64,000 nt of DNA from the NCBI RefSeq assembly GCF_000785555.1, contig NZ_CP009129.1, positions 2,914,001 through 2,978,000 on the forward strand, in the 5' to 3' direction. Positions 1-64,000 of the stretch are shown here, one piece after another. Position numbers and translations under genes: made by a program. The stretch is from Planococcus sp. PAMC 21323 (GTDB lineage Bacteria > Bacillota > Bacilli > Bacillales_A > Planococcaceae). The notes beneath the pieces are model-generated. The model was not told where the DNA came from, made no database searches, and was given only the letters and a program-made list of their open reading frames with translations. Within the stretch, counting starts at the first letter, position 1; each line of letters begins with the position of its first letter.

Positions 1-1716
1 GATTGAATAATCAACTGATGGTGAACTTTTTGTTTCATTTATGTCAATCTCTTCATTTTTTTCATACTCTTTGTTTCTTTTTTGACTATCAGTCAAGTGA
101 CTATTGAATCTTTGTTTTTCTTTTATATTATTATATACTTTTTTTAATACACTCTCATTTAGTCTAAGCAAAATATATAAATCTTCTCCATCAATACAAT
201 TCTCCGGAAAATTATTTTTTATACCTTCTAATAACTCTTGCATACTTAATTTTAGTTCATAAGCTAAATTTTGAAGAGAAATTTTTTCTATTATACCTAT
301 TTCAATCAATTCTTGAAAAAGTTCTTGATACTCTTCACTACTCATTTGATAAGGAAATGCTATCTTACATAAGGAACTAAGATTTACATCATCTATATAA
401 AAAACGGATTTATCTTTACTTTCTAAATAGAAATTTTCTTTCTCTTCCAAAATATATCTTAAAATTTCTTCATAATAACCTTTAAGTTTATTATCAATAA
501 GATACTCATTTATCGGCTTATAAATTTCTTCAAAGAACTCCGATTTAATTCTATTTAAATTATAATTAACTCGCTCTTTAGTATTCCTTTTCGCTTTCTT
601 TTCTTCTACACGGTTATTTCTTTCATGTTTTTCTTCAACCTGGACTTCTATGTTTTCTTTTTCTGTAATATTTTCTGCATCATTATAAATGGTACTAACT
701 TTTTCTTTTTCAGCATTTTTTTGTGCAGTGCTATCTACTATTTTTTCATAGTCCGATTTGGAACTAATTAACGACAAGCTACCAACACCAGGCAATACAT
801 ACAAATCTGGTTTCCTTTTTAGTTCCCTTTCTTCTATAAATCTTAATAATTTATTGTCTATTTGATTAAAGCTTATTTTTTCAATTAAACCAACTTTGAT
901 TAAATAATCTATTTTTTCGATATAAAAATATTCATCTTTTAAAGGATGCATTCTTTTGAATTTGATTTTTAGTTGATCAAATCTCCATAGAAACGCTGGT
1001 CTTCCAATATTTATGCTAAGATCTATCTCTTTATGCAATCTACATTGTGAAACTAATAATGAAAAAGTATAAATTAATTCAGTGTCATTAAGCACTTCAT
1101 CCAATTCATTATTTTTATTTAGCTCTTTCATTTTTTTCAACTCATCATCTAGACAAGTTAATAGTTCAAAAAATTCTTCTTTATTATTCAATTGATTTTG
1201 AACTGGTATCGTATTTACTTCTACTATGTCTTCTTTAAGTTTTTCGTCCATTATACAATCATTCTTCACACTCTTTATTTTTAACGCTAAATTATTTAAT
1301 ACTTGTTCGTCTAATTTAAGTATAATTATGAAATTATTCTGCACATTCTCTTTTCGTGTCAAACTCCAATACTCGAGATTATTACTTCTTAAATATTCAT
1401 TTTCTAAGTCTACATAAGAAACTCTCTTAAATAAATCTAATTCAATAAATTGCGACACTAAATTTTGGTGTCGACTATCTAGTACATTTAGATTTATTTT
1501 AACAACTGAATTTTTTTTATAACTGAAAAACGCATTCTGAGGAAATCCAGAAATTTTTTGCAGAATTTCTTCATAGGATCTTTTTAGATTCTTCGCAATT
1601 AGATATTCATTCAAATCTTTAAATATCTCTTTAAATTCTTCTGAATCAATTAAATTAAGATTAAATTTCATAACTTGATTTGCCTCTTCAACGATGCAAT
1701 CTTTTTTTCTTCCCAT
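1..1716 (-). CDS. Uncharacterised PT-island protein with internal duplication (partial, C-terminus beyond window)
   Basis: An open frame runs from an ATG at 1716 to the left edge without a stop, giving 572 codons. AGGAGGT at 1722-1728 sets the start. I do not recognise the family. The protein is acidic and lysine-rich, with no signal peptide or membrane segment. Two regions look alike: residues about 25-147 and about 392-530 share F-E-I-x-K-x-x-NEYLI, YEEIL, an 'xIExxxxxKxxS' stretch and a closing LxLxExVLxxxxxxIK. Between them lies a charged linker. It is the last gene after sspD, on the same strand with a 131-bp gap, so it may be an effector or accessory of the phosphorothioation island. 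It does not look like the DUF262 protein SspE. Function unknown. Confidence 0.8.
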   Translation of the reverse strand, partial: MGRKKDCIVEEANQVMKFNLNLIDSEEFKEIFKDLNEYLIAKNLKRSYEEILQKISGFPQNAFFSYKKNSVVKINLNVLDSRHQNLVSQFIELDLFKRVSYVDLENEYLRSNNLEYWSLTRKENVQNNFIIILKLDEQVLNNLALKIKSVKNDCIMDEKLKEDIVEVNTIPVQNQLNNKEEFFELLTCLDDELKKMKELNKNNELDEVLNDTELIYTFSLLVSQCRLHKEIDLSINIGRPAFLWRFDQLKIKFKRMHPLKDEYFYIEKIDYLIKVGLIEKISFNQIDNKLLRFIEERELKRKPDLYVLPGVGSLSLISSKSDYEKIVDSTAQKNAEKEKVSTIYNDAENITEKENIEVQVEEKHERNNRVEEKKAKRNTKERVNYNLNRIKSEFFEEIYKPINEYLIDNKLKGYYEEILRYILEEKENFYLESKDKSVFYIDDVNLSSLCKIAFPYQMSSEEYQELFQELIEIGIIEKISLQNLAYELKLSMQELLEGIKNNFPENCIDGEDLYILLRLNESVLKKVYNNIKEKQRFNSHLTDSQKRNKEYEKNEEIDINETKSSPSVDYSI

Positions 1717-1779
1717 AGAAACTACCTCCTTAATATAACATTTTTTCCTTTTGGAAACTTTTGATATTTTATAAATTTA

Positions 1780-1819
1780 TAGCCGCACTATGTAATTAAA
1801 AACTACAATAATGCGGCTA
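1780..1819 (-). terminator. Hairpin between sspD and the downstream 572+ aa gene
   Basis: An 8-bp perfect inverted repeat, TAGCCGCA / TGCGGCTA, flanks a 24-nt AT-rich loop. It starts about 29 bp downstream of the sspD stop. The sequence after it on the minus strand is AT-rich but not a clean T-run, so it may be a leaky terminator or an mRNA-stabilising stem rather than a strict stop. Confidence 0.45.
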
Positions 1820-1847
1820 ATACAAATTGACGGGAATAATGTTTTAT

Positions 1848-2648
1848 TTAAGAAAATGAACAGACACACGGAACAGTTTCATCAGGAATTTTCAAGAAAT
1901 TCTCAACGCCTTCACGATCCATACGTTCACGGTATTCACGCAAAGTATACGGTCCGCCATCTTTTTTCAAGATAGAGACGTTTTTCTCGAAATCTTTTCT
2001 GAAGTTCTCTTCCATTTCTTCTTGTAATGCGTAACGTTCTGGCCATACGTTATAAAGTTGTGCGTAGTGCTGGAATCCTCCACGTACACAACGTCCACCA
2101 CAGTTAGCATGAGAGAATCCCATAGCATACATTCGTGGTAGCTTAATACCCCATTCTTCTTCAATTATTGATTTAACATCGATATCTTCTCTAAAGGTTT
2201 CAATCATTGGAAATCTAGTTTCAATAGGCTCTAGAGGACGATGTGAATAAAACTCTCTTAAATTATCAGACCGATGTGTTTCATGTGGTCCTATACCAAA
2301 ATAAAGTACTGGTTCTAAATTGTGAACGTCCCTTAATTCTTCAAGAAAAACAATCGTTTGTTGAACTTTTAACTCTTCTGAGCACTTCGCTAATCGAGAA
2401 TTACCAAGAAAACGATAATCATAAAATACTTCTTCAGGAGTTCTACCATCAACTCTTTCAGTGATTTCAACCCCAATATAATCTGCAACTTCATACATGA
2501 AGCGATAATTGTCTTCATCTTCCCAAAGGGTGTTTGTAAAGAACAATATACAGTTCTCTTTCCCATGAGCTTGCACCATTTGATAAGCGACATAAGCGCT
2601 AGAAGCACCACCACTATACATAGCTACATGCACTTTTTTTCTTTCCAC
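1848..2648 (-). CDS. sspD: PAPS-reductase-like sulfurtransferase of a DNA phosphorothioation system (SspD-like)
   Basis: The 266-aa protein begins with a PP-loop SGGASS at residues 12-17, as in the phosphoadenosine phosphosulfate reductase / DndC / SspD superfamily, which adenylates the DNA backbone before sulfur insertion. Cysteines include the NCGGRC motif near residue 180 and a C-terminal CVC. The start is GTG at 2648 with AGGAGG at 2656-2661. It lies 14 bp after sspC in the order sspB-sspC-sspD, the known arrangement of the Ssp modification module. It is shorter than typical DndC (about 500 aa), which favours the Ssp type. The assignment rests on the motif plus neighbours. A stand-alone PAPS-reductase-like enzyme is the alternative. 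Confidence 0.8.
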   Translation of the reverse strand: MERKKVHVAMYSGGASSAYVAYQMVQAHGKENCILFFTNTLWEDEDNYRFMYEVADYIGVEITERVDGRTPEEVFYDYRFLGNSRLAKCSEELKVQQTIVFLEELRDVHNLEPVLYFGIGPHETHRSDNLREFYSHRPLEPIETRFPMIETFREDIDVKSIIEEEWGIKLPRMYAMGFSHANCGGRCVRGGFQHYAQLYNVWPERYALQEEMEENFRKDFEKNVSILKKDGGPYTLREYRERMDREGVENFLKIPDETVPCVCSFS

Positions 2649-2662
2649 TTTAACTCCTCCTA

Positions 2663-5600
2663 CTACTCTATATACTCTTCAAGCAACTTGAAGATAAGAT
2701 ATTCAATTTCCTCTCTAGGAACGCTTCTTCCGGCATTGTTTATTATGCGATTTACATTCTCGTAAACTGTATTGGCTTTATTGGACAACTCTACTTTTTT
2801 TACAGATTTTTGTAAATTCCCATAACCTAATACAATCATATCACTATTATCGGAAGATATACCCAAGTCCCTATAATCATTTTGCATCTGTTGTTCAAAT
2901 AAATCAAATGTTGTGTCTGACCAGTTTTCTAGTTCTACGCCTGTATATTTATTTGCAAACTTTCGAGTGAAATCATTAATCTCTGTATCTATAGACTTAA
3001 GCAATCGATTTCGCTTACCTAATTCTACAGAAAAACTTTTGCGTTCTTTTTCTAGTCCTTCAAATGAGTTTACACGGAAAGTTTCAAACACTTTTTCAAG
3101 CAGCTTCGTTTCAAACTGAGCAGAGTGTTCCTCTAGCTCAGTTTTCATTTCCATTAATACATCTATTCCAGAAAATTTCTCTTTCAGCATTTCCAAACTA
3201 ACAATCGGACTAACTTCAATTTTTCTAACTATATTTTTAAAGTCTAATAAACTTGCATTCATTTTGTTAGTAGTTTGGGTATGGCGTGGTAATTGCCTTA
3301 ACCAGTTCAATATGCCACTACTTGCTCTAATCACGACCGTTTGTTCTTTCACATATTCACTTTCATAGGGAAGAAATAATTTTTCTACACCTCTAACGAA
3401 CTGTAGAAACTCTGGTGAATAGTCATTAAAAACATACTGATATTCTTCTGGTTCGTTGAATATTCCATACAGTTTTTCAGCGTCTATAGCCGCAATATAC
3501 ATATCATTTCTGTAGAACATAAGCTGTTCCCACATATCTCTTAATAAACCTACAAATAATACTGGAATTAACGGCTTACGAATACCGAAAGGAGGTAAAG
3601 TGAAAATATTTTCGAGCTCACTGATAGAACCTTTTTTATTATTTTTCAAAAAACCGATTAGTGTTTCTCTAAGTTTTTTATAGGGTTCATAAGTTAATCG
3701 ATCTAAACGACTAACATCAAGACTATTATTTTTAAATACTGTGGCGTACACTAAATAATCTGGCCCTTGACCTTCTATCCCCAGTCTTTCAAAACTTGGA
3801 TTTTTGATAACGTTATTTAATACTTTATAGATAGCTTTTGTCTGCATTCCATTTAAGTTCCTTCTATTTATGGAATCATTTCTAATTTCAGGAGTATCCG
3901 GATACATTTCACTCATTATTTCACTTATCTTATTTTCTAAATGCACCTGATGACTTACAGTGACTTGCGTACCTTCATAAATCCATATTATATTTTCTTG
4001 AAAGTCCTCAAAGGCCTTAAGAAATTCTCTAATTCCAAATTGAGTTTCTGCTATCAGCACGTTCACTTCTTCTTCTAACCGACTATATTCAGATAGAAGA
4101 TTTTTATTTGAGTATATAGACTGCAAACCTATTAGTTTGTCTATATACGTCCGAATAGACTTAAAATCTCTATTTGTAATAGAGAAAATTAAGCGCTTAT
4201 CTTTAATAGAAGATATTGCAGAGATAGATTTTGCATAAGAAATTTCATCATTAGGAATTACGTAGTATATATAACCATCTGCATCAAATTCTATTTCCTC
4301 TAAAAAACTAGCTTTCAGTAATTGCTCTGAAGTTATGATATTCACTTGCATAAACCTGGTTATATTTAACTCATCATTATAATCTGTAGCAAGATAAAAT
4401 TTCTTTTCGAGAATTTCCTTTAAAGTATCTAATCGAACTTCATTATTTAATTTCAGTTCAGCCCTTTCTTCATTAAGCAATTCATCAACTAAAACGGAGC
4501 TTCCTTCATTTAACTCCCATTGCCCAAGAATTCTATTAAAGCGCAACATTTTCTGGTCAACTAATTTTTTTAAATTTGAATTTAATTCAGCTAATGTTTG
4601 TCCCGTCCCAAAGATTAGTAATTCCTCGTTTAGTTTTAATACATTAGTGGCACCCGACAAGTCCCATAGAGTAATTATTTTTAGTAAATTTATTTGTCCT
4701 TCATTCTGCTTAGTTGTCTTTATTTTATTAGTAACTTTAGCGAAAGTTTTTAAAGACGAGAAGTTTTCATTTCCTAGAAATTCACTCATTGAATTTTTAA
4801 AAAAATAATCAAAAAGCATATGAGGATAATACATTCCTTCTGTGTGCTTCGTCACAAAATTAGTCAATCCACCTGTTTCTTCACTCTCAAGAAATGTGAA
4901 TAACGTTCGCTCATTTTGCCCGAAAACACTAGATAGCCTTGGAAGTAAAAATAAAGCTAACGGATGTAAAGGATAGGACCCCTCTACAATCATCTTTTCA
5001 ATTTCTTGATGATTCAGTTCGCTAAATAAATTGTATTTTTTTAATATCCATTTGGAATCTGCTGATTCAAGGTTAAGCAACATTAACTCTTTTTGCATAT
5101 TTTTTGTGTATTCTTGAGCTATACGGTAAAAAGTAGCTTTATCACTCTCTACAAAATATGTTTTGAACCGCTTTTCAATCCTTTGGAATTCCGCCTTAAA
5201 TTCTTCATTATGTCCTAACATATATTGCGACATATTTTTATGCGATATAAGTAATAGTTGTAGAGCATTACCACTCCGTCCCGCTACTTCCGCTAAATCC
5301 TGCACATCCTGCATCGTTTTATAAATTTGTGAGACTTCTAAAGACTGAAGAAAGCGACCAAATTCATCGTAAGCAATAAAAATTTTAATATTCTGTTCTT
5401 TTAACTGTGTAATAATATGTGTAATATTATCTATAAAGTTAGCGTTATAATCTACTTGAAACTTTGCACCTGCACTTAGTGAAGAATATTCCTTAATGAA
5501 CCACTCTATCTCTTCCAAGTTGTTAGTTTGAAGCTCCTTCTTCCACTGTACTAATGTATATTGACGATTTTTAAGTGACTTTTTAAAGGAGTTAAAAGTT

Positions 5601-6094
5601 TTTGGGAATACTAATTCCCAATTCTTCAAAGTACTAAAAACCTCTTCAACTTCTCCAGGAACGTTTAGCTGAAAGCCTGCTTCCTTTACGGACTTTACAA
5701 TAGAATTTATAATCGACTTGCTAAATGGACCTTCATTTCCCGAGAGTACAACTGGAATAAAGAAATCATTAGATTGCTTAGCTGCATTTAGTTTTTCAAA
5801 AACTTCCTGATCTACATCTTTAAACTTATCTATAAGCGCATTAAAATCTTGTGAGTTAATTCTTCGGGAGAAAATATCAGCTACGATAGTCGCTGCCAAT
5901 GATTTGCCACTCCCATAAGGTCCTATCATGATATGGGCATTATTTTTTCCGTCTCCTAGAAACCCCCCAATGATACTTTTCAAAAATTCTGCATGAGAGG
6001 GTGTAGGTAAGTAACGTTTAATAAATTCCTTATTACCAATATCAAACTTCAGATTTATACTAGTTGTGAATGTTTTTTTACTTTCAGTAATCAT
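2663..6094 (-). CDS. sspC: Large P-loop ATPase of a DNA phosphorothioation system (SspC-like)
   Basis: 1143 aa. The Walker A motif GPYGSGKS is at residues 58-65, and a Walker B-like strand ending in YDEFGRF is near residue 240. The rest is helical with long charged segments. The ATG at 6094 lies 11 nt inside the end of sspB, so the two are translationally coupled, and sspD follows 14 bp later. In the Ssp systems described from Vibrio and E. coli, SspC is the ATPase acting with nickase SspB and sulfurtransferase SspD to place single-strand phosphorothioates. The size and the flanking DUF4007 and PAPS-reductase genes support the name. A related BrxC/PglY-type ATPase is the alternative, but no pglZ or pglX is present. 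Confidence 0.75.
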   Translation of the reverse strand: MITESKKTFTTSINLKFDIGNKEFIKRYLPTPSHAEFLKSIIGGFLGDGKNNAHIMIGPYGSGKSLAATIVADIFSRRINSQDFNALIDKFKDVDQEVFEKLNAAKQSNDFFIPVVLSGNEGPFSKSIINSIVKSVKEAGFQLNVPGEVEEVFSTLKNWELVFPKTFNSFKKSLKNRQYTLVQWKKELQTNNLEEIEWFIKEYSSLSAGAKFQVDYNANFIDNITHIITQLKEQNIKIFIAYDEFGRFLQSLEVSQIYKTMQDVQDLAEVAGRSGNALQLLLISHKNMSQYMLGHNEEFKAEFQRIEKRFKTYFVESDKATFYRIAQEYTKNMQKELMLLNLESADSKWILKKYNLFSELNHQEIEKMIVEGSYPLHPLALFLLPRLSSVFGQNERTLFTFLESEETGGLTNFVTKHTEGMYYPHMLFDYFFKNSMSEFLGNENFSSLKTFAKVTNKIKTTKQNEGQINLLKIITLWDLSGATNVLKLNEELLIFGTGQTLAELNSNLKKLVDQKMLRFNRILGQWELNEGSSVLVDELLNEERAELKLNNEVRLDTLKEILEKKFYLATDYNDELNITRFMQVNIITSEQLLKASFLEEIEFDADGYIYYVIPNDEISYAKSISAISSIKDKRLIFSITNRDFKSIRTYIDKLIGLQSIYSNKNLLSEYSRLEEEVNVLIAETQFGIREFLKAFEDFQENIIWIYEGTQVTVSHQVHLENKISEIMSEMYPDTPEIRNDSINRRNLNGMQTKAIYKVLNNVIKNPSFERLGIEGQGPDYLVYATVFKNNSLDVSRLDRLTYEPYKKLRETLIGFLKNNKKGSISELENIFTLPPFGIRKPLIPVLFVGLLRDMWEQLMFYRNDMYIAAIDAEKLYGIFNEPEEYQYVFNDYSPEFLQFVRGVEKLFLPYESEYVKEQTVVIRASSGILNWLRQLPRHTQTTNKMNASLLDFKNIVRKIEVSPIVSLEMLKEKFSGIDVLMEMKTELEEHSAQFETKLLEKVFETFRVNSFEGLEKERKSFSVELGKRNRLLKSIDTEINDFTRKFANKYTGVELENWSDTTFDLFEQQMQNDYRDLGISSDNSDMIVLGYGNLQKSVKKVELSNKANTVYENVNRIINNAGRSVPREEIEYLIFKLLEEYIE

Positions 6095-6965
6095 AGTTTT
6101 TTTCTACCTTTCGTTCATACTCGTAGTAAATAAACTCTTCCGGTGAAACTTCCGGCAGACGAACAGTATCCAAATTATTAGTTCTTGTAAAAGTTGCAGG
6201 ATATTCCGGGTGTTCTGTCCACCCACTAATTAAATTTACAATTGTGGATCTCTTCATGTTGTACAGCTTACCTAGCAACTCTTCTTTATGCACCAAATCA
6301 TCTATACTAATAGCACTTAAATTTCTTCCTTGCATATATTTAAGCAAAGTATACCCCACTAACAATAAATTACTTTTATCCATTTGAGCTTCTTTTTTGT
6401 AGATAATTCCATTACGTTCCTCTAATAAATTAAGTTTAAATAACGGACTAAGAATTACTTCCTCAGGATCTGCTGTACTACCTCCACTTGTGTAGAGTTT
6501 AATTAAACAGTCTATATCACGTTTTAAAGAGTTCTCCGAAACGACCCGTTTTTCTCGTTTCTGAACCCAATTAGTAAGCTCTTCTAATACATCTTCTCTA
6601 GTAAAAGCAGTCTCTGTGTATATATTAAAAAACCAATACCAAGTTGTACTAATATCTTTATTAGTCGCTAAAGAATGATGTAGTAAGCCTGCGGTATTAA
6701 AATATTTAATCGCGCGATCCTTCTCTTTAATAAATTTACCTAAGCGAGTTATTTGATGATACTTTTGATTATTATCTCGAAGCTCTTCATATATTTTGGT
6801 AGCTATAGTCCAATATTTTAAGGACTGAACCATATTTTTGCCTAAACCTATTTTTTCAAATGCATCTTTCTCAAAGAAAAAGGATGCATTTCCCTCTATA
6901 CCTTTAATGGCCTTGCTCACCCATCTGTCTCGTAAATAAAAACTTTGATGTTGACTGTAACCCAT
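6084..6965 (-). CDS. sspB: DUF4007-family protein, SspB-like nickase component
   Basis: 293 aa from the ATG at 6965. A longer frame to 6983 exists, but GAAGGGG precedes the inner ATG at good spacing. The N-terminus has the DUF4007 signature: an aromatic 'HQSFYLRDRWVSKAI' opening and GLGKNMV at residues 40-46 followed by 'SLKYW'. DUF4007 is the family of SspB, reported to nick DNA for backbone sulfur insertion. No signal peptide or membrane segment is present. The stop overlaps the sspC start. The preceding gene ends 74 bp upstream behind a hairpin, so sspBCD could be transcribed separately from the restriction-like genes. Confidence 0.8.
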   Translation of the reverse strand: MGYSQHQSFYLRDRWVSKAIKGIEGNASFFFEKDAFEKIGLGKNMVQSLKYWTIATKIYEELRDNNQKYHQITRLGKFIKEKDRAIKYFNTAGLLHHSLATNKDISTTWYWFFNIYTETAFTREDVLEELTNWVQKREKRVVSENSLKRDIDCLIKLYTSGGSTADPEEVILSPLFKLNLLEERNGIIYKKEAQMDKSNLLLVGYTLLKYMQGRNLSAISIDDLVHKEELLGKLYNMKRSTIVNLISGWTEHPEYPATFTRTNNLDTVRLPEVSPEEFIYYEYERKVEKNYDY

Positions 6966-7016
6966 GTATACCCCTTCTTTCATTGGAGGTCTTCTCCAGT
7001 AAAAATTTACTCAAAG

Positions 7017-7039
7017 AAAAAAGACTCAATGTCTTTTTT
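7017..7039 (-). terminator. Small intrinsic terminator between the 172-aa gene and sspBCD
   Basis: AAAAAAGAC / GTCTTTTTT flanks a 5-nt loop immediately after the stop of the 172-aa gene. On the minus strand it reads as an A-tract, short stem, then a T-tract. It may separate the helicase/SMC half of the island from sspBCD. The stem is mostly A-T, so termination is probably partial. Confidence 0.45.
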
Positions 7040-7558
7040 CTATAGTGCATCTATCAATTCATCAGCTGCACCTTCTTCTATTTCTTCGCTTCTACTTTTC
7101 ATAAATTCATAGGAATTTTTCATGAAATCTTCTTTTGTAATTCCTTCTTTAATAATTTTATCATATAAAATTGTAATTCCACCCAATGCATATTCTTTAA
7201 ATAATTCTAAGTTCTTTTGATGTCGATCAGATACGTCACTATTAGCATCATCTCTAAAAGCTCTATTAATCCTTCCTTCTAAGTCTATATTTCCAGAATC
7301 ATCTAGCAGCATAATTAATCGGTATATATAATCTAAATTAGCTTTTTCTTTATTGATTGCTGCTGCAAAAATACTAATACTAGTATCTTTATATTGAGAT
7401 TCTTTATCTCTTACTTCTCTCTTATCAAAGATGAGCCCGATAACTGCACTATTCATAAAAACATCTAAATATCTGTTGAATAACTTGTTTTCAGAATCTC
7501 CTAGCTCTTTTACGTACTGTGCATGTTTGCCATGTAATACAATATCATCTGTAAACAT
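7040..7558 (-). CDS. Uncharacterised 172-aa protein of the PT island
   Basis: The protein is acidic, soluble and mostly helical, with no recognised motif. The ATG at 7558 directly abuts the TAG of the SMC-like ATPase gene (7559-7561), with GAGGTG nearby, so the two are probably co-translated. Its position beside a DndD-like ATPase suggests a small partner comparable in context to DndE or an SspFGH subunit. I cannot show homology to either. The C-terminus is rich in Glu and Ala. Confidence 0.7.
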   Translation of the reverse strand: MFTDDIVLHGKHAQYVKELGDSENKLFNRYLDVFMNSAVIGLIFDKREVRDKESQYKDTSISIFAAAINKEKANLDYIYRLIMLLDDSGNIDLEGRINRAFRDDANSDVSDRHQKNLELFKEYALGGITILYDKIIKEGITKEDFMKNSYEFMKSRSEEIEEGAADELIDAL

Positions 7559-9547
7559 CTAATTATTCACCTCAACTATCTTAGTTAAAACTTCAGATTT
7601 TTTATCAAGGAAATATCTTTTACCAACCTTTTTCCCCATAGCTTTCTCTGCGTAATTCCAATCTTTTGCCATTACTATCAATACCAATTGGCTGGCAACT
7701 TCAGGAAGTACCTTAGATATATTCTCTACATGTCTTTCATCTGCATTTGAAAAAGGTGCATCTAAAATTAATGGATAATCTTCTGAATCTTTTTCACTAG
7801 AATTGGAATCATCTTGTAGCTTTTCTTTCGCCATATCTACTAAGCCCGAGATGAAAGCAAAATTCTTTACTGTTTCCAACCCTTGAGATTCATCAGTTAT
7901 TAAATCCTGATCAGAGCTAGTTGTTATTAACGTTACTTTATACTTTTCATCGACTTTAACTTTGCGTTTACCGTGATATATTTTCGAAAAATATTCATTA
8001 ACTTTTTCTTCCAGTTTAATTCTAATATCACTCTCTCTAACTTTATACCTTTTTTCTACCCATTCTTTAATAGCAGTTGCATAAGCCATATATTCTAAAA
8101 TCTCTTTATTCTTTTCAGAGGTACTAACGTTATTATTGTGAATAGTTTTGTTGCTACTAATTATGTTATCTTGTTCCCAAATTTGTTTTTCAAGGTTCAA
8201 TAATAGGTTTTCAAGTTGACGAATTTTACTTTCTGTGTCAGTAAGATTTTCTTGATACTTTCCTACTGAATCCTTGCCTTCTAACTCAGTTTTTATAGAA
8301 TCTATTTCATCTTCTAGCTCCGCTATTTTCCCCCTTCTTCTCATAGCATTCTTGTAACTGCCTTCTAAATTCGACATGTAGTTTTGGGAGGAACTCAACA
8401 TTAATTCTGTTTTTTCTTTAAAATTCCTTATTATATTACCAATAGATTCAGGCGGTAAAAAATTGATTTCTTCTAATAGATGTTTGTGAGCTACATTTCC
8501 CTCAACTACTTCTGTTCCGCAAACACATTTCCCTCGAACAATAATATCTTTGATAGAATTGGCATTCATATCTTTAATTCCTTTATCGTCGACATCAGCA
8601 TTTTGTAACTCTATCAATGCTTTTTTCATCAAAGGATTTGCAAGATAGATAAATGTATTTGCTTTAAAGTTTTTGAAAAATTGATCGTTCTGCTCAATTA
8701 AAAATCCATTTTCATAACTTAATTCTTTTTGTTTTAAGTCTCGTTCTTTTTGTAGTCTTGCACTTGCCTCTAGGGTTCTTAACTTCTCTTCTAGCTGTCC
8801 TTTGGTCATTAAATAATGTTCCAACTCTTTAGTTTTTTCTTTCTTACGATTAATTATCTCTTCCTTCTTCTCTTCAGCTTCTTGCATTTTCTGAAGAGCT
8901 TCACTCGCTTTATTATTTCCAGTCAAATTTAAACTAGCATAAAATTTCCCTAATAATGTGGTTTTCGAAGATTCTTTACCAATGTGATCGATTGTATGCT
9001 CCAATACGGTGAGTCCTAAAATGCCTTTGACTGCATCTGTGACATCTGATTTTGTTGTGATATTTCCAAATCTTTCTGTATCATAAAGAAAATATGTAGA
9101 CAAATCTGCCGGAAGAATTTCTTCTATTTTCTGTTTTATTTCGTACGACGGAATTTGCTTCATCTGACCATCAGTTTCTTTATAAGACATCTCAACAGTA
9201 TTTATAGTGGCCGGTTTTATTTCACCATTCTTTAACATGTATTTAAGAGTTCTAGAAATTATATAATCTACTCCATGATGACTTAACTCTATAGAGACTT
9301 TAACTTCATCATCTTTCCTTAAGTTTTGCATCTCATATGCAGCTACTGTGTTTATTAGCGCATCTTTGCTTTTAAAGTTTGCTTGTCCGTACAGACACCA
9401 TAGAAATGCCTGTAATAAAGTAGTTTTTCCACTTGTATTATCACCTTGAATTAACGTTATATTTTCATCCTGTGCAGTCGAAAATATTATTTTTTGTATA
9501 CCTTTAAATTGTCTAAAGTTTTTTATTTCAATACTCTTAATAATCAA
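7559..9547 (-). CDS. DndD/SMC-like ATPase with coiled coil
   Basis: 662 aa. The N-terminus is an ABC/SMC head with the Walker A motif GDNTSGKT at residues 35-42. It is followed by a long charged coiled coil, a central CVCG pair near residue 339 resembling a reduced zinc-hook, a second coil, and a C-terminal head with a SQG-type signature (ESQGLETV) and the Walker B LDAPFSNAD near residue 597. This is the layout of DndD and Rad50/SbcC-like proteins. The start is TTG at 9547 after GGGGGT. In PT systems such ATPases belong either to the Dnd modification complex or to the restriction module. Here SspBCD supplies modification, so a restriction or sensing role is more likely (inference). Confidence 0.75.
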   Translation of the reverse strand: MIIKSIEIKNFRQFKGIQKIIFSTAQDENITLIQGDNTSGKTTLLQAFLWCLYGQANFKSKDALINTVAAYEMQNLRKDDEVKVSIELSHHGVDYIISRTLKYMLKNGEIKPATINTVEMSYKETDGQMKQIPSYEIKQKIEEILPADLSTYFLYDTERFGNITTKSDVTDAVKGILGLTVLEHTIDHIGKESSKTTLLGKFYASLNLTGNNKASEALQKMQEAEEKKEEIINRKKEKTKELEHYLMTKGQLEEKLRTLEASARLQKERDLKQKELSYENGFLIEQNDQFFKNFKANTFIYLANPLMKKALIELQNADVDDKGIKDMNANSIKDIIVRGKCVCGTEVVEGNVAHKHLLEEINFLPPESIGNIIRNFKEKTELMLSSSQNYMSNLEGSYKNAMRRRGKIAELEDEIDSIKTELEGKDSVGKYQENLTDTESKIRQLENLLLNLEKQIWEQDNIISSNKTIHNNNVSTSEKNKEILEYMAYATAIKEWVEKRYKVRESDIRIKLEEKVNEYFSKIYHGKRKVKVDEKYKVTLITTSSDQDLITDESQGLETVKNFAFISGLVDMAKEKLQDDSNSSEKDSEDYPLILDAPFSNADERHVENISKVLPEVASQLVLIVMAKDWNYAEKAMGKKVGKRYFLDKKSEVLTKIVEVNN

Positions 9548-9561
9548 CTAGTCTACCCCCT

Positions 9562-9735
9562 TTAATACTTCGTTTTAACTTCCTCTATAATAATTCCTTT
9601 GATCTTTTCAATCATCGCATCTTTAGTTTTGTCTTTTGTTTTTACATTTTGCTTTTCTTCTCTAATAATCTTCAACTTCATAATTTCCAACTTTTTCTTA
9701 TCAATCTCAAATTCATCCAAATTATAGGAATTCAT
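9562..9735 (-). CDS. Small 57-aa lysine/glutamate-rich protein between helicase and SMC ATPase
   Basis: ATG at 9733-9735 to TAA at 9562-9564. AGGAGG at 9745-9750 gives a textbook site with 9-nt spacing. The start lies 14 nt inside the end of the helicase gene, and the stop is 14 bp before the TTG of the next gene, so it fills the operon gap exactly. The product is highly charged, rich in Lys, Glu and Ile, and probably a single amphipathic helix. I recognise no family. It could be a small adaptor of the helicase-ATPase complex. Confidence 0.7.
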   Translation of the reverse strand: MNSYNLDEFEIDKKKLEIMKLKIIREEKQNVKTKDKTKDAMIEKIKGIIIEEVKTKY

Positions 9736-11896
9736 TATTTACTTCCTCCTCTTTATTTAAATGATAAAACTCTTTAATCTCATTAATTAAAGTGTCAGCA
9801 ACAGAAGAGTTTTCTGCAATTGATGCGAAATCCTTCATTCTAGCAATTTCTCTTAATGGTAAAGATTGCATAGACTGAACTTCTTCTGGCATTAATTCGC
9901 CCATGAGTTCAAATGGCATTGGTAAAGTAATAAAATCATAAATTATTGCATGTTTTTTCCCATCAAACTTCCTGAGTACTCGTCCCCTTCTCTGAACATA
10001 CTCTTTTGGATTAGTACTACTTGCTAAAATAAAAGCCGTTTTTATACTTGGTATATTTACACCCTCATCTAAACATCTAATTGCAATCAAACTTTGTAGA
10101 TGATCTCCTTTGGAGAATGTTTTTTTCAATTCTTCCCTTTCTTCTGCTGACTCTTCAGAAGTAAATTTCGATACTTTAAACCCTAACTTATTTCCAAGTA
10201 AGCTGGTTACAACATCAATTTGCCTCTTTTCTTCTTCATCTGCACTTCCTTCATAGTATTCTGGATCATTAATGGTAGTCGCTCCACAATAGACTAATAT
10301 ATGGGAGTCGTTTTGATATTTTTTAATTTCATTTTCAAGTTTGGTTATTTTTTCTTGAGCCCCTGCTACAATTTTCGCTCTTTTCAGAAGTAAAAATTTT
10401 GCTGATTCTGAAAAAGTAACTTTTCCAAACTTATCTTTTCTAACAGCTTTTGCAATTTGAGTAGTTAGTTCTTGATACTCCAGCAATTCATCTGGGGTTA
10501 AAAATACGGGAACCGGATAGTAATAATAAGGCGTGAGCATATTATTGTTAATTGCCATCTCCAGTGTATACTCAATGCATTTTTCTCCAAAATAATTAAA
10601 TAAACTTTGAGTTCCAACCTCATCATTGTGCCTATTTATAGTTGCCGAAAGTGCTAATCTGAATTGAGCATTATGTAGTAACTTTGTCTGCAAATGTTCC
10701 GCTCCAAAATTGTGAGCTTCATCTACAATCAATAATAGATTCCGTTTTATAGACTTCAGTTGATTTTGAACGAAGTCAGAAGAGAAGGTTGCATTTGTCG
10801 TAACTAAACAAAAGTGATTGTTAACTTCGATATTATATAGTTCAGTTTGCTGCTCTAACCTCTTTTTCCAAGACTTTTGCTTAGATGCAGAATGGGCTAC
10901 AATTGGCTTCATATTAAATAACTCAATATCTTCGACCCACTGATCTACAAGGTGTTGATATGGACATACTATGACTACTGCAAGATTATAATTCAAGTTT
11001 TTCGCCAGTTCTGCTGCGGCACCTAAACCAGTGATAGTTTTCCCCGTACCAGTAGCCATATCGAAAACTCCATTATATCCATGTGTTTTCCATTTTTCTA
11101 TAGCTTCTATTTGATATTCCCTCAAATGAACGTTCTCAGGCGTAACCGGCCCATCAATTCTTTCTCTTTCTGCTATCGCGCTTTTTATTACATATTCCTC
11201 TTGCTCATCCAAAACTAATTCAATTTCATCAGTCTTATAACTTTCCAACTTCTCCTTTACTAGTTTTGGAAAATCTATAGTCAGGACGTTTTTTGCTTGG
11301 TTGGTCCAAATATTTTCAAAAGCTAACTCTTTAGCAGCAACTCTATCTTCTTCAAATGTCCAAGAACGAAAAACATCTATTGATTCGTAGTTATGAGAAA
11401 AAGCAGCCCCTGTTTCATTTAAAGAACCGGTAAAAGCAATTTTATTTCCTTTTTCATCTTCCACAATCCCCATTTTTTCGTGAAAGATACCAATGCTATT
11501 ATTATCTTTAATTAAAGCGATTTTGATATCTATTATTCCATTCGCTATTAAATTTGCCAATAAATTCAAACGCTTCTTGCTAAAGAAATCTAAATCAGAA
11601 TCAAATGAATTTAATAATTTTTCTTCTATTATTTTATCTCTACTTTTATATCCAAAATAAATTGCATCGATATCTTCCTCAGATAATCTCGGAGAAGCTA
11701 TAATCCTAACTTTCCCTTTATTCCTAATTAGCCCCGCTATACCCTTAGTAATTTCTATTAATGCTGTTGATGAAAAAAAACCAACAGCTCGATCGTATCT
11801 AATTGCAGTCTCAAGAACAGGAATATAAAATTCTTTGACCATATCATTTTCAAAAGATCTATATTCATTTTTGATTTCGATGTTTACTAGACTCAT
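9722..11896 (-). CDS. PLD-nuclease/SF2-helicase fusion, probable PT-system restriction protein
   Basis: 724 aa from the ATG at 11896, chosen because AGGGAGGG lies at 11903-11910. A longer frame to 11938 lacks a ribosome binding site. The N-terminal 200 residues are a phospholipase-D-like domain with HEK near residue 138 and GSLN near 155. An SF2 helicase follows: GTGKT near 282, DEAH near 394 and QRRGRVLR near 635. This architecture matches helicases annotated as DNA-phosphorothioation restriction enzymes near dnd loci, and PLD-type restriction helicases generally. It is the first gene of the island, so it probably begins the transcript. The canonical Asp after HxK(x4) is Glu here. Confidence 0.8.
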   Translation of the reverse strand: MSLVNIEIKNEYRSFENDMVKEFYIPVLETAIRYDRAVGFFSSTALIEITKGIAGLIRNKGKVRIIASPRLSEEDIDAIYFGYKSRDKIIEEKLLNSFDSDLDFFSKKRLNLLANLIANGIIDIKIALIKDNNSIGIFHEKMGIVEDEKGNKIAFTGSLNETGAAFSHNYESIDVFRSWTFEEDRVAAKELAFENIWTNQAKNVLTIDFPKLVKEKLESYKTDEIELVLDEQEEYVIKSAIAERERIDGPVTPENVHLREYQIEAIEKWKTHGYNGVFDMATGTGKTITGLGAAAELAKNLNYNLAVVIVCPYQHLVDQWVEDIELFNMKPIVAHSASKQKSWKKRLEQQTELYNIEVNNHFCLVTTNATFSSDFVQNQLKSIKRNLLLIVDEAHNFGAEHLQTKLLHNAQFRLALSATINRHNDEVGTQSLFNYFGEKCIEYTLEMAINNNMLTPYYYYPVPVFLTPDELLEYQELTTQIAKAVRKDKFGKVTFSESAKFLLLKRAKIVAGAQEKITKLENEIKKYQNDSHILVYCGATTINDPEYYEGSADEEEKRQIDVVTSLLGNKLGFKVSKFTSEESAEEREELKKTFSKGDHLQSLIAIRCLDEGVNIPSIKTAFILASSTNPKEYVQRRGRVLRKFDGKKHAIIYDFITLPMPFELMGELMPEEVQSMQSLPLREIARMKDFASIAENSSVADTLINEIKEFYHLNKEEEVNNEFL

Positions 11897-12394
11897 TTTA
11901 TACCCTCCCTTAATTATAGATTTAACTATTAATGGCATAGTTATTATGATTTACGCCCATGTATCTTTATACTCAAAACATAGAAGTCATTTACATTTAT
12001 TATCCTACATTTCCCATTGTTTATAAAGTATTATTTATAATTTTCCTTTTTTTCTATTTACATTTTAGGCACATATGCTTAAAACATAAATTTAAACTAC
12101 TGAGTCGATATTTAAGCATTTTAATAAATTCTTGTAATTAAAATAACGTATTTTTATGTCATGTATTCACTATTATTTAATTTTTGCTATCACTAACCGC
12201 CCTCACATCTTATTAGAATAGCTTCAATAAAATCCTGAAATCTCTTAGCGCTATATTAGTTTCAAACTCCTCTTAAAAAATTCGGTCTACAAGAAGATCG
12301 ATTTTATAACACACTAATATTAGAAAAAAATATTGATAATTGTAAACCTATTAAACTTTAAATCTAAACGAAACGATTAGAGAAGTGTTCCAAA
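11897..12394. other. AT-rich intergenic region upstream of the PT island
   Basis: No convincing gene. Short open frames here lack ribosome binding sites and codon structure. The promoter of the minus-strand island should lie here. A TATAAT-like hexamer is only about 10 bp from the helicase ribosome site, so the true -10 is uncertain. From about 12300 the sequence begins to resemble the upstream region of the nuclease lipoprotein gene at 21.58 kb. Confidence 0.4.
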
Positions 12395-12633
12395 TTGAAA
12401 GTGAACCATTTAATGATCCTATTGCCGTCTATCTTTCTAGTTGACTGTACGGATATCAAAGACGCAGTTATGACAGATGTCGAAGTACATGAAGAAACCG
12501 CAGTTGAAACAGAAGAACTTGTCACATCTATTGTGAAGAATCAGAAGTAGAGAAAACTCAGGCAAAATCAAATAATGAATTATTCGCAGTACACAAATTA
12601 ATCGAAGTGGATGAAGGAGACTTGTCTAGCGAC
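12395..12633 (+). pseudogene. Decayed, truncated copy of the secreted-nuclease lipoprotein gene
   Basis: The stretch is clearly related to 21670-21925. It has a matching upstream region (ACGATTAGAG), a start changed from ATG to TTG, the same MKVNHL opening, a lipobox changed from LVGC to LVDC, and the same acidic spacer. A frameshift brings TAG at 12548-12550. Beyond it the other frame continues the match (EVDEGDLS against EVDGGDLS). Similarity then stops before the nuclease domain. It is a dead 5' fragment on the same strand as the intact gene about 9.3 kb away. Confidence 0.8.
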
Positions 12634-12740
12634 CAATCGACATTAAACACCATTATCTTTCTATACTCTTCATATAAGAACACCTCTTATCTATTCCAAA
12701 TCAAAGGTACTCATATTTCTTTATTAAAAAGTAATTCAAA

Positions 12741-12810
12741 AAAGCCCTCTTGTAATTATTCCGGATCATGGTCAAGTAAATTGACACCGAAATATTACAA
12801 AAAGGGCTTT
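12741..12810. repeat. 70-bp imperfect palindrome, terminator or MITE/IS remnant
   Basis: AAAGCCCT at 12741-12748 pairs with AGGGCTTT at 12803-12810. The pairing continues inward through TTGTAAT/ATTACAA, ATTCCGG/CCGAAAT and GTCAA/TTGAC around a 5-nt loop. On the minus strand it ends in a T-run about 100 bp after the glutamine-synthetase-like gene and can terminate it. The arms are far longer than a normal terminator, so a small mobile-element remnant is possible. Confidence 0.55.
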
Positions 12811-12912
12811 ATACTATTTATTATTAAAGGAAAATCAAGAAAGTTATTGGACAAACAATCACAATTTTCCTTTTCAGTTCATTCTACTATTCTTATCTTC
12901 CTATCGAGCTTT

Positions 12913-14280
12913 TTAATACACGTTAGAATACAGTTTTCTTTCCCATTCATCCACACGGTAAAAATGAAGCTTCCACTCTTCTTGCTTCACTTTTATAAAC
13001 TCCTGCCAAATATCACGACCGATAGTTTCTGCTAGAATCGTGTCTTCTGCCAAATAGCTTAAAGCTTCTTTCAAATCACGAGGAACCCATTCGACTCCTA
13101 AAGCATCCAGTTCTTCTTGAGAAAGATTACCGACGTCTTTTTCTAAAGGCATTCCAGGATCCAGTTTCTCTCTCACACCGTGTAGTCCAGCTGCTATCAA
13201 AGATGCTGACAATAAATACGGATTGCATGTTCCGTCTGCACCACGGTATTCAAAACGTCTCTCTCGTCTCGGTTCTAATACGCGCACCAAGCTTGAGCGG
13301 TTTCCGACACCATAGCAAATATGGGCTGGTGCAAATGAACCTGGTATCATTCGTTTATACGAGTTTACCGTCGGCGCAGCAATTGCAGATAAGGCTTTTC
13401 CGTGATGAAGAATACCTCCGATAAAGTAATATGCTACTTCTGAGAGGTCGAGTCCACGACTGTCATTCAAGTCTTTAAATAAATTCTTATCTCCTTCAAA
13501 CAGACTCATATGCACATGAAGTCCACTTCCTGCTAACTCATTGAATGGTTTTGGCGCTAACGTTCCCACCATGCCAGCTTCTCTCGCCAAATGTTTGAAT
13601 AACTGTTTGAACGTTACTTGATCATCGGTTGCTTTTAAACAATGATCGTATTTTAAATTAATTTCTACTTGTCCAGGACCGAACTCGCTCGAAACTTGCT
13701 CAGTCTCTACTCCCATTAATCCCATCGTTTCGATAAAATTCTGGATGAAATCTTCTTGAATATCTAAACCATCCGTTGAAAAACACGCGCTATTGTCAGC
13801 CGGAACCAGCTTTCCATCTTCTTCTTTCATTAAATATGCTTCTTGCTCGTAAACCATTTTGATTTGTCCACCTAGCACTTCTTCTGCTTCTTTTAAAAGC
13901 TTCTTTAATACGCTGCGTGGACAGCCTTGCCAAGGATTGCCGTTTTCATCAACCAAGTCGCAAAACATGCGTGCCGTTTTGCGGCGATGTGGCAATATAA
14001 CAAATGTATCGGGATCGGGTAAGGCGAAAAAATCACCGCTGTCTGCTCCGTATGAAGGGTTCGGAACATACGTATCGAACATTGTGAAATCCATAATCGC
14101 CGCGCTGAAATTGACCCCTACTTCCATTGCATTCGCAATCTGCTCTTTTCTAATTGTTCTAGCTCTTGTAACCCCTGAGTAATCTAAAAATTCAACACGT
14201 ATATAATCAATATTTTCTTGTTCAATTTTTCTCATGACTTCGCTGATTTTTGTTTCGATTACGCCTATGTTTCTTTCCAT
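12913..14280 (-). CDS. Glutamine synthetase-like gamma-glutamyl-amine ligase
   Basis: 455 aa, glutamine synthetase catalytic fold. Visible signatures are the metal/glutamate segment EFGPGQVEINL, the GSGLHVHMSLF histidine/metal motif, and NRSSLVRV for ATP/glutamate binding. It is the last gene of a four-gene minus-strand set with an M20 hydrolase, an APC permease and an amidohydrolase-2, all beside an aminotransferase. A nitrogen-assimilating GlnA normally sits beside glnR, which is absent. The context therefore favours a PuuA/FluG/IpuC-like enzyme that glutamylates an amine before oxidation or transamination. The substrate cannot be read from the sequence. Confidence 0.8.
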   Translation of the reverse strand: MERNIGVIETKISEVMRKIEQENIDYIRVEFLDYSGVTRARTIRKEQIANAMEVGVNFSAAIMDFTMFDTYVPNPSYGADSGDFFALPDPDTFVILPHRRKTARMFCDLVDENGNPWQGCPRSVLKKLLKEAEEVLGGQIKMVYEQEAYLMKEEDGKLVPADNSACFSTDGLDIQEDFIQNFIETMGLMGVETEQVSSEFGPGQVEINLKYDHCLKATDDQVTFKQLFKHLAREAGMVGTLAPKPFNELAGSGLHVHMSLFEGDKNLFKDLNDSRGLDLSEVAYYFIGGILHHGKALSAIAAPTVNSYKRMIPGSFAPAHICYGVGNRSSLVRVLEPRRERRFEYRGADGTCNPYLLSASLIAAGLHGVREKLDPGMPLEKDVGNLSQEELDALGVEWVPRDLKEALSYLAEDTILAETIGRDIWQEFIKVKQEEWKLHFYRVDEWERKLYSNVY

Positions 14281-14282
14281 CC

Positions 14283-15464
14283 TTAACGCCTCACATTCTG
14301 CAATAGATTGATCGCGTAATTCACATACAAGCTGACTCCTGTAGCCAAGACGGCATCGTCAAAATGGAATCGTGGATGATGTAAATCATACGTTGTTTCA
14401 TCTTCTTTTTTAATCCCCAGACGGAAGTACAAACTAGGTATCTTTTCAGAAAAATAACCAAAGTCATCTGCTCCCATTGAAGGTTCTGGCAAATCGACTA
14501 CCTTCTCCTCACCTAGTAGTTCGCTTGCTGTTTTGATAAACTCAGAAACCAAAGTAATCTCATTTTCGATTTGTGGAGCACCGAGTAAGAATTCAATATC
14601 AATTTTGACATCCCATTGAATTTCAGAGGCCCGACATACTCGTTCAAGTTCCGTTCTCAACTGACTTCTTACTTCGCTATTTAATGCTCGATATGTTCCT
14701 TCCATAACCACGTGGTCTGCGACAATATTGCTTGCCTCTCCCCCATAAATTTTACCAATATGGATGACTTTCGGTTGTGTCGGATTAATATTTTTGGCAG
14801 CTACTAGTTGTAGTGTCTGCATAATCTGTGATGCTACTAAGATGGCATCAACCGCTTGATGCGGACGTGCGCTATGGCCAGATTTACCGCTAATTGTAAT
14901 TTTGAAATCATCGCATGAAGCCGTCATGCTCCCTGATTTGACGCCTACAGTCCCAATTGGCAAATATGGCCATAAATGAAGACCTGTAATAGATTCGAGG
15001 TGAGGGTTTTTTAAGATCCCCAGTTTAATTAGCGCAAGTGCGGCTCCATCTGCTTCTTCACCAGGTTGAAAAATGCAACGCACAGTTCCTTTGAGAAGTG
15101 TTTTGTTGTGATGTAATTCATAAACAGCTCCTAGCAAAATAGCGGTATGACCGTCATGCCCACAAGCATGCATTACTTGTTGATGAGTGGATTTAAAAGG
15201 CACCTCTGCTTCTTCCTGTATGGGTAAAGCATCAATGTCTGCGCGTAAGCCTATAGCCGGACCGTTTTTGTCCCCTACAATATCGACAAAAATTCCTGTT
15301 TCCCCAATTCTTTCATAAGGTATTCCCCATTCCTCTAATACCGCTCCAATATAACGAGCTGTTTCGAATTCTTTAAAGGAAAGCTCAGGATATTGGTGGA
15401 GATGACGCCTGATAGCAACGACCTGTGCATCGATTTCTTTAGTTGATTGGAATTGGTTAGTCAT
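14283..15464 (-). CDS. M20-family amidohydrolase (N-acyl-amino-acid / hippurate hydrolase type)
   Basis: 393 aa with the M20D metal-binding layout: ACGHDGH near residue 105, PGEEADG near 140 and a late HHPRFHFDD histidine. Such enzymes (YxeP/HipO/IAA-amino-acid hydrolases) cleave N-acyl or amide bonds of amino acids and are cytosolic. It overlaps the end of the permease gene and sits 2 bp before the ligase gene, so all are one operon. In this setting it may release the amino compound from an amide, or cleave a gamma-glutamyl intermediate. The role is inferred from neighbours. Confidence 0.8.
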   Translation of the reverse strand: MTNQFQSTKEIDAQVVAIRRHLHQYPELSFKEFETARYIGAVLEEWGIPYERIGETGIFVDIVGDKNGPAIGLRADIDALPIQEEAEVPFKSTHQQVMHACGHDGHTAILLGAVYELHHNKTLLKGTVRCIFQPGEEADGAALALIKLGILKNPHLESITGLHLWPYLPIGTVGVKSGSMTASCDDFKITISGKSGHSARPHQAVDAILVASQIMQTLQLVAAKNINPTQPKVIHIGKIYGGEASNIVADHVVMEGTYRALNSEVRSQLRTELERVCRASEIQWDVKIDIEFLLGAPQIENEITLVSEFIKTASELLGEEKVVDLPEPSMGADDFGYFSEKIPSLYFRLGIKKEDETTYDLHHPRFHFDDAVLATGVSLYVNYAINLLQNVRR

Positions 15465-16845
15465 TTGAAACTTCCCCTGCTTCTTTTTCTTTCACAGGTC
15501 TCTTTAATCCCTGGAATGCTGATTTATTGAAAACAGCAAATAGTAAGAATAATATAGTTAGCCAAATACCTCCGCGGACAAGCGTCATAAGAGAACCAAC
15601 AAAAGATCCGTATAATACGACGATGATTCCGATAAACCCTAAAACTGGGAATAACGGAAATAGTGGCTGCCTCCAAGATAGTTTGGCCACTTCTTCTTTA
15701 TGTTTCAATCGGAACAGCACTCCGGCAATCAATGCTAAACTCCAAGAAAATAACCATGCAATAACAAGTTGATTTGATAATTCAACATAGATAAACTCTG
15801 GATTAATTTGACCAATCAAAATCAAGGAAATTGTTGCTAACCAAATGACAATGATCGCATTTACTGGCGTATAGGTTTTCGGATGAATAACCCCCAAAAA
15901 CTTAGGCAACATTCCTTCTCTTGCCTGTGAATAGAAAATCCGAGAAGTAGCATAAATGGTACCCATAATAATACAGGTTGCCGCTGCAATCCAAGCGGCG
16001 AGGTTCATGATAAAGGCACCTGCGACTCCAAAAACTTGACCAGCAGCTACCGTAAACGGCGAACTGTCCATAGTTACTTCATTCCATGGGATAATACCTT
16101 GTAAAACGAAATGAGCAAACGAGTAAAGAAGAATGAAAGTAATACTAGACCAGATTAATCCTCTTGGTAAGTCGCGTTGCGGATTAATGGCTTCTGCTCC
16201 TGCTGTCACTAACGTCAATGCACCAAGGTAAGCATACGTTCCAAGCGGAATGGCACTGAAAAATCCTTCTGCGCCATACGGTAAAAACGGTGTGAAATTC
16301 GCTAAGTTAACATCTTTCAATCCAACAATACCGAATATCACCATTACACCAACCAATGCCAATACCATGTACAATTGAACACGTGCGGCAATGACTGCGC
16401 CTAGAATATTGATCACAGCAAAAAGTGTCACGAAGAAAATAGCGAAGAACGCTGGCCACCATGCTGCTGTCAATGATGGAAAGAACCATACGCTAATTTT
16501 CCCTAACGCCAAGCCAACACTACCTCCGGCAATAATCCAGCCGATCGCAAATGTAAACCCGGCTAGGAATCCCCATGATTTCCCCATCATTCTTTGCACC
16601 CACGTCGACATAGCACCCGCATTTGGCATAGCGATCGCCATTTCAATTAATGCTATTATTAAAAATAGCTGCAATAAACCAGATACCATGTAAGAAACGA
16701 TTGATCCTGGACCCGCAGTTGCAATGCCTTGTCCCATTAATAAGAAAATACCATCTCCAACTACCGCACCTACACCCAAAGCCCAAATATGCCAAAACTT
16801 CAAAGTTCTTTTCGGTTGTAAATCAAGACTAATATTTTGACTCAT
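15457..16845 (-). CDS. APC-superfamily amino acid/amine permease
   Basis: 462 aa with about twelve hydrophobic segments. The first helix carries the APC-type glycine-rich GVGAVVGDGIFLLMGQG unwound segment. It is the likely importer of the compound degraded by the surrounding enzymes. The C-terminus is short and charged. The gene overlaps the M20 hydrolase by 8 nt and lies 18 bp after the amidohydrolase. Substrate unknown; an amine or amino-acid derivative is expected from the cluster. Confidence 0.85.
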   Translation of the reverse strand: MSQNISLDLQPKRTLKFWHIWALGVGAVVGDGIFLLMGQGIATAGPGSIVSYMVSGLLQLFLIIALIEMAIAMPNAGAMSTWVQRMMGKSWGFLAGFTFAIGWIIAGGSVGLALGKISVWFFPSLTAAWWPAFFAIFFVTLFAVINILGAVIAARVQLYMVLALVGVMVIFGIVGLKDVNLANFTPFLPYGAEGFFSAIPLGTYAYLGALTLVTAGAEAINPQRDLPRGLIWSSITFILLYSFAHFVLQGIIPWNEVTMDSSPFTVAAGQVFGVAGAFIMNLAAWIAAATCIIMGTIYATSRIFYSQAREGMLPKFLGVIHPKTYTPVNAIIVIWLATISLILIGQINPEFIYVELSNQLVIAWLFSWSLALIAGVLFRLKHKEEVAKLSWRQPLFPLFPVLGFIGIIVVLYGSFVGSLMTLVRGGIWLTILFLLFAVFNKSAFQGLKRPVKEKEAGEVSND

Positions 16846-16863
16846 CCCATTTCCCCTTTTCGT

Positions 16864-18021
16864 TTATAGTTTTGTTTTATAGATATTCTCGAAGTTTCTG
16901 TACAAAATCATTTCACCGATATAACGAGCTTTTTCTGAATCCATATAGTCTTTTTCAACCCAATCATTTAGCACACGCTCGAAACATTCCACAAACAATT
17001 TTGCTCCCATCCAATTCATTTCCGGGACAGTAAACGCATCCGATCCATACATAACTTTGCCGAAAGGTGCTAGTTCCAATACTTGCGAAATAATACGCTC
17101 GACCCCATGACCTGTAAACGGATTTTGCAAGGATATATCCATGTAAACATTCGGTAATATGCTAACTATGAATGCCGCTTCTTCCATCCATGGGTAACCG
17201 CCGTGTACCAAATGGACTTTTGTGTCTTTATATTTCTCTAGTCTTAATGTATCTAATAAGTAACTCGGGCTAGCCTTGGTTATTACAACCTCCCCATCAC
17301 CAATCCCTGTATGGATATGCATAAACTTATCAGCGGCTGTACATTCTTCCATAGCAATATGGAAACAATAATCACGTAATGATTTTGCTGGTGAGCGATC
17401 GTTTTCCACAAATTCCTTGTAGCCTTTACGCGCTTCTTCTTCATTCATGTCCATAATTTCGAGACCACTTCGATAGGCGATAATCGTTTTTAACCCTACA
17501 ACTCCCGGTTTCGATAAATTTTCTGATAAACGCTCTCGGTATCGACGGACAAATTCATTAAATTCTAATCCTTCTTTTCCGAACTCCACCATGATGGTCT
17601 CGATTCGGCTGATCTCCCAAATTTTTGAGCCACTCAGTTTTTCGAAATCTTCCCGTTTTAATGGTGGCTGCGGATAGCCGAAATCCATAATTGCACCTTC
17701 CAACTGAACATCTCCAAATAATTCTTTTGTATACGCTCCATAGTCCGCAGCTTTTTTGTTACGAGCTTCTACTATAGATTCAAGTGTTTCCTCACAAGAC
17801 AAATATTTCGCCATATTCCTTAATAAAATCTGAATCCACATATTTGAGTTTGGAACTGGTTGTGCTTTATCTGCTTTTTGGCTTGCTACAAACATTTCCT
17901 CATTAACTGATAATGACAATTTACGTAAGAAACTAAGTGGCGTTTCTTTTTCTTCCGGTGCTGCGAATGGATGAGCATGGACATCAACTACTTTGACTCC
18001 CGCTAAACTAACCTTAGACAA
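16864..18021 (-). CDS. Amidohydrolase-2 family metal-dependent hydrolase (FluG N-domain-like)
   Basis: 385 aa TIM-barrel hydrolase. The HAH pair near residue 15, HIHTGIGDG, LVHGGYPW and the late MYGSDAF give the expected metal ligands in order. In fungal FluG and several bacterial clusters this domain is fused to or paired with a glutamine-synthetase-like domain. Both occur here in one operon as separate genes. It is the first gene after the divergent promoter, and its ATG at 18021 lies 100 bp from the operator palindrome. Probable role: hydrolysis of an amide or decarboxylation step in the same pathway. Confidence 0.75.
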   Translation of the reverse strand: MSKVSLAGVKVVDVHAHPFAAPEEKETPLSFLRKLSLSVNEEMFVASQKADKAQPVPNSNMWIQILLRNMAKYLSCEETLESIVEARNKKAADYGAYTKELFGDVQLEGAIMDFGYPQPPLKREDFEKLSGSKIWEISRIETIMVEFGKEGLEFNEFVRRYRERLSENLSKPGVVGLKTIIAYRSGLEIMDMNEEEARKGYKEFVENDRSPAKSLRDYCFHIAMEECTAADKFMHIHTGIGDGEVVITKASPSYLLDTLRLEKYKDTKVHLVHGGYPWMEEAAFIVSILPNVYMDISLQNPFTGHGVERIISQVLELAPFGKVMYGSDAFTVPEMNWMGAKLFVECFERVLNDWVEKDYMDSEKARYIGEMILYRNFENIYKTKL

Positions 18022-18120
18022 TATACTCCACTCCTTTAGTTTTAGAAAAATTTTTTTCGCAAAAATTCTTTCATCTTCTCTTATTTCTAAATAAATAAAA
18101 GTTTGAAAAGAAAGAAAATT

Positions 18121-18137
18121 TAATCTATTATAGATTA
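18121..18137. promoter_or_regulatory. Perfect 17-bp palindrome in the divergent promoter region
   Basis: TAATCTAT-T-ATAGATTA lies midway between the amidohydrolase gene (minus) and the regulator gene (plus). It is the natural candidate operator for the adjacent regulator. No -24/-12 sigma-54 promoter (TGGCAC-N5-TTGC) was found in the 186-bp gap, which fits sigma-A transcription. Confidence 0.6.
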
Positions 18138-18207
18138 GAATTGATTATATAGTTATTATTATTTCTTACACAACGAATAGAAAAAAATTTTACGGTGGTG
18201 ATTCATT

Positions 18208-19941
18208 TTGAAACACATATTGAAAGATGTTTATTTAAAGGACGTAGCCGATTTTTTATTAGAAGGAATTGTTTTAACTGATGAGAACGGCGTTATATTA
18301 TCGTTGAATCACATTGTTAGTGATTTTTTTCCCAAGCTATCTGATAGCGATTTAATTGGCAAGCGTATTCAAGATTTTGTGCCATCGAAGGATTTGTCTC
18401 AGTTTTATCTCCTTAAACAGGAAACTAGAAATATCTCCTTATCTATTGGGATGTTTCAACTATTGGCTAATTTTCGTTTTATTGACGACAGCACAGCTTT
18501 CCTTAATTTTCGGAATATCACGAAAATACAACGCCTATCCCAAGAAATTGTAGAAGCTCAAAATCAAAATAGATTGTTTCAATCTATCTTAGATAAAGTA
18601 GACGAAGGGGTTTGTTATATAGATAACAATCAAAAAATTGTCTTCTATAATACAAAAATGGGTGAATTGGATTCGAAAGAACCCTCAGGGGTAATTGGAA
18701 AGCGATATGCGTCCATTTTTGAAGGTGCAACGCATCAAGTCTCTCCTCTTTTGAATTCTCTAGTATCGGATAAACAGATCGTCCAAAATGAGGCGTTTTT
18801 TTCAAAAACCGGCAAACGCTATATCGTCAACAAGAAAAGCGAACCCCTTTTTTTAGGAAGTCAAAAAACTGGAGCACTTTCTACCGTCAAAGATTTCTCC
18901 ACTATAGCGTCAATGGCAGACACTTTATTTCAGAACAAAAGAACAAAGGCAATTTCTTCTACTGAAGTAGCTATTTCCAGAGAAAACTTACCCCCAATTA
19001 TTCAAGTGAGTAAATCCATGAAAAAAGTGATAGATACCACTGAACTTCTCACAAAATCTACCGCTAACCTATTAATTTGTGGAGAAAAGGGTGTTGGAAA
19101 AAGTCTGCTTGCCCGTTTTACCATTGAACGGCTAAATATACTAGATGCTAATTTTATAGAATTGAATTGCGCCGATATCCCTTCTCTTTTATTGGAGGAA
19201 AACTTATTTGGCATCTCTAAATCTCCAGGATTATTAGAGCAAATGAAAAATGGGATAATCGTGCTCGACCATATCGACCAACTAGACATTGCGATTCAAG
19301 AAAAATTATTACGTGTTATCCAATCCAAGACATTCTTTAGTTCTAAAGACAATAGCGAAATAAGCGTCAATACTCGTTTTATTGCATTATTGTCACAAAA
19401 ACCGAATATCGCATTAAAACAAGGAAATTTATTAGAAGACTTGTTTTATGCCTTAAGCACAATCACATTGACCGTCCCTTCTTTACGCGACAGAAAAGAA
19501 GATATTCCTTTACTTATAAATTATTTTTTACAAAACAAGAATAATTCTACGCGCGGGTTAAACACCGCAATTTCAGAAGACGCACTAAAAGCATTAACCT
19601 CATACAGCTACTCTGGGAATGTCCGACAGTTGGGGTACATTATAGAAGGCGCAATGACCTTGGCGAAAGATGACGGGATAATTACACTTGATCACTTGCC
19701 GTCTTATATGGTTGATTTTAGTCATTCAGATAATGAGAGCGTCGCACTATTTAACGAACAAGATTCCTCCCACTCTTTAACCAACCAAGTTGAAAACTTT
19801 GAAAAGCAATTGATTTTAAATGTATTGAAAAAAACTAATTACCACATTACTAAAACAGCTGATAATCTCGGAATTTCTAGGCAAAGCTTGAATTACAAAA
19901 TACGCAAATACGATATTGAATTTACTAGAGAGGATAGATAG
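18208..19941 (+). CDS. PAS/AAA+/Fis-type regulator with degenerate sigma-54 activator domain
   Basis: 577 aa, TTG start preceded by GGTGGTG. Two PAS-like sensory regions (residues about 10-110 and 125-235) precede an AAA+ domain and a Fis-type helix-turn-helix near 545-572. The Walker A motif GEKGVGKS (near 291-298) is intact. The GAFTGA loop that contacts sigma-54 is deleted: the chain goes from LFG straight to LLEQ. The Walker B Glu is His (LDHID near 352). The late RDRKEDIP and NVRQL motifs remain. It therefore resembles TyrR-like proteins acting on sigma-70-type promoters. It probably controls the divergent operon and the aminotransferase 2 bp downstream. Confidence 0.85.
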   Translation: MKHILKDVYLKDVADFLLEGIVLTDENGVILSLNHIVSDFFPKLSDSDLIGKRIQDFVPSKDLSQFYLLKQETRNISLSIGMFQLLANFRFIDDSTAFLNFRNITKIQRLSQEIVEAQNQNRLFQSILDKVDEGVCYIDNNQKIVFYNTKMGELDSKEPSGVIGKRYASIFEGATHQVSPLLNSLVSDKQIVQNEAFFSKTGKRYIVNKKSEPLFLGSQKTGALSTVKDFSTIASMADTLFQNKRTKAISSTEVAISRENLPPIIQVSKSMKKVIDTTELLTKSTANLLICGEKGVGKSLLARFTIERLNILDANFIELNCADIPSLLLEENLFGISKSPGLLEQMKNGIIVLDHIDQLDIAIQEKLLRVIQSKTFFSSKDNSEISVNTRFIALLSQKPNIALKQGNLLEDLFYALSTITLTVPSLRDRKEDIPLLINYFLQNKNNSTRGLNTAISEDALKALTSYSYSGNVRQLGYIIEGAMTLAKDDGIITLDHLPSYMVDFSHSDNESVALFNEQDSSHSLTNQVENFEKQLILNVLKKTNYHITKTADNLGISRQSLNYKIRKYDIEFTREDR

Positions 19942-19943
19942 CC

Positions 19944-21275
19944 GTGGAACAAAAAGAATTACTCGACAAAGATCACCAAGTAATCTCACAAGGTTTAAAA
20001 CTACGTTTTTCACCTATGACTGTGGCATCAGCTTCCGGATGTTGGCTAACCGACCTTTCTGGCAAAGAATATTTGGATTTAACTGCTGGTTGGGCAGTTG
20101 CCAATATAGGATATGGTCGTGAAGAGATCGCTAAAACCATCTTCGACCAATACTTAAAATTATCTTTTACTACACAGCTCAGCGCACCTAGTGAGACCAT
20201 GGTACAACTTGCTGAAAAACTTATCAGTTTAACTCCAGGGGACTTCGAAAAAAAAGTGTGGTTCGGTCACTCTGGGTCAGATGCTAATGAGTTAATTAGT
20301 AAATTCATTCCTATCGCTGCTGGACGTTCTAAAATGATTTCATTTATCGGCTCATACCATGGTCAAACAATGGGTGCTTCATCGTTGTCTGGTCATAGTG
20401 CGCAGGCACGTTTCGAAGGAAGAGGCAATGTCGTCAAGATTCCTTACCCGAATCCTTACCGCCCATTCAGCGGCATCAGCGCCAACCTTACCGAACAAAC
20501 ACTCCATTACATGAAAGAAGTGTTTGCAACGATATGTCCAGCTGACGACACAGCAGGAATTATTATTGAAGCTATCCAAAGTGATGGTGGCATGATTTTA
20601 CCACCCCCTGCTTTTTTACAAGCGTTGAGAGAGATTTGTGACCAATACGGCATTTACTTAATTATCGATGAAGTAAAAGTCGGAATGGGTAGAACTGGAG
20701 CCTGGTTTTCGTTTCAACATTGTGAGATTGTACCGGATGTAGTCGTACTAGGGAAATCCCTCGGTGCTGGTCTTCCTATTAGCGCTGTTGTCGGAAGGAA
20801 AGAACTACTAGATGCAGTTTCTGCAGGTCATATGTTTACAACAAGCGGGAACCCCGTGTCTACTTCTGCAGCCCTTAAAAATATTCAACTGATCGAAGAA
20901 GAAGGTTTATTGGAGAATGCTAAGCATCAAGGAATATCTTTTCTTAACGGTTTGCACAAGCTTCAAGAAACTTACCCCTGCATAGGAGATGTACGAGGAA
21001 AAGGGTTGGCTATCGGTGTAGAAATTGTCGAAAATCGACATTCCCAAAATCCAGATCCTTTAAAAACTGCAGCCATTTGTTACCGAGCCTATGAACTCGG
21101 ACTGCTTATTTACAATGTTGGCATTTATGGAAATGTGTTAGAAATCACACCACCACTTACAATAAACGCTCTCGAAGTAGAACGAGCACTTGCTATTTTA
21201 GAAGAAGTATTTAAAGACGCAGAAAATGGTCACATTGATTTACATAAAGTACAAGAATTTAGTGGATGGGGCTAA
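19944..21275 (+). CDS. Class III PLP aminotransferase
   Basis: 443 aa, GTG start 2 bp after the regulator stop, with AGAGAGGA upstream. PLP-fold motifs are clear: the HSGSDAN phosphate loop, the IIDEVKVGMGRTG aspartate segment and VLGKSLGAGLP with the Schiff-base lysine. The family includes 4-aminobutyrate, ornithine and dialkylglycine aminotransferases. Next to an amine-glutamylating ligase and two amidohydrolases it probably deaminates an omega-amine. A typical GABA aminotransferase has DEVQ where this has DEVK, so the substrate may differ. Confidence 0.85.
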   Translation: MEQKELLDKDHQVISQGLKLRFSPMTVASASGCWLTDLSGKEYLDLTAGWAVANIGYGREEIAKTIFDQYLKLSFTTQLSAPSETMVQLAEKLISLTPGDFEKKVWFGHSGSDANELISKFIPIAAGRSKMISFIGSYHGQTMGASSLSGHSAQARFEGRGNVVKIPYPNPYRPFSGISANLTEQTLHYMKEVFATICPADDTAGIIIEAIQSDGGMILPPPAFLQALREICDQYGIYLIIDEVKVGMGRTGAWFSFQHCEIVPDVVVLGKSLGAGLPISAVVGRKELLDAVSAGHMFTTSGNPVSTSAALKNIQLIEEEGLLENAKHQGISFLNGLHKLQETYPCIGDVRGKGLAIGVEIVENRHSQNPDPLKTAAICYRAYELGLLIYNVGIYGNVLEITPPLTINALEVERALAILEEVFKDAENGHIDLHKVQEFSGWG

Positions 21276-21470
21276 TTTTAGTTACTAATAGGTAAACTGC
21301 CGATTATTCACAAGAAAGAGATACACACTTTACAGCCTTCTTTAACTACATTCACTTTTCTTTAAAACTAATATTAGCAAGAGCTTTTCATGCATGAAGG
21401 TGTTTTTCAGATGATCGTCTGCACAGAACATTATTTCCCAGGAAAAGTTTTAGTTATTTCTGTTCGTATA

Positions 21471-21517
21471 AACGTACTGGACCTAGAGCTGATTAAAAGT
21501 TCTAGGTCCAGTACGTT
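21471..21517. terminator. Bidirectional terminator with a 17-bp perfect stem
   Basis: The arms at 21471-21487 and 21501-21517 are perfect inverted repeats (AACGTACTGGACCTAGA) around a 13-nt loop, followed by TTTTATTA. It ends the regulator-aminotransferase unit. The rest of the 394-bp gap (21276-21669) holds no gene. Its last 90 bp is the nuclease-lipoprotein promoter region, which recurs at about 12300. Confidence 0.8.
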
Positions 21518-21669
21518 TTATTACTTGTATTATTCGATTCTCCCTTACTAAAAGTATCCCTGTAATAAAGTCACTTTTGTAATATACTAATATTAGGAAA
21601 AAATACTCATCACTGTTAAATCATGAGATTTTTTAAATTAGTATGGAACGATTAGAGGAGAGTTCTAAA

Positions 21670-22605
21670 ATGAAAGTGAACCATTTATTGATCCTATTGC
21701 TATCGGGCTTTCTAGTTGGTTGTACCGAGGTCGAAGAAACTGCCATCACAGAAGTAGAGGCGCAAGAAGAAACAGCAGTTGAAATTGAAGAAAGTAGCGA
21801 AAAAGAAGAACCTGTCACACCCATTGTTGAAGAGCCAGAAGTAGAGGAAGCTCCTACAGAACCAAATAGCGACTTATTTGCAGGCTACGACTTAATCGAA
21901 GTAGATGGCGGGGATTTGTCCGGTTACCGTGAGTCTAACGTTGTCGTTAACGTTGGTTATGGCGATCGCGACTATTGGGCTTTCACCAACGAGCACGGAC
22001 AGTTAGAACGGGTTGTGGCGGATGAAATCGTTTTGCAAGATGACGACAATGAACCTGTTTTATCGACTGGCCGGTATTATTCGGACGAAGCAAAAGTTCC
22101 AGGTGTGGAAAGTGATGTACTAGATGAAGGGCACGTGCTTGCCGATTCGCTTGGCGGGGTTTCAAATGCATATAACATCACTCCCCAAGAAAGTACGCTC
22201 AACCGACATGGTGATCAAGCTTATATGGAGGATACGATCCGCAAAGCAGGTGGCGCGACCCATTTCGAAGCCATTATCACCTATCCAGATACCGAAACGC
22301 AGATTCCTTCAAGCTATCAATATACGTATACGATAATGGGTAATGAAGTCGTTGATACGTTTGAAAATGTGAATCCTGATGAAGTCAATGCATCACTCGG
22401 GTTAACTCAAAGTGAGCCTGCAGATATAGCTAGTTCAAGTAGTTCAAATACTAACGAAGATGTTTCGAGTGTTGATACAAATGGGAATGGACAAGTGACG
22501 ATTAAAGAAGCGAAAGCAGCAGGGTTTAGTATGCCAATCATGAGCGATCATTGGCTATATCCGCATATGCGAGATAATGATAATGACGGTATGGTCGGCG
22601 AGTGA
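21670..22605 (+). CDS. Secreted DNA/RNA non-specific endonuclease lipoprotein with Excalibur-like C-terminus
   Basis: 311 aa from the ATG at 21670, which has GAGGAG 9 nt upstream. A frame open to 21643 lacks a site. The signal peptide ends in the lipobox LVGC. A very acidic linker follows, then a betabetaalpha-Me nuclease domain with DEGH near residue 152 and downstream NITPQ and LNRHG, the order seen in Spd/EndA-type nucleases. The usual DRGH Arg is Glu. The C-terminus has an EF-hand-like DTNGNGQV segment and an Excalibur-like DNDNDG end lacking the usual cysteine. It is probably cell-surface DNA degradation or uptake. A dead copy lies at 12395. Confidence 0.75.
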   Translation: MKVNHLLILLLSGFLVGCTEVEETAITEVEAQEETAVEIEESSEKEEPVTPIVEEPEVEEAPTEPNSDLFAGYDLIEVDGGDLSGYRESNVVVNVGYGDRDYWAFTNEHGQLERVVADEIVLQDDDNEPVLSTGRYYSDEAKVPGVESDVLDEGHVLADSLGGVSNAYNITPQESTLNRHGDQAYMEDTIRKAGGATHFEAIITYPDTETQIPSSYQYTYTIMGNEVVDTFENVNPDEVNASLGLTQSEPADIASSSSSNTNEDVSSVDTNGNGQVTIKEAKAAGFSMPIMSDHWLYPHMRDNDNDGMVGE

Positions 22606-22653
22606 TTTTTTAACTTATGTGCAGCCTGTCACCTATTTAAGGAGGTCAAGCGA

Positions 22654-23055
22654 GTGAAAAAAGGATTTCTTTTAATTCTACTGACTATTTTCTTAACTGC
22701 GTGTAACCCAATTGAGGATAGCGATATCGTGATCGAGCAAAACGAAATAACCGCCAATCCGGATAAATTTGAAGCATTTATCGGAAATCTTGAGAACGGC
22801 AAACAAGATAAAATACGGATTGTCCAAAGAACTACAGAGGGCGACCCAATTTTTGAGACCTTAGAGTATGATAGTGAAATTATTACGTATACGTATGATA
22901 ATTCTCACGATGAGTACGGCGCTGAAAACAAAGGAAAACAAAGTGGAACTTGCGAAAATCTAGAAAGTGAAACGAGCGAAACAGGTACAATCTACCGCTT
23001 GAGCGGTTGCTCTTCTGAAGTCGGAAAGTATTTCGAGCTTGAAGTTCTAGAGTAA
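22654..23055 (+). CDS. DUF4362-type small lipoprotein
   Basis: 133 aa, GTG start with AAGGAGGT upstream. The signal peptide ends in the lipobox LTAC. The mature part has the DUF4362 pattern: an early 'NPDKFEAFIGNLENGKQDKIRIV' stretch split around a short helix, then TTEGDPIF and a closing strand with two cysteines. Membrane-anchored on the outer face. Function of the family is unknown. It lies 48 bp after the nuclease gene and may be co-transcribed. Confidence 0.75.
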   Translation: MKKGFLLILLTIFLTACNPIEDSDIVIEQNEITANPDKFEAFIGNLENGKQDKIRIVQRTTEGDPIFETLEYDSEIITYTYDNSHDEYGAENKGKQSGTCENLESETSETGTIYRLSGCSSEVGKYFELEVLE

Positions 23056-23118
23056 CTTTAAAATATTTGGAGAAATGTTAGTAAATTTTAAAGAAAGACG
23101 ACGGAGGGAGTAGAGAAG

Positions 23119-23454
23119 ATGTTCAAAAACCATATTAGTGGATTGTTAATCGTTTCGGTCTTATTAGCAGTTGTAGGCTTGATCTTACTGTTTTCAAGTG
23201 CTTCATTCGGAATGTCTTTAGGAAACTCTTGGCTTATGAGTCAACAAGATGGTATTGCTGATACTAGCCAGTTCATGATGGTGATGGAAACGTATACCAC
23301 TGCCTTTATTGTTGCGGGTGGTATTCTATTTGCTGCTGGTCTATTAATGGCTATACTCACCTATTTCACTGCCTTAGTTTTAGGCGATAAAAAAACGGAA
23401 GTTCCGTCTGAAGGGACGGACTCAAAAGAGCTATTGGCTGATGATTTTAATTAG
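23119..23454 (+). CDS. Small two-TM membrane protein
   Basis: 111 aa, ATG with GGAGGGAG upstream. Two hydrophobic helices (about 8-30 and 55-85) are separated by a short polar loop, and the cytoplasmic tail is acidic. No family recognised. It follows the lipoprotein by 63 bp and precedes a strong terminator, so it ends this transcription unit. Confidence 0.65.
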   Translation: MFKNHISGLLIVSVLLAVVGLILLFSSASFGMSLGNSWLMSQQDGIADTSQFMMVMETYTTAFIVAGGILFAAGLLMAILTYFTALVLGDKKTEVPSEGTDSKELLADDFN

Positions 23455-23472
23455 CAAGCATTTATAAGAGCG

Positions 23473-23531
23473 TAACCTAAACCCCAAATGGCGGACACTT
23501 TAAAAAGTGATCTCATTTAGGGTTTAAGTTT
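23473..23531. terminator. Bidirectional terminator between convergent genes
   Basis: AACCTAAACCCCAAATG pairs with CATTTAGGGTTTAAGTT, with a nested CACTTT/AAGTG stem. It lies between the membrane protein gene and convergent cutC. Confidence 0.7.
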
Positions 23532-23626
23532 GTAAGATTTTGTATGATTTTTTATACCTTTTTATAAAATTGCTCTCGAAAAAGCGCAGTATTTTTGATG
23601 AATTCCATTCAAGTTAAGCTTCTGTG

Positions 23627-24316
23627 CTAACCCTCTAATGCTGTAATTTGTTCAACTACTCTTTTGTCGAACCCCTCTGAATAAGAACCATCTTTCCGAA
23701 CGCCGCTCCCGAAATGATATTCATTAGCCTCTACAGTTTGATGAATCTCTTTTATATTCGTCGACGTTAATCCCCCACCACAAAGAATAGCAGGTCCCTC
23801 TATCTCTTTTGATAGCTCGACTAACTTTCTTAAGTCATGCTTCCCTCTCAAACAATCTTCGTGACCACCAGATGTTAAAATCCGCTTTACCAGTTTTTTG
23901 TAGTCTGTTAATAATTTATAGGCGCTCAACTGATCGTCAATTTCGTCAAACGCACGATGAAAGGTAATATCGAGTTGATCAGAGACTGCCATGACTTTTT
24001 CAAGTGCTGTTTCATCTATTGTATAATCCTTTGTCAAAGCGCCAAATACGATTCCGTGACCACCTAAACTCAACACATTTTTGACGTCTTCGATGATTGT
24101 ATTCATTTCTAGATCGCTATAGAAAAAATCTCGACTATGGGGGCGTATCATTACTTGAACCGGTATCGTGACGCTGTTTAAAACTTGCTTGATGATCTCA
24201 AAACTCGGTGTTAGCCCTCCCTCATCAATTGCGGAAACAAGTTCTAGTCTGGCTGCTCCCAATTTTTCTGCTTGGATTGCTTCTTGTTCATTTTGCACAA
24301 TAACTTCTATTCTCAT
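23627..24316 (-). CDS. cutC: CutC-family protein
   Basis: 229 aa, the usual CutC length, with the family's TIM-barrel motifs: N-terminal QAEKLGAARLELV, IRPHSRDF, HRAFDEI, LTSGGH and a late GGGLTSTN. Once called a copper homeostasis protein; its biochemical role is still unsettled. Stand-alone gene facing a convergent unit. Confidence 0.9.
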   Translation of the reverse strand: MRIEVIVQNEQEAIQAEKLGAARLELVSAIDEGGLTPSFEIIKQVLNSVTIPVQVMIRPHSRDFFYSDLEMNTIIEDVKNVLSLGGHGIVFGALTKDYTIDETALEKVMAVSDQLDITFHRAFDEIDDQLSAYKLLTDYKKLVKRILTSGGHEDCLRGKHDLRKLVELSKEIEGPAILCGGGLTSTNIKEIHQTVEANEYHFGSGVRKDGSYSEGFDKRVVEQITALEG

Positions 24317-24545
24317 TTTTCATTTCCTTTCAGATCGGACGATTTCTATTAACTATGATAGACCACTGATTTTAATTGCTCCATCAAAGGACACCAGACT
24401 AGCATAATTTCACACAATAAAAGAGGAGTTATCTATAAAGATATTGAAGTATACCACTACTCGAGAACAATAAGCAGGTATTCTCGCAACTAACATCTGT
24501 TCTAGTTGTTCCATCTAGAGACAATAATTTTATGGGAGGTTCCAA

Positions 24546-24914
24546 ATGAAAACTCCACTTAATAAAGAGTTAATATCAGGTGATAAGTTTCAGTCCCTTT
24601 CTCTGCAAAAATTACTCTCGCTAGTTGAGAGTAATGAAGAAGTTGGGATAGTTATCAACGACCAAGTATCTATTGCCATACTGAAATGGGAAAAATACGA
24701 AGAATTACTGAGTGTTTTAGCAACTCAAGAGAACCGCATTAATGAAATCGAAAGTCAGTTTGAAGACTTGATTCTATCAATAAATACTTCTGAAGCTGTT
24801 CAAGCAGCAGAGAGCGGTCATTCTAAAAAATACGCAGTAGAAAATCTTACTGAGGCTTTCGATATGCTACAGCCACGAAGTAAAAAAAATGACTCTACAG
24901 AATCTAATTCGTAG
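24546..24914 (+). CDS. Phd/YefM antitoxin-like protein without adjacent toxin
   Basis: 122 aa with GGGAGGT upstream. The N-terminal half reads like a Phd-type fold: a helix (LQKLLSLVE), then a beta hairpin 'VGIVINDQVSIAILKWEKYEELLSVL' pattern in which a hydrophobic strand is followed by EKYEELL. The C-terminal half is charged and probably unfolded, as in antitoxins. No toxin-like frame lies within 500 bp on either side. A strong terminator overlaps the stop. Homology is suggested by pattern only. Confidence 0.55.
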   Translation: MKTPLNKELISGDKFQSLSLQKLLSLVESNEEVGIVINDQVSIAILKWEKYEELLSVLATQENRINEIESQFEDLILSINTSEAVQAAESGHSKKYAVENLTEAFDMLQPRSKKNDSTESNS

Positions 24915-24926
24915 AGTCGTTTTTTT
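24891..24926 (+). terminator. Intrinsic terminator of the Phd-like gene
   Basis: GACTCTAC / GTAGAGTC with a 12-nt loop is followed by a run of eight T. The left arm lies inside the last codons of the gene. Confidence 0.85.
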
Positions 24927-25319
24927 GTATTCAATTTATTTAAATCACGACTTTTTTAAATATCAATATTTATTTTGCTAAAATGCCGATGTGACTAACA
25001 ATGTTGTTGAAAAGGTTAACATCAAATAAATGAGCTAATTGCAAGAGGCAGACGTTTCGTTGGATTCGATGATTCTAAGAGTAATTTTACCTTTGGAATC
25101 CTTTACGGTCTCCCCACGTTTTTTATAGGAATATAAAAAATATAAAAAACAAGCAAAAGTTGCCTTAAACTAGCAGTTGCTCTACTAGTCACATGTGCAG
25201 CATCATTTTTATTAACGATTAATTGGTTCGATTGATGAGGGTTATTATGACGTACAAATTTTGGAAATAGTAGAATTGGCTACTCGGCTCTCTGTTCACT
25301 TTTACCTTTTTTAAAGAAG
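24927..25319 (+). other. Intergenic region with possible remnant of a small membrane-protein gene
   Basis: No intact gene. From about 25027 an open stretch of roughly 35 codons lacks a start. After two stops the same frame reads as a hydrophobic helix (LAVALLVTCAASFLL near 25160-25210) and ends at TGA TGA. The pattern suggests an eroded gene for a small membrane protein. The evidence is weak. Confidence 0.3.
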
Positions 25320-25592
25320 TTAGCTTTTTTTATTTTGCAGCTCTTGCAAGAGAATGCGCGCGCCCTCTAGACTTAAGGTAAGTCCTGGCGCAAATTCTTT
25401 ATTTCCCGCTTGAACTTCACCTGTCACTAAACAAGCACCTGCGGCTTGGTATTTTCTTAGCACAATCTCGTCTTCTTCTACTAAAATCTCCACGGGATCG
25501 CCTACGTTTATCTCCATTCCCCTTCTCAGTTCTTTCGGAATGACGATGCGTCCCAGTGGGTCTGTGTTTCTCACGATTCCTGTGGTTTTCAT
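25320..25592 (-). CDS. AbrB/SpoVT-like transition-state regulator
   Basis: 90 aa. The N-terminal swapped-hairpin DNA-binding domain is complete: GIVRNTDPLGRIVIPKELRR, then DPVEILVEEDEIVLRKY. The C-terminal half has the AbrB/Abh length and a cysteine (AGACLVTGE) as in AbrB. Short DNA-binding tetramer that normally represses post-exponential genes. Its promoter carries a palindrome described separately. Whether it is AbrB itself or a paralogue (Abh) cannot be told from this locus, since metS/tatD neighbours are absent. Confidence 0.85.
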   Translation of the reverse strand: MKTTGIVRNTDPLGRIVIPKELRRGMEINVGDPVEILVEEDEIVLRKYQAAGACLVTGEVQAGNKEFAPGLTLSLEGARILLQELQNKKS

Positions 25593-25646
25593 GGTTCGAC
25601 TCTCCTTTTACTCCGTACTATTTTAGCAAACTTAATTCCTCAAAAA

Positions 25647-25668
25647 GAACGCACGTTCTCATTATAGC
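25647..25668 (-). promoter_or_regulatory. Promoter -10 with LexA-like palindrome upstream of the abrB-like gene
   Basis: GAACGCACGTTC (25647-25658) fits the Gram-positive LexA box core GAAC-RNRY-GTTY. On the minus strand it sits just downstream of an extended -10, TGCTATAAT (25663-25671), so a bound repressor would block initiation. The outer bases of the full box (C...C) do not match, so another palindrome-binding regulator is possible. Confidence 0.5.
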
Positions 25669-25826
25669 ACTCTTCTTCTATTCGAACGCATAAATTTCAG
25701 GAAAAAATTCAAAGAGCAAATTTCTGTGTTTGATTTTGATCAAACCGTGAAACAAAACCTAAGCTGATTCGTAGTAAGGTTATAGGCATAAAAGATGTAG
25801 ATCTTCACCAAAGGAGGAAATAACAC

Positions 25827-26219
25827 GTGAACAATAAAGTATTTTCTAGTATTGGTTGGATACTGCTTGGACTCGTCGGGGTTTCTTGGATTGCGTTTGG
25901 TTATTCGAGTTGGTACTTGTTACTGCTCCTATTATCCCGTCTTTCTTTTTCTGTTAGCGATGGCAGCATTAAAAAACTTGGAAAGTTATCGCTTTCTCAT
26001 TGGCTGCAACTCTCAGTCACATTGGCAATAGCTGTTGCAGTTGCGTTCGGGTTGATTGTTCTCGCTAGTTTTCTAATCACGGATGTTCTACACATAACGG
26101 GTTGGGTCAAAACGGTATTCCAATTAATCGCAATTATTTTAGCTTTGTATCCTGCAAAATTTGTATATGACAGTGTTGCACAAAAAGTATTCGACGATGC
26201 GAAAACTGAAGAAGCTTAA
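25827..26219 (+). CDS. Small membrane protein, three TM helices
   Basis: 130 aa, GTG start with AAAGGAGG upstream. Three hydrophobic segments; the last helix is followed by a short acidic tail. No known family recognised. First of a run of three small membrane-protein genes spaced 40-60 bp apart, so probably an operon. Confidence 0.65.
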   Translation: MNNKVFSSIGWILLGLVGVSWIAFGYSSWYLLLLLLSRLSFSVSDGSIKKLGKLSLSHWLQLSVTLAIAVAVAFGLIVLASFLITDVLHITGWVKTVFQLIAIILALYPAKFVYDSVAQKVFDDAKTEEA

Positions 26220-26274
26220 CTGTCGAGCGCTAAGGTATCTAGCGTTAGCGTTGAGATTATAGGAGTGAATTGGC

Positions 26275-26475
26275 ATGAAAAATGAAAAAGTGTATTTCTT
26301 AGGTTATTTCATCTTATTTCCGGTACTTTTTCTGTTTAGTTCGTTGCTGTGGCGATTTCTGATTCGAAATGGTGATTTACTTGTTGTCGCAACAGATGTG
26401 TTATCTATTTTAGCTATTTATTATTTTATCGTGAGTGCTTTTTTTGCGATTCAGATGAAAAAATCTACGTCGTAA
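26275..26475 (+). CDS. Small membrane protein, two TM helices
   Basis: 66 aa with AGGAGTG upstream. Two hydrophobic helices are separated by RFLIRNGDLL. Unrecognised. Second gene of the small-membrane-protein run. Confidence 0.55.
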   Translation: MKNEKVYFLGYFILFPVLFLFSSLLWRFLIRNGDLLVVATDVLSILAIYYFIVSAFFAIQMKKSTS

Positions 26476-26532
26476 CGGTTCCCTTAAGCTTTCATTTGCA
26501 AAAACGACGTGCGTAGAACAGGAGGACCGGAA

Positions 26533-26712
26533 TTGAAAAAATATTACGCTTATCACTCGCTGATTATGGTGATTTATACGGCTGTGCTTCTTTACTGCTT
26601 GCTGAACAACCTGTTTATGCCTATTGTGATTGCGGCCGTACTGGGAACTCCACTGCTCATTATCAATTACCGAATAAATCATCCCGCTCGCAATCACAGA
26701 GCAGTAAAGTAA
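26533..26712 (+). CDS. Small membrane protein, two TM helices
   Basis: 59 aa from TTG at 26533, chosen because AGGAGG lies at 26520-26525 with 7-nt spacing. The frame extends to an ATG at 26509 that would place the ribosome site inside the gene. Two hydrophobic helices and a basic tail (RINHPARNHR). Unrecognised. Third of the run. Confidence 0.55.
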   Translation: MKKYYAYHSLIMVIYTAVLLYCLLNNLFMPIVIAAVLGTPLLIINYRINHPARNHRAVK

Positions 26713-26778
26713 AAGTTAAGTTTGTTTGTCTGCCTAGCCTGAAAACATTTGCGTTCAAAACAAAGGAGTGTGGTTCAA

Positions 26779-27237
26779 GTGATTTTTCGAAAAGCCATGA
26801 TCGACGATTTGCCCGACATTGTTCAGCTTTTGGCGGATGATGAACTGGGTGCTACGCGTGAACAGTTTGAAACTCCTTTACCAGATACTTATTTCGAAGC
26901 ATTTAAAGCCATTGAAGCTCAAACTGGAAACCAACTCCTTTTAGCTGTTGAAGGAGATTCTGTACTTGCCTGCCTTCAGTTGACGATCATTCCGGGCTTA
27001 GCTAGAAATGGCTTGAAACGCGCGCAAATTGAAGGCGTGCGTGTAGCCAAGGATCAGCGCGGGAACAAAGTCGGAGAAGCCATATTTAAAAAAGCGATTG
27101 CGATCGCCATAACCGAAAACTGCGGATTGGTCCAGTTGACTACAGACAAACAACGTGAGGATGCTCATCGTTTTTATGAACGCTTGGGGTTTGTCGCAAG
27201 CCATGAAGGCATGAAATTGATGATAGAGCCCACCTGA
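26779..27237 (+). CDS. GNAT-family N-acetyltransferase
   Basis: 152 aa from GTG at 26779 (AAAGGAG at 26762-26768); an upstream frame to 26749 lacks a site. GNAT motifs: IEGVRVAKDQRGNKVGEAIF (acetyl-CoA loop, R-G-N-K-V-G) and the late LTTDKQREDAHRFYERLGF. Such small GNATs acetylate amines or protein N-termini. Substrate not predictable. Confidence 0.85.
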   Translation: MIFRKAMIDDLPDIVQLLADDELGATREQFETPLPDTYFEAFKAIEAQTGNQLLLAVEGDSVLACLQLTIIPGLARNGLKRAQIEGVRVAKDQRGNKVGEAIFKKAIAIAITENCGLVQLTTDKQREDAHRFYERLGFVASHEGMKLMIEPT

Positions 27238-27252
27238 TTTGAATTTTTTCAT

Positions 27253-27287
27253 AAAAAAGAACCTTGCTTTCGCAAGATTCTTTTTTT
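27253..27287. terminator. Bidirectional terminator
   Basis: AAAGAACCTTGC / GCAAGATTCTTT around a short loop, with A-run and T-run flanks. It lies between the convergent GNAT and ABC permease genes. Confidence 0.85.
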
Positions 27288-28512
27288 ATTTTTTAAACGA
27301 TTTGATAACGTCTTTGAATTTCAGACGATTGCCGTAATTTAATGAGCCAAATTTGTAAATGTGAATCGATAACGCGGCGAATAGTGCGACTGTAACGATC
27401 ATAATTACGCTTGAAATCAATAGAGAAGCCAGGGGTACACTGGTCAACATATACCGAATCGGCATCGTGAATATCGAAACAAACGGGATAAACGATGTAA
27501 CTTTTACAATGGCGTTATCAGGTGCGTTCATAGCAAACGTTGCTGCAAAATAAGCCAGGATAAACAAGAATGTAATCGGTGTTACGGCCGAATTGACGTC
27601 TTCTACTTTGGACACTAAGCTTCCTAACGCTGCATAGATAAACATATACAAAACATAACCCAGTACAGAAAACAGGATATAGACAACCAGGACATCTCCT
27701 GTCATCGATCCTTGAACGAGCTCTAGAACAAAATCAGGATAGTTTTCTTTGTTTAGCATAAATCCAATGACACCAAATAAAATGATTGCGGCCACTTGGA
27801 ATATACCGGTTAACCCTACTGCTCCGACTTTTCCGAGTATCAGTGTGCGCGGGTTACTCGATGTAATAAGCAGTTCCATTGTGCGGGAATCTTTTTCTCT
27901 CGCAACAGAAGTTGCCACGCTACTACCGTATAGCAAAATGAGCATATACATGGTGATCATCACAGCAAAGGCAATGGCTGTTCCTGATTCAGCGTCTTTT
28001 CCAAGAAAGACGGTTTCTTGTTGGATGGGTTGATTTAAAACTTCACGTACTTCTTGACTGTCTATTCCCTTTTCATCAAACAATCGGTCCTCATTGAGTT
28101 GTTTTAGTTGGGATTCAAAAACGAATGGTTCGGCTGAATCCGTCGTGCTATCAAAAGAAATGTAGGTAAAGCTGTCATAATCGTTTACGACAAAGCCTGA
28201 AGCTTCCTCTTCACTTTGAACTGCACTTTTCAATTCCTCTTCTGTCGCATACTTTTCTTTGCCGAGAGCGAGACTCAAGGCATCTCTCAATTCTTCGTTT
28301 TGATAGACTACTACAAAGCTTTCGTCCTCAGCGGGTTCTCCCGTCTCTGTAGAATTTTCTTCTGTTCCTCCACCATCAAACCACATCATAAATGTAGGAA
28401 CGGTGGTGATAAGTAATGTGATGATGCACATGATCGCCGTTGTCACAAGCAAGCTTTTCTTTTGAATCATTCCACGCAATTCGAAATTAAAAACGGTTTT
28501 AAGCTTTTTCAT
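27286..28512 (-). CDS. ABC-2 type exporter permease (NatB-like)
   Basis: 408 aa from the ATG at 28512 (AGGTGAT upstream). An N-terminal membrane helix is followed by a large extracytoplasmic acidic domain (residues about 45-180) and five to six C-terminal helices, the NatB/YhaP layout. The start lies 14 nt inside the end of the ATPase gene, so the two are coupled. NatAB exports Na+ in B. subtilis and other members export drugs or peptides; substrate unknown here. Confidence 0.8.
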   Translation of the reverse strand: MKKLKTVFNFELRGMIQKKSLLVTTAIMCIITLLITTVPTFMMWFDGGGTEENSTETGEPAEDESFVVVYQNEELRDALSLALGKEKYATEEELKSAVQSEEEASGFVVNDYDSFTYISFDSTTDSAEPFVFESQLKQLNEDRLFDEKGIDSQEVREVLNQPIQQETVFLGKDAESGTAIAFAVMITMYMLILLYGSSVATSVAREKDSRTMELLITSSNPRTLILGKVGAVGLTGIFQVAAIILFGVIGFMLNKENYPDFVLELVQGSMTGDVLVVYILFSVLGYVLYMFIYAALGSLVSKVEDVNSAVTPITFLFILAYFAATFAMNAPDNAIVKVTSFIPFVSIFTMPIRYMLTSVPLASLLISSVIMIVTVALFAALSIHIYKFGSLNYGNRLKFKDVIKSFKK

Positions 28513-29398
28513 TTTGATCACCTGTTTTCTCAATGAATATTTCTTGAAGGCTCGGTAAGTAATCCATAAACATTGTCAGTTCGATTCCTTGATTGAATAC
28601 CGCTTCGACAAACGATTTTTTCGTTTCATTTGGTTGAAGCGCTAAAATAATATCTTGTTTTTCGAGTGTGTATTCATAGCCTGACAGAAAACTTAAGTTG
28701 TGTTGATCCGCAAAGCGTAAACGCAGCTTGTCTTTGCCCATTTGTTTTCTTATATCGTTTAAATCGCCATCTAATACAATTTTTCCATCATTGATAATGG
28801 CAATATCATCACAAAACGACTCGATATACCCCATTTGGTGAGAAGAAAAAATAATAATGCGATCTTCACGTATGTAATTCACTAACGAATCTTGAAAGAT
28901 TTTTGAATTGACCGGATCCAAGCCTGAAAAAGGTTCATCCAAGATCAAAATATCCGGCTCACAAATAAACGCTTGTGCGATTTGAACTTTTTGTTGGTTT
29001 CCTTTTGAAAGCGTCTCAAGTTTTTGGTCTAAATACATCGCAATGCCAAATTCTTCAGCCCATTTTTTCATGGAATGCTCAGCGTCTTTTTTGTTAGCTC
29101 CGCGCAGTTCCGCAAAATAAATCAATTGATCTTTTACTTTAAACTTTGAATACATGCCACGTTCTTCAGGCAAATAGCCAATTCGGTAATCAGTCGGCTT
29201 GAACTTTTTGCCGTCTATCGTAATTGAACCACTGTCTCCTTCAAATACGTCCATCAAAATTCGCATGGATGTTGTTTTTCCAGCACCGTTTCTCCCCAAA
29301 TAACCAAAAATTTGCCCGGAGTTGATAGTTAAATTAATTCCCTTTAACACATGCTTGTTGTTAAAGGATTTGTTTAATTCTTCGATAACGAGTTTCAT
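28499..29398 (-). CDS. ABC transporter ATP-binding protein (NatA-like)
   Basis: 299 aa. Walker A GRNGAGKTT near residue 35, signature LSKGNQQKVQIAQ near 130 and Walker B ILILDEPFSGLD near 150, with the switch His in SSHQMGYIE. The last 80 residues form the extra C-terminal domain typical of NatA/YhaQ-type exporters. GGAGGTG precedes the ATG. Partner permease is the next gene. Confidence 0.88.
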   Translation of the reverse strand: MKLVIEELNKSFNNKHVLKGINLTINSGQIFGYLGRNGAGKTTSMRILMDVFEGDSGSITIDGKKFKPTDYRIGYLPEERGMYSKFKVKDQLIYFAELRGANKKDAEHSMKKWAEEFGIAMYLDQKLETLSKGNQQKVQIAQAFICEPDILILDEPFSGLDPVNSKIFQDSLVNYIREDRIIIFSSHQMGYIESFCDDIAIINDGKIVLDGDLNDIRKQMGKDKLRLRFADQHNLSFLSGYEYTLEKQDIILALQPNETKKSFVEAVFNQGIELTMFMDYLPSLQEIFIEKTGDQNEKA

Positions 29399-29595
29399 TT
29401 TGACACCTCCAAAGAGTAAATTATATCCAAAATATATCTTAACATAGAATAATTCCCAAAAATCAGTTTTAGTATATGTTTTGTTAGTAAATACGTTACC
29501 CGCCTATGCGCTAAGGTTACAAAATTGGATATGATTTATACTACACTCCCATTACGTTAGAGTCACATGTTATATTGATAGAAAGGAGTGTTTCC

Positions 29596-30339
29596 ATGCC
29601 AAACTTAACGAATACCGTCATTCTTGTCACTGGAGCTAACCGAGGGCAAGGCAAAGCAATTGCTGCGCATCTTGCGTCATTGGGTGCTCAGGTTGGAATT
29701 GGTGCGCGAAATTACGAGGAAGCTCAGGAAGTCGCCGAGAGGATTGGAGAACGTGCCTTTTCGGTTCAGTTAGATGTGACAAAAGAGTCAGAGTGGACAG
29801 CAGCAGTTGATGCAATGATCTACCAATTTGGTAAACTTGATGCGTTGGTGAACAATGCAGGCGCATTAAAGCGAAACTCGTTTAGAGAAACAACATTAGA
29901 AGACTTTCAGCAGTTGATCAACGTCAATCAACTGGGTGTTTTTCTTGGCATGCAAGCTGTGATTCCGCAAATGGAAAAACAGGGAAAAGGATCCATTGTC
30001 AACAACATTTCGATTTCTGCATTTTCCCCCATTGCGAAATCATCCGCTTATGCAGCCACAAAAGCAGCTGTGGTGGCGATGTCCAAAGTTGCCGCGATTG
30101 AACTCGGTTCACTCGGAATCCGAGTAAATATGATTCATCCCGGCGGCATCGAAACGGATATGGCGACTGGCGGCAAAGACGTTCCTGCCTTTTACGATTC
30201 TGTTCCGCTAGGGCGTATTGGCCAACCACTTGAAATCGCAAAAGCAGTCGCCTTTCTTGCTTCAGACGACAGTTCTTATTGTACGGGTACGGAGATTGTT
30301 GTCGATGGTGGCATGACGCTTGGGGTTGCGGATGAGTAA
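29596..30339 (+). CDS. Short-chain dehydrogenase/reductase
   Basis: 247 aa from the ATG at 29596 (AAAGGAGTG upstream). Classical [16 protein letters not shown] cofactor loop, NNAG near residue 83, catalytic Ser and YAATK (Y-x-x-x-K) near 145-150, and a late VDGGMTLG. The missing acidic residue after the second strand (GARN) suggests NADP(H). Substrate unknown; stand-alone gene. Confidence 0.88.
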
Positions 30340-30456
30340 GCACTTCCCCACTACAGGTGGAACAAAAGCTCTCATCCAATAAATGAGTTTGGAAAAATAG
30401 TTTCTGGTTGCTCTTTCTAGATTGTTACCTTCAACAAGTCAAAAACAGCGCAGTCT

Positions 30457-30697
30457 TTTATTTCTTATGCTTATATTCACGAGTTGAAACGAGAGAGATT
30501 TTAGGTTTTGTAAAGATTTTATAGCTAATGAAGTTCTGGCGATGCCGTTATGATATTAACTTTTTATACTTATATTACGCCATTTATTCCCAGATATTTG
30601 GATATACTATCCGAATTAATCGAAATACTGTCCGATTCGACTCAAATACTGTCCAAATTGAATGGAATACTGTCCAGATCAAGTGATTTACTAGCGA
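30457..30697. repeat. Dispersed intergenic element, copy 1, with 21-bp-phased TACTGTCC array
   Basis: Five cores begin at 30605 (TACTATCC), 30626, 30647, 30668 (all TACTGTCC) and 30689 (TACTAGCG), exactly 21 bp apart. The 148 bp before the array matches the corresponding part of copy 2 at 32291 (TTTTATTTC, CACGAGTTGAA / TACGAGTTGAA, TTTTATACTTATAT, TTGGATATACT). No gene is evident in the 470-bp gap 30340-30809. Function unknown. Confidence 0.8.
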
Positions 30698-30753
30698 GCG
30701 CATTTTTTCAGAGGTCAACCCATATTTTGTATAAAGAAATTCCAATTCAAAAC

Positions 30754-30788
30754 AGCCACAAAATCTCTTCAAAAGAGATTTTGTGGCT
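30754..30788. terminator. Strong bidirectional terminator
   Basis: A 16-bp perfect stem (AGCCACAAAATCTCTT) with a 3-nt loop, followed on the plus strand by GCTTTTATT. It serves mainly the convergent TspO-like gene. Confidence 0.8.
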
Positions 30789-30809
30789 GCTTTTATTCGA
30801 CTACTAGTC

Positions 30810-31619
30810 TTAACTTGTTGTTTTCGGAAAAAGGCCTTTGTCATTTTTAATATATGTCCACGCACTCGCAATCAGCAATAGGACAATTCCAGCTACTAAA
30901 ACGGCTTGAATGGTTGTTGCCATCGATGCCTCTAATACGCCACTCGCGTATGCGCTGTAGATACCAAAGAACGCCCATGCGATTGGCAGTGGAAATGCAG
31001 CGTTTTTGTATAGCGCCAAGTAGAAAAATACAAAGCCAATGGCCACAAACAAAATGGCGATGGTCCAAATCGAATCGGATAGTCCAAAGCCGTTCCACTC
31101 TAGCTGTACTAAAAATAGCGAGGTGTTAACGATTGTTGCGATAAATACCCACGAGCTGTAGAGCGTGAAACTGATGCCTGCCAGCGTACTCGGAAATTGG
31201 TCGCGGTTGTTGGTGATTTTTTTGACGATCAAAATCAACGAGAACAGGAGACCCAAAATCAGTAACGTTGAAATCCCTAATAACTCGTATGAGAAGACGA
31301 TAATCCATGCCATATTAAATACGGCACTGGCGATAAATAAAGGCGACACCAACCGAATCAGTTTTCCAACGCGTTCGTCTTTTCGTTTAATAAAGAAATA
31401 AACCAACGTGACTAGTAGCAATGTGTAAATCACACCCCAAATTGAGAACGTGAACGGCGCTGGTGAAATGAGTGTCATGTATTTGTCGGACAGATCTTTT
31501 TGACTCATGCCATTAAAAAATCCGGTTGACCCGAGTGAGTTGATGCCTAAAGTGAGAAAATAGAAAACTAAATTCAAAATGGCGAAGAGTGTTGTTTTCT
31601 TACGCGTTTTTTCGTCCAT
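30810..31619 (-). CDS. TspO/MBR-related membrane protein
   Basis: 269 aa with seven to eight hydrophobic helices. The segment PFTFSIWGVIYTLL and a later 'SSWVFIATIVN' echo the proline/tryptophan signatures of the tryptophan-rich sensory (TspO/MBR) family, in the longer bacterial form of about 270 aa. AGGAGGCG precedes the ATG. Family members bind porphyrins or small ligands; the role here is unknown. Confidence 0.65.
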   Translation of the reverse strand: MDEKTRKKTTLFAILNLVFYFLTLGINSLGSTGFFNGMSQKDLSDKYMTLISPAPFTFSIWGVIYTLLLVTLVYFFIKRKDERVGKLIRLVSPLFIASAVFNMAWIIVFSYELLGISTLLILGLLFSLILIVKKITNNRDQFPSTLAGISFTLYSSWVFIATIVNTSLFLVQLEWNGFGLSDSIWTIAILFVAIGFVFFYLALYKNAAFPLPIAWAFFGIYSAYASGVLEASMATTIQAVLVAGIVLLLIASAWTYIKNDKGLFPKTTS

Positions 31620-31704
31620 AAGGATTGCGCCTCCTGATTTTTGTTCTTTCTATAGTATAAGATTCCCCTTATATACGCTCTACTAAACAAAGCATCTTGT
31701 AAGA

Positions 31705-32019
31705 TCACCACATTTTATAAGTTAGCATTGGATCCTCATTTGAAAGTTTCATCATAAATGGATAAAGCCCTAAAAACGCAATCATTAACGTAATGGCAAG
31801 CAGGAAAACTCCCAATCCATTGAAATCTAAAACTAACGTTAGTGTAATAATGAGAAATGCCGGTATATAAGCAAACATGGCGGTTAGTTTTCGTGATTTG
31901 GGTATGAGGTATTGCGGAGTTCCACAATGCGGACAGTTAATTTTATTAGTGAGCTTGAAGGTTTTTGAAACAGTAGTTTTCCACGGCCATTTTTGCCCAC
32001 AACTTTCGCAGTTTGGCAT
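31705..32019 (-). CDS. CXXC-20-CXXC zinc-ribbon membrane protein
   Basis: 104 aa. CESC at residues 4-7 and CPHC about 20 residues later make the paired cysteines of the CXXC-20-CXXC family, followed by two membrane helices. AAGGAGGAG precedes the ATG. It lies 3 bp after the small membrane-protein gene upstream, so the two are one operon. Function unknown. Confidence 0.8.
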   Translation of the reverse strand: MPNCESCGQKWPWKTTVSKTFKLTNKINCPHCGTPQYLIPKSRKLTAMFAYIPAFLIITLTLVLDFNGLGVFLLAITLMIAFLGLYPFMMKLSNEDPMLTYKMW

Positions 32020-32022
32020 CGT

Positions 32023-32277
32023 TTACTCCTCCTTAAATTGATGATCCGTTTGCATGTAACGAGTAAAATAAGCACCTGTGATTAACAGTGCCACGGTTAG
32101 CGCCATCGTGAACACGCCAAGATTCTCTAACCAATAACCAGCTATGTTAATAATACTAATTAGTAAGAAACAAATCGCCGTCACTTTGCTTTTGGGATCT
32201 GCGTTTATTTTGATGATTTTATTGAGCGCGATGCCTAATGCTAGGACTGCTAGTAACGTAAATACGATTGGCCACAA
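32023..32277 (-). CDS. Small membrane protein
   Basis: 84 aa, TTG start with GGAGGCG upstream. Two to three hydrophobic helices and a polar C-terminus. No family recognised. Paired with the CXXC protein gene. The 358-bp gap upstream (32278-32635) holds copy 2 of the dispersed repeat. Confidence 0.6.
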   Translation of the reverse strand: MWPIVFTLLAVLALGIALNKIIKINADPKSKVTAICFLLISIINIAGYWLENLGVFTMALTVALLITGAYFTRYMQTDHQFKEE

Positions 32278-32290
32278 AAATAGCGCCTCC

Positions 32291-32540
32291 TTTTATTTCC
32301 TGTACCTGTATTTACGAGTTGAATAGAGAGAAGTTTCGGGTTTTTAGAGGTTTGATTGTTAGTTGCTTCTTATATAGTATGAATTTCTTTTGAAGTTGTT
32401 ATTTTATACTTATATCGCGCTCTGAATTTCCAGTTAATTGGATATACTGTCCAGTTTTGTAGAAATACTGTCCGATTCGACTCGAATACTGTCCGAATGA
32501 CACTGAATACTGTCGAAATCACACCATTTACTGTCCGAAT
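32291..32540. repeat. Dispersed intergenic element, copy 2, with 21-bp-phased TACTGTCC array
   Basis: Cores begin at 32445, 32466, 32487, 32508 (TACTGTCG) and 32529, again exactly 21 bp apart and five in number. The order and orientation match copy 1, including the left flank. The spacer GATTCGACTC between two cores is almost identical in both copies. The copies are 1.84 kb apart in direct orientation. Confidence 0.8.
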
Positions 32541-32635
32541 TAAAATTCCAGCCAATTCCCCTCCAAAAATGTGATCTAAATTCTCACTCCCTCCGTTATG
32601 TGTGTAATAGATTAAAAAAAGAGGAGTGTTTTTAT

Positions 32636-33973
32636 ATGAAATGGAATAAAATATTGGTACCTGTATTAGGAGCAGCGCTTTTATTACCGGGCATGGCATC
32701 AAACGCATTAGCAGCAGAAGAAGGTTCACCTACTGAAACGACAGGTGTGGAACTTCGCACAAGCTTAGACTCATTATTATCTGAGCATTACGCATTGGCA
32801 GTCGATTCGATGATGAAAATTTACGATGAAGACGAGGCAGCTGAAGCGGCGATTGCAGCACTTGATGCAAATGCAGCGGACATGGAGCCAGTTATTGCTT
32901 CTGTTTATGGCGAAGAAGGCGGCGCAGCGTTTACGGAAATTTTTGATAAGCATAATACCGGAACGGATGATTATGCGGCAGCAGTTCGAGATGGCGATGA
33001 CGCAATGAAAGAAGAAGCGTTAGACGAAATTCAATCTTTTGTTGACGACATGGGCGCATTTCTTGGAACAGCGACAGAAGGAAATCTTCCTGAAGACGGT
33101 GCCACTGCAGCGCTTCGCGAACATGAAGATTTTGTCCAAAACACATTTGATCTATACGTAGAAGGAGATTATGTGGCAGCTTACACTTCTTACTTAGATG
33201 GTTTTACACAAATCTTTGGAGCGGGTAGCGCAATTAGTGGAGCCATTTCGACTCAGTTCCCTGATCAGTTTTCAGATCCAAATACGCCAGCCGGTGATTT
33301 TCGTTCAACTGTAAACCGTATCGCTGCTGAGCATTTCGCTTTAGCGCAATTGAGCATGACAAAAGGGTATAATGGTGCTGAAGACTTTGACTTTGCCGAT
33401 TGGGCGCAAGATCAAAATACGGAAGAATTCCGTGCAGCCCTTGCCACTGTTTATGGTGAAGAAGCAAGTAACGAATTTGTTCAATTATGGAACAATCAAC
33501 ATATCTCGGTTCAAGGTGACTTAGTAATCGCTGTAGCAGCTGACGACAAAGAAGCGGCTGAAGAAGCAACAAATACATTAACAAGCGCTTTCGCAAAAGA
33601 TTTAGGCACGTTTTTGAATGCAGCAACAGAAGATCGTATGCCTTTGGATGAAACAATTGCGGGTGTGAAAGCTCACGAAATGTCAGTCATCGATACTTTC
33701 CAACAATACGTATCAGGTGATTACGAAACATCTTACGAAACTTACCGTTCAGGATATGCGATTATGTTTGATATTGGTAAAGGGTTGAGTGGTGCAGTTG
33801 TTGATCAATTCCCTGAGAAATTCGAAAACAATTCACCAGAAAAAATGCCTGCTACAGGACTTGGCGGCATGTCAAATCAATCAAACACAATGATCTTATG
33901 GATCACATTGAGCATGATGATTTTATTAGCAGCTGGAACAATTACTTACCGCCAAACAAAAAAACAATCATAA
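32636..33973 (+). CDS. Cell-wall-anchored duplicated-domain protein with MPATG sorting signal
   Basis: 445 aa from the ATG at 32636 (GAGGAGTG upstream). The signal peptide ends near ALA. Two homologous acidic, helical domains of about 175 residues follow (about 38-215 and 225-400), each with 'EHxALAxxSMxK', VYGEE, H...D and a closing 'xxQFPxxF'. The C-terminus carries MPATG, a hydrophobic stretch and RQTKKQS, a sortase signal with Met in place of Leu. The next gene is a sortase. Domain function unknown; the recurring His/Glu in helices could bind metal. Confidence 0.8.
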   Translation: MKWNKILVPVLGAALLLPGMASNALAAEEGSPTETTGVELRTSLDSLLSEHYALAVDSMMKIYDEDEAAEAAIAALDANAADMEPVIASVYGEEGGAAFTEIFDKHNTGTDDYAAAVRDGDDAMKEEALDEIQSFVDDMGAFLGTATEGNLPEDGATAALREHEDFVQNTFDLYVEGDYVAAYTSYLDGFTQIFGAGSAISGAISTQFPDQFSDPNTPAGDFRSTVNRIAAEHFALAQLSMTKGYNGAEDFDFADWAQDQNTEEFRAALATVYGEEASNEFVQLWNNQHISVQGDLVIAVAADDKEAAEEATNTLTSAFAKDLGTFLNAATEDRMPLDETIAGVKAHEMSVIDTFQQYVSGDYETSYETYRSGYAIMFDIGKGLSGAVVDQFPEKFENNSPEKMPATGLGGMSNQSNTMILWITLSMMILLAAGTITYRQTKKQS

Positions 33974-34029
33974 ATTAACAGAAAGAGAGCCTCAAGCTCT
34001 CTTTCCCCTTTGGAAAGGAGGAATGACAA

Positions 34030-34998
34030 ATGAAGCAGCTTGTCACAATAAGTACAGCCTTAGTTTTATGTCTCGCTTTGTTTATCATATTAAAGCCCTT
34101 AGCCGCTAGCCCCACTTTTGAAGATCAAATTGAGCAAGTCAAAAAAGCGGAAGAAAAAGAGCCTGTAAAAAAAGAAGAAGTAACGGGCAACTACGTAGAC
34201 AAGATTGCGGAGTTTCCAATCCTTCCAGAACAACGTGAAAAGCTACAAATGTTGCAACGTGAACGTCAAGAAAGTATCAAAGGTATGGAGCCTTTTCAAA
34301 TTAAAATTCCTTCAATCGGTGTCGATGCAGCCATCGAATCGACTGGTATTTTAGATAATGGCGAAATGGGTGTCCCTGAAGATGTAGACCAGGTTGGCTG
34401 GTTCGAGCCAGGCTATAAAGTTGGTGCGAAAGGTCATGCGGTTTTAGCTGGTCACGTCGATAGCTTGACAGGACCCGCAGTATTTTATGAATTGGAAAAT
34501 ATAGAAATTGGTGAAACTGTCACAGTAACAGGACCCGATGGACGCGAAATGGTTTATAAAGTGACCGATTTAACTAGCTACGAAACAGACGATGCACCGA
34601 TTGAAAAAATATTCGGTAGCTCAGATAAACGTCTCTTGAGCTTGATCACATGTACAGGTGATTACAACCGCGATATCGGTTCACACGAAGAACGATTGGT
34701 TGTAACAGCTGAGTTAATTTCTGATACAAGCGTTACTGATAAACAGCCTGAACCACCGGCAAACGTACTAGCGACTGCTTTCAATATTTCTTGGCATGCA
34801 GTGCGTGACGATGCGATTATCGGTTACCGCATTTACGAAGAAGATATCCAAACTGGCGAAATGACAAAAATCGAAACCGTTTCATTGTTTGACCGTAAAA
34901 AAGTAGATATTCAAAAAGACGACACGAAGCGTTATTTTGTCACTTCTGTAGATGTTGATTTGAATGAATCTAAAAAAGCTGCGGCAGAAACAGAGTAG
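34030..34998 (+). CDS. Sortase with C-terminal fibronectin-III-like domain
   Basis: 322 aa. One N-terminal membrane helix, a charged linker, then a sortase barrel with His in LAGHVDS (near residue 140), Cys in LITCTGD (near 207) and Arg in HEERLVV (near 221). The TCTGD context is closest to class D/F-like sortases. After residue about 240 an FN3-like segment follows (PPANVLATAF, W, GYRIYEED). This tail is unusual for sortases. It lies 56 bp after its likely substrate gene. Confidence 0.82.
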   Translation: MKQLVTISTALVLCLALFIILKPLAASPTFEDQIEQVKKAEEKEPVKKEEVTGNYVDKIAEFPILPEQREKLQMLQRERQESIKGMEPFQIKIPSIGVDAAIESTGILDNGEMGVPEDVDQVGWFEPGYKVGAKGHAVLAGHVDSLTGPAVFYELENIEIGETVTVTGPDGREMVYKVTDLTSYETDDAPIEKIFGSSDKRLLSLITCTGDYNRDIGSHEERLVVTAELISDTSVTDKQPEPPANVLATAFNISWHAVRDDAIIGYRIYEEDIQTGEMTKIETVSLFDRKKVDIQKDDTKRYFVTSVDVDLNESKKAAAETE

Positions 34999-35043
34999 TT
35001 TTTTACTCAAAGAAATCGTTCTAGCCCTAACTTTATGAACAAT

Positions 35044-35093
35044 AAAAAGCTGTCCCCAAAATCATGTAAACTGATTTTGGGGACAGCTTTTTC
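35044..35093. terminator. Strong bidirectional terminator
   Basis: An about 21-bp perfect stem (core GCTGTCCCCAAAATCA) with a 7-nt loop and A/T-run flanks. It separates the convergent sortase and ogt genes. Confidence 0.88.
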
Positions 35094-35102
35094 GTTTTAT
35101 CT

Positions 35103-35594
35103 TTATACAGTTTGATTTTCTCTACATGCTTTTTCATGACGAAGTAGCCATTCTTTCCGCGGTAATGTGCCAGCGTAGCCAGTTAGTTTGCCATTTGCAC
35201 CAATTACCCGGTGACATGGAACAATAATGCTTAGCTTGTTTTTACTATTAGCGTTGCCCACTGCTCTGACGGCTTTTTCGCTGTCGACGGCTTTAGCAAT
35301 TGTTCCGTAAGAAGCTGTTTCTGCGTATGGCACATCTGTTAATGCGGTCCACACTTTTTGTTGAAATTCAGTTCCTTTCGACTCAAGAGGAATCGTGAAT
35401 TCCATGCGTTGTCCTTTAAAATATTCGACAAGTTGCTGGTGGCAATCTATTAAAACTTGCGGTGTATTTACAGAAATTGGCGAGCTGACCTCGCTTTTTT
35501 CATTAAATAAAATAGACAAAACGGCTTTTTCTGTCCCTGTAATTTCAACGATGCCGATTGGCGATTCAAACTCTACGTGATGCACTTGACTCAT
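35103..35594 (-). CDS. ogt: Methylated-DNA-protein-cysteine methyltransferase
   Basis: 163 aa from the ATG at 35594 (GGAGG at 35603-35607); a longer frame to 35609 would overlap the site. The active-site motif IIVPCHRVIG and the GYAGTLPRKEWLLRHE tail are canonical. It removes alkyl groups from O6-alkylguanine in a suicide reaction. No ada-type regulatory domain is present. Confidence 0.93.
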   Translation of the reverse strand: MSQVHHVEFESPIGIVEITGTEKAVLSILFNEKSEVSSPISVNTPQVLIDCHQQLVEYFKGQRMEFTIPLESKGTEFQQKVWTALTDVPYAETASYGTIAKAVDSEKAVRAVGNANSKNKLSIIVPCHRVIGANGKLTGYAGTLPRKEWLLRHEKACRENQTV

Positions 35595-35634
35595 AATAAC
35601 GACCTCCATAAAAGAATGTGGTGCACGACTTTAA

Positions 35635-36321
35635 TTATCTCTGAAACTGCTCTATAAACTCTGCTAGCTGATCCAAACTTTTCATGTTGTTATTACAAAC
35701 CCCAGCATCTTGGCAAATGTAATTGCCGCGTTTAATAAATTGATCGTTGCCAGAAGTTTTCGTTTTGGCAATAAATAATCCGACTTCGCTATGGCACTTA
35801 CATACCGAACAAACCCCACGTTTTTGACTGCGTGTAGTACTGCCTTGAATACCTACAAATTGATCGTTTACATCCGCTACTAAATACCGTAAATTAGAGC
35901 TTTCAGTCCATCCTAAATAAGAAGTCTTATGGAAGTTAATAGCTTCCACTTTTGGTCCCTTTAGTTTTTTCGCTTTAGGAAATAGTTTCTTTAAGTCTTG
36001 TTCAGTTACCGCTTTAAACGGAATGAGATAAGGCTGCAGTTGTCCTAAAAAAACTTCTGCCTCAGCAAGTTCTTTTACTTTGACTAACGGCTCGAGAACT
36101 TTCTTTTGTGCATCTGTGAGCGTCGGAAATAGCTTTTGGACTTTTTCATGCGCGAGATGGCGCAGCACATTTAATACTTCAGCGTCGTTCGTGCTAGTTT
36201 GCGCCGTCAGCAAAATTTTCGTTTGGTCTTTGATGAAATTATATTGATCATTTCGAATAAAAGCTTTTGGATGATCAGCAATAGTAATATGGTTTTCTGT
36301 CGTTTCCTTAACATGAATCAT
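35635..36321 (-). CDS. FusB/FusC-like EF-G-binding protein
   Basis: 228 aa from the ATG at 36321 (AAGGAG at 36331-36336). An N-terminal helical bundle precedes a treble-clef zinc domain with CSVC, then a distal CQDAGVCNNN, the four-cysteine pattern of FusB-family proteins. These bind elongation factor G and can release it from fusidic-acid-stalled ribosomes. Chromosomal homologues are common in Bacillales, and resistance cannot be assumed from sequence. Confidence 0.85.
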   Translation of the reverse strand: MIHVKETTENHITIADHPKAFIRNDQYNFIKDQTKILLTAQTSTNDAEVLNVLRHLAHEKVQKLFPTLTDAQKKVLEPLVKVKELAEAEVFLGQLQPYLIPFKAVTEQDLKKLFPKAKKLKGPKVEAINFHKTSYLGWTESSNLRYLVADVNDQFVGIQGSTTRSQKRGVCSVCKCHSEVGLFIAKTKTSGNDQFIKRGNYICQDAGVCNNNMKSLDQLAEFIEQFQR

Positions 36322-36452
36322 CAGAACCCACTCCTTACGTTTTGATACTTGCCTAGTTACGGAAGAAAAAGGTTTTCTTGTGGTTTTATCATACTTTATC
36401 CAATGTTTCTTTTCCATCCATCAGATTCTAGTTACTTTTTTCCACTAAAAAA

Positions 36453-36469
36453 AGCTGCAATTTGCAGCT
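36453..36469 (-). terminator. Terminator of the SDR gene
   Basis: AGCTGCAA / TTGCAGCT with a single-base loop, flanked by an A-run that reads as T7 on the minus strand, just after the SDR stop. Confidence 0.7.
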
Positions 36470-36483
36470 CTTCTATTTTCTAT

Positions 36484-37227
36484 TTATTGAGTCGTATATC
36501 CACCGTCGACCATAATCGTTGTGCCTGTCACAAACTCATTTTCAACTAAAAAGACAATCGCGTGCGCAATTTCTTCTGGCTGACCAAGTCGACCAACCGG
36601 GTGCTTCGCTACCAAAGCGTCGTAAAAATCACCCAAGGCTTCTTTGCTAACCATACCGGTTTCTACATATCCTGGTGCTACTGCATTGACGCGAATTTTA
36701 TGCTCTGCGTATTGCAGTGCCAACGATTTGGTCATCAAATTGACCGCGCCTTTTGATGCATTATAGGCAAAAGCTCCTCCTTCACCAACAGATCCTAAAA
36801 TTGATGAAGTGCTAATGATCACGCCTCCGTCACCGTGTTCTAACATGTTTTTAATCGCGTGTTTTGCGCCAAAAAAGACGCCATCTTGATTGACTGCTAT
36901 CACCTTGTGATAATCTTCATAAGACAATTCATGCGTAACCGTCAGTTCGCCGATTCCCGCATTGTTGACGATAATATCCACTCTGCCGAAACGTTCAACA
37001 GTAGTTGCTACCATTTGTTCAACAGAGTCTTCACTTGCAACATCTACTTTGACAAAAGCTACGTCTGCGCTTTTTTCTTTTAATTGTTGTTCTGCTTGCT
37101 GACCACCTTCTTCGTTATGGTCAGCAATCACCACTTTTGCACCTTTATCAATAAATGCTTTAGCTGTCGCAAAACCAATACCAGATGCTCCTCCTGTTAC
37201 AATTGCTACTTTACCTGCTATTTCCAC
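36484..37227 (-). CDS. Short-chain dehydrogenase/reductase
   Basis: 247 aa, GTG start with AGGAGG at 8-nt spacing. VTGGASGIGFATA cofactor loop, Asp after strand 2 (IADHNEEGG; NAD preference), NNAG near residue 88, catalytic YNASK near 153 and VDGGYTTQ at the end. Resembles 3-oxoacyl or glucose-type SDRs. Substrate unknown. Confidence 0.88.
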   Translation of the reverse strand: MEIAGKVAIVTGGASGIGFATAKAFIDKGAKVVIADHNEEGGQQAEQQLKEKSADVAFVKVDVASEDSVEQMVATTVERFGRVDIIVNNAGIGELTVTHELSYEDYHKVIAVNQDGVFFGAKHAIKNMLEHGDGGVIISTSSILGSVGEGGAFAYNASKGAVNLMTKSLALQYAEHKIRVNAVAPGYVETGMVSKEALGDFYDALVAKHPVGRLGQPEEIAHAIVFLVENEFVTGTTIMVDGGYTTQ

Positions 37228-37336
37228 TCATTCCGCCTCCTTGTATTGAAAAGTTCCTACCCCCCATTAAACACTTGATTTCTGAATATTACAACATTAG
37301 AAACTTAAGATTACTGACCACAACCAACTAAAACAC

Positions 37337-37371
37337 AAAAGCCTAACCGAAAATTTCTCGATTAGGCTTTT
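37337..37371. terminator. Terminator after pabBC
   Basis: AAAAGCCTAA / TTAGGCTTTT with partial inner pairing (CGA/TCG). It lies 15 bp after the pabBC stop and reads as a T-run on the minus strand. Confidence 0.75.
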
Positions 37372-37385
37372 AGATTTCATAGTAT

Positions 37386-39131
37386 TTACTCACTTAACTC
37401 CACAGCGAGCCATCCCCGCACTCCGTTAATAAACCAGATTGCATCGTATTCATGTAATTCGTCTTTTAAAATAATTTTTTCTTCGATTTTTTGCTGATCT
37501 AGTAATTGCTGCCTCAAAGTACCTGCTAATAAACCGCAGCCAATAGGTGGTGTGAAAAAACGACCGTCTTTTTCGACAACGACATTGCCAATTGTAAATT
37601 CCGTAATTTGTTGTTTTTCATTCCATAATAAGACTGAAAACTGCTCTTTTGAAAGTTCAGCACTTGCTTTTTCATAGACTTCGCGATGGGTCGTTTTGTG
37701 AAACAAAAACGGATTTTCGCTATCTATAGGTGCGCTGGCGAGTACACATTTTACCGCATCATCCACCGGAAACGTTTCTTGTGCTTGTAACTCCAACTGA
37801 CCTTTCCGATCCAATAAGAGACGCACTTTGTATATTCCTTGCGGATGTTGTTGCGCCAGTTTAACTAATTCAACTTTGACTCCTTCGGTATTTCCCGGGA
37901 AATGAAAATAATCCGAAGAGTCTTGGAGTCTAGCCAAGTGATAGGGCAGCAATGGGTATTTCCCGTCTTCTAGCTTTAATGATTCAAGTAATTTAAATAC
38001 AGGGCGTTTTGCAGTAAGTACTTCTGCTTTTGTTTGCAACTCTCGGTATTCTCCGTCAGAAGTTGAATCCCACGTGATGCCGCCTCCTACTCCGTAACTC
38101 GCCATGCCCTTTTCCTTATCAATAATAACGGTACGAATAGGTACATTAAAAACCGCATCTTTATTAGGCGTGATAAATCCAATAGCGCCGCAATACACTT
38201 CTCGCGGCGTTTGTTCTAATGAAGCTATGTATTTCATTGTACTAATTTTTGGTGCTCCAGTAATCGAGCCACACGGGAATAAGGCTTGAAACCAGTCCCA
38301 AATGGTGGTGCCGTCTTTTAAGTCAGCAGTGACTGTTGAAGTTAGTTGATGAACCGTTGGATATGTCTCAACTGTAAAAAGTGGATCAGCTTTGACGCTG
38401 CCTTTTTTAGCCAGGCGGCTCATATCGTTTCGCAGCAAGTCGACAATCATTAAATTTTCAGCTCTTTCTTTCTCAGACGACAACAAGGCTTTTACGTGTT
38501 CTTGATCTTCTTGTGTCGTACGTCCTCTTGGCGCTGTGCCTTTCATCGGCTTAGCAGTCAGTTTGCCCTCTTGAACTTTAAAAAATAGCTCGGGCGATGC
38601 CGAAAGTAGACGAAAGCGGCCTAAGTTTAAATAAGCTCCATAATCTGCTTGTTGGTTTCTTGCTAATTGGTGATAAAAGGCCAAGTCGTCACCCGTAAAT
38701 CTCGCAGTCAAACGTTCTGTGTAATTTACTTGGTAGGTGTGCCCTTCTTCGATGGCTGTTTTGATTTGTTGAATGCCATCTTTGTATTTTTCGATTCGAC
38801 TTGCCATTTTCCAATCTGAGACATGGTAGCTTTCTTGTTCATTCGAAACAAGCGGTATTTTTTGCGGCTCTTTAAAAATGCCAAACCAAAGGAGTGGCAT
38901 TTCACCCGTTGATTGAACACGCATTTCTGGGCGAAAAGCCGGAGCTGCTTCATACGACACATAGCCTGCTGCATAAAATCCGTCAGCTACTGCTTTTTCA
39001 ACTTTTTCTAGAATACCAGCTACGCTTGCTAGCTCGTTTGTTTCTAAAATGGTGACCGGATTGCTAAAATGCAGTGGTTCGATGTCTCCTGCACTGTTTT
39101 TAAACTCATACATAAGGTAAGGGTTCGACAC
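37386..39131 (-). CDS. pabB: Aminodeoxychorismate synthase component I fused to aminodeoxychorismate lyase (PabB-PabC)
   Basis: 581 aa. The chorismate-binding domain (residues about 100-375) shows TAKPMKGTAPRG, ENLMIVDLLRND and CGSITGAPK. From about 390 a class IV PLP fold follows, the PabC lyase. Both steps from aminodeoxychorismate to p-aminobenzoate are thus in one chain, feeding folate. I chose GTG at 39131, since GGGAGG at 39140-39145 gives 8-nt spacing. The start lies inside the end of pabA, implying coupling. An inner ATG at 39113 is the alternative. Confidence 0.9.
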   Translation of the reverse strand: MSNPYLMYEFKNSAGDIEPLHFSNPVTILETNELASVAGILEKVEKAVADGFYAAGYVSYEAAPAFRPEMRVQSTGEMPLLWFGIFKEPQKIPLVSNEQESYHVSDWKMASRIEKYKDGIQQIKTAIEEGHTYQVNYTERLTARFTGDDLAFYHQLARNQQADYGAYLNLGRFRLLSASPELFFKVQEGKLTAKPMKGTAPRGRTTQEDQEHVKALLSSEKERAENLMIVDLLRNDMSRLAKKGSVKADPLFTVETYPTVHQLTSTVTADLKDGTTIWDWFQALFPCGSITGAPKISTMKYIASLEQTPREVYCGAIGFITPNKDAVFNVPIRTVIIDKEKGMASYGVGGGITWDSTSDGEYRELQTKAEVLTAKRPVFKLLESLKLEDGKYPLLPYHLARLQDSSDYFHFPGNTEGVKVELVKLAQQHPQGIYKVRLLLDRKGQLELQAQETFPVDDAVKCVLASAPIDSENPFLFHKTTHREVYEKASAELSKEQFSVLLWNEKQQITEFTIGNVVVEKDGRFFTPPIGCGLLAGTLRQQLLDQQKIEEKIILKDELHEYDAIWFINGVRGWLAVELSE

Positions 39132-39729
39132 GATCAACACCTCCCTTTTTTATTTTGTTCCACTCTATGGCTTGTTCATAACTATTTTTCAACATATGAA
39201 AGCCTTCTACTGTTAACACTGACTCTGGATGAAATTGGATGCCTTCGACCGGGAAATTGCGATGACGTACGGCCATAACCATATTGTCCTCAGAACGTGC
39301 AGTCACCAATAAGCAGTCGGGCATCGTATTTTCAGCCACTAATGAATGGTAGCGCGTTACGAGTGTAGGATTGGTGATTTCTTTAAAAACTCCTTTTCCA
39401 TCATGCGTCAGTGTAGAAACTTTGCCGTGCATTGGCTGTTCTCCTTTTGTTACTGTGCCTCCAAAATGTTCCACAATAGTTTGATGACCGAGACAAACTC
39501 CTAGTATTGGAATATGTCCGCTTAATGCTGTTAATACTCGTTTACTTGCCCCACTCGCTATAGGTCGACCCGGACCAGGGGACAGAACGATTAGGTCGGG
39601 TTTTAATTCTTCTATTTGTTTTTCTATATGTTCATCGTTTTGAAATACACGGACATTATCGTCTAATTGCTCGAAATAGTGAACGAGATTATAGGTAAAC
39701 GAATCTTGGTTATCGATGATAACGATCAT
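39106..39729 (-). CDS. pabA: Aminodeoxychorismate/anthranilate synthase glutamine amidotransferase
   Basis: 207 aa from the ATG at 39729. Class I amidotransferase triad: Cys in GVCLGHQ, His and Glu in QFHPES. NQDSFTYNLVHYF at the start is typical PabA/TrpG. It supplies ammonia to PabB and may also serve TrpE if no trpG exists elsewhere, as in B. subtilis. Overlaps pabBC by 26 nt. Confidence 0.92.
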   Translation of the reverse strand: MIVIIDNQDSFTYNLVHYFEQLDDNVRVFQNDEHIEKQIEELKPDLIVLSPGPGRPIASGASKRVLTALSGHIPILGVCLGHQTIVEHFGGTVTKGEQPMHGKVSTLTHDGKGVFKEITNPTLVTRYHSLVAENTMPDCLLVTARSEDNMVMAVRHRNFPVEGIQFHPESVLTVEGFHMLKNSYEQAIEWNKIKKGGVDRVEPLPYV

Positions 39730-39816
39730 GGGCACACCTCTTAACTCTACTTTAGTCGAATCTGATGTTTTTATTATACGCTGTTGATAGGTTTGTTGGG
39801 AATTTATCCATAAAAA

Positions 39817-39845
39817 AACCGGTTGTGTATTCCCACAACCGGTTG
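39817..39845. terminator. Perfect hairpin terminator after ribT
   Basis: AACCGGTTGTG / CACAACCGGTT with a short loop. On the minus strand T7 follows. It lies between the ribT end and the pabA start. Confidence 0.8.
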
Positions 39846-39865
39846 ACTATCGAATATCTACTTGT

Positions 39866-40213
39866 TCATGCACTACATTTTGTCATAAAGGCTCTGGTAG
39901 ATTCAGCTGGTTTTACTTTGCGGTTTCCCATGTACTTTTCAACACATGCCATCATCTCGTGGCCGATTCCCTCTCCGCGGTATGAAGGAATTACCGAAAT
40001 GTGCTGAACTGAGAATGATTTGTCGTCTTCTATATAAACGCCAATGATGCCCACATACCGATCGTTTACTTTCCAAAAGAAAAGCTGCCAATCTGGGCGT
40101 TCATTGTATAATCCCATGGTTGTTTTCAGTTGTTTAATATTTCGTTCTGCCGGCATCAAGGCCAGTAAGCCCATTGCTACTTTTTCATAAGCCCGTTTGT
40201 ATCTAGTTAACAT
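39866..40213 (-). CDS. ribT: RibT-like GNAT acetyltransferase
   Basis: 115 aa, close to B. subtilis RibT in length and in the opening pattern RYK-x-x-(Y/F)-EK-x-AMGLL. HISVIPSYRGEGIGHEMM is the acetyl-CoA motif. RibT usually lies in the rib operon. Here it stands apart, behind a small hypothetical gene, with no riboflavin genes in the window. GGGGGAG precedes the ATG. Confidence 0.8.
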   Translation of the reverse strand: MLTRYKRAYEKVAMGLLALMPAERNIKQLKTTMGLYNERPDWQLFFWKVNDRYVGIIGVYIEDDKSFSVQHISVIPSYRGEGIGHEMMACVEKYMGNRKVKPAESTRAFMTKCSA

Positions 40214-40234
40214 GTAACTCTCCCCCTTCAGTCA

Positions 40235-40636
40235 TCACTTTACTAACGAAATTTGCTTGATCATCTGGAATGCAGTAGATAATCTTGCCGCAAAATTTTC
40301 AGGTGCTTCTTCTGACGACAAATAGATGCATACAATATTAGGATTCGTATCCACACGCTGCCGGTAGTTAGTGGGTAGCGGATGTTGGTGAAGTGCATTT
40401 ATAAAAAGTTCTAGCTCTTCTGGAAGTAAGAATATTTCTGCCTGGTTAAGCGCAGTTCCGTCTTCTTTAAGATTTTTAAACGAAATATCATGATCGAGCA
40501 CACAATTGAAATTTTTGTTTTGAGAGGAAATATTGATAGTCCTTGTTCTTTTAACCAAACATTCGCCGCCCTGTACTTCCACTTCCGCATTTAGCAACAC
40601 GCCAACTTGTTCGGCCAATCGCTCGAATCTTTCCAC
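40235..40636 (-). CDS. Conserved-looking hypothetical protein
   Basis: 133 aa, GTG start with GGAGGGTG upstream. Soluble, mixed alpha/beta, no motif recognised. It precedes ribT by 21 bp on the same strand, so the two form an operon. Confidence 0.6.
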   Translation of the reverse strand: MERFERLAEQVGVLLNAEVEVQGGECLVKRTRTINISSQNKNFNCVLDHDISFKNLKEDGTALNQAEIFLLPEELELFINALHQHPLPTNYRQRVDTNPNIVCIYLSSEEAPENFAARLSTAFQMIKQISLVK

Positions 40637-40690
40637 TCAGCTCACCCTCCTGTTTTCCATATAACTTTATATGGTGGTTTTTCAGACACA

Positions 40691-40732
40691 AAAACACCGA
40701 AAAGAATCCTTAGACTCTTTTCGGCGTTTTTT
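40691..40732. terminator. Terminator upstream of the hypothetical-ribT unit
   Basis: ACACCGAAAAGA / TCTTTTCGGCGT with a 9-nt loop and a T6 run on the plus strand. The 474-bp gap 40637-41110 holds no gene. It has this hairpin, AT-rich sequence with two ATTTAAAT boxes, the nrd terminator, and at 41050-41105 a GC-richer piece resembling a degenerate intergenic repeat. Confidence 0.7.
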
Positions 40733-40988
40733 CTAGCCAAAATCTTGAACGGATTGTATGTTGTTGCTCTTTTAGTTTGTGACCAATAAAATCATTTAAA
40801 TGAAAACGCCGATTTCTCATTTAAATATTCGCTCAAAATTACTATGGGTGCGTAATTTTAATCCATAAAAAAATTCACAACGAAAATCCCCAACGCTAGC
40901 TACAGCTGGAAATAGTAAAAATATGATTTCCATTTGTTTATATTCTATACCCCGTTTTCAAAACTTAAACACTTTTAGACAAAATAAA

Positions 40989-41009
40989 AAAACCGCTAAA
41001 AAGCGGTTT
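40989..41009. terminator. Terminator of the nrd operon
   Basis: AAAACCGCT / AGCGGTTT with a 4-nt loop, flanked by A-runs that read as T-runs on the minus strand about 100 bp after the flavodoxin gene. Confidence 0.8.
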
Positions 41010-41110
41010 CAGACTGTAAACAAATAGGTTGATAAAGAGTACTTTAAGAATTCCGAGCGCAGGGCGACTCCATGAAAAACAGGATGAGCTGAAGACCCTG
41101 GACTGAGCAA

Positions 41111-41554
41111 TCACTTAATAAGTTCCGCTAGTTTTTCACAGCGCACGACATCTTTTGGTTGAGGCGTCAGTTCTACTTTTAAACTAGCGATCAATTTTGT
41201 TTTAACAAATAACATGTCTCGAAAACGATCGACCGCTCCGCAAAATTCTGCAAAAAAACTATCACCTGTTCCGAAAACAGCTGTTTTCAATTCTTTTTTT
41301 TCAAGCTCTTCAATCGCTTTATACAATTCGTGCATTTCTGCTGGGATTTCACCGCTCCCCCATGTATAAGTACCGATTAATACACAATCAAAAAAAGGTA
41401 GATCCTCTATTGAAAACTCTTCTATTCGGTAAAGCTCCACCGAGATTCCTCGGTGGAGCATGGCCGTTTGCAGCATTTCTGCTAACTGTTCCGTGTTACC
41501 GGTAACCGAAGCATAAATGATTGCTGTTCGTGAATTAAAGCTCGTCAAAGCCAT
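41111..41554 (-). CDS. Flavodoxin, likely the NrdI-type partner of the class I RNR
   Basis: 147 aa. The FMN-phosphate loop ASVTGNTEQ and the aromatic IGTYTWGSGEIP loop identify a flavodoxin. The ATG at 41554 lies 20 nt inside the end of nrdF, so it is translated from the nrd mRNA. In class Ib systems NrdI supplies superoxide to build the Mn-tyrosyl cofactor. This protein is longer than NrdI and could instead be a plain flavodoxin doing that or donating electrons. Confidence 0.8.
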   Translation of the reverse strand: MALTSFNSRTAIIYASVTGNTEQLAEMLQTAMLHRGISVELYRIEEFSIEDLPFFDCVLIGTYTWGSGEIPAEMHELYKAIEELEKKELKTAVFGTGDSFFAEFCGAVDRFRDMLFVKTKLIASLKVELTPQPKDVVRCEKLAELIK

Positions 41555-42581
41555 TCGTTTGTGACACTTTCGTATACGTTCTTGATTTTTGTTCAAAGAA
41601 ATCCGATTTGGTGTCGTTCATCATATCATCACCAAATACTTGAATCCACGGCATTGGGTTGCTGCGCTCTTCGTATAAATTATCTAGTCCTAATTGACGT
41701 AAGCGTTTATTGGCCAAGTATTCAACATATCCTGTAAACTCTACCAAATCTAAGCCTTCAATGTCAGCTAAGATGTAATACGCCCATTCTTTTTCTAACT
41801 GCACAGCTTTATCTATCGTCGTATAAATGTATTGAATGTTTTCGTCTGTATTCAATTCTGGATTTTCCGTCAACATGATGCGGATAAACTGCGCGATAAA
41901 ATACGCATGCTGCATTTCGTCGCGTTGAATATAGCTAATCATCGTGCTGGATTTCAACATTTTTTGCTGACGCGCTAAATGGTAGAAAAATGCGAATCCG
42001 GCATAGAAATAAATACCTTCTAAGTTAATAGAATTGACGCTTAGCTTAAACAAGTTTTGCGGCGTAGGATTTTGACGGAATTCCTCGTACGCATCCAAAA
42101 TTAAATCGTTACGTTTTTGAACTACTGGATCGCTTTTTGCTTGATCAAAGCGTGCATTTTGTTCGCTTACGGATACGAGAGAACTTAAGATGTACGAATA
42201 CGACTCTGTATGAACAGCTTCTTGTTGGGAAATGACCGCAAAGATCGCTTTAAAGCTCGAATCAGTGACGTAATCCATTGCTTGGCTCATTGTTGGTGTT
42301 TGCAAGCTATCAAGTGAGGCAAGTTGCGTATTAATGCGTAAAAAGACGTCTTTTTCTACGTCGCTTAAGCGGTCCCATTGCTTAATATCGTCTTGCATAT
42401 TGATTTCTTGCGCTTTCCAGAAGTTAGCCAATAGCGCTTGATACAAATCGTACATTTGCGGATACGCAATATCGTTCCAATTTAACAAGCCCGAAGACTG
42501 GCCATTTAATACGCCAGTCGACTTGTTCGGATGTTCGGGATTTAATAATTTAATCTTTTTTAACGGTTCATGTATCGTCAT
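41535..42581 (-). CDS. nrdF: Ribonucleotide reductase small (radical) subunit
   Basis: 348 aa from the ATG at 42581, since AAAGGAG leaves 7-8 nt to it; an ATG at 42587 is too close. All metal ligands are visible: Asp in LASLDSLQ, Glu and His in QEAVHTES, Glu in NLEGIYFY, and Glu and His in DEMQHAYF. The metal site therefore looks functional. It pairs with the intron-split large subunit 12 bp upstream. Confidence 0.92.
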   Translation of the reverse strand: MTIHEPLKKIKLLNPEHPNKSTGVLNGQSSGLLNWNDIAYPQMYDLYQALLANFWKAQEINMQDDIKQWDRLSDVEKDVFLRINTQLASLDSLQTPTMSQAMDYVTDSSFKAIFAVISQQEAVHTESYSYILSSLVSVSEQNARFDQAKSDPVVQKRNDLILDAYEEFRQNPTPQNLFKLSVNSINLEGIYFYAGFAFFYHLARQQKMLKSSTMISYIQRDEMQHAYFIAQFIRIMLTENPELNTDENIQYIYTTIDKAVQLEKEWAYYILADIEGLDLVEFTGYVEYLANKRLRQLGLDNLYEERSNPMPWIQVFGDDMMNDTKSDFFEQKSRTYTKVSQTNGFDEL

Positions 42582-42593
42582 GATCATTCTCCT

Positions 42594-43514
42594 TTAGCTT
42601 TGACATGCTTCGCATTCTTCAATTTCTGCTTGAGATGTACTGCGAACATAATAAGTCGTCTTCAAGTTTTGCTTCCATGCTTCTAAATGCAGCTCTAATA
42701 ACTCTTTTGCTTTAATGGTGTGCGGCACATAAAAGTTAAAGCTGATCGATTGATCAATATGACGTTGACGCGCTGCATTTTGGCGTATGCTCCATTTTTG
42801 GTCGAGCACGTGACGCGAACGTCGGTAATATTCGTACGTGTTGTGGTCCAAGTCAGGAGCAGTCACTTTAAATTTGAAGTTCTTTTTCTCTTCGGCGTAT
42901 TCTACTGCGTATAATGGATCGATGCCGTCTGTTGAACCACCGATTTTTGCAGTCGATGAGTTAGGCGCTACAGCCATCATCCAGCCGTTTCGAACGCCAT
43001 TTTTAGCTACTTGCTGTTGCAAGCTGTTCCACCGCTCGCTCGTGTAGTTGCGGCGCTCAAAATACTCGCCTGTGTGCCATTCTGAACCTGAAAACTGACT
43101 AAATGCACCTTTTTCTTCCGCTAATTGCATAGAAGCTTGAATGGTTTGATACGCAATTTCTTCGTATAGCTTATCGGCAAATTCAACGGCTTTTTCGCTT
43201 TCCCAATGAATGCCTTCAAGCGCTAGTAAATGGTGCCATCCAAAAGTTCCTAAACCAATGGCGCGGTATTTTTTATTTGTTGCTTCAGCTTGTCCTACTG
43301 AAATCGTATTCAAGTCAATGACGTTATCAAGCATACGTGTTTGAATCGGCACTAAACGTTCTAATACGTCCGCTCCAACCGCTCTTGGCAAGTTGATCGA
43401 TGACAAATTACAGACGACAAAATCACCAGGCTTACGGATCATGACAAGGTTGCCTTCGTCATCGGTATATTCTTTAACAATAGTCGTAGCTGACATATTT
43501 TGCATAATTTCGGT
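42594..43514 (-). CDS. nrdE: Ribonucleotide reductase large subunit, exon 2 (C-terminal part)
   Basis: 306 codons after splicing, beginning ACC GAA ATT ATG (T-E-I-M) directly after the intron. It carries NLSSINLP, the glycyl barrel segments and the C-terminal redox tail CEACQS. The apparent in-frame ATG at 43526 is in intron sequence and is not a real start. Joined to exon 1 it gives the SNLC-TEI junction expected in NrdE/NrdA. Intact total is about 761 aa. Confidence 0.9.
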   Translation of the reverse strand, partial: TEIMQNMSATTIVKEYTDDEGNLVMIRKPGDFVVCNLSSINLPRAVGADVLERLVPIQTRMLDNVIDLNTISVGQAEATNKKYRAIGLGTFGWHHLLALEGIHWESEKAVEFADKLYEEIAYQTIQASMQLAEEKGAFSQFSGSEWHTGEYFERRNYTSERWNSLQQQVAKNGVRNGWMMAVAPNSSTAKIGGSTDGIDPLYAVEYAEEKKNFKFKVTAPDLDHNTYEYYRRSRHVLDQKWSIRQNAARQRHIDQSISFNFYVPHTIKAKELLELHLEAWKQNLKTTYYVRSTSQAEIEECEACQS

Positions 43515-44572
43515 CCCCTTATTCAATTGAATTCGCTAAACTCAACCCGCATACTAGATGCAGCTGCATGTCGCCATGCAGAGTAGACTATATCATCACC
43601 CTTATATAATAAGGGTGCCCACCGTATCGGACCGCTTGGCCCTACTCTACTCGCTTCCGCATAATGCGTGCTTTCGATAGTCGTTCGGCATTTACTCTTT
43701 AATTATGAAGTAATCTGGAAAGTTTTTTGAATACATTCGGTTTCTCATACTATGGGTTGAAATTCCATGAGCACTAGCAGCTTTAGCAATACTCTCGTAT
43801 TGAATATTACCTATTTGACATTTATAAGCACTAGTTTTGTTTGTAGGTCTGTTCACTTTTTCATAGAGTCTTTCATAATTCGGAAAATGATCTGAGCCTA
43901 AGCGATAATTAAGAGTTGTAGTTTTAATATTTAATATCTCCGCTGCCTCTTTACCCGATGAATACTCTACATTATCAATCATTACCACTCTAGAATTTGC
44001 TTTTCTAACAGATTCAATCATTTTTTGGCTTTTAGCTTTACCATATTGATGATTGCCTTCTCCAGACATCTGTTGAACTCTTTGCAGTCTTATTGATTCC
44101 TTATTTGGATTCATTGTAAAAATGTCGCCACCAATAGAAGTGAATTTAACATTGTAATAAGTTGGAGACTCGACTGCTTTATATAACAAAATATAGTATT
44201 CCTCCAACGCATTAAGTTCTTCAGCTGAATTAGCTTCTGCTAGAATGACCCTCGTAAAATTTTCCAACCCATATTTCTTAATTGCTCGCTTGAGATATAG
44301 ACCCGACCCCATATACACTTTCCAATTATTCTTTCGCGTGTATATACATTTCCCAATATACTTCATGTTATTTACTTGATTAGTTGTTTCGTATATAAAG
44401 CCAAAAGGATTAACTATGCCTTCCACCTCATTTAGTTTTTCCTTATTATGCTTTATTACTTCTCAACATTCAAAATTAAAGAGATTTAGCACGGGATTGA
44501 CTTCATTTAAAAGTGTTTCCCCGTTTAGATGGGTTTTCGACAGCCATTACTGACTGAAGGTGCTAAAAATTA
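43515..44572 (-). mobile_element. Group I intron in nrdE (1058 nt)
   Basis: Exon 1 ends ...AAT TTG TGT with a final U, the intron begins UAAUUUUUAGCACC and ends in G (GGGG|ACC), and the reading frame resumes as TEI. These are the group I rules (U before the 5' site, omega-G at the 3' end). GATATAGTC near the 3' end matches the conserved P7/S element of phage and Bacillus group I introns. An in-frame UAA at the intron start means unspliced RNA yields a truncated protein. Confidence 0.9.
43692..44426 (-). CDS. Intron-encoded GIY-YIG homing endonuclease with NUMOD domains
   Basis: 244 aa. The GFIYETTNQVNNMKYIGK stretch supplies the GIY-YIG strands (here F-I-Y and Y-I-G), followed by YGLENF. A NUMOD3-like 'GEGNHQYGKAKS' region and two NUMOD1-like helix-turn-helix units (SGKEAAEILNI and YESIAKAASAHGI) give the DNA-binding tail. 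It is entirely inside the nrdE intron, 146 nt from its 5' end and 177 nt from its 3' end. It probably cleaves intronless nrdE alleles. The start, read as GTG at 44426, is uncertain because it overlaps GAGGTGG. Confidence 0.9.
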   Translation of the reverse strand: MEGIVNPFGFIYETTNQVNNMKYIGKCIYTRKNNWKVYMGSGLYLKRAIKKYGLENFTRVILAEANSAEELNALEEYYILLYKAVESPTYYNVKFTSIGGDIFTMNPNKESIRLQRVQQMSGEGNHQYGKAKSQKMIESVRKANSRVVMIDNVEYSSGKEAAEILNIKTTTLNYRLGSDHFPNYERLYEKVNRPTNKTSAYKCQIGNIQYESIAKAASAHGISTHSMRNRMYSKNFPDYFIIKE

Positions 44573-45937
44573 ACACAAATTACTGCAATAAATTGATGTC
44601 AGCCCGCGACCTCTTGTGTGCTTGTTCGGGTTTTGTCGATTGACTTCGTCCCGGTAAAACATATACGGCGTGCCCGTTTCTAATTGCGACACCATGATGC
44701 GCGCCATAATTTCCATTGCGCGGTAGGTTTTACGCGGCAATAACGGATGGTCGACTGCTTCTTGGTATTTTTCACTAAAGTATTTTACGTCTTTTTCATC
44801 GTAAAAATCTTCAAGTCCTAAGGCGTTGCCATTTTCATCTTTCCAGCCCATGACTTGTTTGACTTGGTGTGGACAGAAGGTGTGCCACTCACCAATACTG
44901 CGTCCGTTTTCGTCTTTATCTTGCAGACGCTCCATAAATAAATCGGGAAGCGATACACCTGTGAAAATATCATGTGCTTTACGGCGCTCGTCGCCATTAT
45001 TGGTTTTCAAATCCAAGAAGCCGTTCATAATGTCTTTATGGAAGACGTCTAAGTAAATCGCGACGGCTCCTTGACGTTGACCTAATTGATCCACACTGAC
45101 CGCTGTATCATTAAGCAAGCGAATCCACGGCACAACACCCGAAGAATTTCCTTTGAATTTTTTAATGTCCGAACCTAACGCCCGCACTTTTCCGTAATAA
45201 ATACCGATGCCACCACCGTCTTTACTAAGGCGCGCGATATCCCAGTTGTTTAAATAAATGCCGTCTAATGAATCGTCCACTGTATCGATAAAGCATGACG
45301 ACAATTGTCCAAAGCTTTTACCCGCATTTGATAAAGTTGGAGTCGCAACGGTCATATACAAATGACTCATTGCCCAATACGCTTCTTTAACTAGCTCTAC
45401 ACGACGATCTTTTGGTTCGTTTTGCATCAATGTCATGGCAATGACTAAAAAGCGCTCTTGCGGAAGTTCAAACAAACGCCCTTCATAGTCTTTAGCTAAA
45501 TAACGGTCTGCCAACAAAAATAAGCCAATGTAATTAAACAATAAATCCCGCTCTGGATCGATTGCTTGTCCAAGTTCTGCGATTTCTTCTTGCGAATAAC
45601 TAGACAATAAGTCTTTTGAGTAAATTCCAACTTGCGTCAGTTCTTGAACGAGCTTGTAAAAATCTCCGTACTTTTCAGAAGAAGTGTACCCGCGATGTTC
45701 TGCTGCTTTCTTATATAAATCACTCGCATACAATTCTGCCGCTACATAAGTCCAATCTGGTTGATCCATGGTGATGTGGTTGAGCGCGTAGAGTAAAGAT
45801 TGTTCGCCTTTTGCTTGTTCGGCAAGTTCGCCTGCCCGCTCGAGTAACTCGCGTGTATCTAACCCATATACATCCGTAGCCCGTTCAAGCGCTTTTTCTA
45901 CTGATGACATTTCAGCCGTCTCAATTTTCATCTTCAT
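44573..45937 (-). CDS. nrdE: Ribonucleotide reductase large subunit, exon 1 (N-terminal part)
   Basis: 455 codons from the ATG at 45937 (AAAGGAG about 10 nt upstream; a frame open to 45964 overlaps the thioesterase gene). It contains ATPTLSNAG, SSCFIDTVDDSL and SKDGGGIGIYYG, the R1 substrate and cysteine segments, and ends at CSNLC where the intron intervenes. The gene reduces ribonucleotides to deoxyribonucleotides with nrdF. Expression is predicted to be shut off by cobalamin through the upstream riboswitch. Confidence 0.92.
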
Positions 45938-45938
45938 A

Positions 45939-46424
45939 TCAGCACAACTCCTTTGAGTATTCATTTAATTGCATGCGTCGTTGTTTTCGTTCTTGTGCGC
46001 TATGGAATAATTTTTTCTCTGCATCGGTTTCAGGGATTACGCCTTTTACAGGGATTGGTTTGCCGTTACTGTCAACCGCGACCATCGTCAATATAGCTGT
46101 CGTTGTTAAACTGGTCACGCCCGTTTCAATTTGTTGGCATTCTGCTTTAACATAAACTTCCATCGACGTTCTTCCAGTCGAAATGACTACACCTTCTAAA
46201 ATGAAAATGTCACCCACTTTAGCAGAAGATAAAAAGTTCACTGTGTCGATTGAAGCGGTTACGACCGCTTTGCCGCTATGTCTCATTGCGGTAATCGCCG
46301 CGATTTCGTCTATATATGCGAGTACCGTCCCTCCAAATATCGTTCCTAAATGATTGGTATCCGGTGGCAACACCAATTTTGTTTGGACGGTTCTCGCTAC
46401 ACCTGCAGCTAATGCTTCTGTCAT
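45939..46424 (-). CDS. Hotdog-fold acyl-CoA thioesterase
   Basis: 161 aa from the ATG at 46424 (GGAGG with 10-nt spacing). NHLGTIFGGTVLAYIDE is the hotdog helix with the catalytic Asp/Glu region. Similar to YkhA/YciA-type enzymes. Its stop is 1 bp from the nrdE start, and it is the first gene after the cobalamin riboswitch. It is therefore co-transcribed with RNR, an unexpected partner. Confidence 0.85.
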   Translation of the reverse strand: MTEALAAGVARTVQTKLVLPPDTNHLGTIFGGTVLAYIDEIAAITAMRHSGKAVVTASIDTVNFLSSAKVGDIFILEGVVISTGRTSMEVYVKAECQQIETGVTSLTTTAILTMVAVDSNGKPIPVKGVIPETDAEKKLFHSAQERKQRRMQLNEYSKELC

Positions 46425-46446
46425 AACTTCCATTCCTCCATCTCTA

Positions 46447-46484
46447 TAACAAACAAAAAAACCCATCCTCTCAGGGAGGATGGG
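46447..46484 (-). terminator. Riboswitch-linked terminator
   Basis: ACCCATCCTCC-type arm pairs with GAGGATGGGT through a 4-nt loop, followed by T7 on the minus strand. It lies between the cobalamin aptamer and the thioesterase gene, the position of a riboswitch expression platform. Confidence 0.85.
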
Positions 46485-46559
46485 TTTGAAAACGCAGAAT
46501 AGCAACTCAAGACAGCTAGAACTAGCTGCTTGCGCATCATTTCTTCGTTATCTCTCTCA

Positions 46560-46745
46560 ACTCCCGGAGAAGATCATAAACTTGTAACGAAGACAGGTCT
46601 CCTGGCTCGTGCGTCATCCTCTGCTGTCTCCTTCCCGTCCATTGGACAGTGGATTGCGACAGCTCGTCAGCACTTACAGTTGCGGGTACAGCTCCGGCAT
46701 TTTACCGAATTCCCTATTAAGCCTTTTCAGGCACCTTCGTTATCG
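46560..46745 (-). ncRNA. Cobalamin (AdoCbl/B12) riboswitch
   Basis: The minus strand carries the conserved B12 riboswitch blocks in order: AAGGTGCCTG, AATAGGGAAT, GCCGGAGCTGTACCCGCAAC, CCACTG, GACGGGAAGG and the B12 box region GACGCACGAGCCAGGAGACC. It should bind adenosylcobalamin and switch off the downstream thioesterase-nrdE-nrdF-flavodoxin operon. This implies a B12-dependent class II reductase elsewhere in the genome (inference). Confidence 0.93.
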
Positions 46746-46801
46746 ATTTCTACTATATATAGTAATTTTTTATATTTAAACACTAAATATTGTATTCATA
46801 A

Positions 46802-46830
46802 ACTATAAACCACTTTCACTAGTTTAACAA
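46802..46830 (-). promoter_or_regulatory. Sigma-A promoter of the riboswitch/nrd operon
   Basis: TTGTTA (46825-46830), 17-bp spacer, TATAGT (46802-46807) on the minus strand, placed about 60 bp upstream of the aptamer. Confidence 0.6.
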
Positions 46831-46902
46831 GTCGTTTCACAATTTCAAAGCATTTGGTGAAAAATTATATTTTTCCTACCGAACTTTTCACCATTTCTAC
46901 AT

Positions 46903-46933
46903 AAAAAAAGGATGCCCTTTTTGGACAACCTTT
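46903..46933 (-). terminator. Terminator of the DUF3934 gene
   Basis: AAAGGATGCCC / GGACAACCTTT imperfect stem with a T-rich loop and an A-run flank that reads as T on the minus strand. Confidence 0.55.
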
Positions 46934-46943
46934 GAATTTCTAT

Positions 46944-47129
46944 TTATGCATCGACCCATACAGAAGCTTTTTCTTTATCTGTTTTTGGTTCGTCCGCTTT
47001 TTTATTATTTTTGCTTGTATACGGTTTAAAACTCTTTGCTTTGTTTGCGCCAGATTTCCAGCGAGTCCAGCCTTTTTTACCAGTTCCTTGGCCCGTACCG
47101 CTCTTTGCTTTCGCTTTTGCTTTGCTCAT
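46944..47129 (-). CDS. DUF3934-type small basic protein
   Basis: 61 aa from the ATG at 47129 (GGAGTG upstream). Very basic start (SKAKAKAKSGTG), then KKGWTRWKSGANKAKS, the DUF3934 signature, and an acidic end. Small Bacillales family of unknown role, probably nucleic-acid-binding judging by charge. Confidence 0.75.
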   Translation of the reverse strand: MSKAKAKAKSGTGQGTGKKGWTRWKSGANKAKSFKPYTSKNNKKADEPKTDKEKASVWVDA

Positions 47130-47205
47130 TATAATCACTCCATTACTACTACGATGATGTACAGCTTATCACATCGCAACCGCTAGTGAAACAGAAACCT
47201 TCTCG

Positions 47206-47685
47206 TTACGAGCGAGTAAGTACTTTTTCGATGTCTTTTTTAAACGATTCTGGTGTATCTTTTGGAGAAAATCGAGAAACAATATTGCCATCTTGATCCA
47301 CTAAAAATTTCGTGAAATTCCATTTGATGCCGCTTGTTAAAAACCCTTTCGTGTTGCTCGTTAAATAAGTAAACAACGGATGTGCATCTGCGCCGTTGAC
47401 TTTTACTAAATCATGCATCGGGAAAGTCACACCGTATGTCATGCGGCAAGCTTCCTGTGCTTCTGCACCTGTAGCTTCTTCTTGCTTAAACTGGTTAGAT
47501 GGAAATCCTAAAACAACCAATCCTTGTTCTTTATACTCGGCGTACATTTTTTCGAGTCCATCAAACTGATCGCGTAGCCCGCATTTTGTTGCTGTGTTAA
47601 CAATTAACATGGCTTTGCCTTTGTATTCACTCAATGGATATACTTCGCCGTTTGGTTTTGGTACTTCAATATCATAAATATTCAT
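47206..47685 (-). CDS. bsaA: Thiol peroxidase of the glutathione peroxidase family (BsaA-like)
   Basis: 159 aa from the ATG at 47685 (GAGGAGTGAGC upstream). NTATKCG contains the peroxidatic Cys35, FPSNQF the catalytic Gln, and WNFTKFL the Trp/Asn pair. Probably uses thioredoxin or bacillithiol rather than glutathione. It follows ohrR by 35 bp, so the peroxide-defence genes are grouped. Confidence 0.9.
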   Translation of the reverse strand: MNIYDIEVPKPNGEVYPLSEYKGKAMLIVNTATKCGLRDQFDGLEKMYAEYKEQGLVVLGFPSNQFKQEEATGAEAQEACRMTYGVTFPMHDLVKVNGADAHPLFTYLTSNTKGFLTSGIKWNFTKFLVDQDGNIVSRFSPKDTPESFKKDIEKVLTRS

Positions 47686-47720
47686 CTTGCTCACTCCTCA
47701 TTTACTAATTTATGACGCTC

Positions 47721-48158
47721 TTAAAAATTCATGGTTTTGAAGGCTGCGTTCAACTCTTTTAAATTAATCATTAATGTCATCGCATTTACGCCCATAAAAT
47801 TACAGCTCTCAACTTTTTCAAAAACGGCTCTTTCGATAGCTGGTTGTTCTTTTCTCGCTTTTTCCGTTAACGAAATCACAAATGCACGTTTATCTTTTTC
47901 AGATTGTTGCTTTGTTAAATGACCGTTGTCTATCATCCGCTTAATAATTGGATTTAAGGTGCCTGTCCCAAGCCCTAATCGTTCCCCAATATCTTTTGAC
48001 AATAACTCGTGCTCGTCCCAAAGAACGAGCAGTACTAAGTATTGCGAAAAAGTTAAGTTGAAAGGCTCTAATGCTCTTGCATACATTTTCGAAAAATTAC
48101 TTGAAGCTTTATACACTTCAAAACATAATTGTTGCTCTAATTTCGTTGGGTTTGCCAT
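47721..48158 (-). CDS. ohrR: OhrR-type MarR peroxide sensor
   Basis: 145 aa winged-helix regulator. Cys12 in LEQQLCFEVY corresponds to the sensing cysteine of OhrR. LTFSQYLVLLVLW and a recognition region TGTLNPIIKRM are typical. It should repress ohr and be released by organic hydroperoxides. A second Cys (ESCNF) near residue 119 might allow a two-Cys mechanism. Confidence 0.88.
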   Translation of the reverse strand: MANPTKLEQQLCFEVYKASSNFSKMYARALEPFNLTFSQYLVLLVLWDEHELLSKDIGERLGLGTGTLNPIIKRMIDNGHLTKQQSEKDKRAFVISLTEKARKEQPAIERAVFEKVESCNFMGVNAMTLMINLKELNAAFKTMNF

Positions 48159-48181
48159 TTACATCTCACCTATACTAATTA

Positions 48182-48601
48182 TTATAAAACGGTTATTTCT
48201 ACATCCACAGATCCTTGAATAGCTTTTGAATACGGGCAAGTTTTATGCGCTTTTTCGACGTATTGTTGTTTTAATTCTTCAGCAATACCAGTAATATCTA
48301 CCACTAGTTTTATCGCTAGTTTCACGCCGCCATCTGCTTTGTCTCCTATCAACGCAACAGTTGCAGTCACTTCACTTTTCTCTATCTCTACTTTATCAGC
48401 TTCAAGCACCAATTCCAACGCACTGTTAAAGCATGCACTATAGCCAGCCGCAAAAAGTTGCTCTGGATTTGTTGCAGTTGTAGCAGAACCTCCGAGCGCT
48501 TGTGGTTTTGCTACGTCCATATAAAAAATATTGTCCGGAGAATATACCGCTCCGTCTCTTCCGCCTGTATTCGTCATTGTTGTTTCAAATAGTGTTTTCA
48601 T
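48182..48601 (-). CDS. ohr: Organic hydroperoxide reductase (OsmC/Ohr)
   Basis: 139 aa from the ATG at 48601 (GGAGGAC upstream). Catalytic cysteines in GYSACFNSA and HKTCPYSKA; GGRDG with the conserved Arg near residue 15. It reduces fatty-acid and organic peroxides. First gene of ohr-ohrR-bsaA. Its promoter carries two palindromic boxes. Confidence 0.93.
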   Translation of the reverse strand: MKTLFETTMTNTGGRDGAVYSPDNIFYMDVAKPQALGGSATTATNPEQLFAAGYSACFNSALELVLEADKVEIEKSEVTATVALIGDKADGGVKLAIKLVVDITGIAEELKQQYVEKAHKTCPYSKAIQGSVDVEITVL

Positions 48602-48625
48602 TGTATGTAGTCCTCCATCCATTTA

Positions 48626-48670
48626 TATCGTACACGACTTATAATAAACTATATCGTACACGATGTAAAA
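48626..48670 (-). promoter_or_regulatory. ohr promoter with tandem OhrR-like operators
   Basis: TATCGTACACGA occurs twice (48626-48637 and 48652-48663), 26 bp apart. The core ATCGT-AC-ACGAT is palindromic. On the minus strand a promoter TTTACA-N17-TATTAT threads through them: one box lies in the spacer, the other downstream of -10. This is ideal for repression by OhrR. Confidence 0.7.
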
Positions 48671-48689
48671 AGAACTGCTCATAGACTAA

Positions 48690-48731
48690 AAAAGCTTTCA
48701 TTCTCTGTTCAGAAGAATAAAAGCTTTAGGT
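48690..48731. terminator. Terminator of the ICMT-like gene
   Basis: AAAGCTTTCATTCT / AGAATAAAAGCTTT with an 8-nt loop, just after the stop at 48741 on the minus strand. Confidence 0.65.
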
Positions 48732-48740
48732 TAGAACTTA

Positions 48741-49298
48741 TTAATAAACAAATGGGATTAATCTCGCGCGCTGCTTCATCCAAAGCTCATAATCTGGACC
48801 GAACTTTTCAATGAGCAAACGCTCTTCGTAATTGATGCGCCGAAGTAAGGCCCATACCATCGCAATGCCTCCTACAAGTGTGGCAACTAAGCTACCAAAG
48901 AATAAAGCCATGCCAAGCGTTATTAAAAACAATCCTGTATAAAGTGGGTGCCGTAGCTTCCGGTAAGGACCGGTACTAACTATTTTATCGCCCTCTCGAA
49001 CTGTAACGTAACGTGTGAATTGTGATTTCAAGTGGATAATCCCCCAAAAACGTAAAAACACTCCTGTAGCAAGAAAGATGATTCCCACCACTTGTCCAAC
49101 AAACGCTACCATTTGGAACGGCTGGAGTTCTTGTAACAAATACGCCAATAGAATAGTAGCGATTAATACACCAAAAATTGCAACAAACGTACGTTTTTCC
49201 AACGAATCTCCTTGACCAACTCCACGATTGCGAAAAATAATAAATTCACTCAACCAAAAAACGCTTATCGCTGTAAACATCCATTCCATGATCGTCAT
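48741..49298 (-). CDS. Isoprenylcysteine-carboxyl-methyltransferase-like membrane methyltransferase
   Basis: 185 aa with four to five membrane helices. The C-terminal half has the ICMT/PEMT SAM motif: GPYRKLRHPLYTG near residue 112 and a late NYEERLLIEKFGPDYELW. Bacterial members methylate lipids or unknown small molecules. Substrate unknown. Confidence 0.8.
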   Translation of the reverse strand: MTIMEWMFTAISVFWLSEFIIFRNRGVGQGDSLEKRTFVAIFGVLIATILLAYLLQELQPFQMVAFVGQVVGIIFLATGVFLRFWGIIHLKSQFTRYVTVREGDKIVSTGPYRKLRHPLYTGLFLITLGMALFFGSLVATLVGGIAMVWALLRRINYEERLLIEKFGPDYELWMKQRARLIPFVY

Positions 49299-49380
49299 CG
49301 CTAAGTCCCAACTTCCTGTTTCTTTCCTTATATACTATAGAAAGCGATAAACGATTACTACTATTCTAAAACACAAAAGA

Positions 49381-49416
49381 CAGTTAAGAACTCTTGTAAT
49401 AAGAATTCTTGACTGC
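49381..49416. terminator. Terminator of the oxidase operon
   Basis: CAGTTAAGAA / TTCTTGACTG imperfect stem following the 27-aa gene on the minus strand. Confidence 0.55.
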
Positions 49417-49423
49417 CTTCGCT

Positions 49424-49507
49424 TTATTCTTCCATCGAAGATATTTCAACTAACATCGCGGTAAACGCGATAAACACAACCATTAATGACAAAACCATAG
49501 TGAACAT
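49424..49507 (-). CDS. 27-aa single-TM peptide at the end of the cytochrome oxidase operon
   Basis: ATG at 49505-49507 to TAA at 49424-49426, with AGGAG about 10 nt upstream. The product is one hydrophobic helix (MVLSLMVVFIAFTAML) with an acidic end, 13 bp after cbaA. Size and position fit the very small accessory subunits of ba3/cbb3-type oxidases. No homologue can be named. Confidence 0.5.
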   Translation of the reverse strand: MFTMVLSLMVVFIAFTAMLVEISSMEE

Positions 49508-49520
49508 TGTCCCTCAACTC

Positions 49521-51173
49521 CTACCACGTTTTGAATCCTTCTGAGCCTGGCGGTGCATGTTGAATCATATGCGTTAATGGAATCGCATAGGCCAAAGCAA
49601 TAAGTGCTGCAGCAAGTCCAATCCAAATCCACCAATTTTCTAACCATTTGGGGGTGTTTGTCATATCGCTTTCTGCTAGCGGGAAATCGACGATGTCTTT
49701 TGCGTCGACTGCTTTTGGCGACAAGAACATGGTCATGACGACGATATAAATCAAGATCATTGCCGATACAAACAAGATGCTACCTCCAATTGCCATCGTC
49801 ACATGATTGGTTAAGATACCGTCAAACCATTCCATTGCAGCAGGGTGGTCGTTATAACCAGAGTACGCTGTTCTTCTTGGTGCTCCAAGAAGTCCTAACA
49901 AATGCTGCGCTGTCGACATTAAAACCATACCAATCGACCACGTGATAATTTGAACAAGTCCTAAGACTTTCATCGACTTCGTAAATTTACGCCCTGTTAA
50001 ATAAGGGATCAGCCAAAATGTTACGCCCATAAATGTCATCGCTACAGGAGTTCCAACCGTAATATGGAAATGTCCCACAATCCATAACGTATTGTGAACC
50101 ACTTCGTTTAACTGGAAACTTGCATTGATAATTCCGCCAGCTCCACCGGGAATAAAGAACAGCATAGCGATAAAAATAGATGTAAATCGAATGTCTTTCC
50201 ATGGCAGTTTTGTAAACCACCCAAAAAGACCTTTGCCGCCATTTTTGCGTCCCGCAATTTCAAATGTCGCAAACATCGAGAACGCCGTCATTAATGAAGG
50301 AACAATGACCATAAACGTCAACACTACTTGAAGAAACTTCCAAAAGTTCGAAATCCCTGGTTCGGTTAGTTGATGATGAAATCCAACTGGAATCGAAAAC
50401 AGGATAAAGAGCACAAAAGACATGCGGGCAAGTGAATCACTGAATACTTTTACACCTAAAAGCTTTGGTACGATTACATACCAAGCCATATAAGCTGGCA
50501 ATAACCAAAAGTAAACTAATGGATGACCAAAATACCAAAATAGTGAGCGACTGAGTTCGACGTCAATCGTATCGGTCCATCCGAACGCCCAAGGAATGTA
50601 TTGAAACAAGACCGTCGCTACTACACCCAGACAGGCAATGATCCACATAATAATCGTTGTAATCGTCATAAAAGCAAACAATGGGCTTAATTGACCTTTA
50701 TGGTTTTTACGCCATACGCGGTAGTGGCCCACCAATGCAAAACTGCTAATCCATGTGCCAATAATGACGAGTGCCAGTCCTACATAGAAAAACCCACTTG
50801 CTTGTAACGGAGCATAAAATGTATACATAACCGAAGCTTGTCCAGAAACAATCATGACCGTTGCCATTACGGTTCCAAGCAAGGTCACCCAAAAGCCAAT
50901 CCATGAAAACAAGAGAACTTTTGGTCCAAAGTTGCCGAGACTTTTACTCATGCCTGTAATAAAAAAGCCGAAAATAAAAAATGTCGTAAAGATAAGAGCA
51001 AGTAAAACGCCGTGTGCCGTTAAAATTTGATAATAATCTAGCCAAGCAGGTAATTGAAGCGCGTCATTACGGATAAAAACTTGAAGCAATCCGCATAGGG
51101 TTCCGATTAAAAATGCGGCATACGCGACACCAATATTCCATAAAGCGAGTTTACGATCTTGTAAAGCAATCAT
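49521..51173 (-). CDS. cbaA: ba3-type cytochrome c oxidase subunit I
   Basis: 550 aa, about thirteen membrane helices. Haem and CuB histidines are visible: ILTAHGVLLAL (low-spin haem), WYFGHPLVYFWLLPAYM, FHHQLTE and the paired HFHITVG. Helix VI carries the YFWL pattern of B-family oxidases rather than the A-family WFFGHPEVY. Its ATG overlaps the cbaB stop (ATGA). Terminal oxidase of the respiratory chain, plasma membrane. Confidence 0.92.
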   Translation of the reverse strand: MIALQDRKLALWNIGVAYAAFLIGTLCGLLQVFIRNDALQLPAWLDYYQILTAHGVLLALIFTTFFIFGFFITGMSKSLGNFGPKVLLFSWIGFWVTLLGTVMATVMIVSGQASVMYTFYAPLQASGFFYVGLALVIIGTWISSFALVGHYRVWRKNHKGQLSPLFAFMTITTIIMWIIACLGVVATVLFQYIPWAFGWTDTIDVELSRSLFWYFGHPLVYFWLLPAYMAWYVIVPKLLGVKVFSDSLARMSFVLFILFSIPVGFHHQLTEPGISNFWKFLQVVLTFMVIVPSLMTAFSMFATFEIAGRKNGGKGLFGWFTKLPWKDIRFTSIFIAMLFFIPGGAGGIINASFQLNEVVHNTLWIVGHFHITVGTPVAMTFMGVTFWLIPYLTGRKFTKSMKVLGLVQIITWSIGMVLMSTAQHLLGLLGAPRRTAYSGYNDHPAAMEWFDGILTNHVTMAIGGSILFVSAMILIYIVVMTMFLSPKAVDAKDIVDFPLAESDMTNTPKWLENWWIWIGLAAALIALAYAIPLTHMIQHAPPGSEGFKTW

Positions 51174-51643
51174 TCTTCATACACCTCTATTTCTGTATAC
51201 ATCATATGGTGACCTGTTCCACAGTATTCATTACAAAGAATTAAATAAGTGCCGGGTTTTTCAAAAGTATAAGATTTTGTTGTAATCCGCCCTGGAACGA
51301 CCATCATATTTACTTTCGTATTATCAATGGTAAAACTATGAACTACATCGGTACTGGTGACTTTAAAGATAACTTCTTTCCCCACCGGAACTCTCAATTC
51401 GGGAGCGGTGTAGCCAAAAGCCATCGCCACTATCGTTGCTTGATAGGTATTGTCATCTAATTGCGTAACACCTGGCTTATCAAACGGCGCAGTTTCATTT
51501 ACTTTTTTTGGATCAATGGTTTCCATCCCACCAGCAGGGGTGTGATTCTGAGAGAATGCACTCACTCCCACTACACTTAAAAACACGATTAGCGATGCTA
51601 TCCCTAATATCAGCCAAATTTTTTCATATTTATGTAGATGCAT
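51170..51643 (-). CDS. cbaB: Cytochrome c oxidase subunit II (CuA)
   Basis: 157 aa. One N-terminal membrane helix and a cupredoxin domain whose CuA site is complete: a His in VVHSFTI, then CNEYCGTGHHMM. The short length fits the ba3 class. GAAAGGAG precedes the ATG. Middle gene of the oxidase operon. Confidence 0.92.
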   Translation of the reverse strand: MHLHKYEKIWLILGIASLIVFLSVVGVSAFSQNHTPAGGMETIDPKKVNETAPFDKPGVTQLDDNTYQATIVAMAFGYTAPELRVPVGKEVIFKVTSTDVVHSFTIDNTKVNMMVVPGRITTKSYTFEKPGTYLILCNEYCGTGHHMMYTEIEVYEE

Positions 51644-51668
51644 TTTAATCTACTCCTTTCGTTTTACG

Positions 51669-51791
51669 TTAACGAGCTACATACAATAAATAAACGGCTA
51701 CCCACATCACGACAATGACGAGCCCTACTATAAGAACACTTACAAACGTACCTTTCAAATTGACCTCTGGCTCTGATTTTCTCTGACCCAT
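51669..51791 (-). CDS. Cytochrome c oxidase subunit IIa (40 aa)
   Basis: ATG at 51791 to TAA at 51669, with GAGGAGTGA upstream. 40 residues: a short charged head (GQRKSEPEVNLKG) and one membrane helix ending in LLYVAR. This is the pattern of the IIa subunit that supplies the missing first helix of subunit II in ba3 oxidases. It lies 25 bp before cbaB. Confidence 0.75.
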   Translation of the reverse strand: MGQRKSEPEVNLKGTFVSVLIVGLVIVVMWVAVYLLYVAR

Positions 51792-51854
51792 TTGCTCTCA
51801 CTCCTCATTCCTACAAACTTTACTTTTAGCCTATGTTATTTCTAGACTTCACAC

Positions 51855-51870
51855 TGTGACATTTATCACA
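51855..51870 (-). promoter_or_regulatory. Perfect FNR/CRP box upstream of the oxidase operon
   Basis: TGTGA-CATTTA-TCACA, a perfect inverted repeat, about 64 bp upstream of the subunit IIa start. A plausible -10 (TAACAT, 51833-51838) puts the box near -36 to -41, the class II activation position. The fnr gene is adjacent. Confidence 0.8.
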
Positions 51871-51909
51871 CCCACTGCTTATTTTTATTAAATAGACAAA
51901 TTTAAGACA

Positions 51910-51934
51910 AAAAAAAGCCTGCCTCATGGCAAGC
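51910..51934 (-). terminator. Terminator of fnr
   Basis: AGCTTGCC / GGCAGGCT (one G-T pair) with a 4-nt loop and T8 on the minus strand, 9 bp after the fnr stop. Confidence 0.8.
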
Positions 51935-51942
51935 TCATTTAC

Positions 51943-52644
51943 TTAATCAATTTTACATAAATAAATTGGGCAGTTTTCGCAATTGGTTTCCGTCTTTAAA
52001 TGCTCTAAATCATGAATAAAAATCTTTCCTTCACGCAAACTTATTGTTCCATTCTTTTTAAGATTTCCTAGCATCCGATTAACTACTTCTCTAGTCATTC
52101 CACAAAAATTCGCCAATTCTTGATTGGTCAGTACAATATCAATTAAGATTCCACTTTCTGTTTTCACTCCGTAACTATTGGAAAGTCGAATCAGTGTAGA
52201 ATATAGTGCGCCTTTTTTGCCGTGAAGCAAGAGATCTCGAAACTTCGTTTGCGTTTTTTGTTGATCTATTCCCATCCACTTCATGAACGCAATAGAAAGT
52301 CGACCATTTACCTCTAACGCTTCTTCCAAATCTTTTATCGAAATTTGAAGATAAACGGTATCTTCAATCGCCCGGGCAGCAAGCATATATTTAGGTGTCT
52401 CTGAGAAAATTGTCACTTCTCCAACAAGCTGTCCTGGTCCACTAATCTTCAAGGTCAATTCTCGGCCATTCGGCGTTACTTTTTCAATCCTAACTTTCCC
52501 AGATTGAACTATATAAACATTTTCAGCAAAGTCTCCTTCTCGAAACAAAAAACGTTCTTTCTTTATTTCCTTTACTTGGTGGCGGATAGACTTTAATTCT
52601 TCTATTCCTGTTAATGCGTCTGTATTTCCTAAATTGGTTTTCAA
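51943..52644 (-). CDS. fnr: Bacillus-type oxygen regulator Fnr
   Basis: 233 aa Crp/Fnr protein. A cyclic-nucleotide-like beta barrel (FREGDFAENVYIVQSGKVRI) precedes a Crp winged helix (LTNQELANFCGMTREVVNRML). The C-terminus ends with Cys222-x2-Cys225-x4-Cys230, the 4Fe-4S ligand spacing of B. subtilis Fnr, rather than the N-terminal cluster of E. coli FNR. It probably controls the adjacent oxidase operon through the box at 51855. B. subtilis fnr sits beside narK, which is absent here. Confidence 0.88.
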   Translation of the reverse strand: MKTNLGNTDALTGIEELKSIRHQVKEIKKERFLFREGDFAENVYIVQSGKVRIEKVTPNGRELTLKISGPGQLVGEVTIFSETPKYMLAARAIEDTVYLQISIKDLEEALEVNGRLSIAFMKWMGIDQQKTQTKFRDLLLHGKKGALYSTLIRLSNSYGVKTESGILIDIVLTNQELANFCGMTREVVNRMLGNLKKNGTISLREGKIFIHDLEHLKTETNCENCPIYLCKID

Positions 52645-52829
52645 ACCGCATCTGCCTCCCTACTATCTATCGAACTATTCTTGTTGGTCTATTTTACCAC
52701 ATAAATTTTGTGAATTAATATGAAGATTCACGTTATGGACACTTTTGACTAATATGGTAGGGAATTCGAGAAGGAACTCTAATGCACGACGGCGAATGCT
52801 TACTATAGAGACATAAGGAGGAATGCTTA

Positions 52830-53294
52830 ATGACATTAAAATATTCCAATATTCTCGTAGCCATTGATGGCTCGAAAGAATCAGAACTCGCTTTTAAGAA
52901 AGGGTTAGCTGCTGCTACTCGAAATAACGCTACATTGCATCTTGCACACATCATTGATAACCGTTCGTTTGGTTCGATTGAAGCATATGACCGTACAATT
53001 GCAGATCGCACCAAAAAAACATCTGAAGAACTATTAGCAAAGTACAAAGAAGAAGCACTCGCTGCTGGTGTTGAAAACGTAAATGTCATCATCGAATACG
53101 GTGTACCTAAAATCGCCATTCCGAAAGAACTCGCACCTAAATTTAATATTGATGTCATCATTTGTGGTGCTTCAGGATTAAATGCTGCTGAACGATTCGT
53201 AATGGGAAGTGTCTCAGAGCGAATTGTTCGTACCGCAAAATGCGACGTACTTATTGTCCGTAGAGAACAAGAAGATGTATTAGCAGACGAATAA
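52830..53294 (+). CDS. Universal stress protein UspA family
   Basis: 154 aa, ATG with AAGGAGGA upstream. ILVAIDGSKESELA at the start and GASGLNAAERFVMGSVSERIV form the ATP-binding G-x2-G-x9-G(S) signature. Single-domain cytosolic USP. Proximity to fnr suggests a role in oxygen or energy stress (inference). Confidence 0.92.
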   Translation: MTLKYSNILVAIDGSKESELAFKKGLAAATRNNATLHLAHIIDNRSFGSIEAYDRTIADRTKKTSEELLAKYKEEALAAGVENVNVIIEYGVPKIAIPKELAPKFNIDVIICGASGLNAAERFVMGSVSERIVRTAKCDVLIVRREQEDVLADE

Positions 53295-53297
53295 CTA

Positions 53298-53338
53298 ATA
53301 AGCCTTTCCCGAATTTATTGGGAAAGGCTTATTTTTTT
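53298..53338 (+). terminator. Terminator of the usp gene
   Basis: AATAAGCCTTTCCC / GGGAAAGGCTTATT with a 9-nt loop, followed by T7. Confidence 0.9.
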
Positions 53339-53660
53339 GCTTTCAACTCTGTCTCTCCACACAAAAATCCCCACCATTAAACTCAAATGGTTAATAAAAC
53401 CATAATTATTTACTGAAAAATCTAAATACAAAGCATTTTTATGTTAAAAATGAGCATTTTATTACTATTTTCTGATAGTTTGTCATGTATGCATTGAAAT
53501 TGATAAGAAACTGTAATAATAAATAGGTTTATGTGGTGTTACAATGATTCTGCTGGATTTTTCCTAACGGATACCAAAAACCGTAGGAGAAATCATTTTT
53601 ATGTAAAGAATTTCACGATAACTTATAGATAGTCACGGATATGAAAGGGGCGCAATCGTT
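53339..53660 (+). promoter_or_regulatory. Leader region of the M23 peptidase gene
   Basis: 322 bp without a gene. A sigma-A-like promoter TTGAAA (53494-53499), 17-bp spacer, TAATAA (53517-53522) leaves a 5' leader of about 130 nt. GAAAGGGG lies before the TTG start. A WalR-type TGTAAT half-site overlaps the -10, but no full tandem box was found. Confidence 0.5.
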
Positions 53661-55007
53661 TTGAATAGATCATCAAAATTTTTAACAGTCGCTTTATCGA
53701 CTTTATTGGCTTTAACCATGTTTTTGCCTTCCGCAAATGCTGATAAATTAAGCGATTTAGAAAAAAAACAGCAAGAGGTTCAACAAAAGCAAAGTGAACT
53801 AAACGCTGGAATTCAGCAAAAATCAAGCGAGATTTCACAGAACCAAACTACTCTTGAAAAAATCATCGCTAAAATTAGCGAGTTAGATAATCAAATCGTT
53901 GAGACACAAAACAAAATTGACGTTGCTCAAGCCGAAATCGATCAAACAAAAGTGGAAATCGATAAATTGAGAAAGTCTATTGAAGAATTGGAAAGAAAAA
54001 TCGCTGAACGCGAAGAATTATTAAAAGAACGTGCTCGTGCCATTCAAATGAGTGGTGGATCAGTAGATTATATAGATGTATTATTAGGTGCAAATAGTTT
54101 CGTTGATTTTATTGACCGCTTTTCAGCAGTTAATATCTTAATCGAAGCAGACCGTGAAATTATGCGTGAACAAGCAGCTGATAAAAAACTTCTGGCTGAA
54201 CAAAAAGCTGAAGTTGAAACAAAATTAGCCGAACAAGAAGCGAAAAAAGCTGAACTAGTCGACTTAAAAAATTCATTAGACTCTCAGAAAAAAGAACAAG
54301 CACAACTAGAAGCTGATTTAAAAGCTGAACAAGCACGCTTAGCTAAAGAAAAATCAACTCTTGAAATGGAACACAATGAAACAGCAGATATCAGCGCGGC
54401 ACTTGAAAAACAAATTGCCTCTGAACAAGCACGACTTGCAGAAATCGCACGTAAAGCTGAAGCGGAACGCCTAGCTAAAGAAGCAGCAGCACGTAAAGCT
54501 GCAGCAGTAGCTGCGGCTAAGAAATCAGCAACATCTACAGCATCAACAGCATCAACAGCATCCGCTGCACCTGTGCAAGCTGTTGCACCATCTTCTGGTG
54601 GGTCAACATTCATCCTACCTGCATCTGGACGCTTTACTTCTGGATTTGGTGGACGTGATATTGGCGTTGGCGCAGAATCACATCTTGGTATGGATATTGC
54701 GAATGTACCTGGTACTCCTATCTCTGCTGCAGCTAGCGGTATCGTTTCTTACGCTGGTAACATGGGTGGATACGGAAATGTTGTTATCGTTACACATTCG
54801 ATTAACGGACGTACGCACGCTACTGTTTATGCACACATGAATTCTATCAACGTATCAGTAGGTCAATCTGTATCACAAGGTCAACAAGTTGGCGGTATGG
54901 GTAACACTGGTCGTTCGACTGGGACTCACCTTCACTTTGAAATTCACGTAGGACCTTGGAATGGCTCGCGTTCAAACGCAGTTAACCCTGCTCCTTACGT
55001 ACGATAA
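53661..55007 (+). CDS. Secreted coiled-coil M23 peptidoglycan endopeptidase (PcsB/EnvC-like)
   Basis: 448 aa, TTG start. A signal peptide ending in SANA is followed by a long coiled coil (residues about 28-265), an Ala/Ser linker and a C-terminal LytM/M23 domain. The domain has Zn ligands HLGMD and HLHFE and an upstream histidine in YAHM. Coiled-coil plus M23 proteins are activated by FtsEX-like complexes and cleave cell-wall peptide cross-links. Confidence 0.9.
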   Translation: MNRSSKFLTVALSTLLALTMFLPSANADKLSDLEKKQQEVQQKQSELNAGIQQKSSEISQNQTTLEKIIAKISELDNQIVETQNKIDVAQAEIDQTKVEIDKLRKSIEELERKIAEREELLKERARAIQMSGGSVDYIDVLLGANSFVDFIDRFSAVNILIEADREIMREQAADKKLLAEQKAEVETKLAEQEAKKAELVDLKNSLDSQKKEQAQLEADLKAEQARLAKEKSTLEMEHNETADISAALEKQIASEQARLAEIARKAEAERLAKEAAARKAAAVAAAKKSATSTASTASTASAAPVQAVAPSSGGSTFILPASGRFTSGFGGRDIGVGAESHLGMDIANVPGTPISAAASGIVSYAGNMGGYGNVVIVTHSINGRTHATVYAHMNSINVSVGQSVSQGQQVGGMGNTGRSTGTHLHFEIHVGPWNGSRSNAVNPAPYVR

Positions 55008-55014
55008 TAGACTA

Positions 55015-55051
55015 AAACGCCGAATTCTCTACTGAGAATTCGGCGTTTTTT
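55015..55051. terminator. Bidirectional terminator
   Basis: AAAACGCCGAATTCTC / GAGAATTCGGCGTTTT with a 4-nt loop. It separates the peptidase and convergent mhq operon. Confidence 0.88.
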
Positions 55052-55082
55052 CTTTTTACTTTATGACGTCAAAGCTAATGCT

Positions 55083-56018
55083 TCAATCTATCGAACGAAC
55101 TTCAAATGGGATAAGGGATTCTTTTACTTTTTCACGGTGCTGCTCATATTGTGGAGGCAACATTAAGTTGTCTCCCATTGTTTCAAGTGATTCATCATGT
55201 GCAAATCCTGGAGGATCTGTTGCGATTTCAAACAAGATTTCTCCATGTTCTCTAAAGTAAATGGCATTAAAATAATTGCGGTCTTTTACTTCTGTTACAC
55301 CAAAGCCTTGGTTGCGAACAAATTCTTGCCATTCCACTTGATCTTGATCGTCATTTGCACGCCAAGCAATGTGGTGCACAGTTCCAACACCCATTTCTCC
55401 ACGACCAAGAGGTGTCGCTTTCAAGTCGATGATATTGCCAATTTCACTAGAAGAACGGAAACGGATTAAGTCGCCTTCTTCTCCAACTTTCTCAAGTCCC
55501 ATCACTTCTTCAAGCGTTTTTGCCGTTTGCTCTGGACGTGCCGAAAGTAAAGTGGCACCTGCAAATCCTTTAATCGCGACTTCTGGAGTAACATCTCCAA
55601 ATGCAAAATCATTTTGTTTTCCAGCTTGTCGTTCTACCAACTCAAGTTGTAGGCCGTGAGGATCTTCAAACGTTATAAACGTTTCGTTAAAACGTTGTTC
55701 TTTTGCAAAGTTGATGTTGAGTTTTCCTAAACGATTTTCCCAGAATGACAATGCGCCAGTTGGCACAACAAACGAGATAACGCCAACTTGCCCTGCTCCA
55801 ATTTTCCCTTGAAATGCATTTGCCCACGGGAAAAACGTAATAATCGTTCCAGGTTCGCCGCCTTGGTTTCCAAAGTACAAGTGGTATGTTCCTGGGTCAT
55901 CGAAGTTTACCGTTTTTTTAACTAATCTTAAACCGAGTACACCCGCATAAAAATCAACGTTTTCTTGCGGGTGCCCTACGATTGCTGTTATATGGTGAAT
56001 TCCAGTAGTTTTTTTCAT
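55083..56018 (-). CDS. mhqO: Ring-cleaving (hydroquinone) dioxygenase, VOC family
   Basis: 311 aa with two vicinal-oxygen-chelate modules. GIHHITAIVG at the start gives the first metal His; VHHIAWRANDD near residue 220 and REHGEILFEIATDPPGF near 265 give the others. Matches MhqO/MhqA-type enzymes that detoxify quinones. Last gene of the mhq unit; GGAGGA precedes the ATG. Confidence 0.88.
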   Translation of the reverse strand: MKKTTGIHHITAIVGHPQENVDFYAGVLGLRLVKKTVNFDDPGTYHLYFGNQGGEPGTIITFFPWANAFQGKIGAGQVGVISFVVPTGALSFWENRLGKLNINFAKEQRFNETFITFEDPHGLQLELVERQAGKQNDFAFGDVTPEVAIKGFAGATLLSARPEQTAKTLEEVMGLEKVGEEGDLIRFRSSSEIGNIIDLKATPLGRGEMGVGTVHHIAWRANDDQDQVEWQEFVRNQGFGVTEVKDRNYFNAIYFREHGEILFEIATDPPGFAHDESLETMGDNLMLPPQYEQHREKVKESLIPFEVRSID

Positions 56019-56064
56019 ATTGTTTCCTCCTCTATTACGCGAACTTTTTATTTGGTTTGTCTTT

Positions 56065-56676
56065 TTAAAATCTATCGTTATACCATTGTCTTGCAGCTTC
56101 TACTTCACTTCCGGTTAATTGGTGGCCATTGTTTTCCCAATGAACTTCCACAGAAGCTTTTGCAGATTTCAGCATCTCATGAAGTTCTTCTGCTTCTTTT
56201 ACCGGTGAAATCGGATCATTCGTTCCGGCTGCGATAAAGACTTTTCTTTCTGAGAGGTCTGGCAGTTCAATATTGCGTAATGGCACCATTGGGTGATGTA
56301 AAATAGCGCCTGTTATTGCATCTTTAAAGTGATATAACAAACTTGCTGCGATGTTTGCACCATTTGAATAACCAATAGCGACGATGTTATTGCGGTTGAA
56401 TTCATATTTCGCTGCCGCTTCATCTAAAAATTCATTGAGTTCATTCGTACGGAATACTAAATCCTCTTCATCAAATACGCCTTCGCTTAAGCGTCTGAAG
56501 AATCGAGGCATGCCTTGTTCTGAAACATTTCCTCGTACACTAAGGACAGATGCTTCTGAGTCAATCATCGGTGCAAGTGACAAGAGTGAATTTTCATTTC
56601 CGCCTGTTCCGTGTAATAACAATAATACCGGTTTTTCTGGATTTGTTCCTTTTCTAAAAACATGTTCCATTTTCAT
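56065..56676 (-). CDS. mhqD: Alpha/beta hydrolase (carboxylesterase MhqD-like)
   Basis: 203 aa. Nucleophile GYSNGAN, oxyanion LLHGTGGNE, Asp in AAGTNDPIS and His near the end (NNGHQL) complete the triad. It corresponds to MhqD in the B. subtilis MhqR regulon, thought to hydrolyse ring-cleavage products. Confidence 0.88.
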   Translation of the reverse strand: MKMEHVFRKGTNPEKPVLLLLHGTGGNENSLLSLAPMIDSEASVLSVRGNVSEQGMPRFFRRLSEGVFDEEDLVFRTNELNEFLDEAAAKYEFNRNNIVAIGYSNGANIAASLLYHFKDAITGAILHHPMVPLRNIELPDLSERKVFIAAGTNDPISPVKEAEELHEMLKSAKASVEVHWENNGHQLTGSEVEAARQWYNDRF

Positions 56677-56699
56677 TTATTATTCCTCTTTTCTTTTTA

Positions 56700-57305
56700 T
56701 TATTTTGGTCTTTCGATTGAAAAAATTTCGCCTATATGCGCATAATTTGTACCTGCTAAACGGCTAACTGCCCCTAATCCTCTAGGATCAATACGACCAC
56801 TTTCATATATTTCTTCATCCACATGAAATTGAATAACTTCTCCAATAAACAAATCACTACCAGGTCCATCTCCGCCTAAAGGGATGGCTTGTACTAAACG
56901 ACATCCCATACGCACTTTCGCTTCTTTTACACCAGGTACTGAAATTTCTGTACTTGGAATGAGCGTTAAATCAGATTTTTCTATTTCACTTTCTGACGGT
57001 GGCAAAGATGCTGCTGTTTCATTGATTTTTGCAACATTTTCACCATCTACAATATGCACAACGAATTCGCCTGAATCATAAATGTTTCGTGCCGTGTCTT
57101 TCAATGTATCAGTCGGTCGTTGTATCGCCACAGATACCATTGGTGGATTTGAAGAGACAATGTTGAAATAACTAAATGGTGCTCCGTTCACAACACCTGA
57201 TTCAGATTGTGTGGTGATAAATGCAATTGGTCGCGGAATAATGGAACCAATTAATAGTTTGTAATTGTCTCGCTCGCTATTTTCTTTCGGATTGATCGAA
57301 ATCAT
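56700..57305 (-). CDS. Flavin reductase-like FMN-binding protein
   Basis: 201 aa. The flavin reductase domain begins 'LLIGSIIPRPIAFITTQSESG' in pieces typical of YwrF-like proteins, with 'APFSYFNIVSSNPP' soon after. It probably reduces FMN for, or acts with, the quinone detoxification enzymes around it. It lies 23 bp before mhqD. Confidence 0.85.
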   Translation of the reverse strand: MISINPKENSERDNYKLLIGSIIPRPIAFITTQSESGVVNGAPFSYFNIVSSNPPMVSVAIQRPTDTLKDTARNIYDSGEFVVHIVDGENVAKINETAASLPPSESEIEKSDLTLIPSTEISVPGVKEAKVRMGCRLVQAIPLGGDGPGSDLFIGEVIQFHVDEEIYESGRIDPRGLGAVSRLAGTNYAHIGEIFSIERPK

Positions 57306-57348
57306 TGTGAATTACCTCTTTTCTATTGAGTATTGAATATGGATTAAG

Positions 57349-58293
57349 TTATTCAATTGGTTCTAACATTTCTTCAATTCCAGCTCTTCTATCTTCTAGA
57401 AAAGGTGGTAAGTCCAGATTTTTTCCTAACAACTCGATTGTTGAATCGATTGTAAAACCAGGTCCGTCTGTTGCCATCTCAAACAAGATTCCGTTTTCAT
57501 CTCGGAAATACAAACTCTCAAAATAATAACGGTCGATTATTTTCGTGACTTTTAAGCCAAAGTCTATAATCTTTTGTTCCCATTCTCTTAGTTCCTCGCC
57601 GTCTTTCACGCGAATCGCCAAGTGATGAATACTCCCTTTTCCAGGCTTTTCTTTCGGACCATCTTGCTCAACCACCACGATCTCACCAAACGCTTGTCCT
57701 GTGACAGATTGGTATACAGCCTCATGACCTTGCTCTAAAGCAAGTTCATATCCTAACAAGTTGGTTAAGACATTCCCTAAGCTCTGTTTTGACTGAACCG
57801 TCATTTCTACTGCACCCATTCCTACTATGCGGTGTTCAGAAGGAACTGCCGACTCTTGCCATTCTTGCCAATGGTCAGGGACGTCTTCACCATTATTGTT
57901 CAATAATACGAGTCGCAACCCTTCACCATCTTCAAAATAGAGCGCTTCTCGATCCGCATAGTTGGTGATTTCTCCATGCTGTACTTCTAGTGATTCAAAC
58001 CTTTTCTTCCAATACAGTAAACTGTCATAAGACGGAACAAGCAATCCAATGCGTGTGATTGCATTTGTTCCGCGTTTTGTTCTACCAACCATCGGAATTT
58101 CAAAGAAAGAGAGTTCGGTACCGGCACTTCCCGTCAAGTCACCATAAAATAAATGATACATACTTGGGTCTTCCTGGTTAACCGTCTTTTTCACTCGGCG
58201 AAGCCCTAATATTTCCCGGTAAAAATGATCTGTTTCATGTCCTTTTTTAGTAACCATCGAAATATGATGATGTCCTGCAATTCTATTCATCAT
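57349..58293 (-). CDS. Ring-cleaving dioxygenase, VOC family (MhqA/MhqE-like)
   Basis: 314 aa, paralogous to the protein at 55083. GHHHISMVTKK, IHHLAIRVKDG and RDENGILFEMATDGPGF give the metal ligands in the same order. Two paralogues in one operon suggest different quinone substrates. GGGAGGG precedes the ATG pair. First structural gene after the operator at 58345. Confidence 0.87.
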   Translation of the reverse strand: MMNRIAGHHHISMVTKKGHETDHFYREILGLRRVKKTVNQEDPSMYHLFYGDLTGSAGTELSFFEIPMVGRTKRGTNAITRIGLLVPSYDSLLYWKKRFESLEVQHGEITNYADREALYFEDGEGLRLVLLNNNGEDVPDHWQEWQESAVPSEHRIVGMGAVEMTVQSKQSLGNVLTNLLGYELALEQGHEAVYQSVTGQAFGEIVVVEQDGPKEKPGKGSIHHLAIRVKDGEELREWEQKIIDFGLKVTKIIDRYYFESLYFRDENGILFEMATDGPGFTIDSTIELLGKNLDLPPFLEDRRAGIEEMLEPIE

Positions 58294-58344
58294 TACCCTC
58301 CCTTTCTTTGAAAAAACAATTTTCTAGTAATCAGGCGCCTCATT

Positions 58345-58362
58345 TATCTTTAATTCGAGATA
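58345..58362. promoter_or_regulatory. MhqR box upstream of the mhq structural operon
   Basis: TATCT-TTAATTCG-AGATA, an 18-bp inverted repeat matching the B. subtilis MhqR operator (TATCTCGAATTCGAGATA) at all outer positions. It sits between mhqR and the first dioxygenase gene. Confidence 0.8.
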
Positions 58363-58377
58363 GTCATTTAAAAAAAT

Positions 58378-58818
58378 TTATTTCTTTTGAGCTTGGTAAC
58401 CAATCTTTTTGACACTTTCGATAAGTGCTTCTATCTCAGTTTGATCGATGTTTTGAAATACTTCGTTGATCACTTTTTCGTGATGCGGGAATACTTTCTT
58501 CATTAATTGTTGACCTTCATCCGTTAGCTCGACATACGTTACGCGGCGGTCTTGTGAACAGGCATTTCGAACAACATAGCTTTTTTCTTCTAATTTATCA
58601 ATCACATACGTGATGCTGTTAGCGATCAATGCTTTTTTACCAATGAGTTGAATCGGCTGTTTTCCCTGATGGTACAGTAATTCTAAAACCGAAAATTCAG
58701 TAGGATTCAATTTATATTGGGCGACATCCTTTTTTATGACCTCATGAAGAGCATCTGTTGCCCGAATTAAAACGGTCAATGCTTTTAAATTGAGATTTGG
58801 CAATTCCATTGAGTTCAC
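58378..58818 (-). CDS. mhqR: MarR-family quinone sensor MhqR
   Basis: 146 aa winged-helix protein. 'LNPTEFSVLELLYHQGKQPIQ' and the wing CSQDRRVTYVELTDEG are MarR hallmarks. Identity as MhqR rests on the adjacent mhq operon and the two matching operators, one before this gene and one after. It should repress both and release on quinone stress. Confidence 0.88.
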   Translation of the reverse strand: MNSMELPNLNLKALTVLIRATDALHEVIKKDVAQYKLNPTEFSVLELLYHQGKQPIQLIGKKALIANSITYVIDKLEEKSYVVRNACSQDRRVTYVELTDEGQQLMKKVFPHHEKVINEVFQNIDQTEIEALIESVKKIGYQAQKK

Positions 58819-58854
58819 CCCATTTACCTTCGAATTAATTATCTTTAATTAATA

Positions 58855-58872
58855 TATCTTTAATATGAGATA
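58855..58872. promoter_or_regulatory. MhqR box upstream of mhqR (autoregulation)
   Basis: TATCT-TTAATATG-AGATA, the same architecture as the box at 58345. A further half-site TTATCTTTAATTAA lies at about 58839-58852. Confidence 0.75.
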
Positions 58873-58965
58873 ATATTATCATGGTAAGTTTCAATCGTCA
58901 ATATCTTTGATTGAATACAAGGGGACACAATACACACTAGGCTCCTGTAATCCATATATGACATC

Positions 58966-59002
58966 AAAAAAGAGACGTGGATTTATACCACGTCTCTTTT
59001 TT
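58966..59002. terminator. Bidirectional terminator
   Basis: A perfect 15-bp stem AAAAAAGAGACGTGG with a 7-nt loop, ending in T6. It lies after pdaC on the minus strand. Confidence 0.88.
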
Positions 59003-59030
59003 GATATTGTTTTTAATTTGAAACCGATTG

Positions 59031-60413
59031 TTACAAGTCTGAAACTTTGACGAAAGTGTAGCCTTCACTTTGTAAATAAGCTAATACTGCATCAAGGCCG
59101 TCTGCTGTTGATTGGTGGATATCGTGCATAAGGACTGTACTACCATTTTTCACATCACGTTTCACATTAACCAGTAATTGATAGGCATCACGATCTTTCC
59201 AATCGAGCGTATCCACGTTCCACAAAACTATAGATAAATTTGTTTGTTGGCGAACAGCTGCATTTACTGCTCCGTATGGCGGTCTGAAGCTAGTTGGATT
59301 TTCACCTGTAACCATTTCAATAATTGTGTTCGTGTCTCTGATTTCACTTTGTATTTTTTCTGTACTTTGCTTTGTTAAATCCGGATGATTCCATGAATGA
59401 TTGCCGATTTCGTGACCAGCCTCTTGAACTTTTTTCGCGATTTCAGGATAGGCTTTTACCATAATTCCTAACATAAAAAACGTGGCCTGAGCATCATATT
59501 TGTCTAATGTCTCGAGTATTTGCATAGTTGTTTTTGGATTGGGTCCATCGTCAAATGTTAAAGCGACTTTCTTCTTTGTCTCGTCAGGTGCTTGTGTCAC
59601 TCCCTCTTCCTTCTCTTCTATCGGTAATTGGAATGGCTCAGCGAGCAACTCATTAATCGTAGTTAATGGAACGGTTGCAACTAGAGGATTACCAATGCCT
59701 ATCCCTTCTTCAGATTCACCGAAATAAAACATAATGGATTCATCTGTAACTGCAAATCGTTCAAAGTTTGCCCAAATTGGTTCTGTCTCTACACGAATTT
59801 TTTCTTGGAAAAACTCTTTAGTCACAGTTGAGTTATTATATAGATCGTGACGTACTAACGTAGATAAAACCATTAAATGTTTTGAATCATTGCTGAGGAT
59901 ATCCGAAATGGTGAAACTTTCACCTGTTTCAAGATTCCAATGAAATGATTCTACTCCCTGCTGTTCACTAGCATCTCCAATCACTCGGTTGGTCGTTAAC
60001 ACAATCGAATAATTTTTTGAAGAATGAGGGATGATTTCATAAGAAATCTTCAAACTTCCTTTGATTTTTCCGTTCTTAGCTTTCGTTAAATAATCTTCTT
60101 TCGCTCTTTTTATGTATTGAAAAATAGCTTTATTATGAGTGCTATGTTTGGTTTGTGGATATTGAAGAACAAAAGGAGCCGCTGCATTAGTTGACGTTTC
60201 CGTAATGATTTTTATACCTGGAACATCAGATTCAGCTGTATTAAACATAATTTTAGTTGGTACCGTCACTTTAGTTGCTTCAGGTGTTGAGGCATTTTCT
60301 TTCTTTGTAGCCATCGTGATTAAACTAAATGTAGAAACTGTGAGTATCCCTATAAAAAAGATTAATAAAGCATTTATCCAAAAAGAACGACGTTTTTGAT
60401 TTTTTCTGTTCAC
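59031..60413 (-). CDS. pdaC: Peptidoglycan polysaccharide deacetylase (PdaC/PdaV-like)
   Basis: 460 aa, GTG start with AAAGGAG. An N-terminal membrane anchor, DUF4163/DUF3298-like domains (residues about 60-255) and a NodB deacetylase from about 280: LTFDDGPNP, the metal pair in EIGNHSWNHPDL, RPPYGA, and the late VLMHDIH. Same length and domain order as B. subtilis PdaC. N-deacetylation of peptidoglycan confers lysozyme resistance. Its promoter matches that of sigV upstream, so it is probably a SigV target. Confidence 0.9.
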   Translation of the reverse strand: MNRKNQKRRSFWINALLIFFIGILTVSTFSLITMATKKENASTPEATKVTVPTKIMFNTAESDVPGIKIITETSTNAAAPFVLQYPQTKHSTHNKAIFQYIKRAKEDYLTKAKNGKIKGSLKISYEIIPHSSKNYSIVLTTNRVIGDASEQQGVESFHWNLETGESFTISDILSNDSKHLMVLSTLVRHDLYNNSTVTKEFFQEKIRVETEPIWANFERFAVTDESIMFYFGESEEGIGIGNPLVATVPLTTINELLAEPFQLPIEEKEEGVTQAPDETKKKVALTFDDGPNPKTTMQILETLDKYDAQATFFMLGIMVKAYPEIAKKVQEAGHEIGNHSWNHPDLTKQSTEKIQSEIRDTNTIIEMVTGENPTSFRPPYGAVNAAVRQQTNLSIVLWNVDTLDWKDRDAYQLLVNVKRDVKNGSTVLMHDIHQSTADGLDAVLAYLQSEGYTFVKVSDL

Positions 60414-60448
60414 GACTAAAACTCCTTTAATTGTTTATAAAAAAGTTA

Positions 60449-60474
60449 GACGGATACTTATCAAAAATAGTTTG
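60449..60474 (-). promoter_or_regulatory. ECF-type promoter of pdaC
   Basis: CCAAAC, 17-bp spacer, CGTC on the minus strand, about 36 bp upstream of the GTG start. Same elements and spacer as at 61986, pointing to SigV. Confidence 0.7.
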
Positions 60475-60515
60475 GATAAAGTAAGAAATATTTTAAAATT
60501 ATTATGCAATTTTAT

Positions 60516-60551
60516 AGAAGCAGTAAACTCCTTGAGTTATTTACTGCTTCT
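60516..60551 (-). terminator. Hairpin between rsiV and pdaC
   Basis: AGAAGCAGTAA / TTACTGCTTCT with a 14-nt loop, 11 bp after the rsiV stop. The weak T-tract allows read-through; pdaC also has its own promoter. Confidence 0.6.
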
Positions 60552-60561
60552 ACAATCAGAA

Positions 60562-61434
60562 CTAGTTAATGTATCGATCACTTACCAACAAGTCTTTCAA
60601 TATGTTTGTTGGAATTTCAAATGTTACAACTCCCATATACCCCGCTGCTACTTCGTACTCATCAAATGCAATCACTAGTTTGTTTGTTGGGGTGATATAA
60701 AATTTTTGATCCGGTTTAATGGCGCTAAATCCTGATGTTATATCGTCTGAAGTAAAATAAGAAATTTCTTCATCTACAGCCATTTGTCTTTTCATTTCAT
60801 CCGCAATATATAAACTGATCACGTCAATGTACTGGTCGTCTTTGAAAAGACTTGGCAAGGTGATTAATACACTATTTTCTTTATCAACGGTGTCATACTT
60901 CATCGTCATTGAAGATGACCCACCGATTTCAACTTCATAACGCGCAATAGACAGCAATTGCTCTGTGTCAGTGATGACTTCATATCCTGTATCAATTCCA
61001 AGGTGTCCCTCGCCAATCTCTTTCATGCCCGCAATTTCTTGTTCAAATTGTTCTAAAAGCACTTTATTTTCCTCAATGTATTTTTCATTTAACGAATTTT
61101 GTAACTCACTGTTTTCTAAGCCTTCAATCGCAGGTGTCGTAAGATTCGCTTGATAGGTTTCTTCATCTATCGCTACCTTTTGAACGGTAAAGACCTCCAC
61201 AATCGCGCCAAGTCCAGGAATCGATGACATCGATTGTGCCCATGCTGGACTTACATTGATGCTCCCAACAAATATTGCCGCTGCTGCAGCTGAAGCGAGA
61301 GACCATTTTTTTGCACGCCTTGGCTTTTTCTGTGCTGATTTTGCTTGTCGTATCGAGTCTTTTACAAGACCTTCTAGTTCTGATGGAATTTCAATTTCAT
61401 CATAGTCTTTTTTTAATTTCTCAAGTTTTTTCAT
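60562..61434 (-). CDS. rsiV: Anti-sigma factor RsiV-like (lysozyme sensor)
   Basis: 290 aa from the ATG at 61434, which overlaps the sigV stop (ATGA). A charged cytoplasmic head, one membrane helix near residues 45-65 and an extracellular domain with the DUF3298 end (SLFKDDQYIDVISLYI and later Y-x-V-A-AGYMG). In RsiV this domain binds lysozyme and is cleaved to free SigV. Pairing with sigV and a deacetylase supports the same role. Confidence 0.85.
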   Translation of the reverse strand: MKKLEKLKKDYDEIEIPSELEGLVKDSIRQAKSAQKKPRRAKKWSLASAAAAAIFVGSINVSPAWAQSMSSIPGLGAIVEVFTVQKVAIDEETYQANLTTPAIEGLENSELQNSLNEKYIEENKVLLEQFEQEIAGMKEIGEGHLGIDTGYEVITDTEQLLSIARYEVEIGGSSSMTMKYDTVDKENSVLITLPSLFKDDQYIDVISLYIADEMKRQMAVDEEISYFTSDDITSGFSAIKPDQKFYITPTNKLVIAFDEYEVAAGYMGVVTFEIPTNILKDLLVSDRYIN

Positions 61435-61928
61435 GACCAAAGGTCCCCTCCGATTTCAATGCGCAATTTTTTCAAGGCGCTATACAGTCTAGTTTTAACG
61501 GTATTCACATTTTGTTCGGTTATTTCTGCTATGGTGTCGATTTTTAAATCCTCAAAAAACCGAAGAATAATCACTGTTTTGTATTCTGGAGAAAGTTGTT
61601 CAATGGCTTCTTGTAAATCCATATCATGCAGTTCATTTTCTAAATGAGGCAAATAGACTTTCAACACTTCATCGTCCATTACCGTCGATCGTTTATTTTT
61701 TCGAATAAAATCAATCGATGTGTTAATGACAATTCGGTAAAACCAGGTTTTTAATAAGTTGATGTCGTCTAGTCGATCAATCGAATTGAGCGCTTTCAAA
61801 ATAGCATCTTGCACAATATCGAGTGCTGTATCTTTGTTTCTTACATAGCTATAAGCAAGTCGATAATGCGATTCTCGATTTTCGATTATAAATTTCTCTA
61901 TGAGTTTAAATTTTTCTGCTTTTGTCAT
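61431..61928 (-). CDS. sigV: ECF sigma factor SigV-like
   Basis: 165 aa from the ATG at 61928; a frame open to 61961 lacks a site. Region 2 (YRLAYSYVRNKDTALDIVQDAILKA in pieces) and region 4 (LSPEYKTVIILRFFEDLKIDTIAEI) are standard. Translationally coupled to rsiV. The gene order sigma factor, RsiV, deacetylase matches the lysozyme-response loci of B. subtilis and C. difficile. Confidence 0.88.
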   Translation of the reverse strand: MTKAEKFKLIEKFIIENRESHYRLAYSYVRNKDTALDIVQDAILKALNSIDRLDDINLLKTWFYRIVINTSIDFIRKNKRSTVMDDEVLKVYLPHLENELHDMDLQEAIEQLSPEYKTVIILRFFEDLKIDTIAEITEQNVNTVKTRLYSALKKLRIEIGGDLWS

Positions 61929-61985
61929 GACAAAGTTTTCACCTTTTCTAATTTCCAACATGTCGCGTACACGTTCTTATTATTT

Positions 61986-62013
61986 GACGGATTAAACGAT
62001 TAAAAAGTTTGAA
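61986..62013 (-). promoter_or_regulatory. Autoregulatory ECF promoter of sigV
   Basis: TTCAAAC, 17-bp spacer, CGTC on the minus strand, 58 bp upstream of the sigV ATG. CAAAC-N17-CGTC is identical in form to the pdaC promoter. The remaining gap to 62231 holds no gene and probably the transporter operon promoter. Confidence 0.7.
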
Positions 62014-62231
62014 TCGTCCTTTCTTTTTTTCAGCAGGTAATATTGGTTTGTAAATTGGCTAAAACCCTCGTCTATTTCCTTACTAAAAAACATCGATAAA
62101 GTTGATTAAACCAAGGATTCCACTCGTATTCGTTAAGATTTTAAATGGGGTGTCTATATGATAGAATAGAGCATGGTGTTATTATTTTCACCACTTAAAA
62201 TCCACAATTCTTTATAGAAAGCAGGAAGAAA

Positions 62232-63185
62232 ATGGGACGTTTTATTTTAAAGCGAATCGTTGAATCGCTTTTTGTTTTACTAATTGGCAGTGTGCTTTGC
62301 TTTGCCTTTATCCGTGTTCTTCCCGGCGATCCCGCTGCTGCTATGTACGGAGATCAACTACAGAAGCTGAGTGATGCTGATCGACTTCGCATTACAGAAA
62401 ATTTGGGTTTAGATGAACCACTTCCGACGCAATATGCGAAATGGATAAGCCAAGTTTTCCAAGGTGAATGGGGCCAATCCACCATTTCTGGCATGGACGC
62501 TGCATCTGTTGTCGCAGGTTCTTTGCAACCAACCTTCCTATTATTATTGTCATCTCAGTTCCTCATTCTTATACTCGCTGTATGTTTCGGTGTATCTACC
62601 GGATTAAAGCATCGTTCACTGTACGATCATGCAGTAACCATTATTAGCTTCGTTTTCCTGTCTATTCCTCCATTTTGGTTTGCTTTGATGCTGATGATTT
62701 TCTTCTCGGTTTATTTAGGCGTATTGCCTACATCTGGCATTGGTAACGGAGAAATCCGCTACCTCATACTGCCTTCACTCGTCCTCGCATTATCACATGT
62801 TGGTTACTTTCTTCGACTTATACGAAATCACATCATTATGACAAAAGACAGCGGCTTTGTCTTTGCGTTAAAAGCACGAGGTTTTTCAGATTGGTCTATT
62901 TTAAAAAATCATCTTTTGCCTAATGCTTCGATCCCATTATTGTCTTATGCGGGAATTTCGCTTGCTGTAGCTTTAGCAAGTTCAGTGGTTGTAGAAACGA
63001 TTTTTTCTTGGCCAGGACTTGGTCGACTTGCATTAAAGTCAGCACTTGCTCACGATTACCCAGTTTTACTAGCCATCATCATGCTAAGTATGGTGTTTGT
63101 CATCCTTGTTAATTTACTTGTCGATCTTCTTTGCGCATGGATTGATCCAAGGTTACGTCATGATGTACTGGAGGAAGGACAATGA
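62232..63185 (+). CDS. Peptide/nickel ABC transporter permease (DppB/OppB type)
   Basis: 317 aa, six membrane helices. GRFILKRIVESLFVLL start and LPGDPAAAM are typical DppB; the EAA-like loop reads ALKARGFSDWSILKNHLLPNA. AGGAAG precedes the ATG. Overlaps the next permease gene by 4 nt. The substrate could be peptides, nickel or an opine; the binding protein and ATPases are not in the window. Confidence 0.88.
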   Translation: MGRFILKRIVESLFVLLIGSVLCFAFIRVLPGDPAAAMYGDQLQKLSDADRLRITENLGLDEPLPTQYAKWISQVFQGEWGQSTISGMDAASVVAGSLQPTFLLLLSSQFLILILAVCFGVSTGLKHRSLYDHAVTIISFVFLSIPPFWFALMLMIFFSVYLGVLPTSGIGNGEIRYLILPSLVLALSHVGYFLRLIRNHIIMTKDSGFVFALKARGFSDWSILKNHLLPNASIPLLSYAGISLAVALASSVVVETIFSWPGLGRLALKSALAHDYPVLLAIIMLSMVFVILVNLLVDLLCAWIDPRLRHDVLEEGQ

Positions 63186-64000
63186 TGAACATTAGACGTC
63201 ATTGGTTTCTCTCTCTTACACTTACTTTATTTAGCGTACTTCTTGCTGCGATTGTATTTGCACCATTACTGACCATCCATAACCCGTTAACTGTTGAAAT
63301 GAACAGTGTGCTACAGCCTCCGAGCTCTGCTCATATATTAGGGACAGACGAATTAGGGCGAGATGTTTTTTCGCGTCTGTTATACGGAGGTCGTGTTTCT
63401 CTTCTTGTCGGGACCGTTGCGATGGTTGTCTCTGTAGTGGTAGGTGTCATTTACGGAGCCATTAGTGGGCTAGTAGGCGGACGACTTGACCAGATTATGA
63501 TGCGTTTGATCGACGCACTCTTAAGCATTCCTTCATTATTATTAATGATTGGTCTTCAAATGGTATTCTCCTCAAGTCTGTTGTCTATTATTTTAGTGAT
63601 TAGCCTGACAAGCTGGATGCCGATTGCACGGTTAATCCGCACAGAACTGATTGCTATAAAAAATGATGTGTTTATACAAGCATCAACCGTTGTCGGTGCT
63701 TCGCCTTTTCAATTGTTGCGCCGGCATATGTTGCCGCAAAGTATTCCAACAATTATTGTACTCGCTGTTAGTGGAATCAGCCATGCAATTCTTGCAGAAG
63801 CGACACTTAGTTTTTTAGGAATCGGGATTCCCCCTCAAGAACCTTCGTGGGGCAATATGTTAATGGGAGCTCAAGTTCACTTGCTTTCAGGAGCTTGGTG
63901 GCTAGCTGTATTCCCGGCCAGTTGCATTACGTTCACCATTCTTGCTGTTAACTACTTTGGAGACAAGTTGCAAGATCATTTTGCAGCTCCACAGTTTAGA
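63182..64000 (+). CDS. Peptide/nickel ABC transporter permease (DppC/OppC type), partial at right edge
   Basis: 273 codons from the ATG at 63182 (GGAGG upstream) with no stop before the window ends. LGTDELGRDVFSRLLYGGRVSL is split across the usual DppC opening, and QASTVVGASPFQLLRRHMLPQ is the EAA loop. Judging by family length only a few residues are missing. It overlaps the dppB-like stop (ATGATGA). Confidence 0.88.
   Translation, partial: MMNIRRHWFLSLTLTLFSVLLAAIVFAPLLTIHNPLTVEMNSVLQPPSSAHILGTDELGRDVFSRLLYGGRVSLLVGTVAMVVSVVVGVIYGAISGLVGGRLDQIMMRLIDALLSIPSLLLMIGLQMVFSSSLLSIILVISLTSWMPIARLIRTELIAIKNDVFIQASTVVGASPFQLLRRHMLPQSIPTIIVLAVSGISHAILAEATLSFLGIGIPPQEPSWGNMLMGAQVHLLSGAWWLAVFPASCITFTILAVNYFGDKLQDHFAAPQFR

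Follow-up and report, generated by a model that had tools for sequence, protein, structure and literature searches.

The effector cassette PbeABCD was tested together with the Dnd modification genes, DndCDEA, and its action is reported to depend on phosphorothioation (PT) and to require all four genes (Xiong 2019, PMC6459918). The same paper already terms Pbe cassettes without dndCD 'solitary', and asks whether other modifications serve the 320 of 553 pbeAC pairs that are found without dndCD. PbeABCD was reannotated in another paper as an HKD-helicase, a small protein, a CxC ABC ATPase and a DndE cognate (PMC10853773). The pairing of SspBCD with PbeABCD was not described in the accessible text of any paper found in our literature search; both modules are known, and their combination is undescribed as far as found.

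Here we analyzed a window of 64,000 nucleotides from Planococcus sp. PAMC 21323, in which a Pbe cassette adjoins Ssp modification genes. Like the DndCDEA-PbeABCD system, the window carries pbeA-B-C-D in the same order and encodes the same four protein types; unlike that system, the modification partner is SspBCD and not DndCDEA. The PbeA of the window shares 28-44% identity with the Dnd-linked and partner-less PbeA proteins found and 40-59% with the Ssp-linked ones of its own clade. Like SspABCD-SspE (Xiong 2020, as cited by other papers) and SspABCD-SspFGH (Wang 2021, PMC8092258), the window has an sspB-sspC-sspD module; unlike them, it carries neither SspE nor SspFGH but PbeABCD in their place, and its SspD is a divergent short form.

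Layout of the island

Seven genes form a tightly packed run on the minus strand at positions 1848-11896, pbeA-pbeB-pbeC-pbeD-sspB-sspC-sspD (Table 1). All genes named in the preliminary description of this DNA are present with intact ORFs, and so is the sspB-C-D order that it gave. Based on the gene coordinates, pbeA and pbeB overlap by 14 bp, pbeB and pbeC are 14 bp apart, and pbeC abuts pbeD; sspB and sspC overlap by 11 bp, with a further 14 bp between sspC and sspD. The GC content in 2-kb windows is 26-34% across approximately positions 1-13000 versus 34-42% elsewhere in the window. No tRNA gene that could have been an insertion site was found anywhere in the window, and an Rfam search of positions 1-14000 gave no match.

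Table 1 Features of the island and its neighbor in the window.
Feature	Position	Strand	Description
pbeA	9722..11896	-	N-terminal PLD/HKD nuclease domain and ResIII/SF2 helicase, 724 aa; ORF reaches 11938
pbeB	9562..9735	-	57-aa small protein
pbeC	7559..9547	-	DndD-like ABC ATPase, CxC clade, 662 aa, TTG start
pbeD	7040..7558	-	Predicted DndE-like protein, 172 aa
11-bp hairpin	7015..7041	-	Separates pbe and ssp modules; putatively attenuator-like
sspB	6084..6965	-	DUF4007 protein
sspC	2663..6094	-	P-loop ATPase, 1143 aa
sspD	1848..2648	-	Short PAPS-reductase-like sulfur transfer protein, 266 aa
Strong hairpin past sspD	1781..1818	-	Probable operon end
Orphan gene (window part)	1..1716	-	Part of a 611-aa gene; neighbor, probably outside the system

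The promoter scan returned 54 sites versus 58 expected by chance and is thus uninformative, and no terminator was predicted on the minus strand. The hairpin between the two modules (fold z -2.7; equal stability in 2 of 200 shuffles) may act in an attenuator-like manner, and its position speaks against SspBCD-PbeABCD as one unit. The region after sspD, 1715-1850, folds more stably than all 200 of its shuffles (z -4.5). The hairpin within it is probably the operon end, a role that we only infer because a long U-run is absent.

The gene at the window edge, given earlier as 572+ aa and as part of the island, is 611 aa at full length (genome C1:2913884-2915716). It had no noteworthy match in Pfam, PADLOC or NCBIfam, no relatives in 120 other genomes of the family and no match among the mapped relatives of the island; 15 pattern matches to viral contigs included none that was confirmed, and the predicted structure of its window part was too poor to be used (pLDDT 34). 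This orphan is probably not part of the system, and we rejected it as a member.

The Pbe cassette and the Ssp module

The "restriction half" of the island, regarded in the preliminary description as unusual or new, matches at the level of protein families the published PbeABCD cassette (PMC6459918), which had not been recognized, and not SspFGH, SspE or DndFGH. PbeA, with 738 aa as an ORF, is more likely to be translated from the ATG at 11896, which is preceded by a ribosome-site-like sequence and coincides with the gene end given earlier. It scores 832 bits on the PADLOC PbeA profile and 526 bits on TIGR04095, below the profile cut-off of 600; its Pfam domains (PLDc_2, ResIII and Helicase_C) make it a PLD/HKD-helicase fusion, whose HKD residues H153, K155 and N174 are conserved across the family. 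The 57-aa protein had no match in Pfam or PADLOC and one meaningless match in NCBIfam (E 0.03); its location and size mark it as PbeB, as does the 47% identity that it shares with its Peribacillus muralis counterpart, a small gene flanked by pbeA and pbeC.

PbeC scores 400 bits on the PADLOC PbeC profile and 84 bits on DndD, and carries the CxC Zn-hook of the CxC ABC ATPases as CVC at residue 341. The CxC was found in all 21 full Ssp-labelled PbeC proteins outside the Bacteroidota clade and in 0 of 18 DndD rows. PbeD is barely detectable by sequence, and its predicted structure resembles DndE (Foldseek E 0.2, with a Z rated modest for helical models by the tool), values that count against the joint reading of the two modules. 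The model suggests that PbeD is the DndE cognate, with which we count the PbeABCD set as present. The proposal of a hybrid with Dnd-like parts is thus borne out for a DndD-like PbeC and a PbeD modelled as DndE-like. DndC had no PADLOC match in the island, which leaves SspBCD as the modification partner.

The Ssp-type modification module proposed earlier was recovered by both Pfam and PADLOC, with SspB, SspC and SspD adjoining in the expected order; profile searches of the island proteins thus bear out the Ssp families and assign PbeA and PbeC to PbeABCD. SspB is 299 aa as an ORF and probably starts at the ATG at 6965, giving 293 aa; it scores 205 bits on DUF4007 and 175 bits on the PADLOC SspB profile, and matches the solved SspB (PDB 6juf/6lb9, E 7e-17). 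The Walker A residues of SspC (G58, Y60, G61, G63, K64 and S65) and its D243-E244 are invariant in a 10-row family alignment. SspD, of which PptA is a solved relative, has a non-standard loop, SGGASS, and just 43 bits on the PADLOC SspD profile (E 9e-12), an observation against the joint reading; it is 88% identical to the P. muralis SspD, which directly follows sspB-sspC there.

PF00266 is the family that includes cysteine desulfurases. No PF00266 match, and hence no linked SspA, was found inside the island, as previously remarked, and all 17 matches genome-wide, five of them above 200 bits, lie outside it. SspA is also absent from 17 of 20 Ssp loci with a short SspD, the window among them, so its absence is usual for such loci. 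The island would have to borrow a desulfurase, as had been supposed, and the PF00266 proteins encoded elsewhere in the genome are candidate donors. A separate IscS is reported to serve Vibrio anguillarum FF-93, so a linked SspA is not strictly required (PMC8092258).

Readings as SspE, DndFGH or BREX type 4 were rejected, such family matches being absent among those listed from Pfam, PADLOC and NCBIfam. SspE is of the DUF262/GmrSD type; no GmrSD match (Pfam) lies in the island and no SspE is among the PADLOC matches listed; the single GmrSD_N match of the genome, at 555 kb, scores as HEC-05 and not as SspE. DndF, DndG and DndH are likewise absent among the PADLOC matches listed for the eight proteins (for PbeC, the best 25 of 67). 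As for BREX type 4, with its set of BrxP, BrxC, PglZ and BrxL, neither PglZ nor BrxL is among the PADLOC matches listed, and SspC scores weaker on BrxC (115 versus 384 bits on SspC).

Recurrence of the pairing and alternative readings

The pairing seen in the island is recurrent in many bacteria. In a phylum sample of 28 Ssp genomes, 11 encode a full PbeA no more than 20 kb from SspC; three of 31 SspC genomes had been excluded beforehand because their protein had a BrxC-like length (1388-1415 aa), and two of these three, represented by loci, show no SspB match. The pair is enriched in one phylum by co-occurrence tests, which ignore shared descent. The 80 PbeA loci are a sample from at least 80 matches, with 17 (L162-L178) left unmapped because the matches were weak (E 3e-22 or poorer, identity at most 31%), and three duplicates were removed to obtain distinct loci. 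Ssp genes stand beside 38 of 78 distinct PbeA loci, in a sample biased by the query and Ssp-linked seeds. Neither Ssp nor Dnd genes occur on the available stretch in 17 of the 78, and Pbe may therefore not always need PT; one locus (L091) was counted as 'other' despite an SspC that lies about 150 kb from it in the same genome. Several loci end at contig edges, where absence of Pbe, Ssp or Dnd is uncertain.

In the PbeA tree, from which proteins shorter than 600 aa were excluded (such as L048, L097, L112, L126, L130, L152 and L155), the Ssp-linked proteins form two separate clades, a pattern that alone cannot tell gains from losses; the AU test excluded L135, and the groups compared in it were chosen with the tree already known. 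The paired modules are collinear in 34 of 37 loci. Locked co-evolution of the modules was looked for by distance correlation and not found: correlations are high within modules (rho 0.75-0.93, also summarized as 0.81-0.88). Between modules they are weak in the Bacillota-centred set, at 0.14-0.23 (p 0.06-0.17, n=19; not significant), and reach 0.46-0.67 in the Bacteroidota set (p 0.07-0.13, n=6), so neither module evolves in lockstep with the other. These between-module correlations and the 17 loci with neither Ssp nor Dnd are observations against the joint reading. Among 72,556 plasmid records, the sole SspC match is in Treponema saccharophilum (22% identity); PbeA relatives occur on 24 plasmid records (best 38% identity), and the Treponema plasmid is not among the best 15 of these.

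We consider it unlikely that two self-sufficient modules merely travel together, with SspBCD working for a different effector or in epigenetic roles and PbeABCD ignoring the Ssp mark. Such cotravel would be consistent with the weak between-module correlations, the loci without Ssp or Dnd, the intervening hairpin, and two Ssp loci without a full Pbe, which carry SspF-SspG (L046) or a GmrSD/HEC-type gene (L047), but the enrichment in one phylum, the collinearity, the recurrence in two PbeA clades and the PT dependence of PbeABCD reported in PMC6459918 argue against it. Far less probable is that PbeC and PbeD join in marking as a second modification complex, with SspD as sulfur donor and PbeA as the sole effector. 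DndD and DndE are modification parts in Dnd systems, and the resemblance of PbeC and of the PbeD model to them would fit; SspB and SspC, however, already occupy those roles, the CxC hook of PbeC is missing from the DndD rows, and PbeABCD was reported as an effector that needs all four genes (PMC6459918).

The closest relative among the compared loci is in Peribacillus muralis DSM 16288, where counterparts of all seven genes lie on one contig, with identities of 59% (PbeA), 47% (PbeB), 46% (PbeC), 46% (PbeD), 52% (SspB), 42% (SspC) and 88% (SspD). It is closer than two other compared loci for each of the seven genes, and its PbeA is the nearest to that of the window among 78 rows. P. muralis has SspFGH genes between pbeD and sspB, and the window has none there; P. 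muralis thus has two effector sets and the window one. The new SspFGH-like effector set proposed earlier, with nothing but closeness to sspBCD in its favor, has a negligible probability and is refuted by profile matches at the level of family membership, as no SspF, SspG or SspH is among the PADLOC matches listed for the eight proteins (for PbeC, the best 25 of 67) and true SspF and SspG in the Peribacillus relative score 886 and 382 bits.

Proposed function and implications

The observed gene identities, intact key motifs, DndE-like fold of the modelled PbeD, tight collinearity, recurrence and two Ssp-linked PbeA clades are consistent with a PT defense island made of an SspBCD marking half and a PbeABCD attacking half, which we consider the probable explanation. 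PT would be made here as follows: a housekeeping cysteine desulfurase would supply SspD with sulfur, which SspB together with the ring ATPase SspC would install in a single strand of the host DNA, at a short sequence motif. PbeC and PbeD, an ABC ATPase and a putatively DndE-like protein, may then scan DNA for the Ssp mark, with PbeB as a small adaptor, and PbeA, through its SF2 helicase and HKD nuclease domain, would stall or nick DNA without the mark, so that an invading phage genome would not replicate.

The recurrence points to an exchange of blocking cassettes between marking systems. We see about even chances that SspBCD-PbeABCD is a widespread PT defense class, of which many effector-less SspBCD modules and solitary PbeABCD cassettes are the halves, that Pbe is mark-tolerant, accepting the single-strand Ssp as well as the Dnd mark, and that it was coupled to Ssp at least two times independently. 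The Dnd mark is double-strand and the Ssp mark single-strand. Presenting one Pbe cassette with either mark makes self/non-self discrimination directly testable for a PT effector. The SspBCD-PbeABCD pairing also answers in part which modifications serve pbeAC without dndCD, as asked in PMC6459918. Marking and attacking modules seem to have been exchanged, and annotation should therefore not equate Pbe with Dnd.

Gene content of the island and its sulfur source

The island was found to consist of seven intact genes packed in a single minus-strand run (window 1848-11896). The preliminary description had placed DUF4007, P-loop ATPase and PAPS-reductase-like genes in the sspB-C-D order, downstream of a PLD-helicase, a 57-aa gene, a DndD-like ATPase and a 172-aa protein. 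Profile searches supported this order, and the four upstream genes, intact in the same run, were identified as pbeABCD, a published virus-blocking cassette tested with Dnd marking. The TIGR04095 match in PbeA reached 526 bits, below the cut-off of 600, and the DndD profile gave PbeC just 84 bits, against 400 from the PbeC profile.

Genes of the island and the adjacent gene (window coordinates; the pbeA and sspB starts were picked by eye from ribosome-site-like sequence)
Gene	Position	Strand	Product and profile matches
pbeA	start likely 11896	minus	PLD/HKD nuclease and SF2 helicase; PbeA 832 bits
pbeB	between pbeA and pbeC	minus	57 aa
pbeC	after pbeB	minus	662-aa ABC ATPase, TTG start; PbeC 400 bits
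pbeD	between pbeC and sspB	minus	172 aa
sspB	start likely 6965	minus	DUF4007 205 bits; SspB 175 bits
sspC	between sspB and sspD	minus	1143-aa P-loop ATPase; SspC 384 bits
sspD	1848-2648	minus	266-aa PAPS-reductase-like; SspD 43 bits
Adjacent gene	1-1716, cut by window edge		611 aa in full (genome contig C1:2913884-2915716)

The window is AT-rich over its first 13 kb, with a GC content of 26-34% against 34-42% in the remainder. A strong hairpin (z -4.5) lies in the 131 bp between sspD and the 611-aa gene, and a weaker one (z -2.7) between pbeD and sspB. The 611-aa gene had no meaningful family match in Pfam, PADLOC and NCBIfam profile searches, no relative among 120 other genomes of its taxonomic family and no match among the mapped relative loci, and is probably a neighbour rather than part of the SspBCD-PbeABCD system. 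By eye, the N-terminal part of its product resembles a stretch near residue 380-440, a possible internal repeat.

PF00266, the family containing the desulfurases, had no match anywhere in the island, which bears out the earlier reading that an SspA-type cysteine desulfurase is absent; elsewhere in the genome there were 17 matches, candidate desulfurases and others together, five of them above 200 bits. Among the mapped loci with sspC, 17 of the 20 that encode a short SspD, a count that takes in the window, had no SspA-like gene nearby, so its absence here is usual for the type; a linked SspA-like cysteine desulfurase was present in 26 of 29 long-SspD loci. Vibrio anguillarum FF-93 uses IscS, according to the part of the SspFGH paper (PMC8092258) consulted. 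Long SspD proteins measure 522-638 aa (L034-L050, L100-L112, L121), and that of L040 scores 329 bits with BrxP of BREX type 4 versus 48 with SspD. In the PDB, the window SspD has a single relative, a chain called PptA (21fy, E 1e-10).

Recurrence of the pairing

In a phylum sample of 398 genomes, SspC was found in 31, of which 28 counted as Ssp by length and context, and 11 of these 28 carried a full PbeA within the same 20-kb stretch (the window and 10 of 27 fetched loci). L048 had only PbeA pieces beside ssp, and in G086 Pbe lay 36 kb from Ssp. PbeA occurred in 25 of the 398 genomes, with Dnd genes at the locus in three (L086, L090, L096), and the 12 best PbeA matches all came from SspC genomes. 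SspC and PbeA were held together by 14 genomes (Fisher p 5e-12, or 4e-11 minus the window's genome, a test that ignores shared descent).

Combining the phylum set with a profile scan of named genomes (at least 80 loci, 63 mapped) gave 78 distinct full PbeA. Ssp genes were on the same stretch in 38 (L099 counted via L238) and farther off in the genome for 3, Dnd genes were at 20, neither was at 17 and both together at none, shares that are no population estimates because the seeds were mostly Ssp-linked. Partner labels came from custom-built profiles; for eight DndC and one DndD, the Dnd labels were also checked with PADLOC. Of the genomes without Ssp at the PbeA locus, 36 were searched (L099's among them) and 3 of these held SspC. 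The ssp and pbe genes shared one strand in 34/37 loci.

In Peribacillus muralis DSM 16288, pbeABCD, then sspFGH, then sspBCD lie on a single contig (L099 10001-22151 and L238), so that one set of marking genes is accompanied by two sets of effectors; profile scores were 886 bits for SspF, 382 for SspG and 43 for SspH on its first part. Identities to the window were 59, 47, 46 and 46% for PbeA to PbeD, and 52, 42 and 88% for SspB, SspC and SspD, with SspD strongly conserved and SspB and SspC diverging.

Evolution of the two modules and conserved motifs

We placed Ssp linkage on a PbeA tree built by a quick method with SH-aLRT support. Linkage required 4 changes, 3 of them forced by well supported branches, whereas shuffled labels required 26.2 on average and 0/500 shuffles went as low as 4. 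A Bacillota-centred clade was Ssp-linked in 26/27 rows and a Bacteroidota clade in 14/14 (support 96); uniting the two was rejected (p 7e-88), the groups having been named after the tree was seen. Gains and losses of linkage are not separable because the root position is not fixed.

Within-module distance correlations in the Bacillota-centred set (n=19) were 0.81 for pbeA-pbeC and 0.88 for sspB-sspC, and between-module correlations were 0.14-0.23 (p 0.06-0.17), so that the modules hardly agree; in the Bacteroidota set (n=6) the values were 0.93 and 0.75 within and 0.46-0.67 between modules (p 0.07-0.13). The part of the PbeABCD paper (PMC6459918) consulted gives 0.107 for DndCD versus PbeAC. 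L052 appears to be an example of a module swap, judged by identities to the window of 57% for PbeA and 42% for PbeC, but 27% for SspB and 21% for SspC.

The HKD residues H153, K155 and N174 and the helicase residues K300, T301, D406, E407 and H409 were kept across the 78 PbeA, apart from one undetermined residue; D161 was substituted in two Dnd-linked rows. The intact HKD site would fit the cleavage that PMC10853773, in the part consulted, proposes as part of CxC/Pbe action; viral DNA cleavage was not seen in PMC6459918, as far as the text covered reports. Outside the Bacteroidota clade, all 21 full PbeC of Ssp-labelled rows carried the CxC hook (L135 among them falls outside both Ssp clades). 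The hook was present in 17/20 Dnd-linked and in 9/16 other PbeC, and in 0/18 DndD rows, which include one duplicate pair. This hook, which defines the CxC clade, was missing from 13/13 Ssp-labelled Bacteroidota-clade PbeC (such as L133, L136 and L145).

Variants at related loci and relation to published systems

The 1509-aa protein of L056 (2866-7392) combines PglW/PD-T4-6-type kinase matches with an SspF-like C-terminal third (142 bits), an apparent kinase-SspF fusion; an SspG-like gene comes next. A weak match to a 290-aa L052 protein pointed to similar large genes downstream of sspD in L051, L053 and L058 (1486-1524 aa), in L059 (833 aa) and, where the contig ends, in L055 (850 aa). Between the ssp and pbe modules lie that 290-aa gene, with no family match (L052:6641-7510), and a gene that matches HEC-06, Orf5 and, weakly, SspE (L050:5870-8116). 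DndB-like proteins (72-73 bits) were found within the Ssp loci L145 (7553-8785) and L042 (6157-7407). Upstream of PbeABCD, with no Ssp or Dnd genes, L087 (5531-8998), L089 (9641-13045) and L095 (4490-8449) encode a 1135-1320-aa Sigma70_r4 protein, possibly another partner of Pbe; that of L089 also has an RNA polymerase alpha-CTD-like domain. Effectors have apparently decayed beside intact ssp genes in L043, where pbeC is broken into two frames (14830-16900), and in L048, where pbeA is down to pieces (5623-6530).

The SspBCD-PbeABCD pairing is not described in the parts consulted of PMC6459918, PMC10853773, PMC12707154, PMC11676413, PMC7464106, PMC8053081, PMC9252829, PMC11931770 and PMC12602166, nor in the results and discussion of PMC8092258; it may stand in some table, as supplements and subscription journals fell outside this scope. 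In the part covered, PMC7464106 counts strains with PT-modifying genes (dnd and ssp queries) plus pbeA-D, marking set unspecified, and its data may include ssp-pbe strains. The component modules are of known kinds, and what is new, within the literature covered, is their combination. The SspBCD-PbeABCD hybrid in the window is intact and recurrent in nature.
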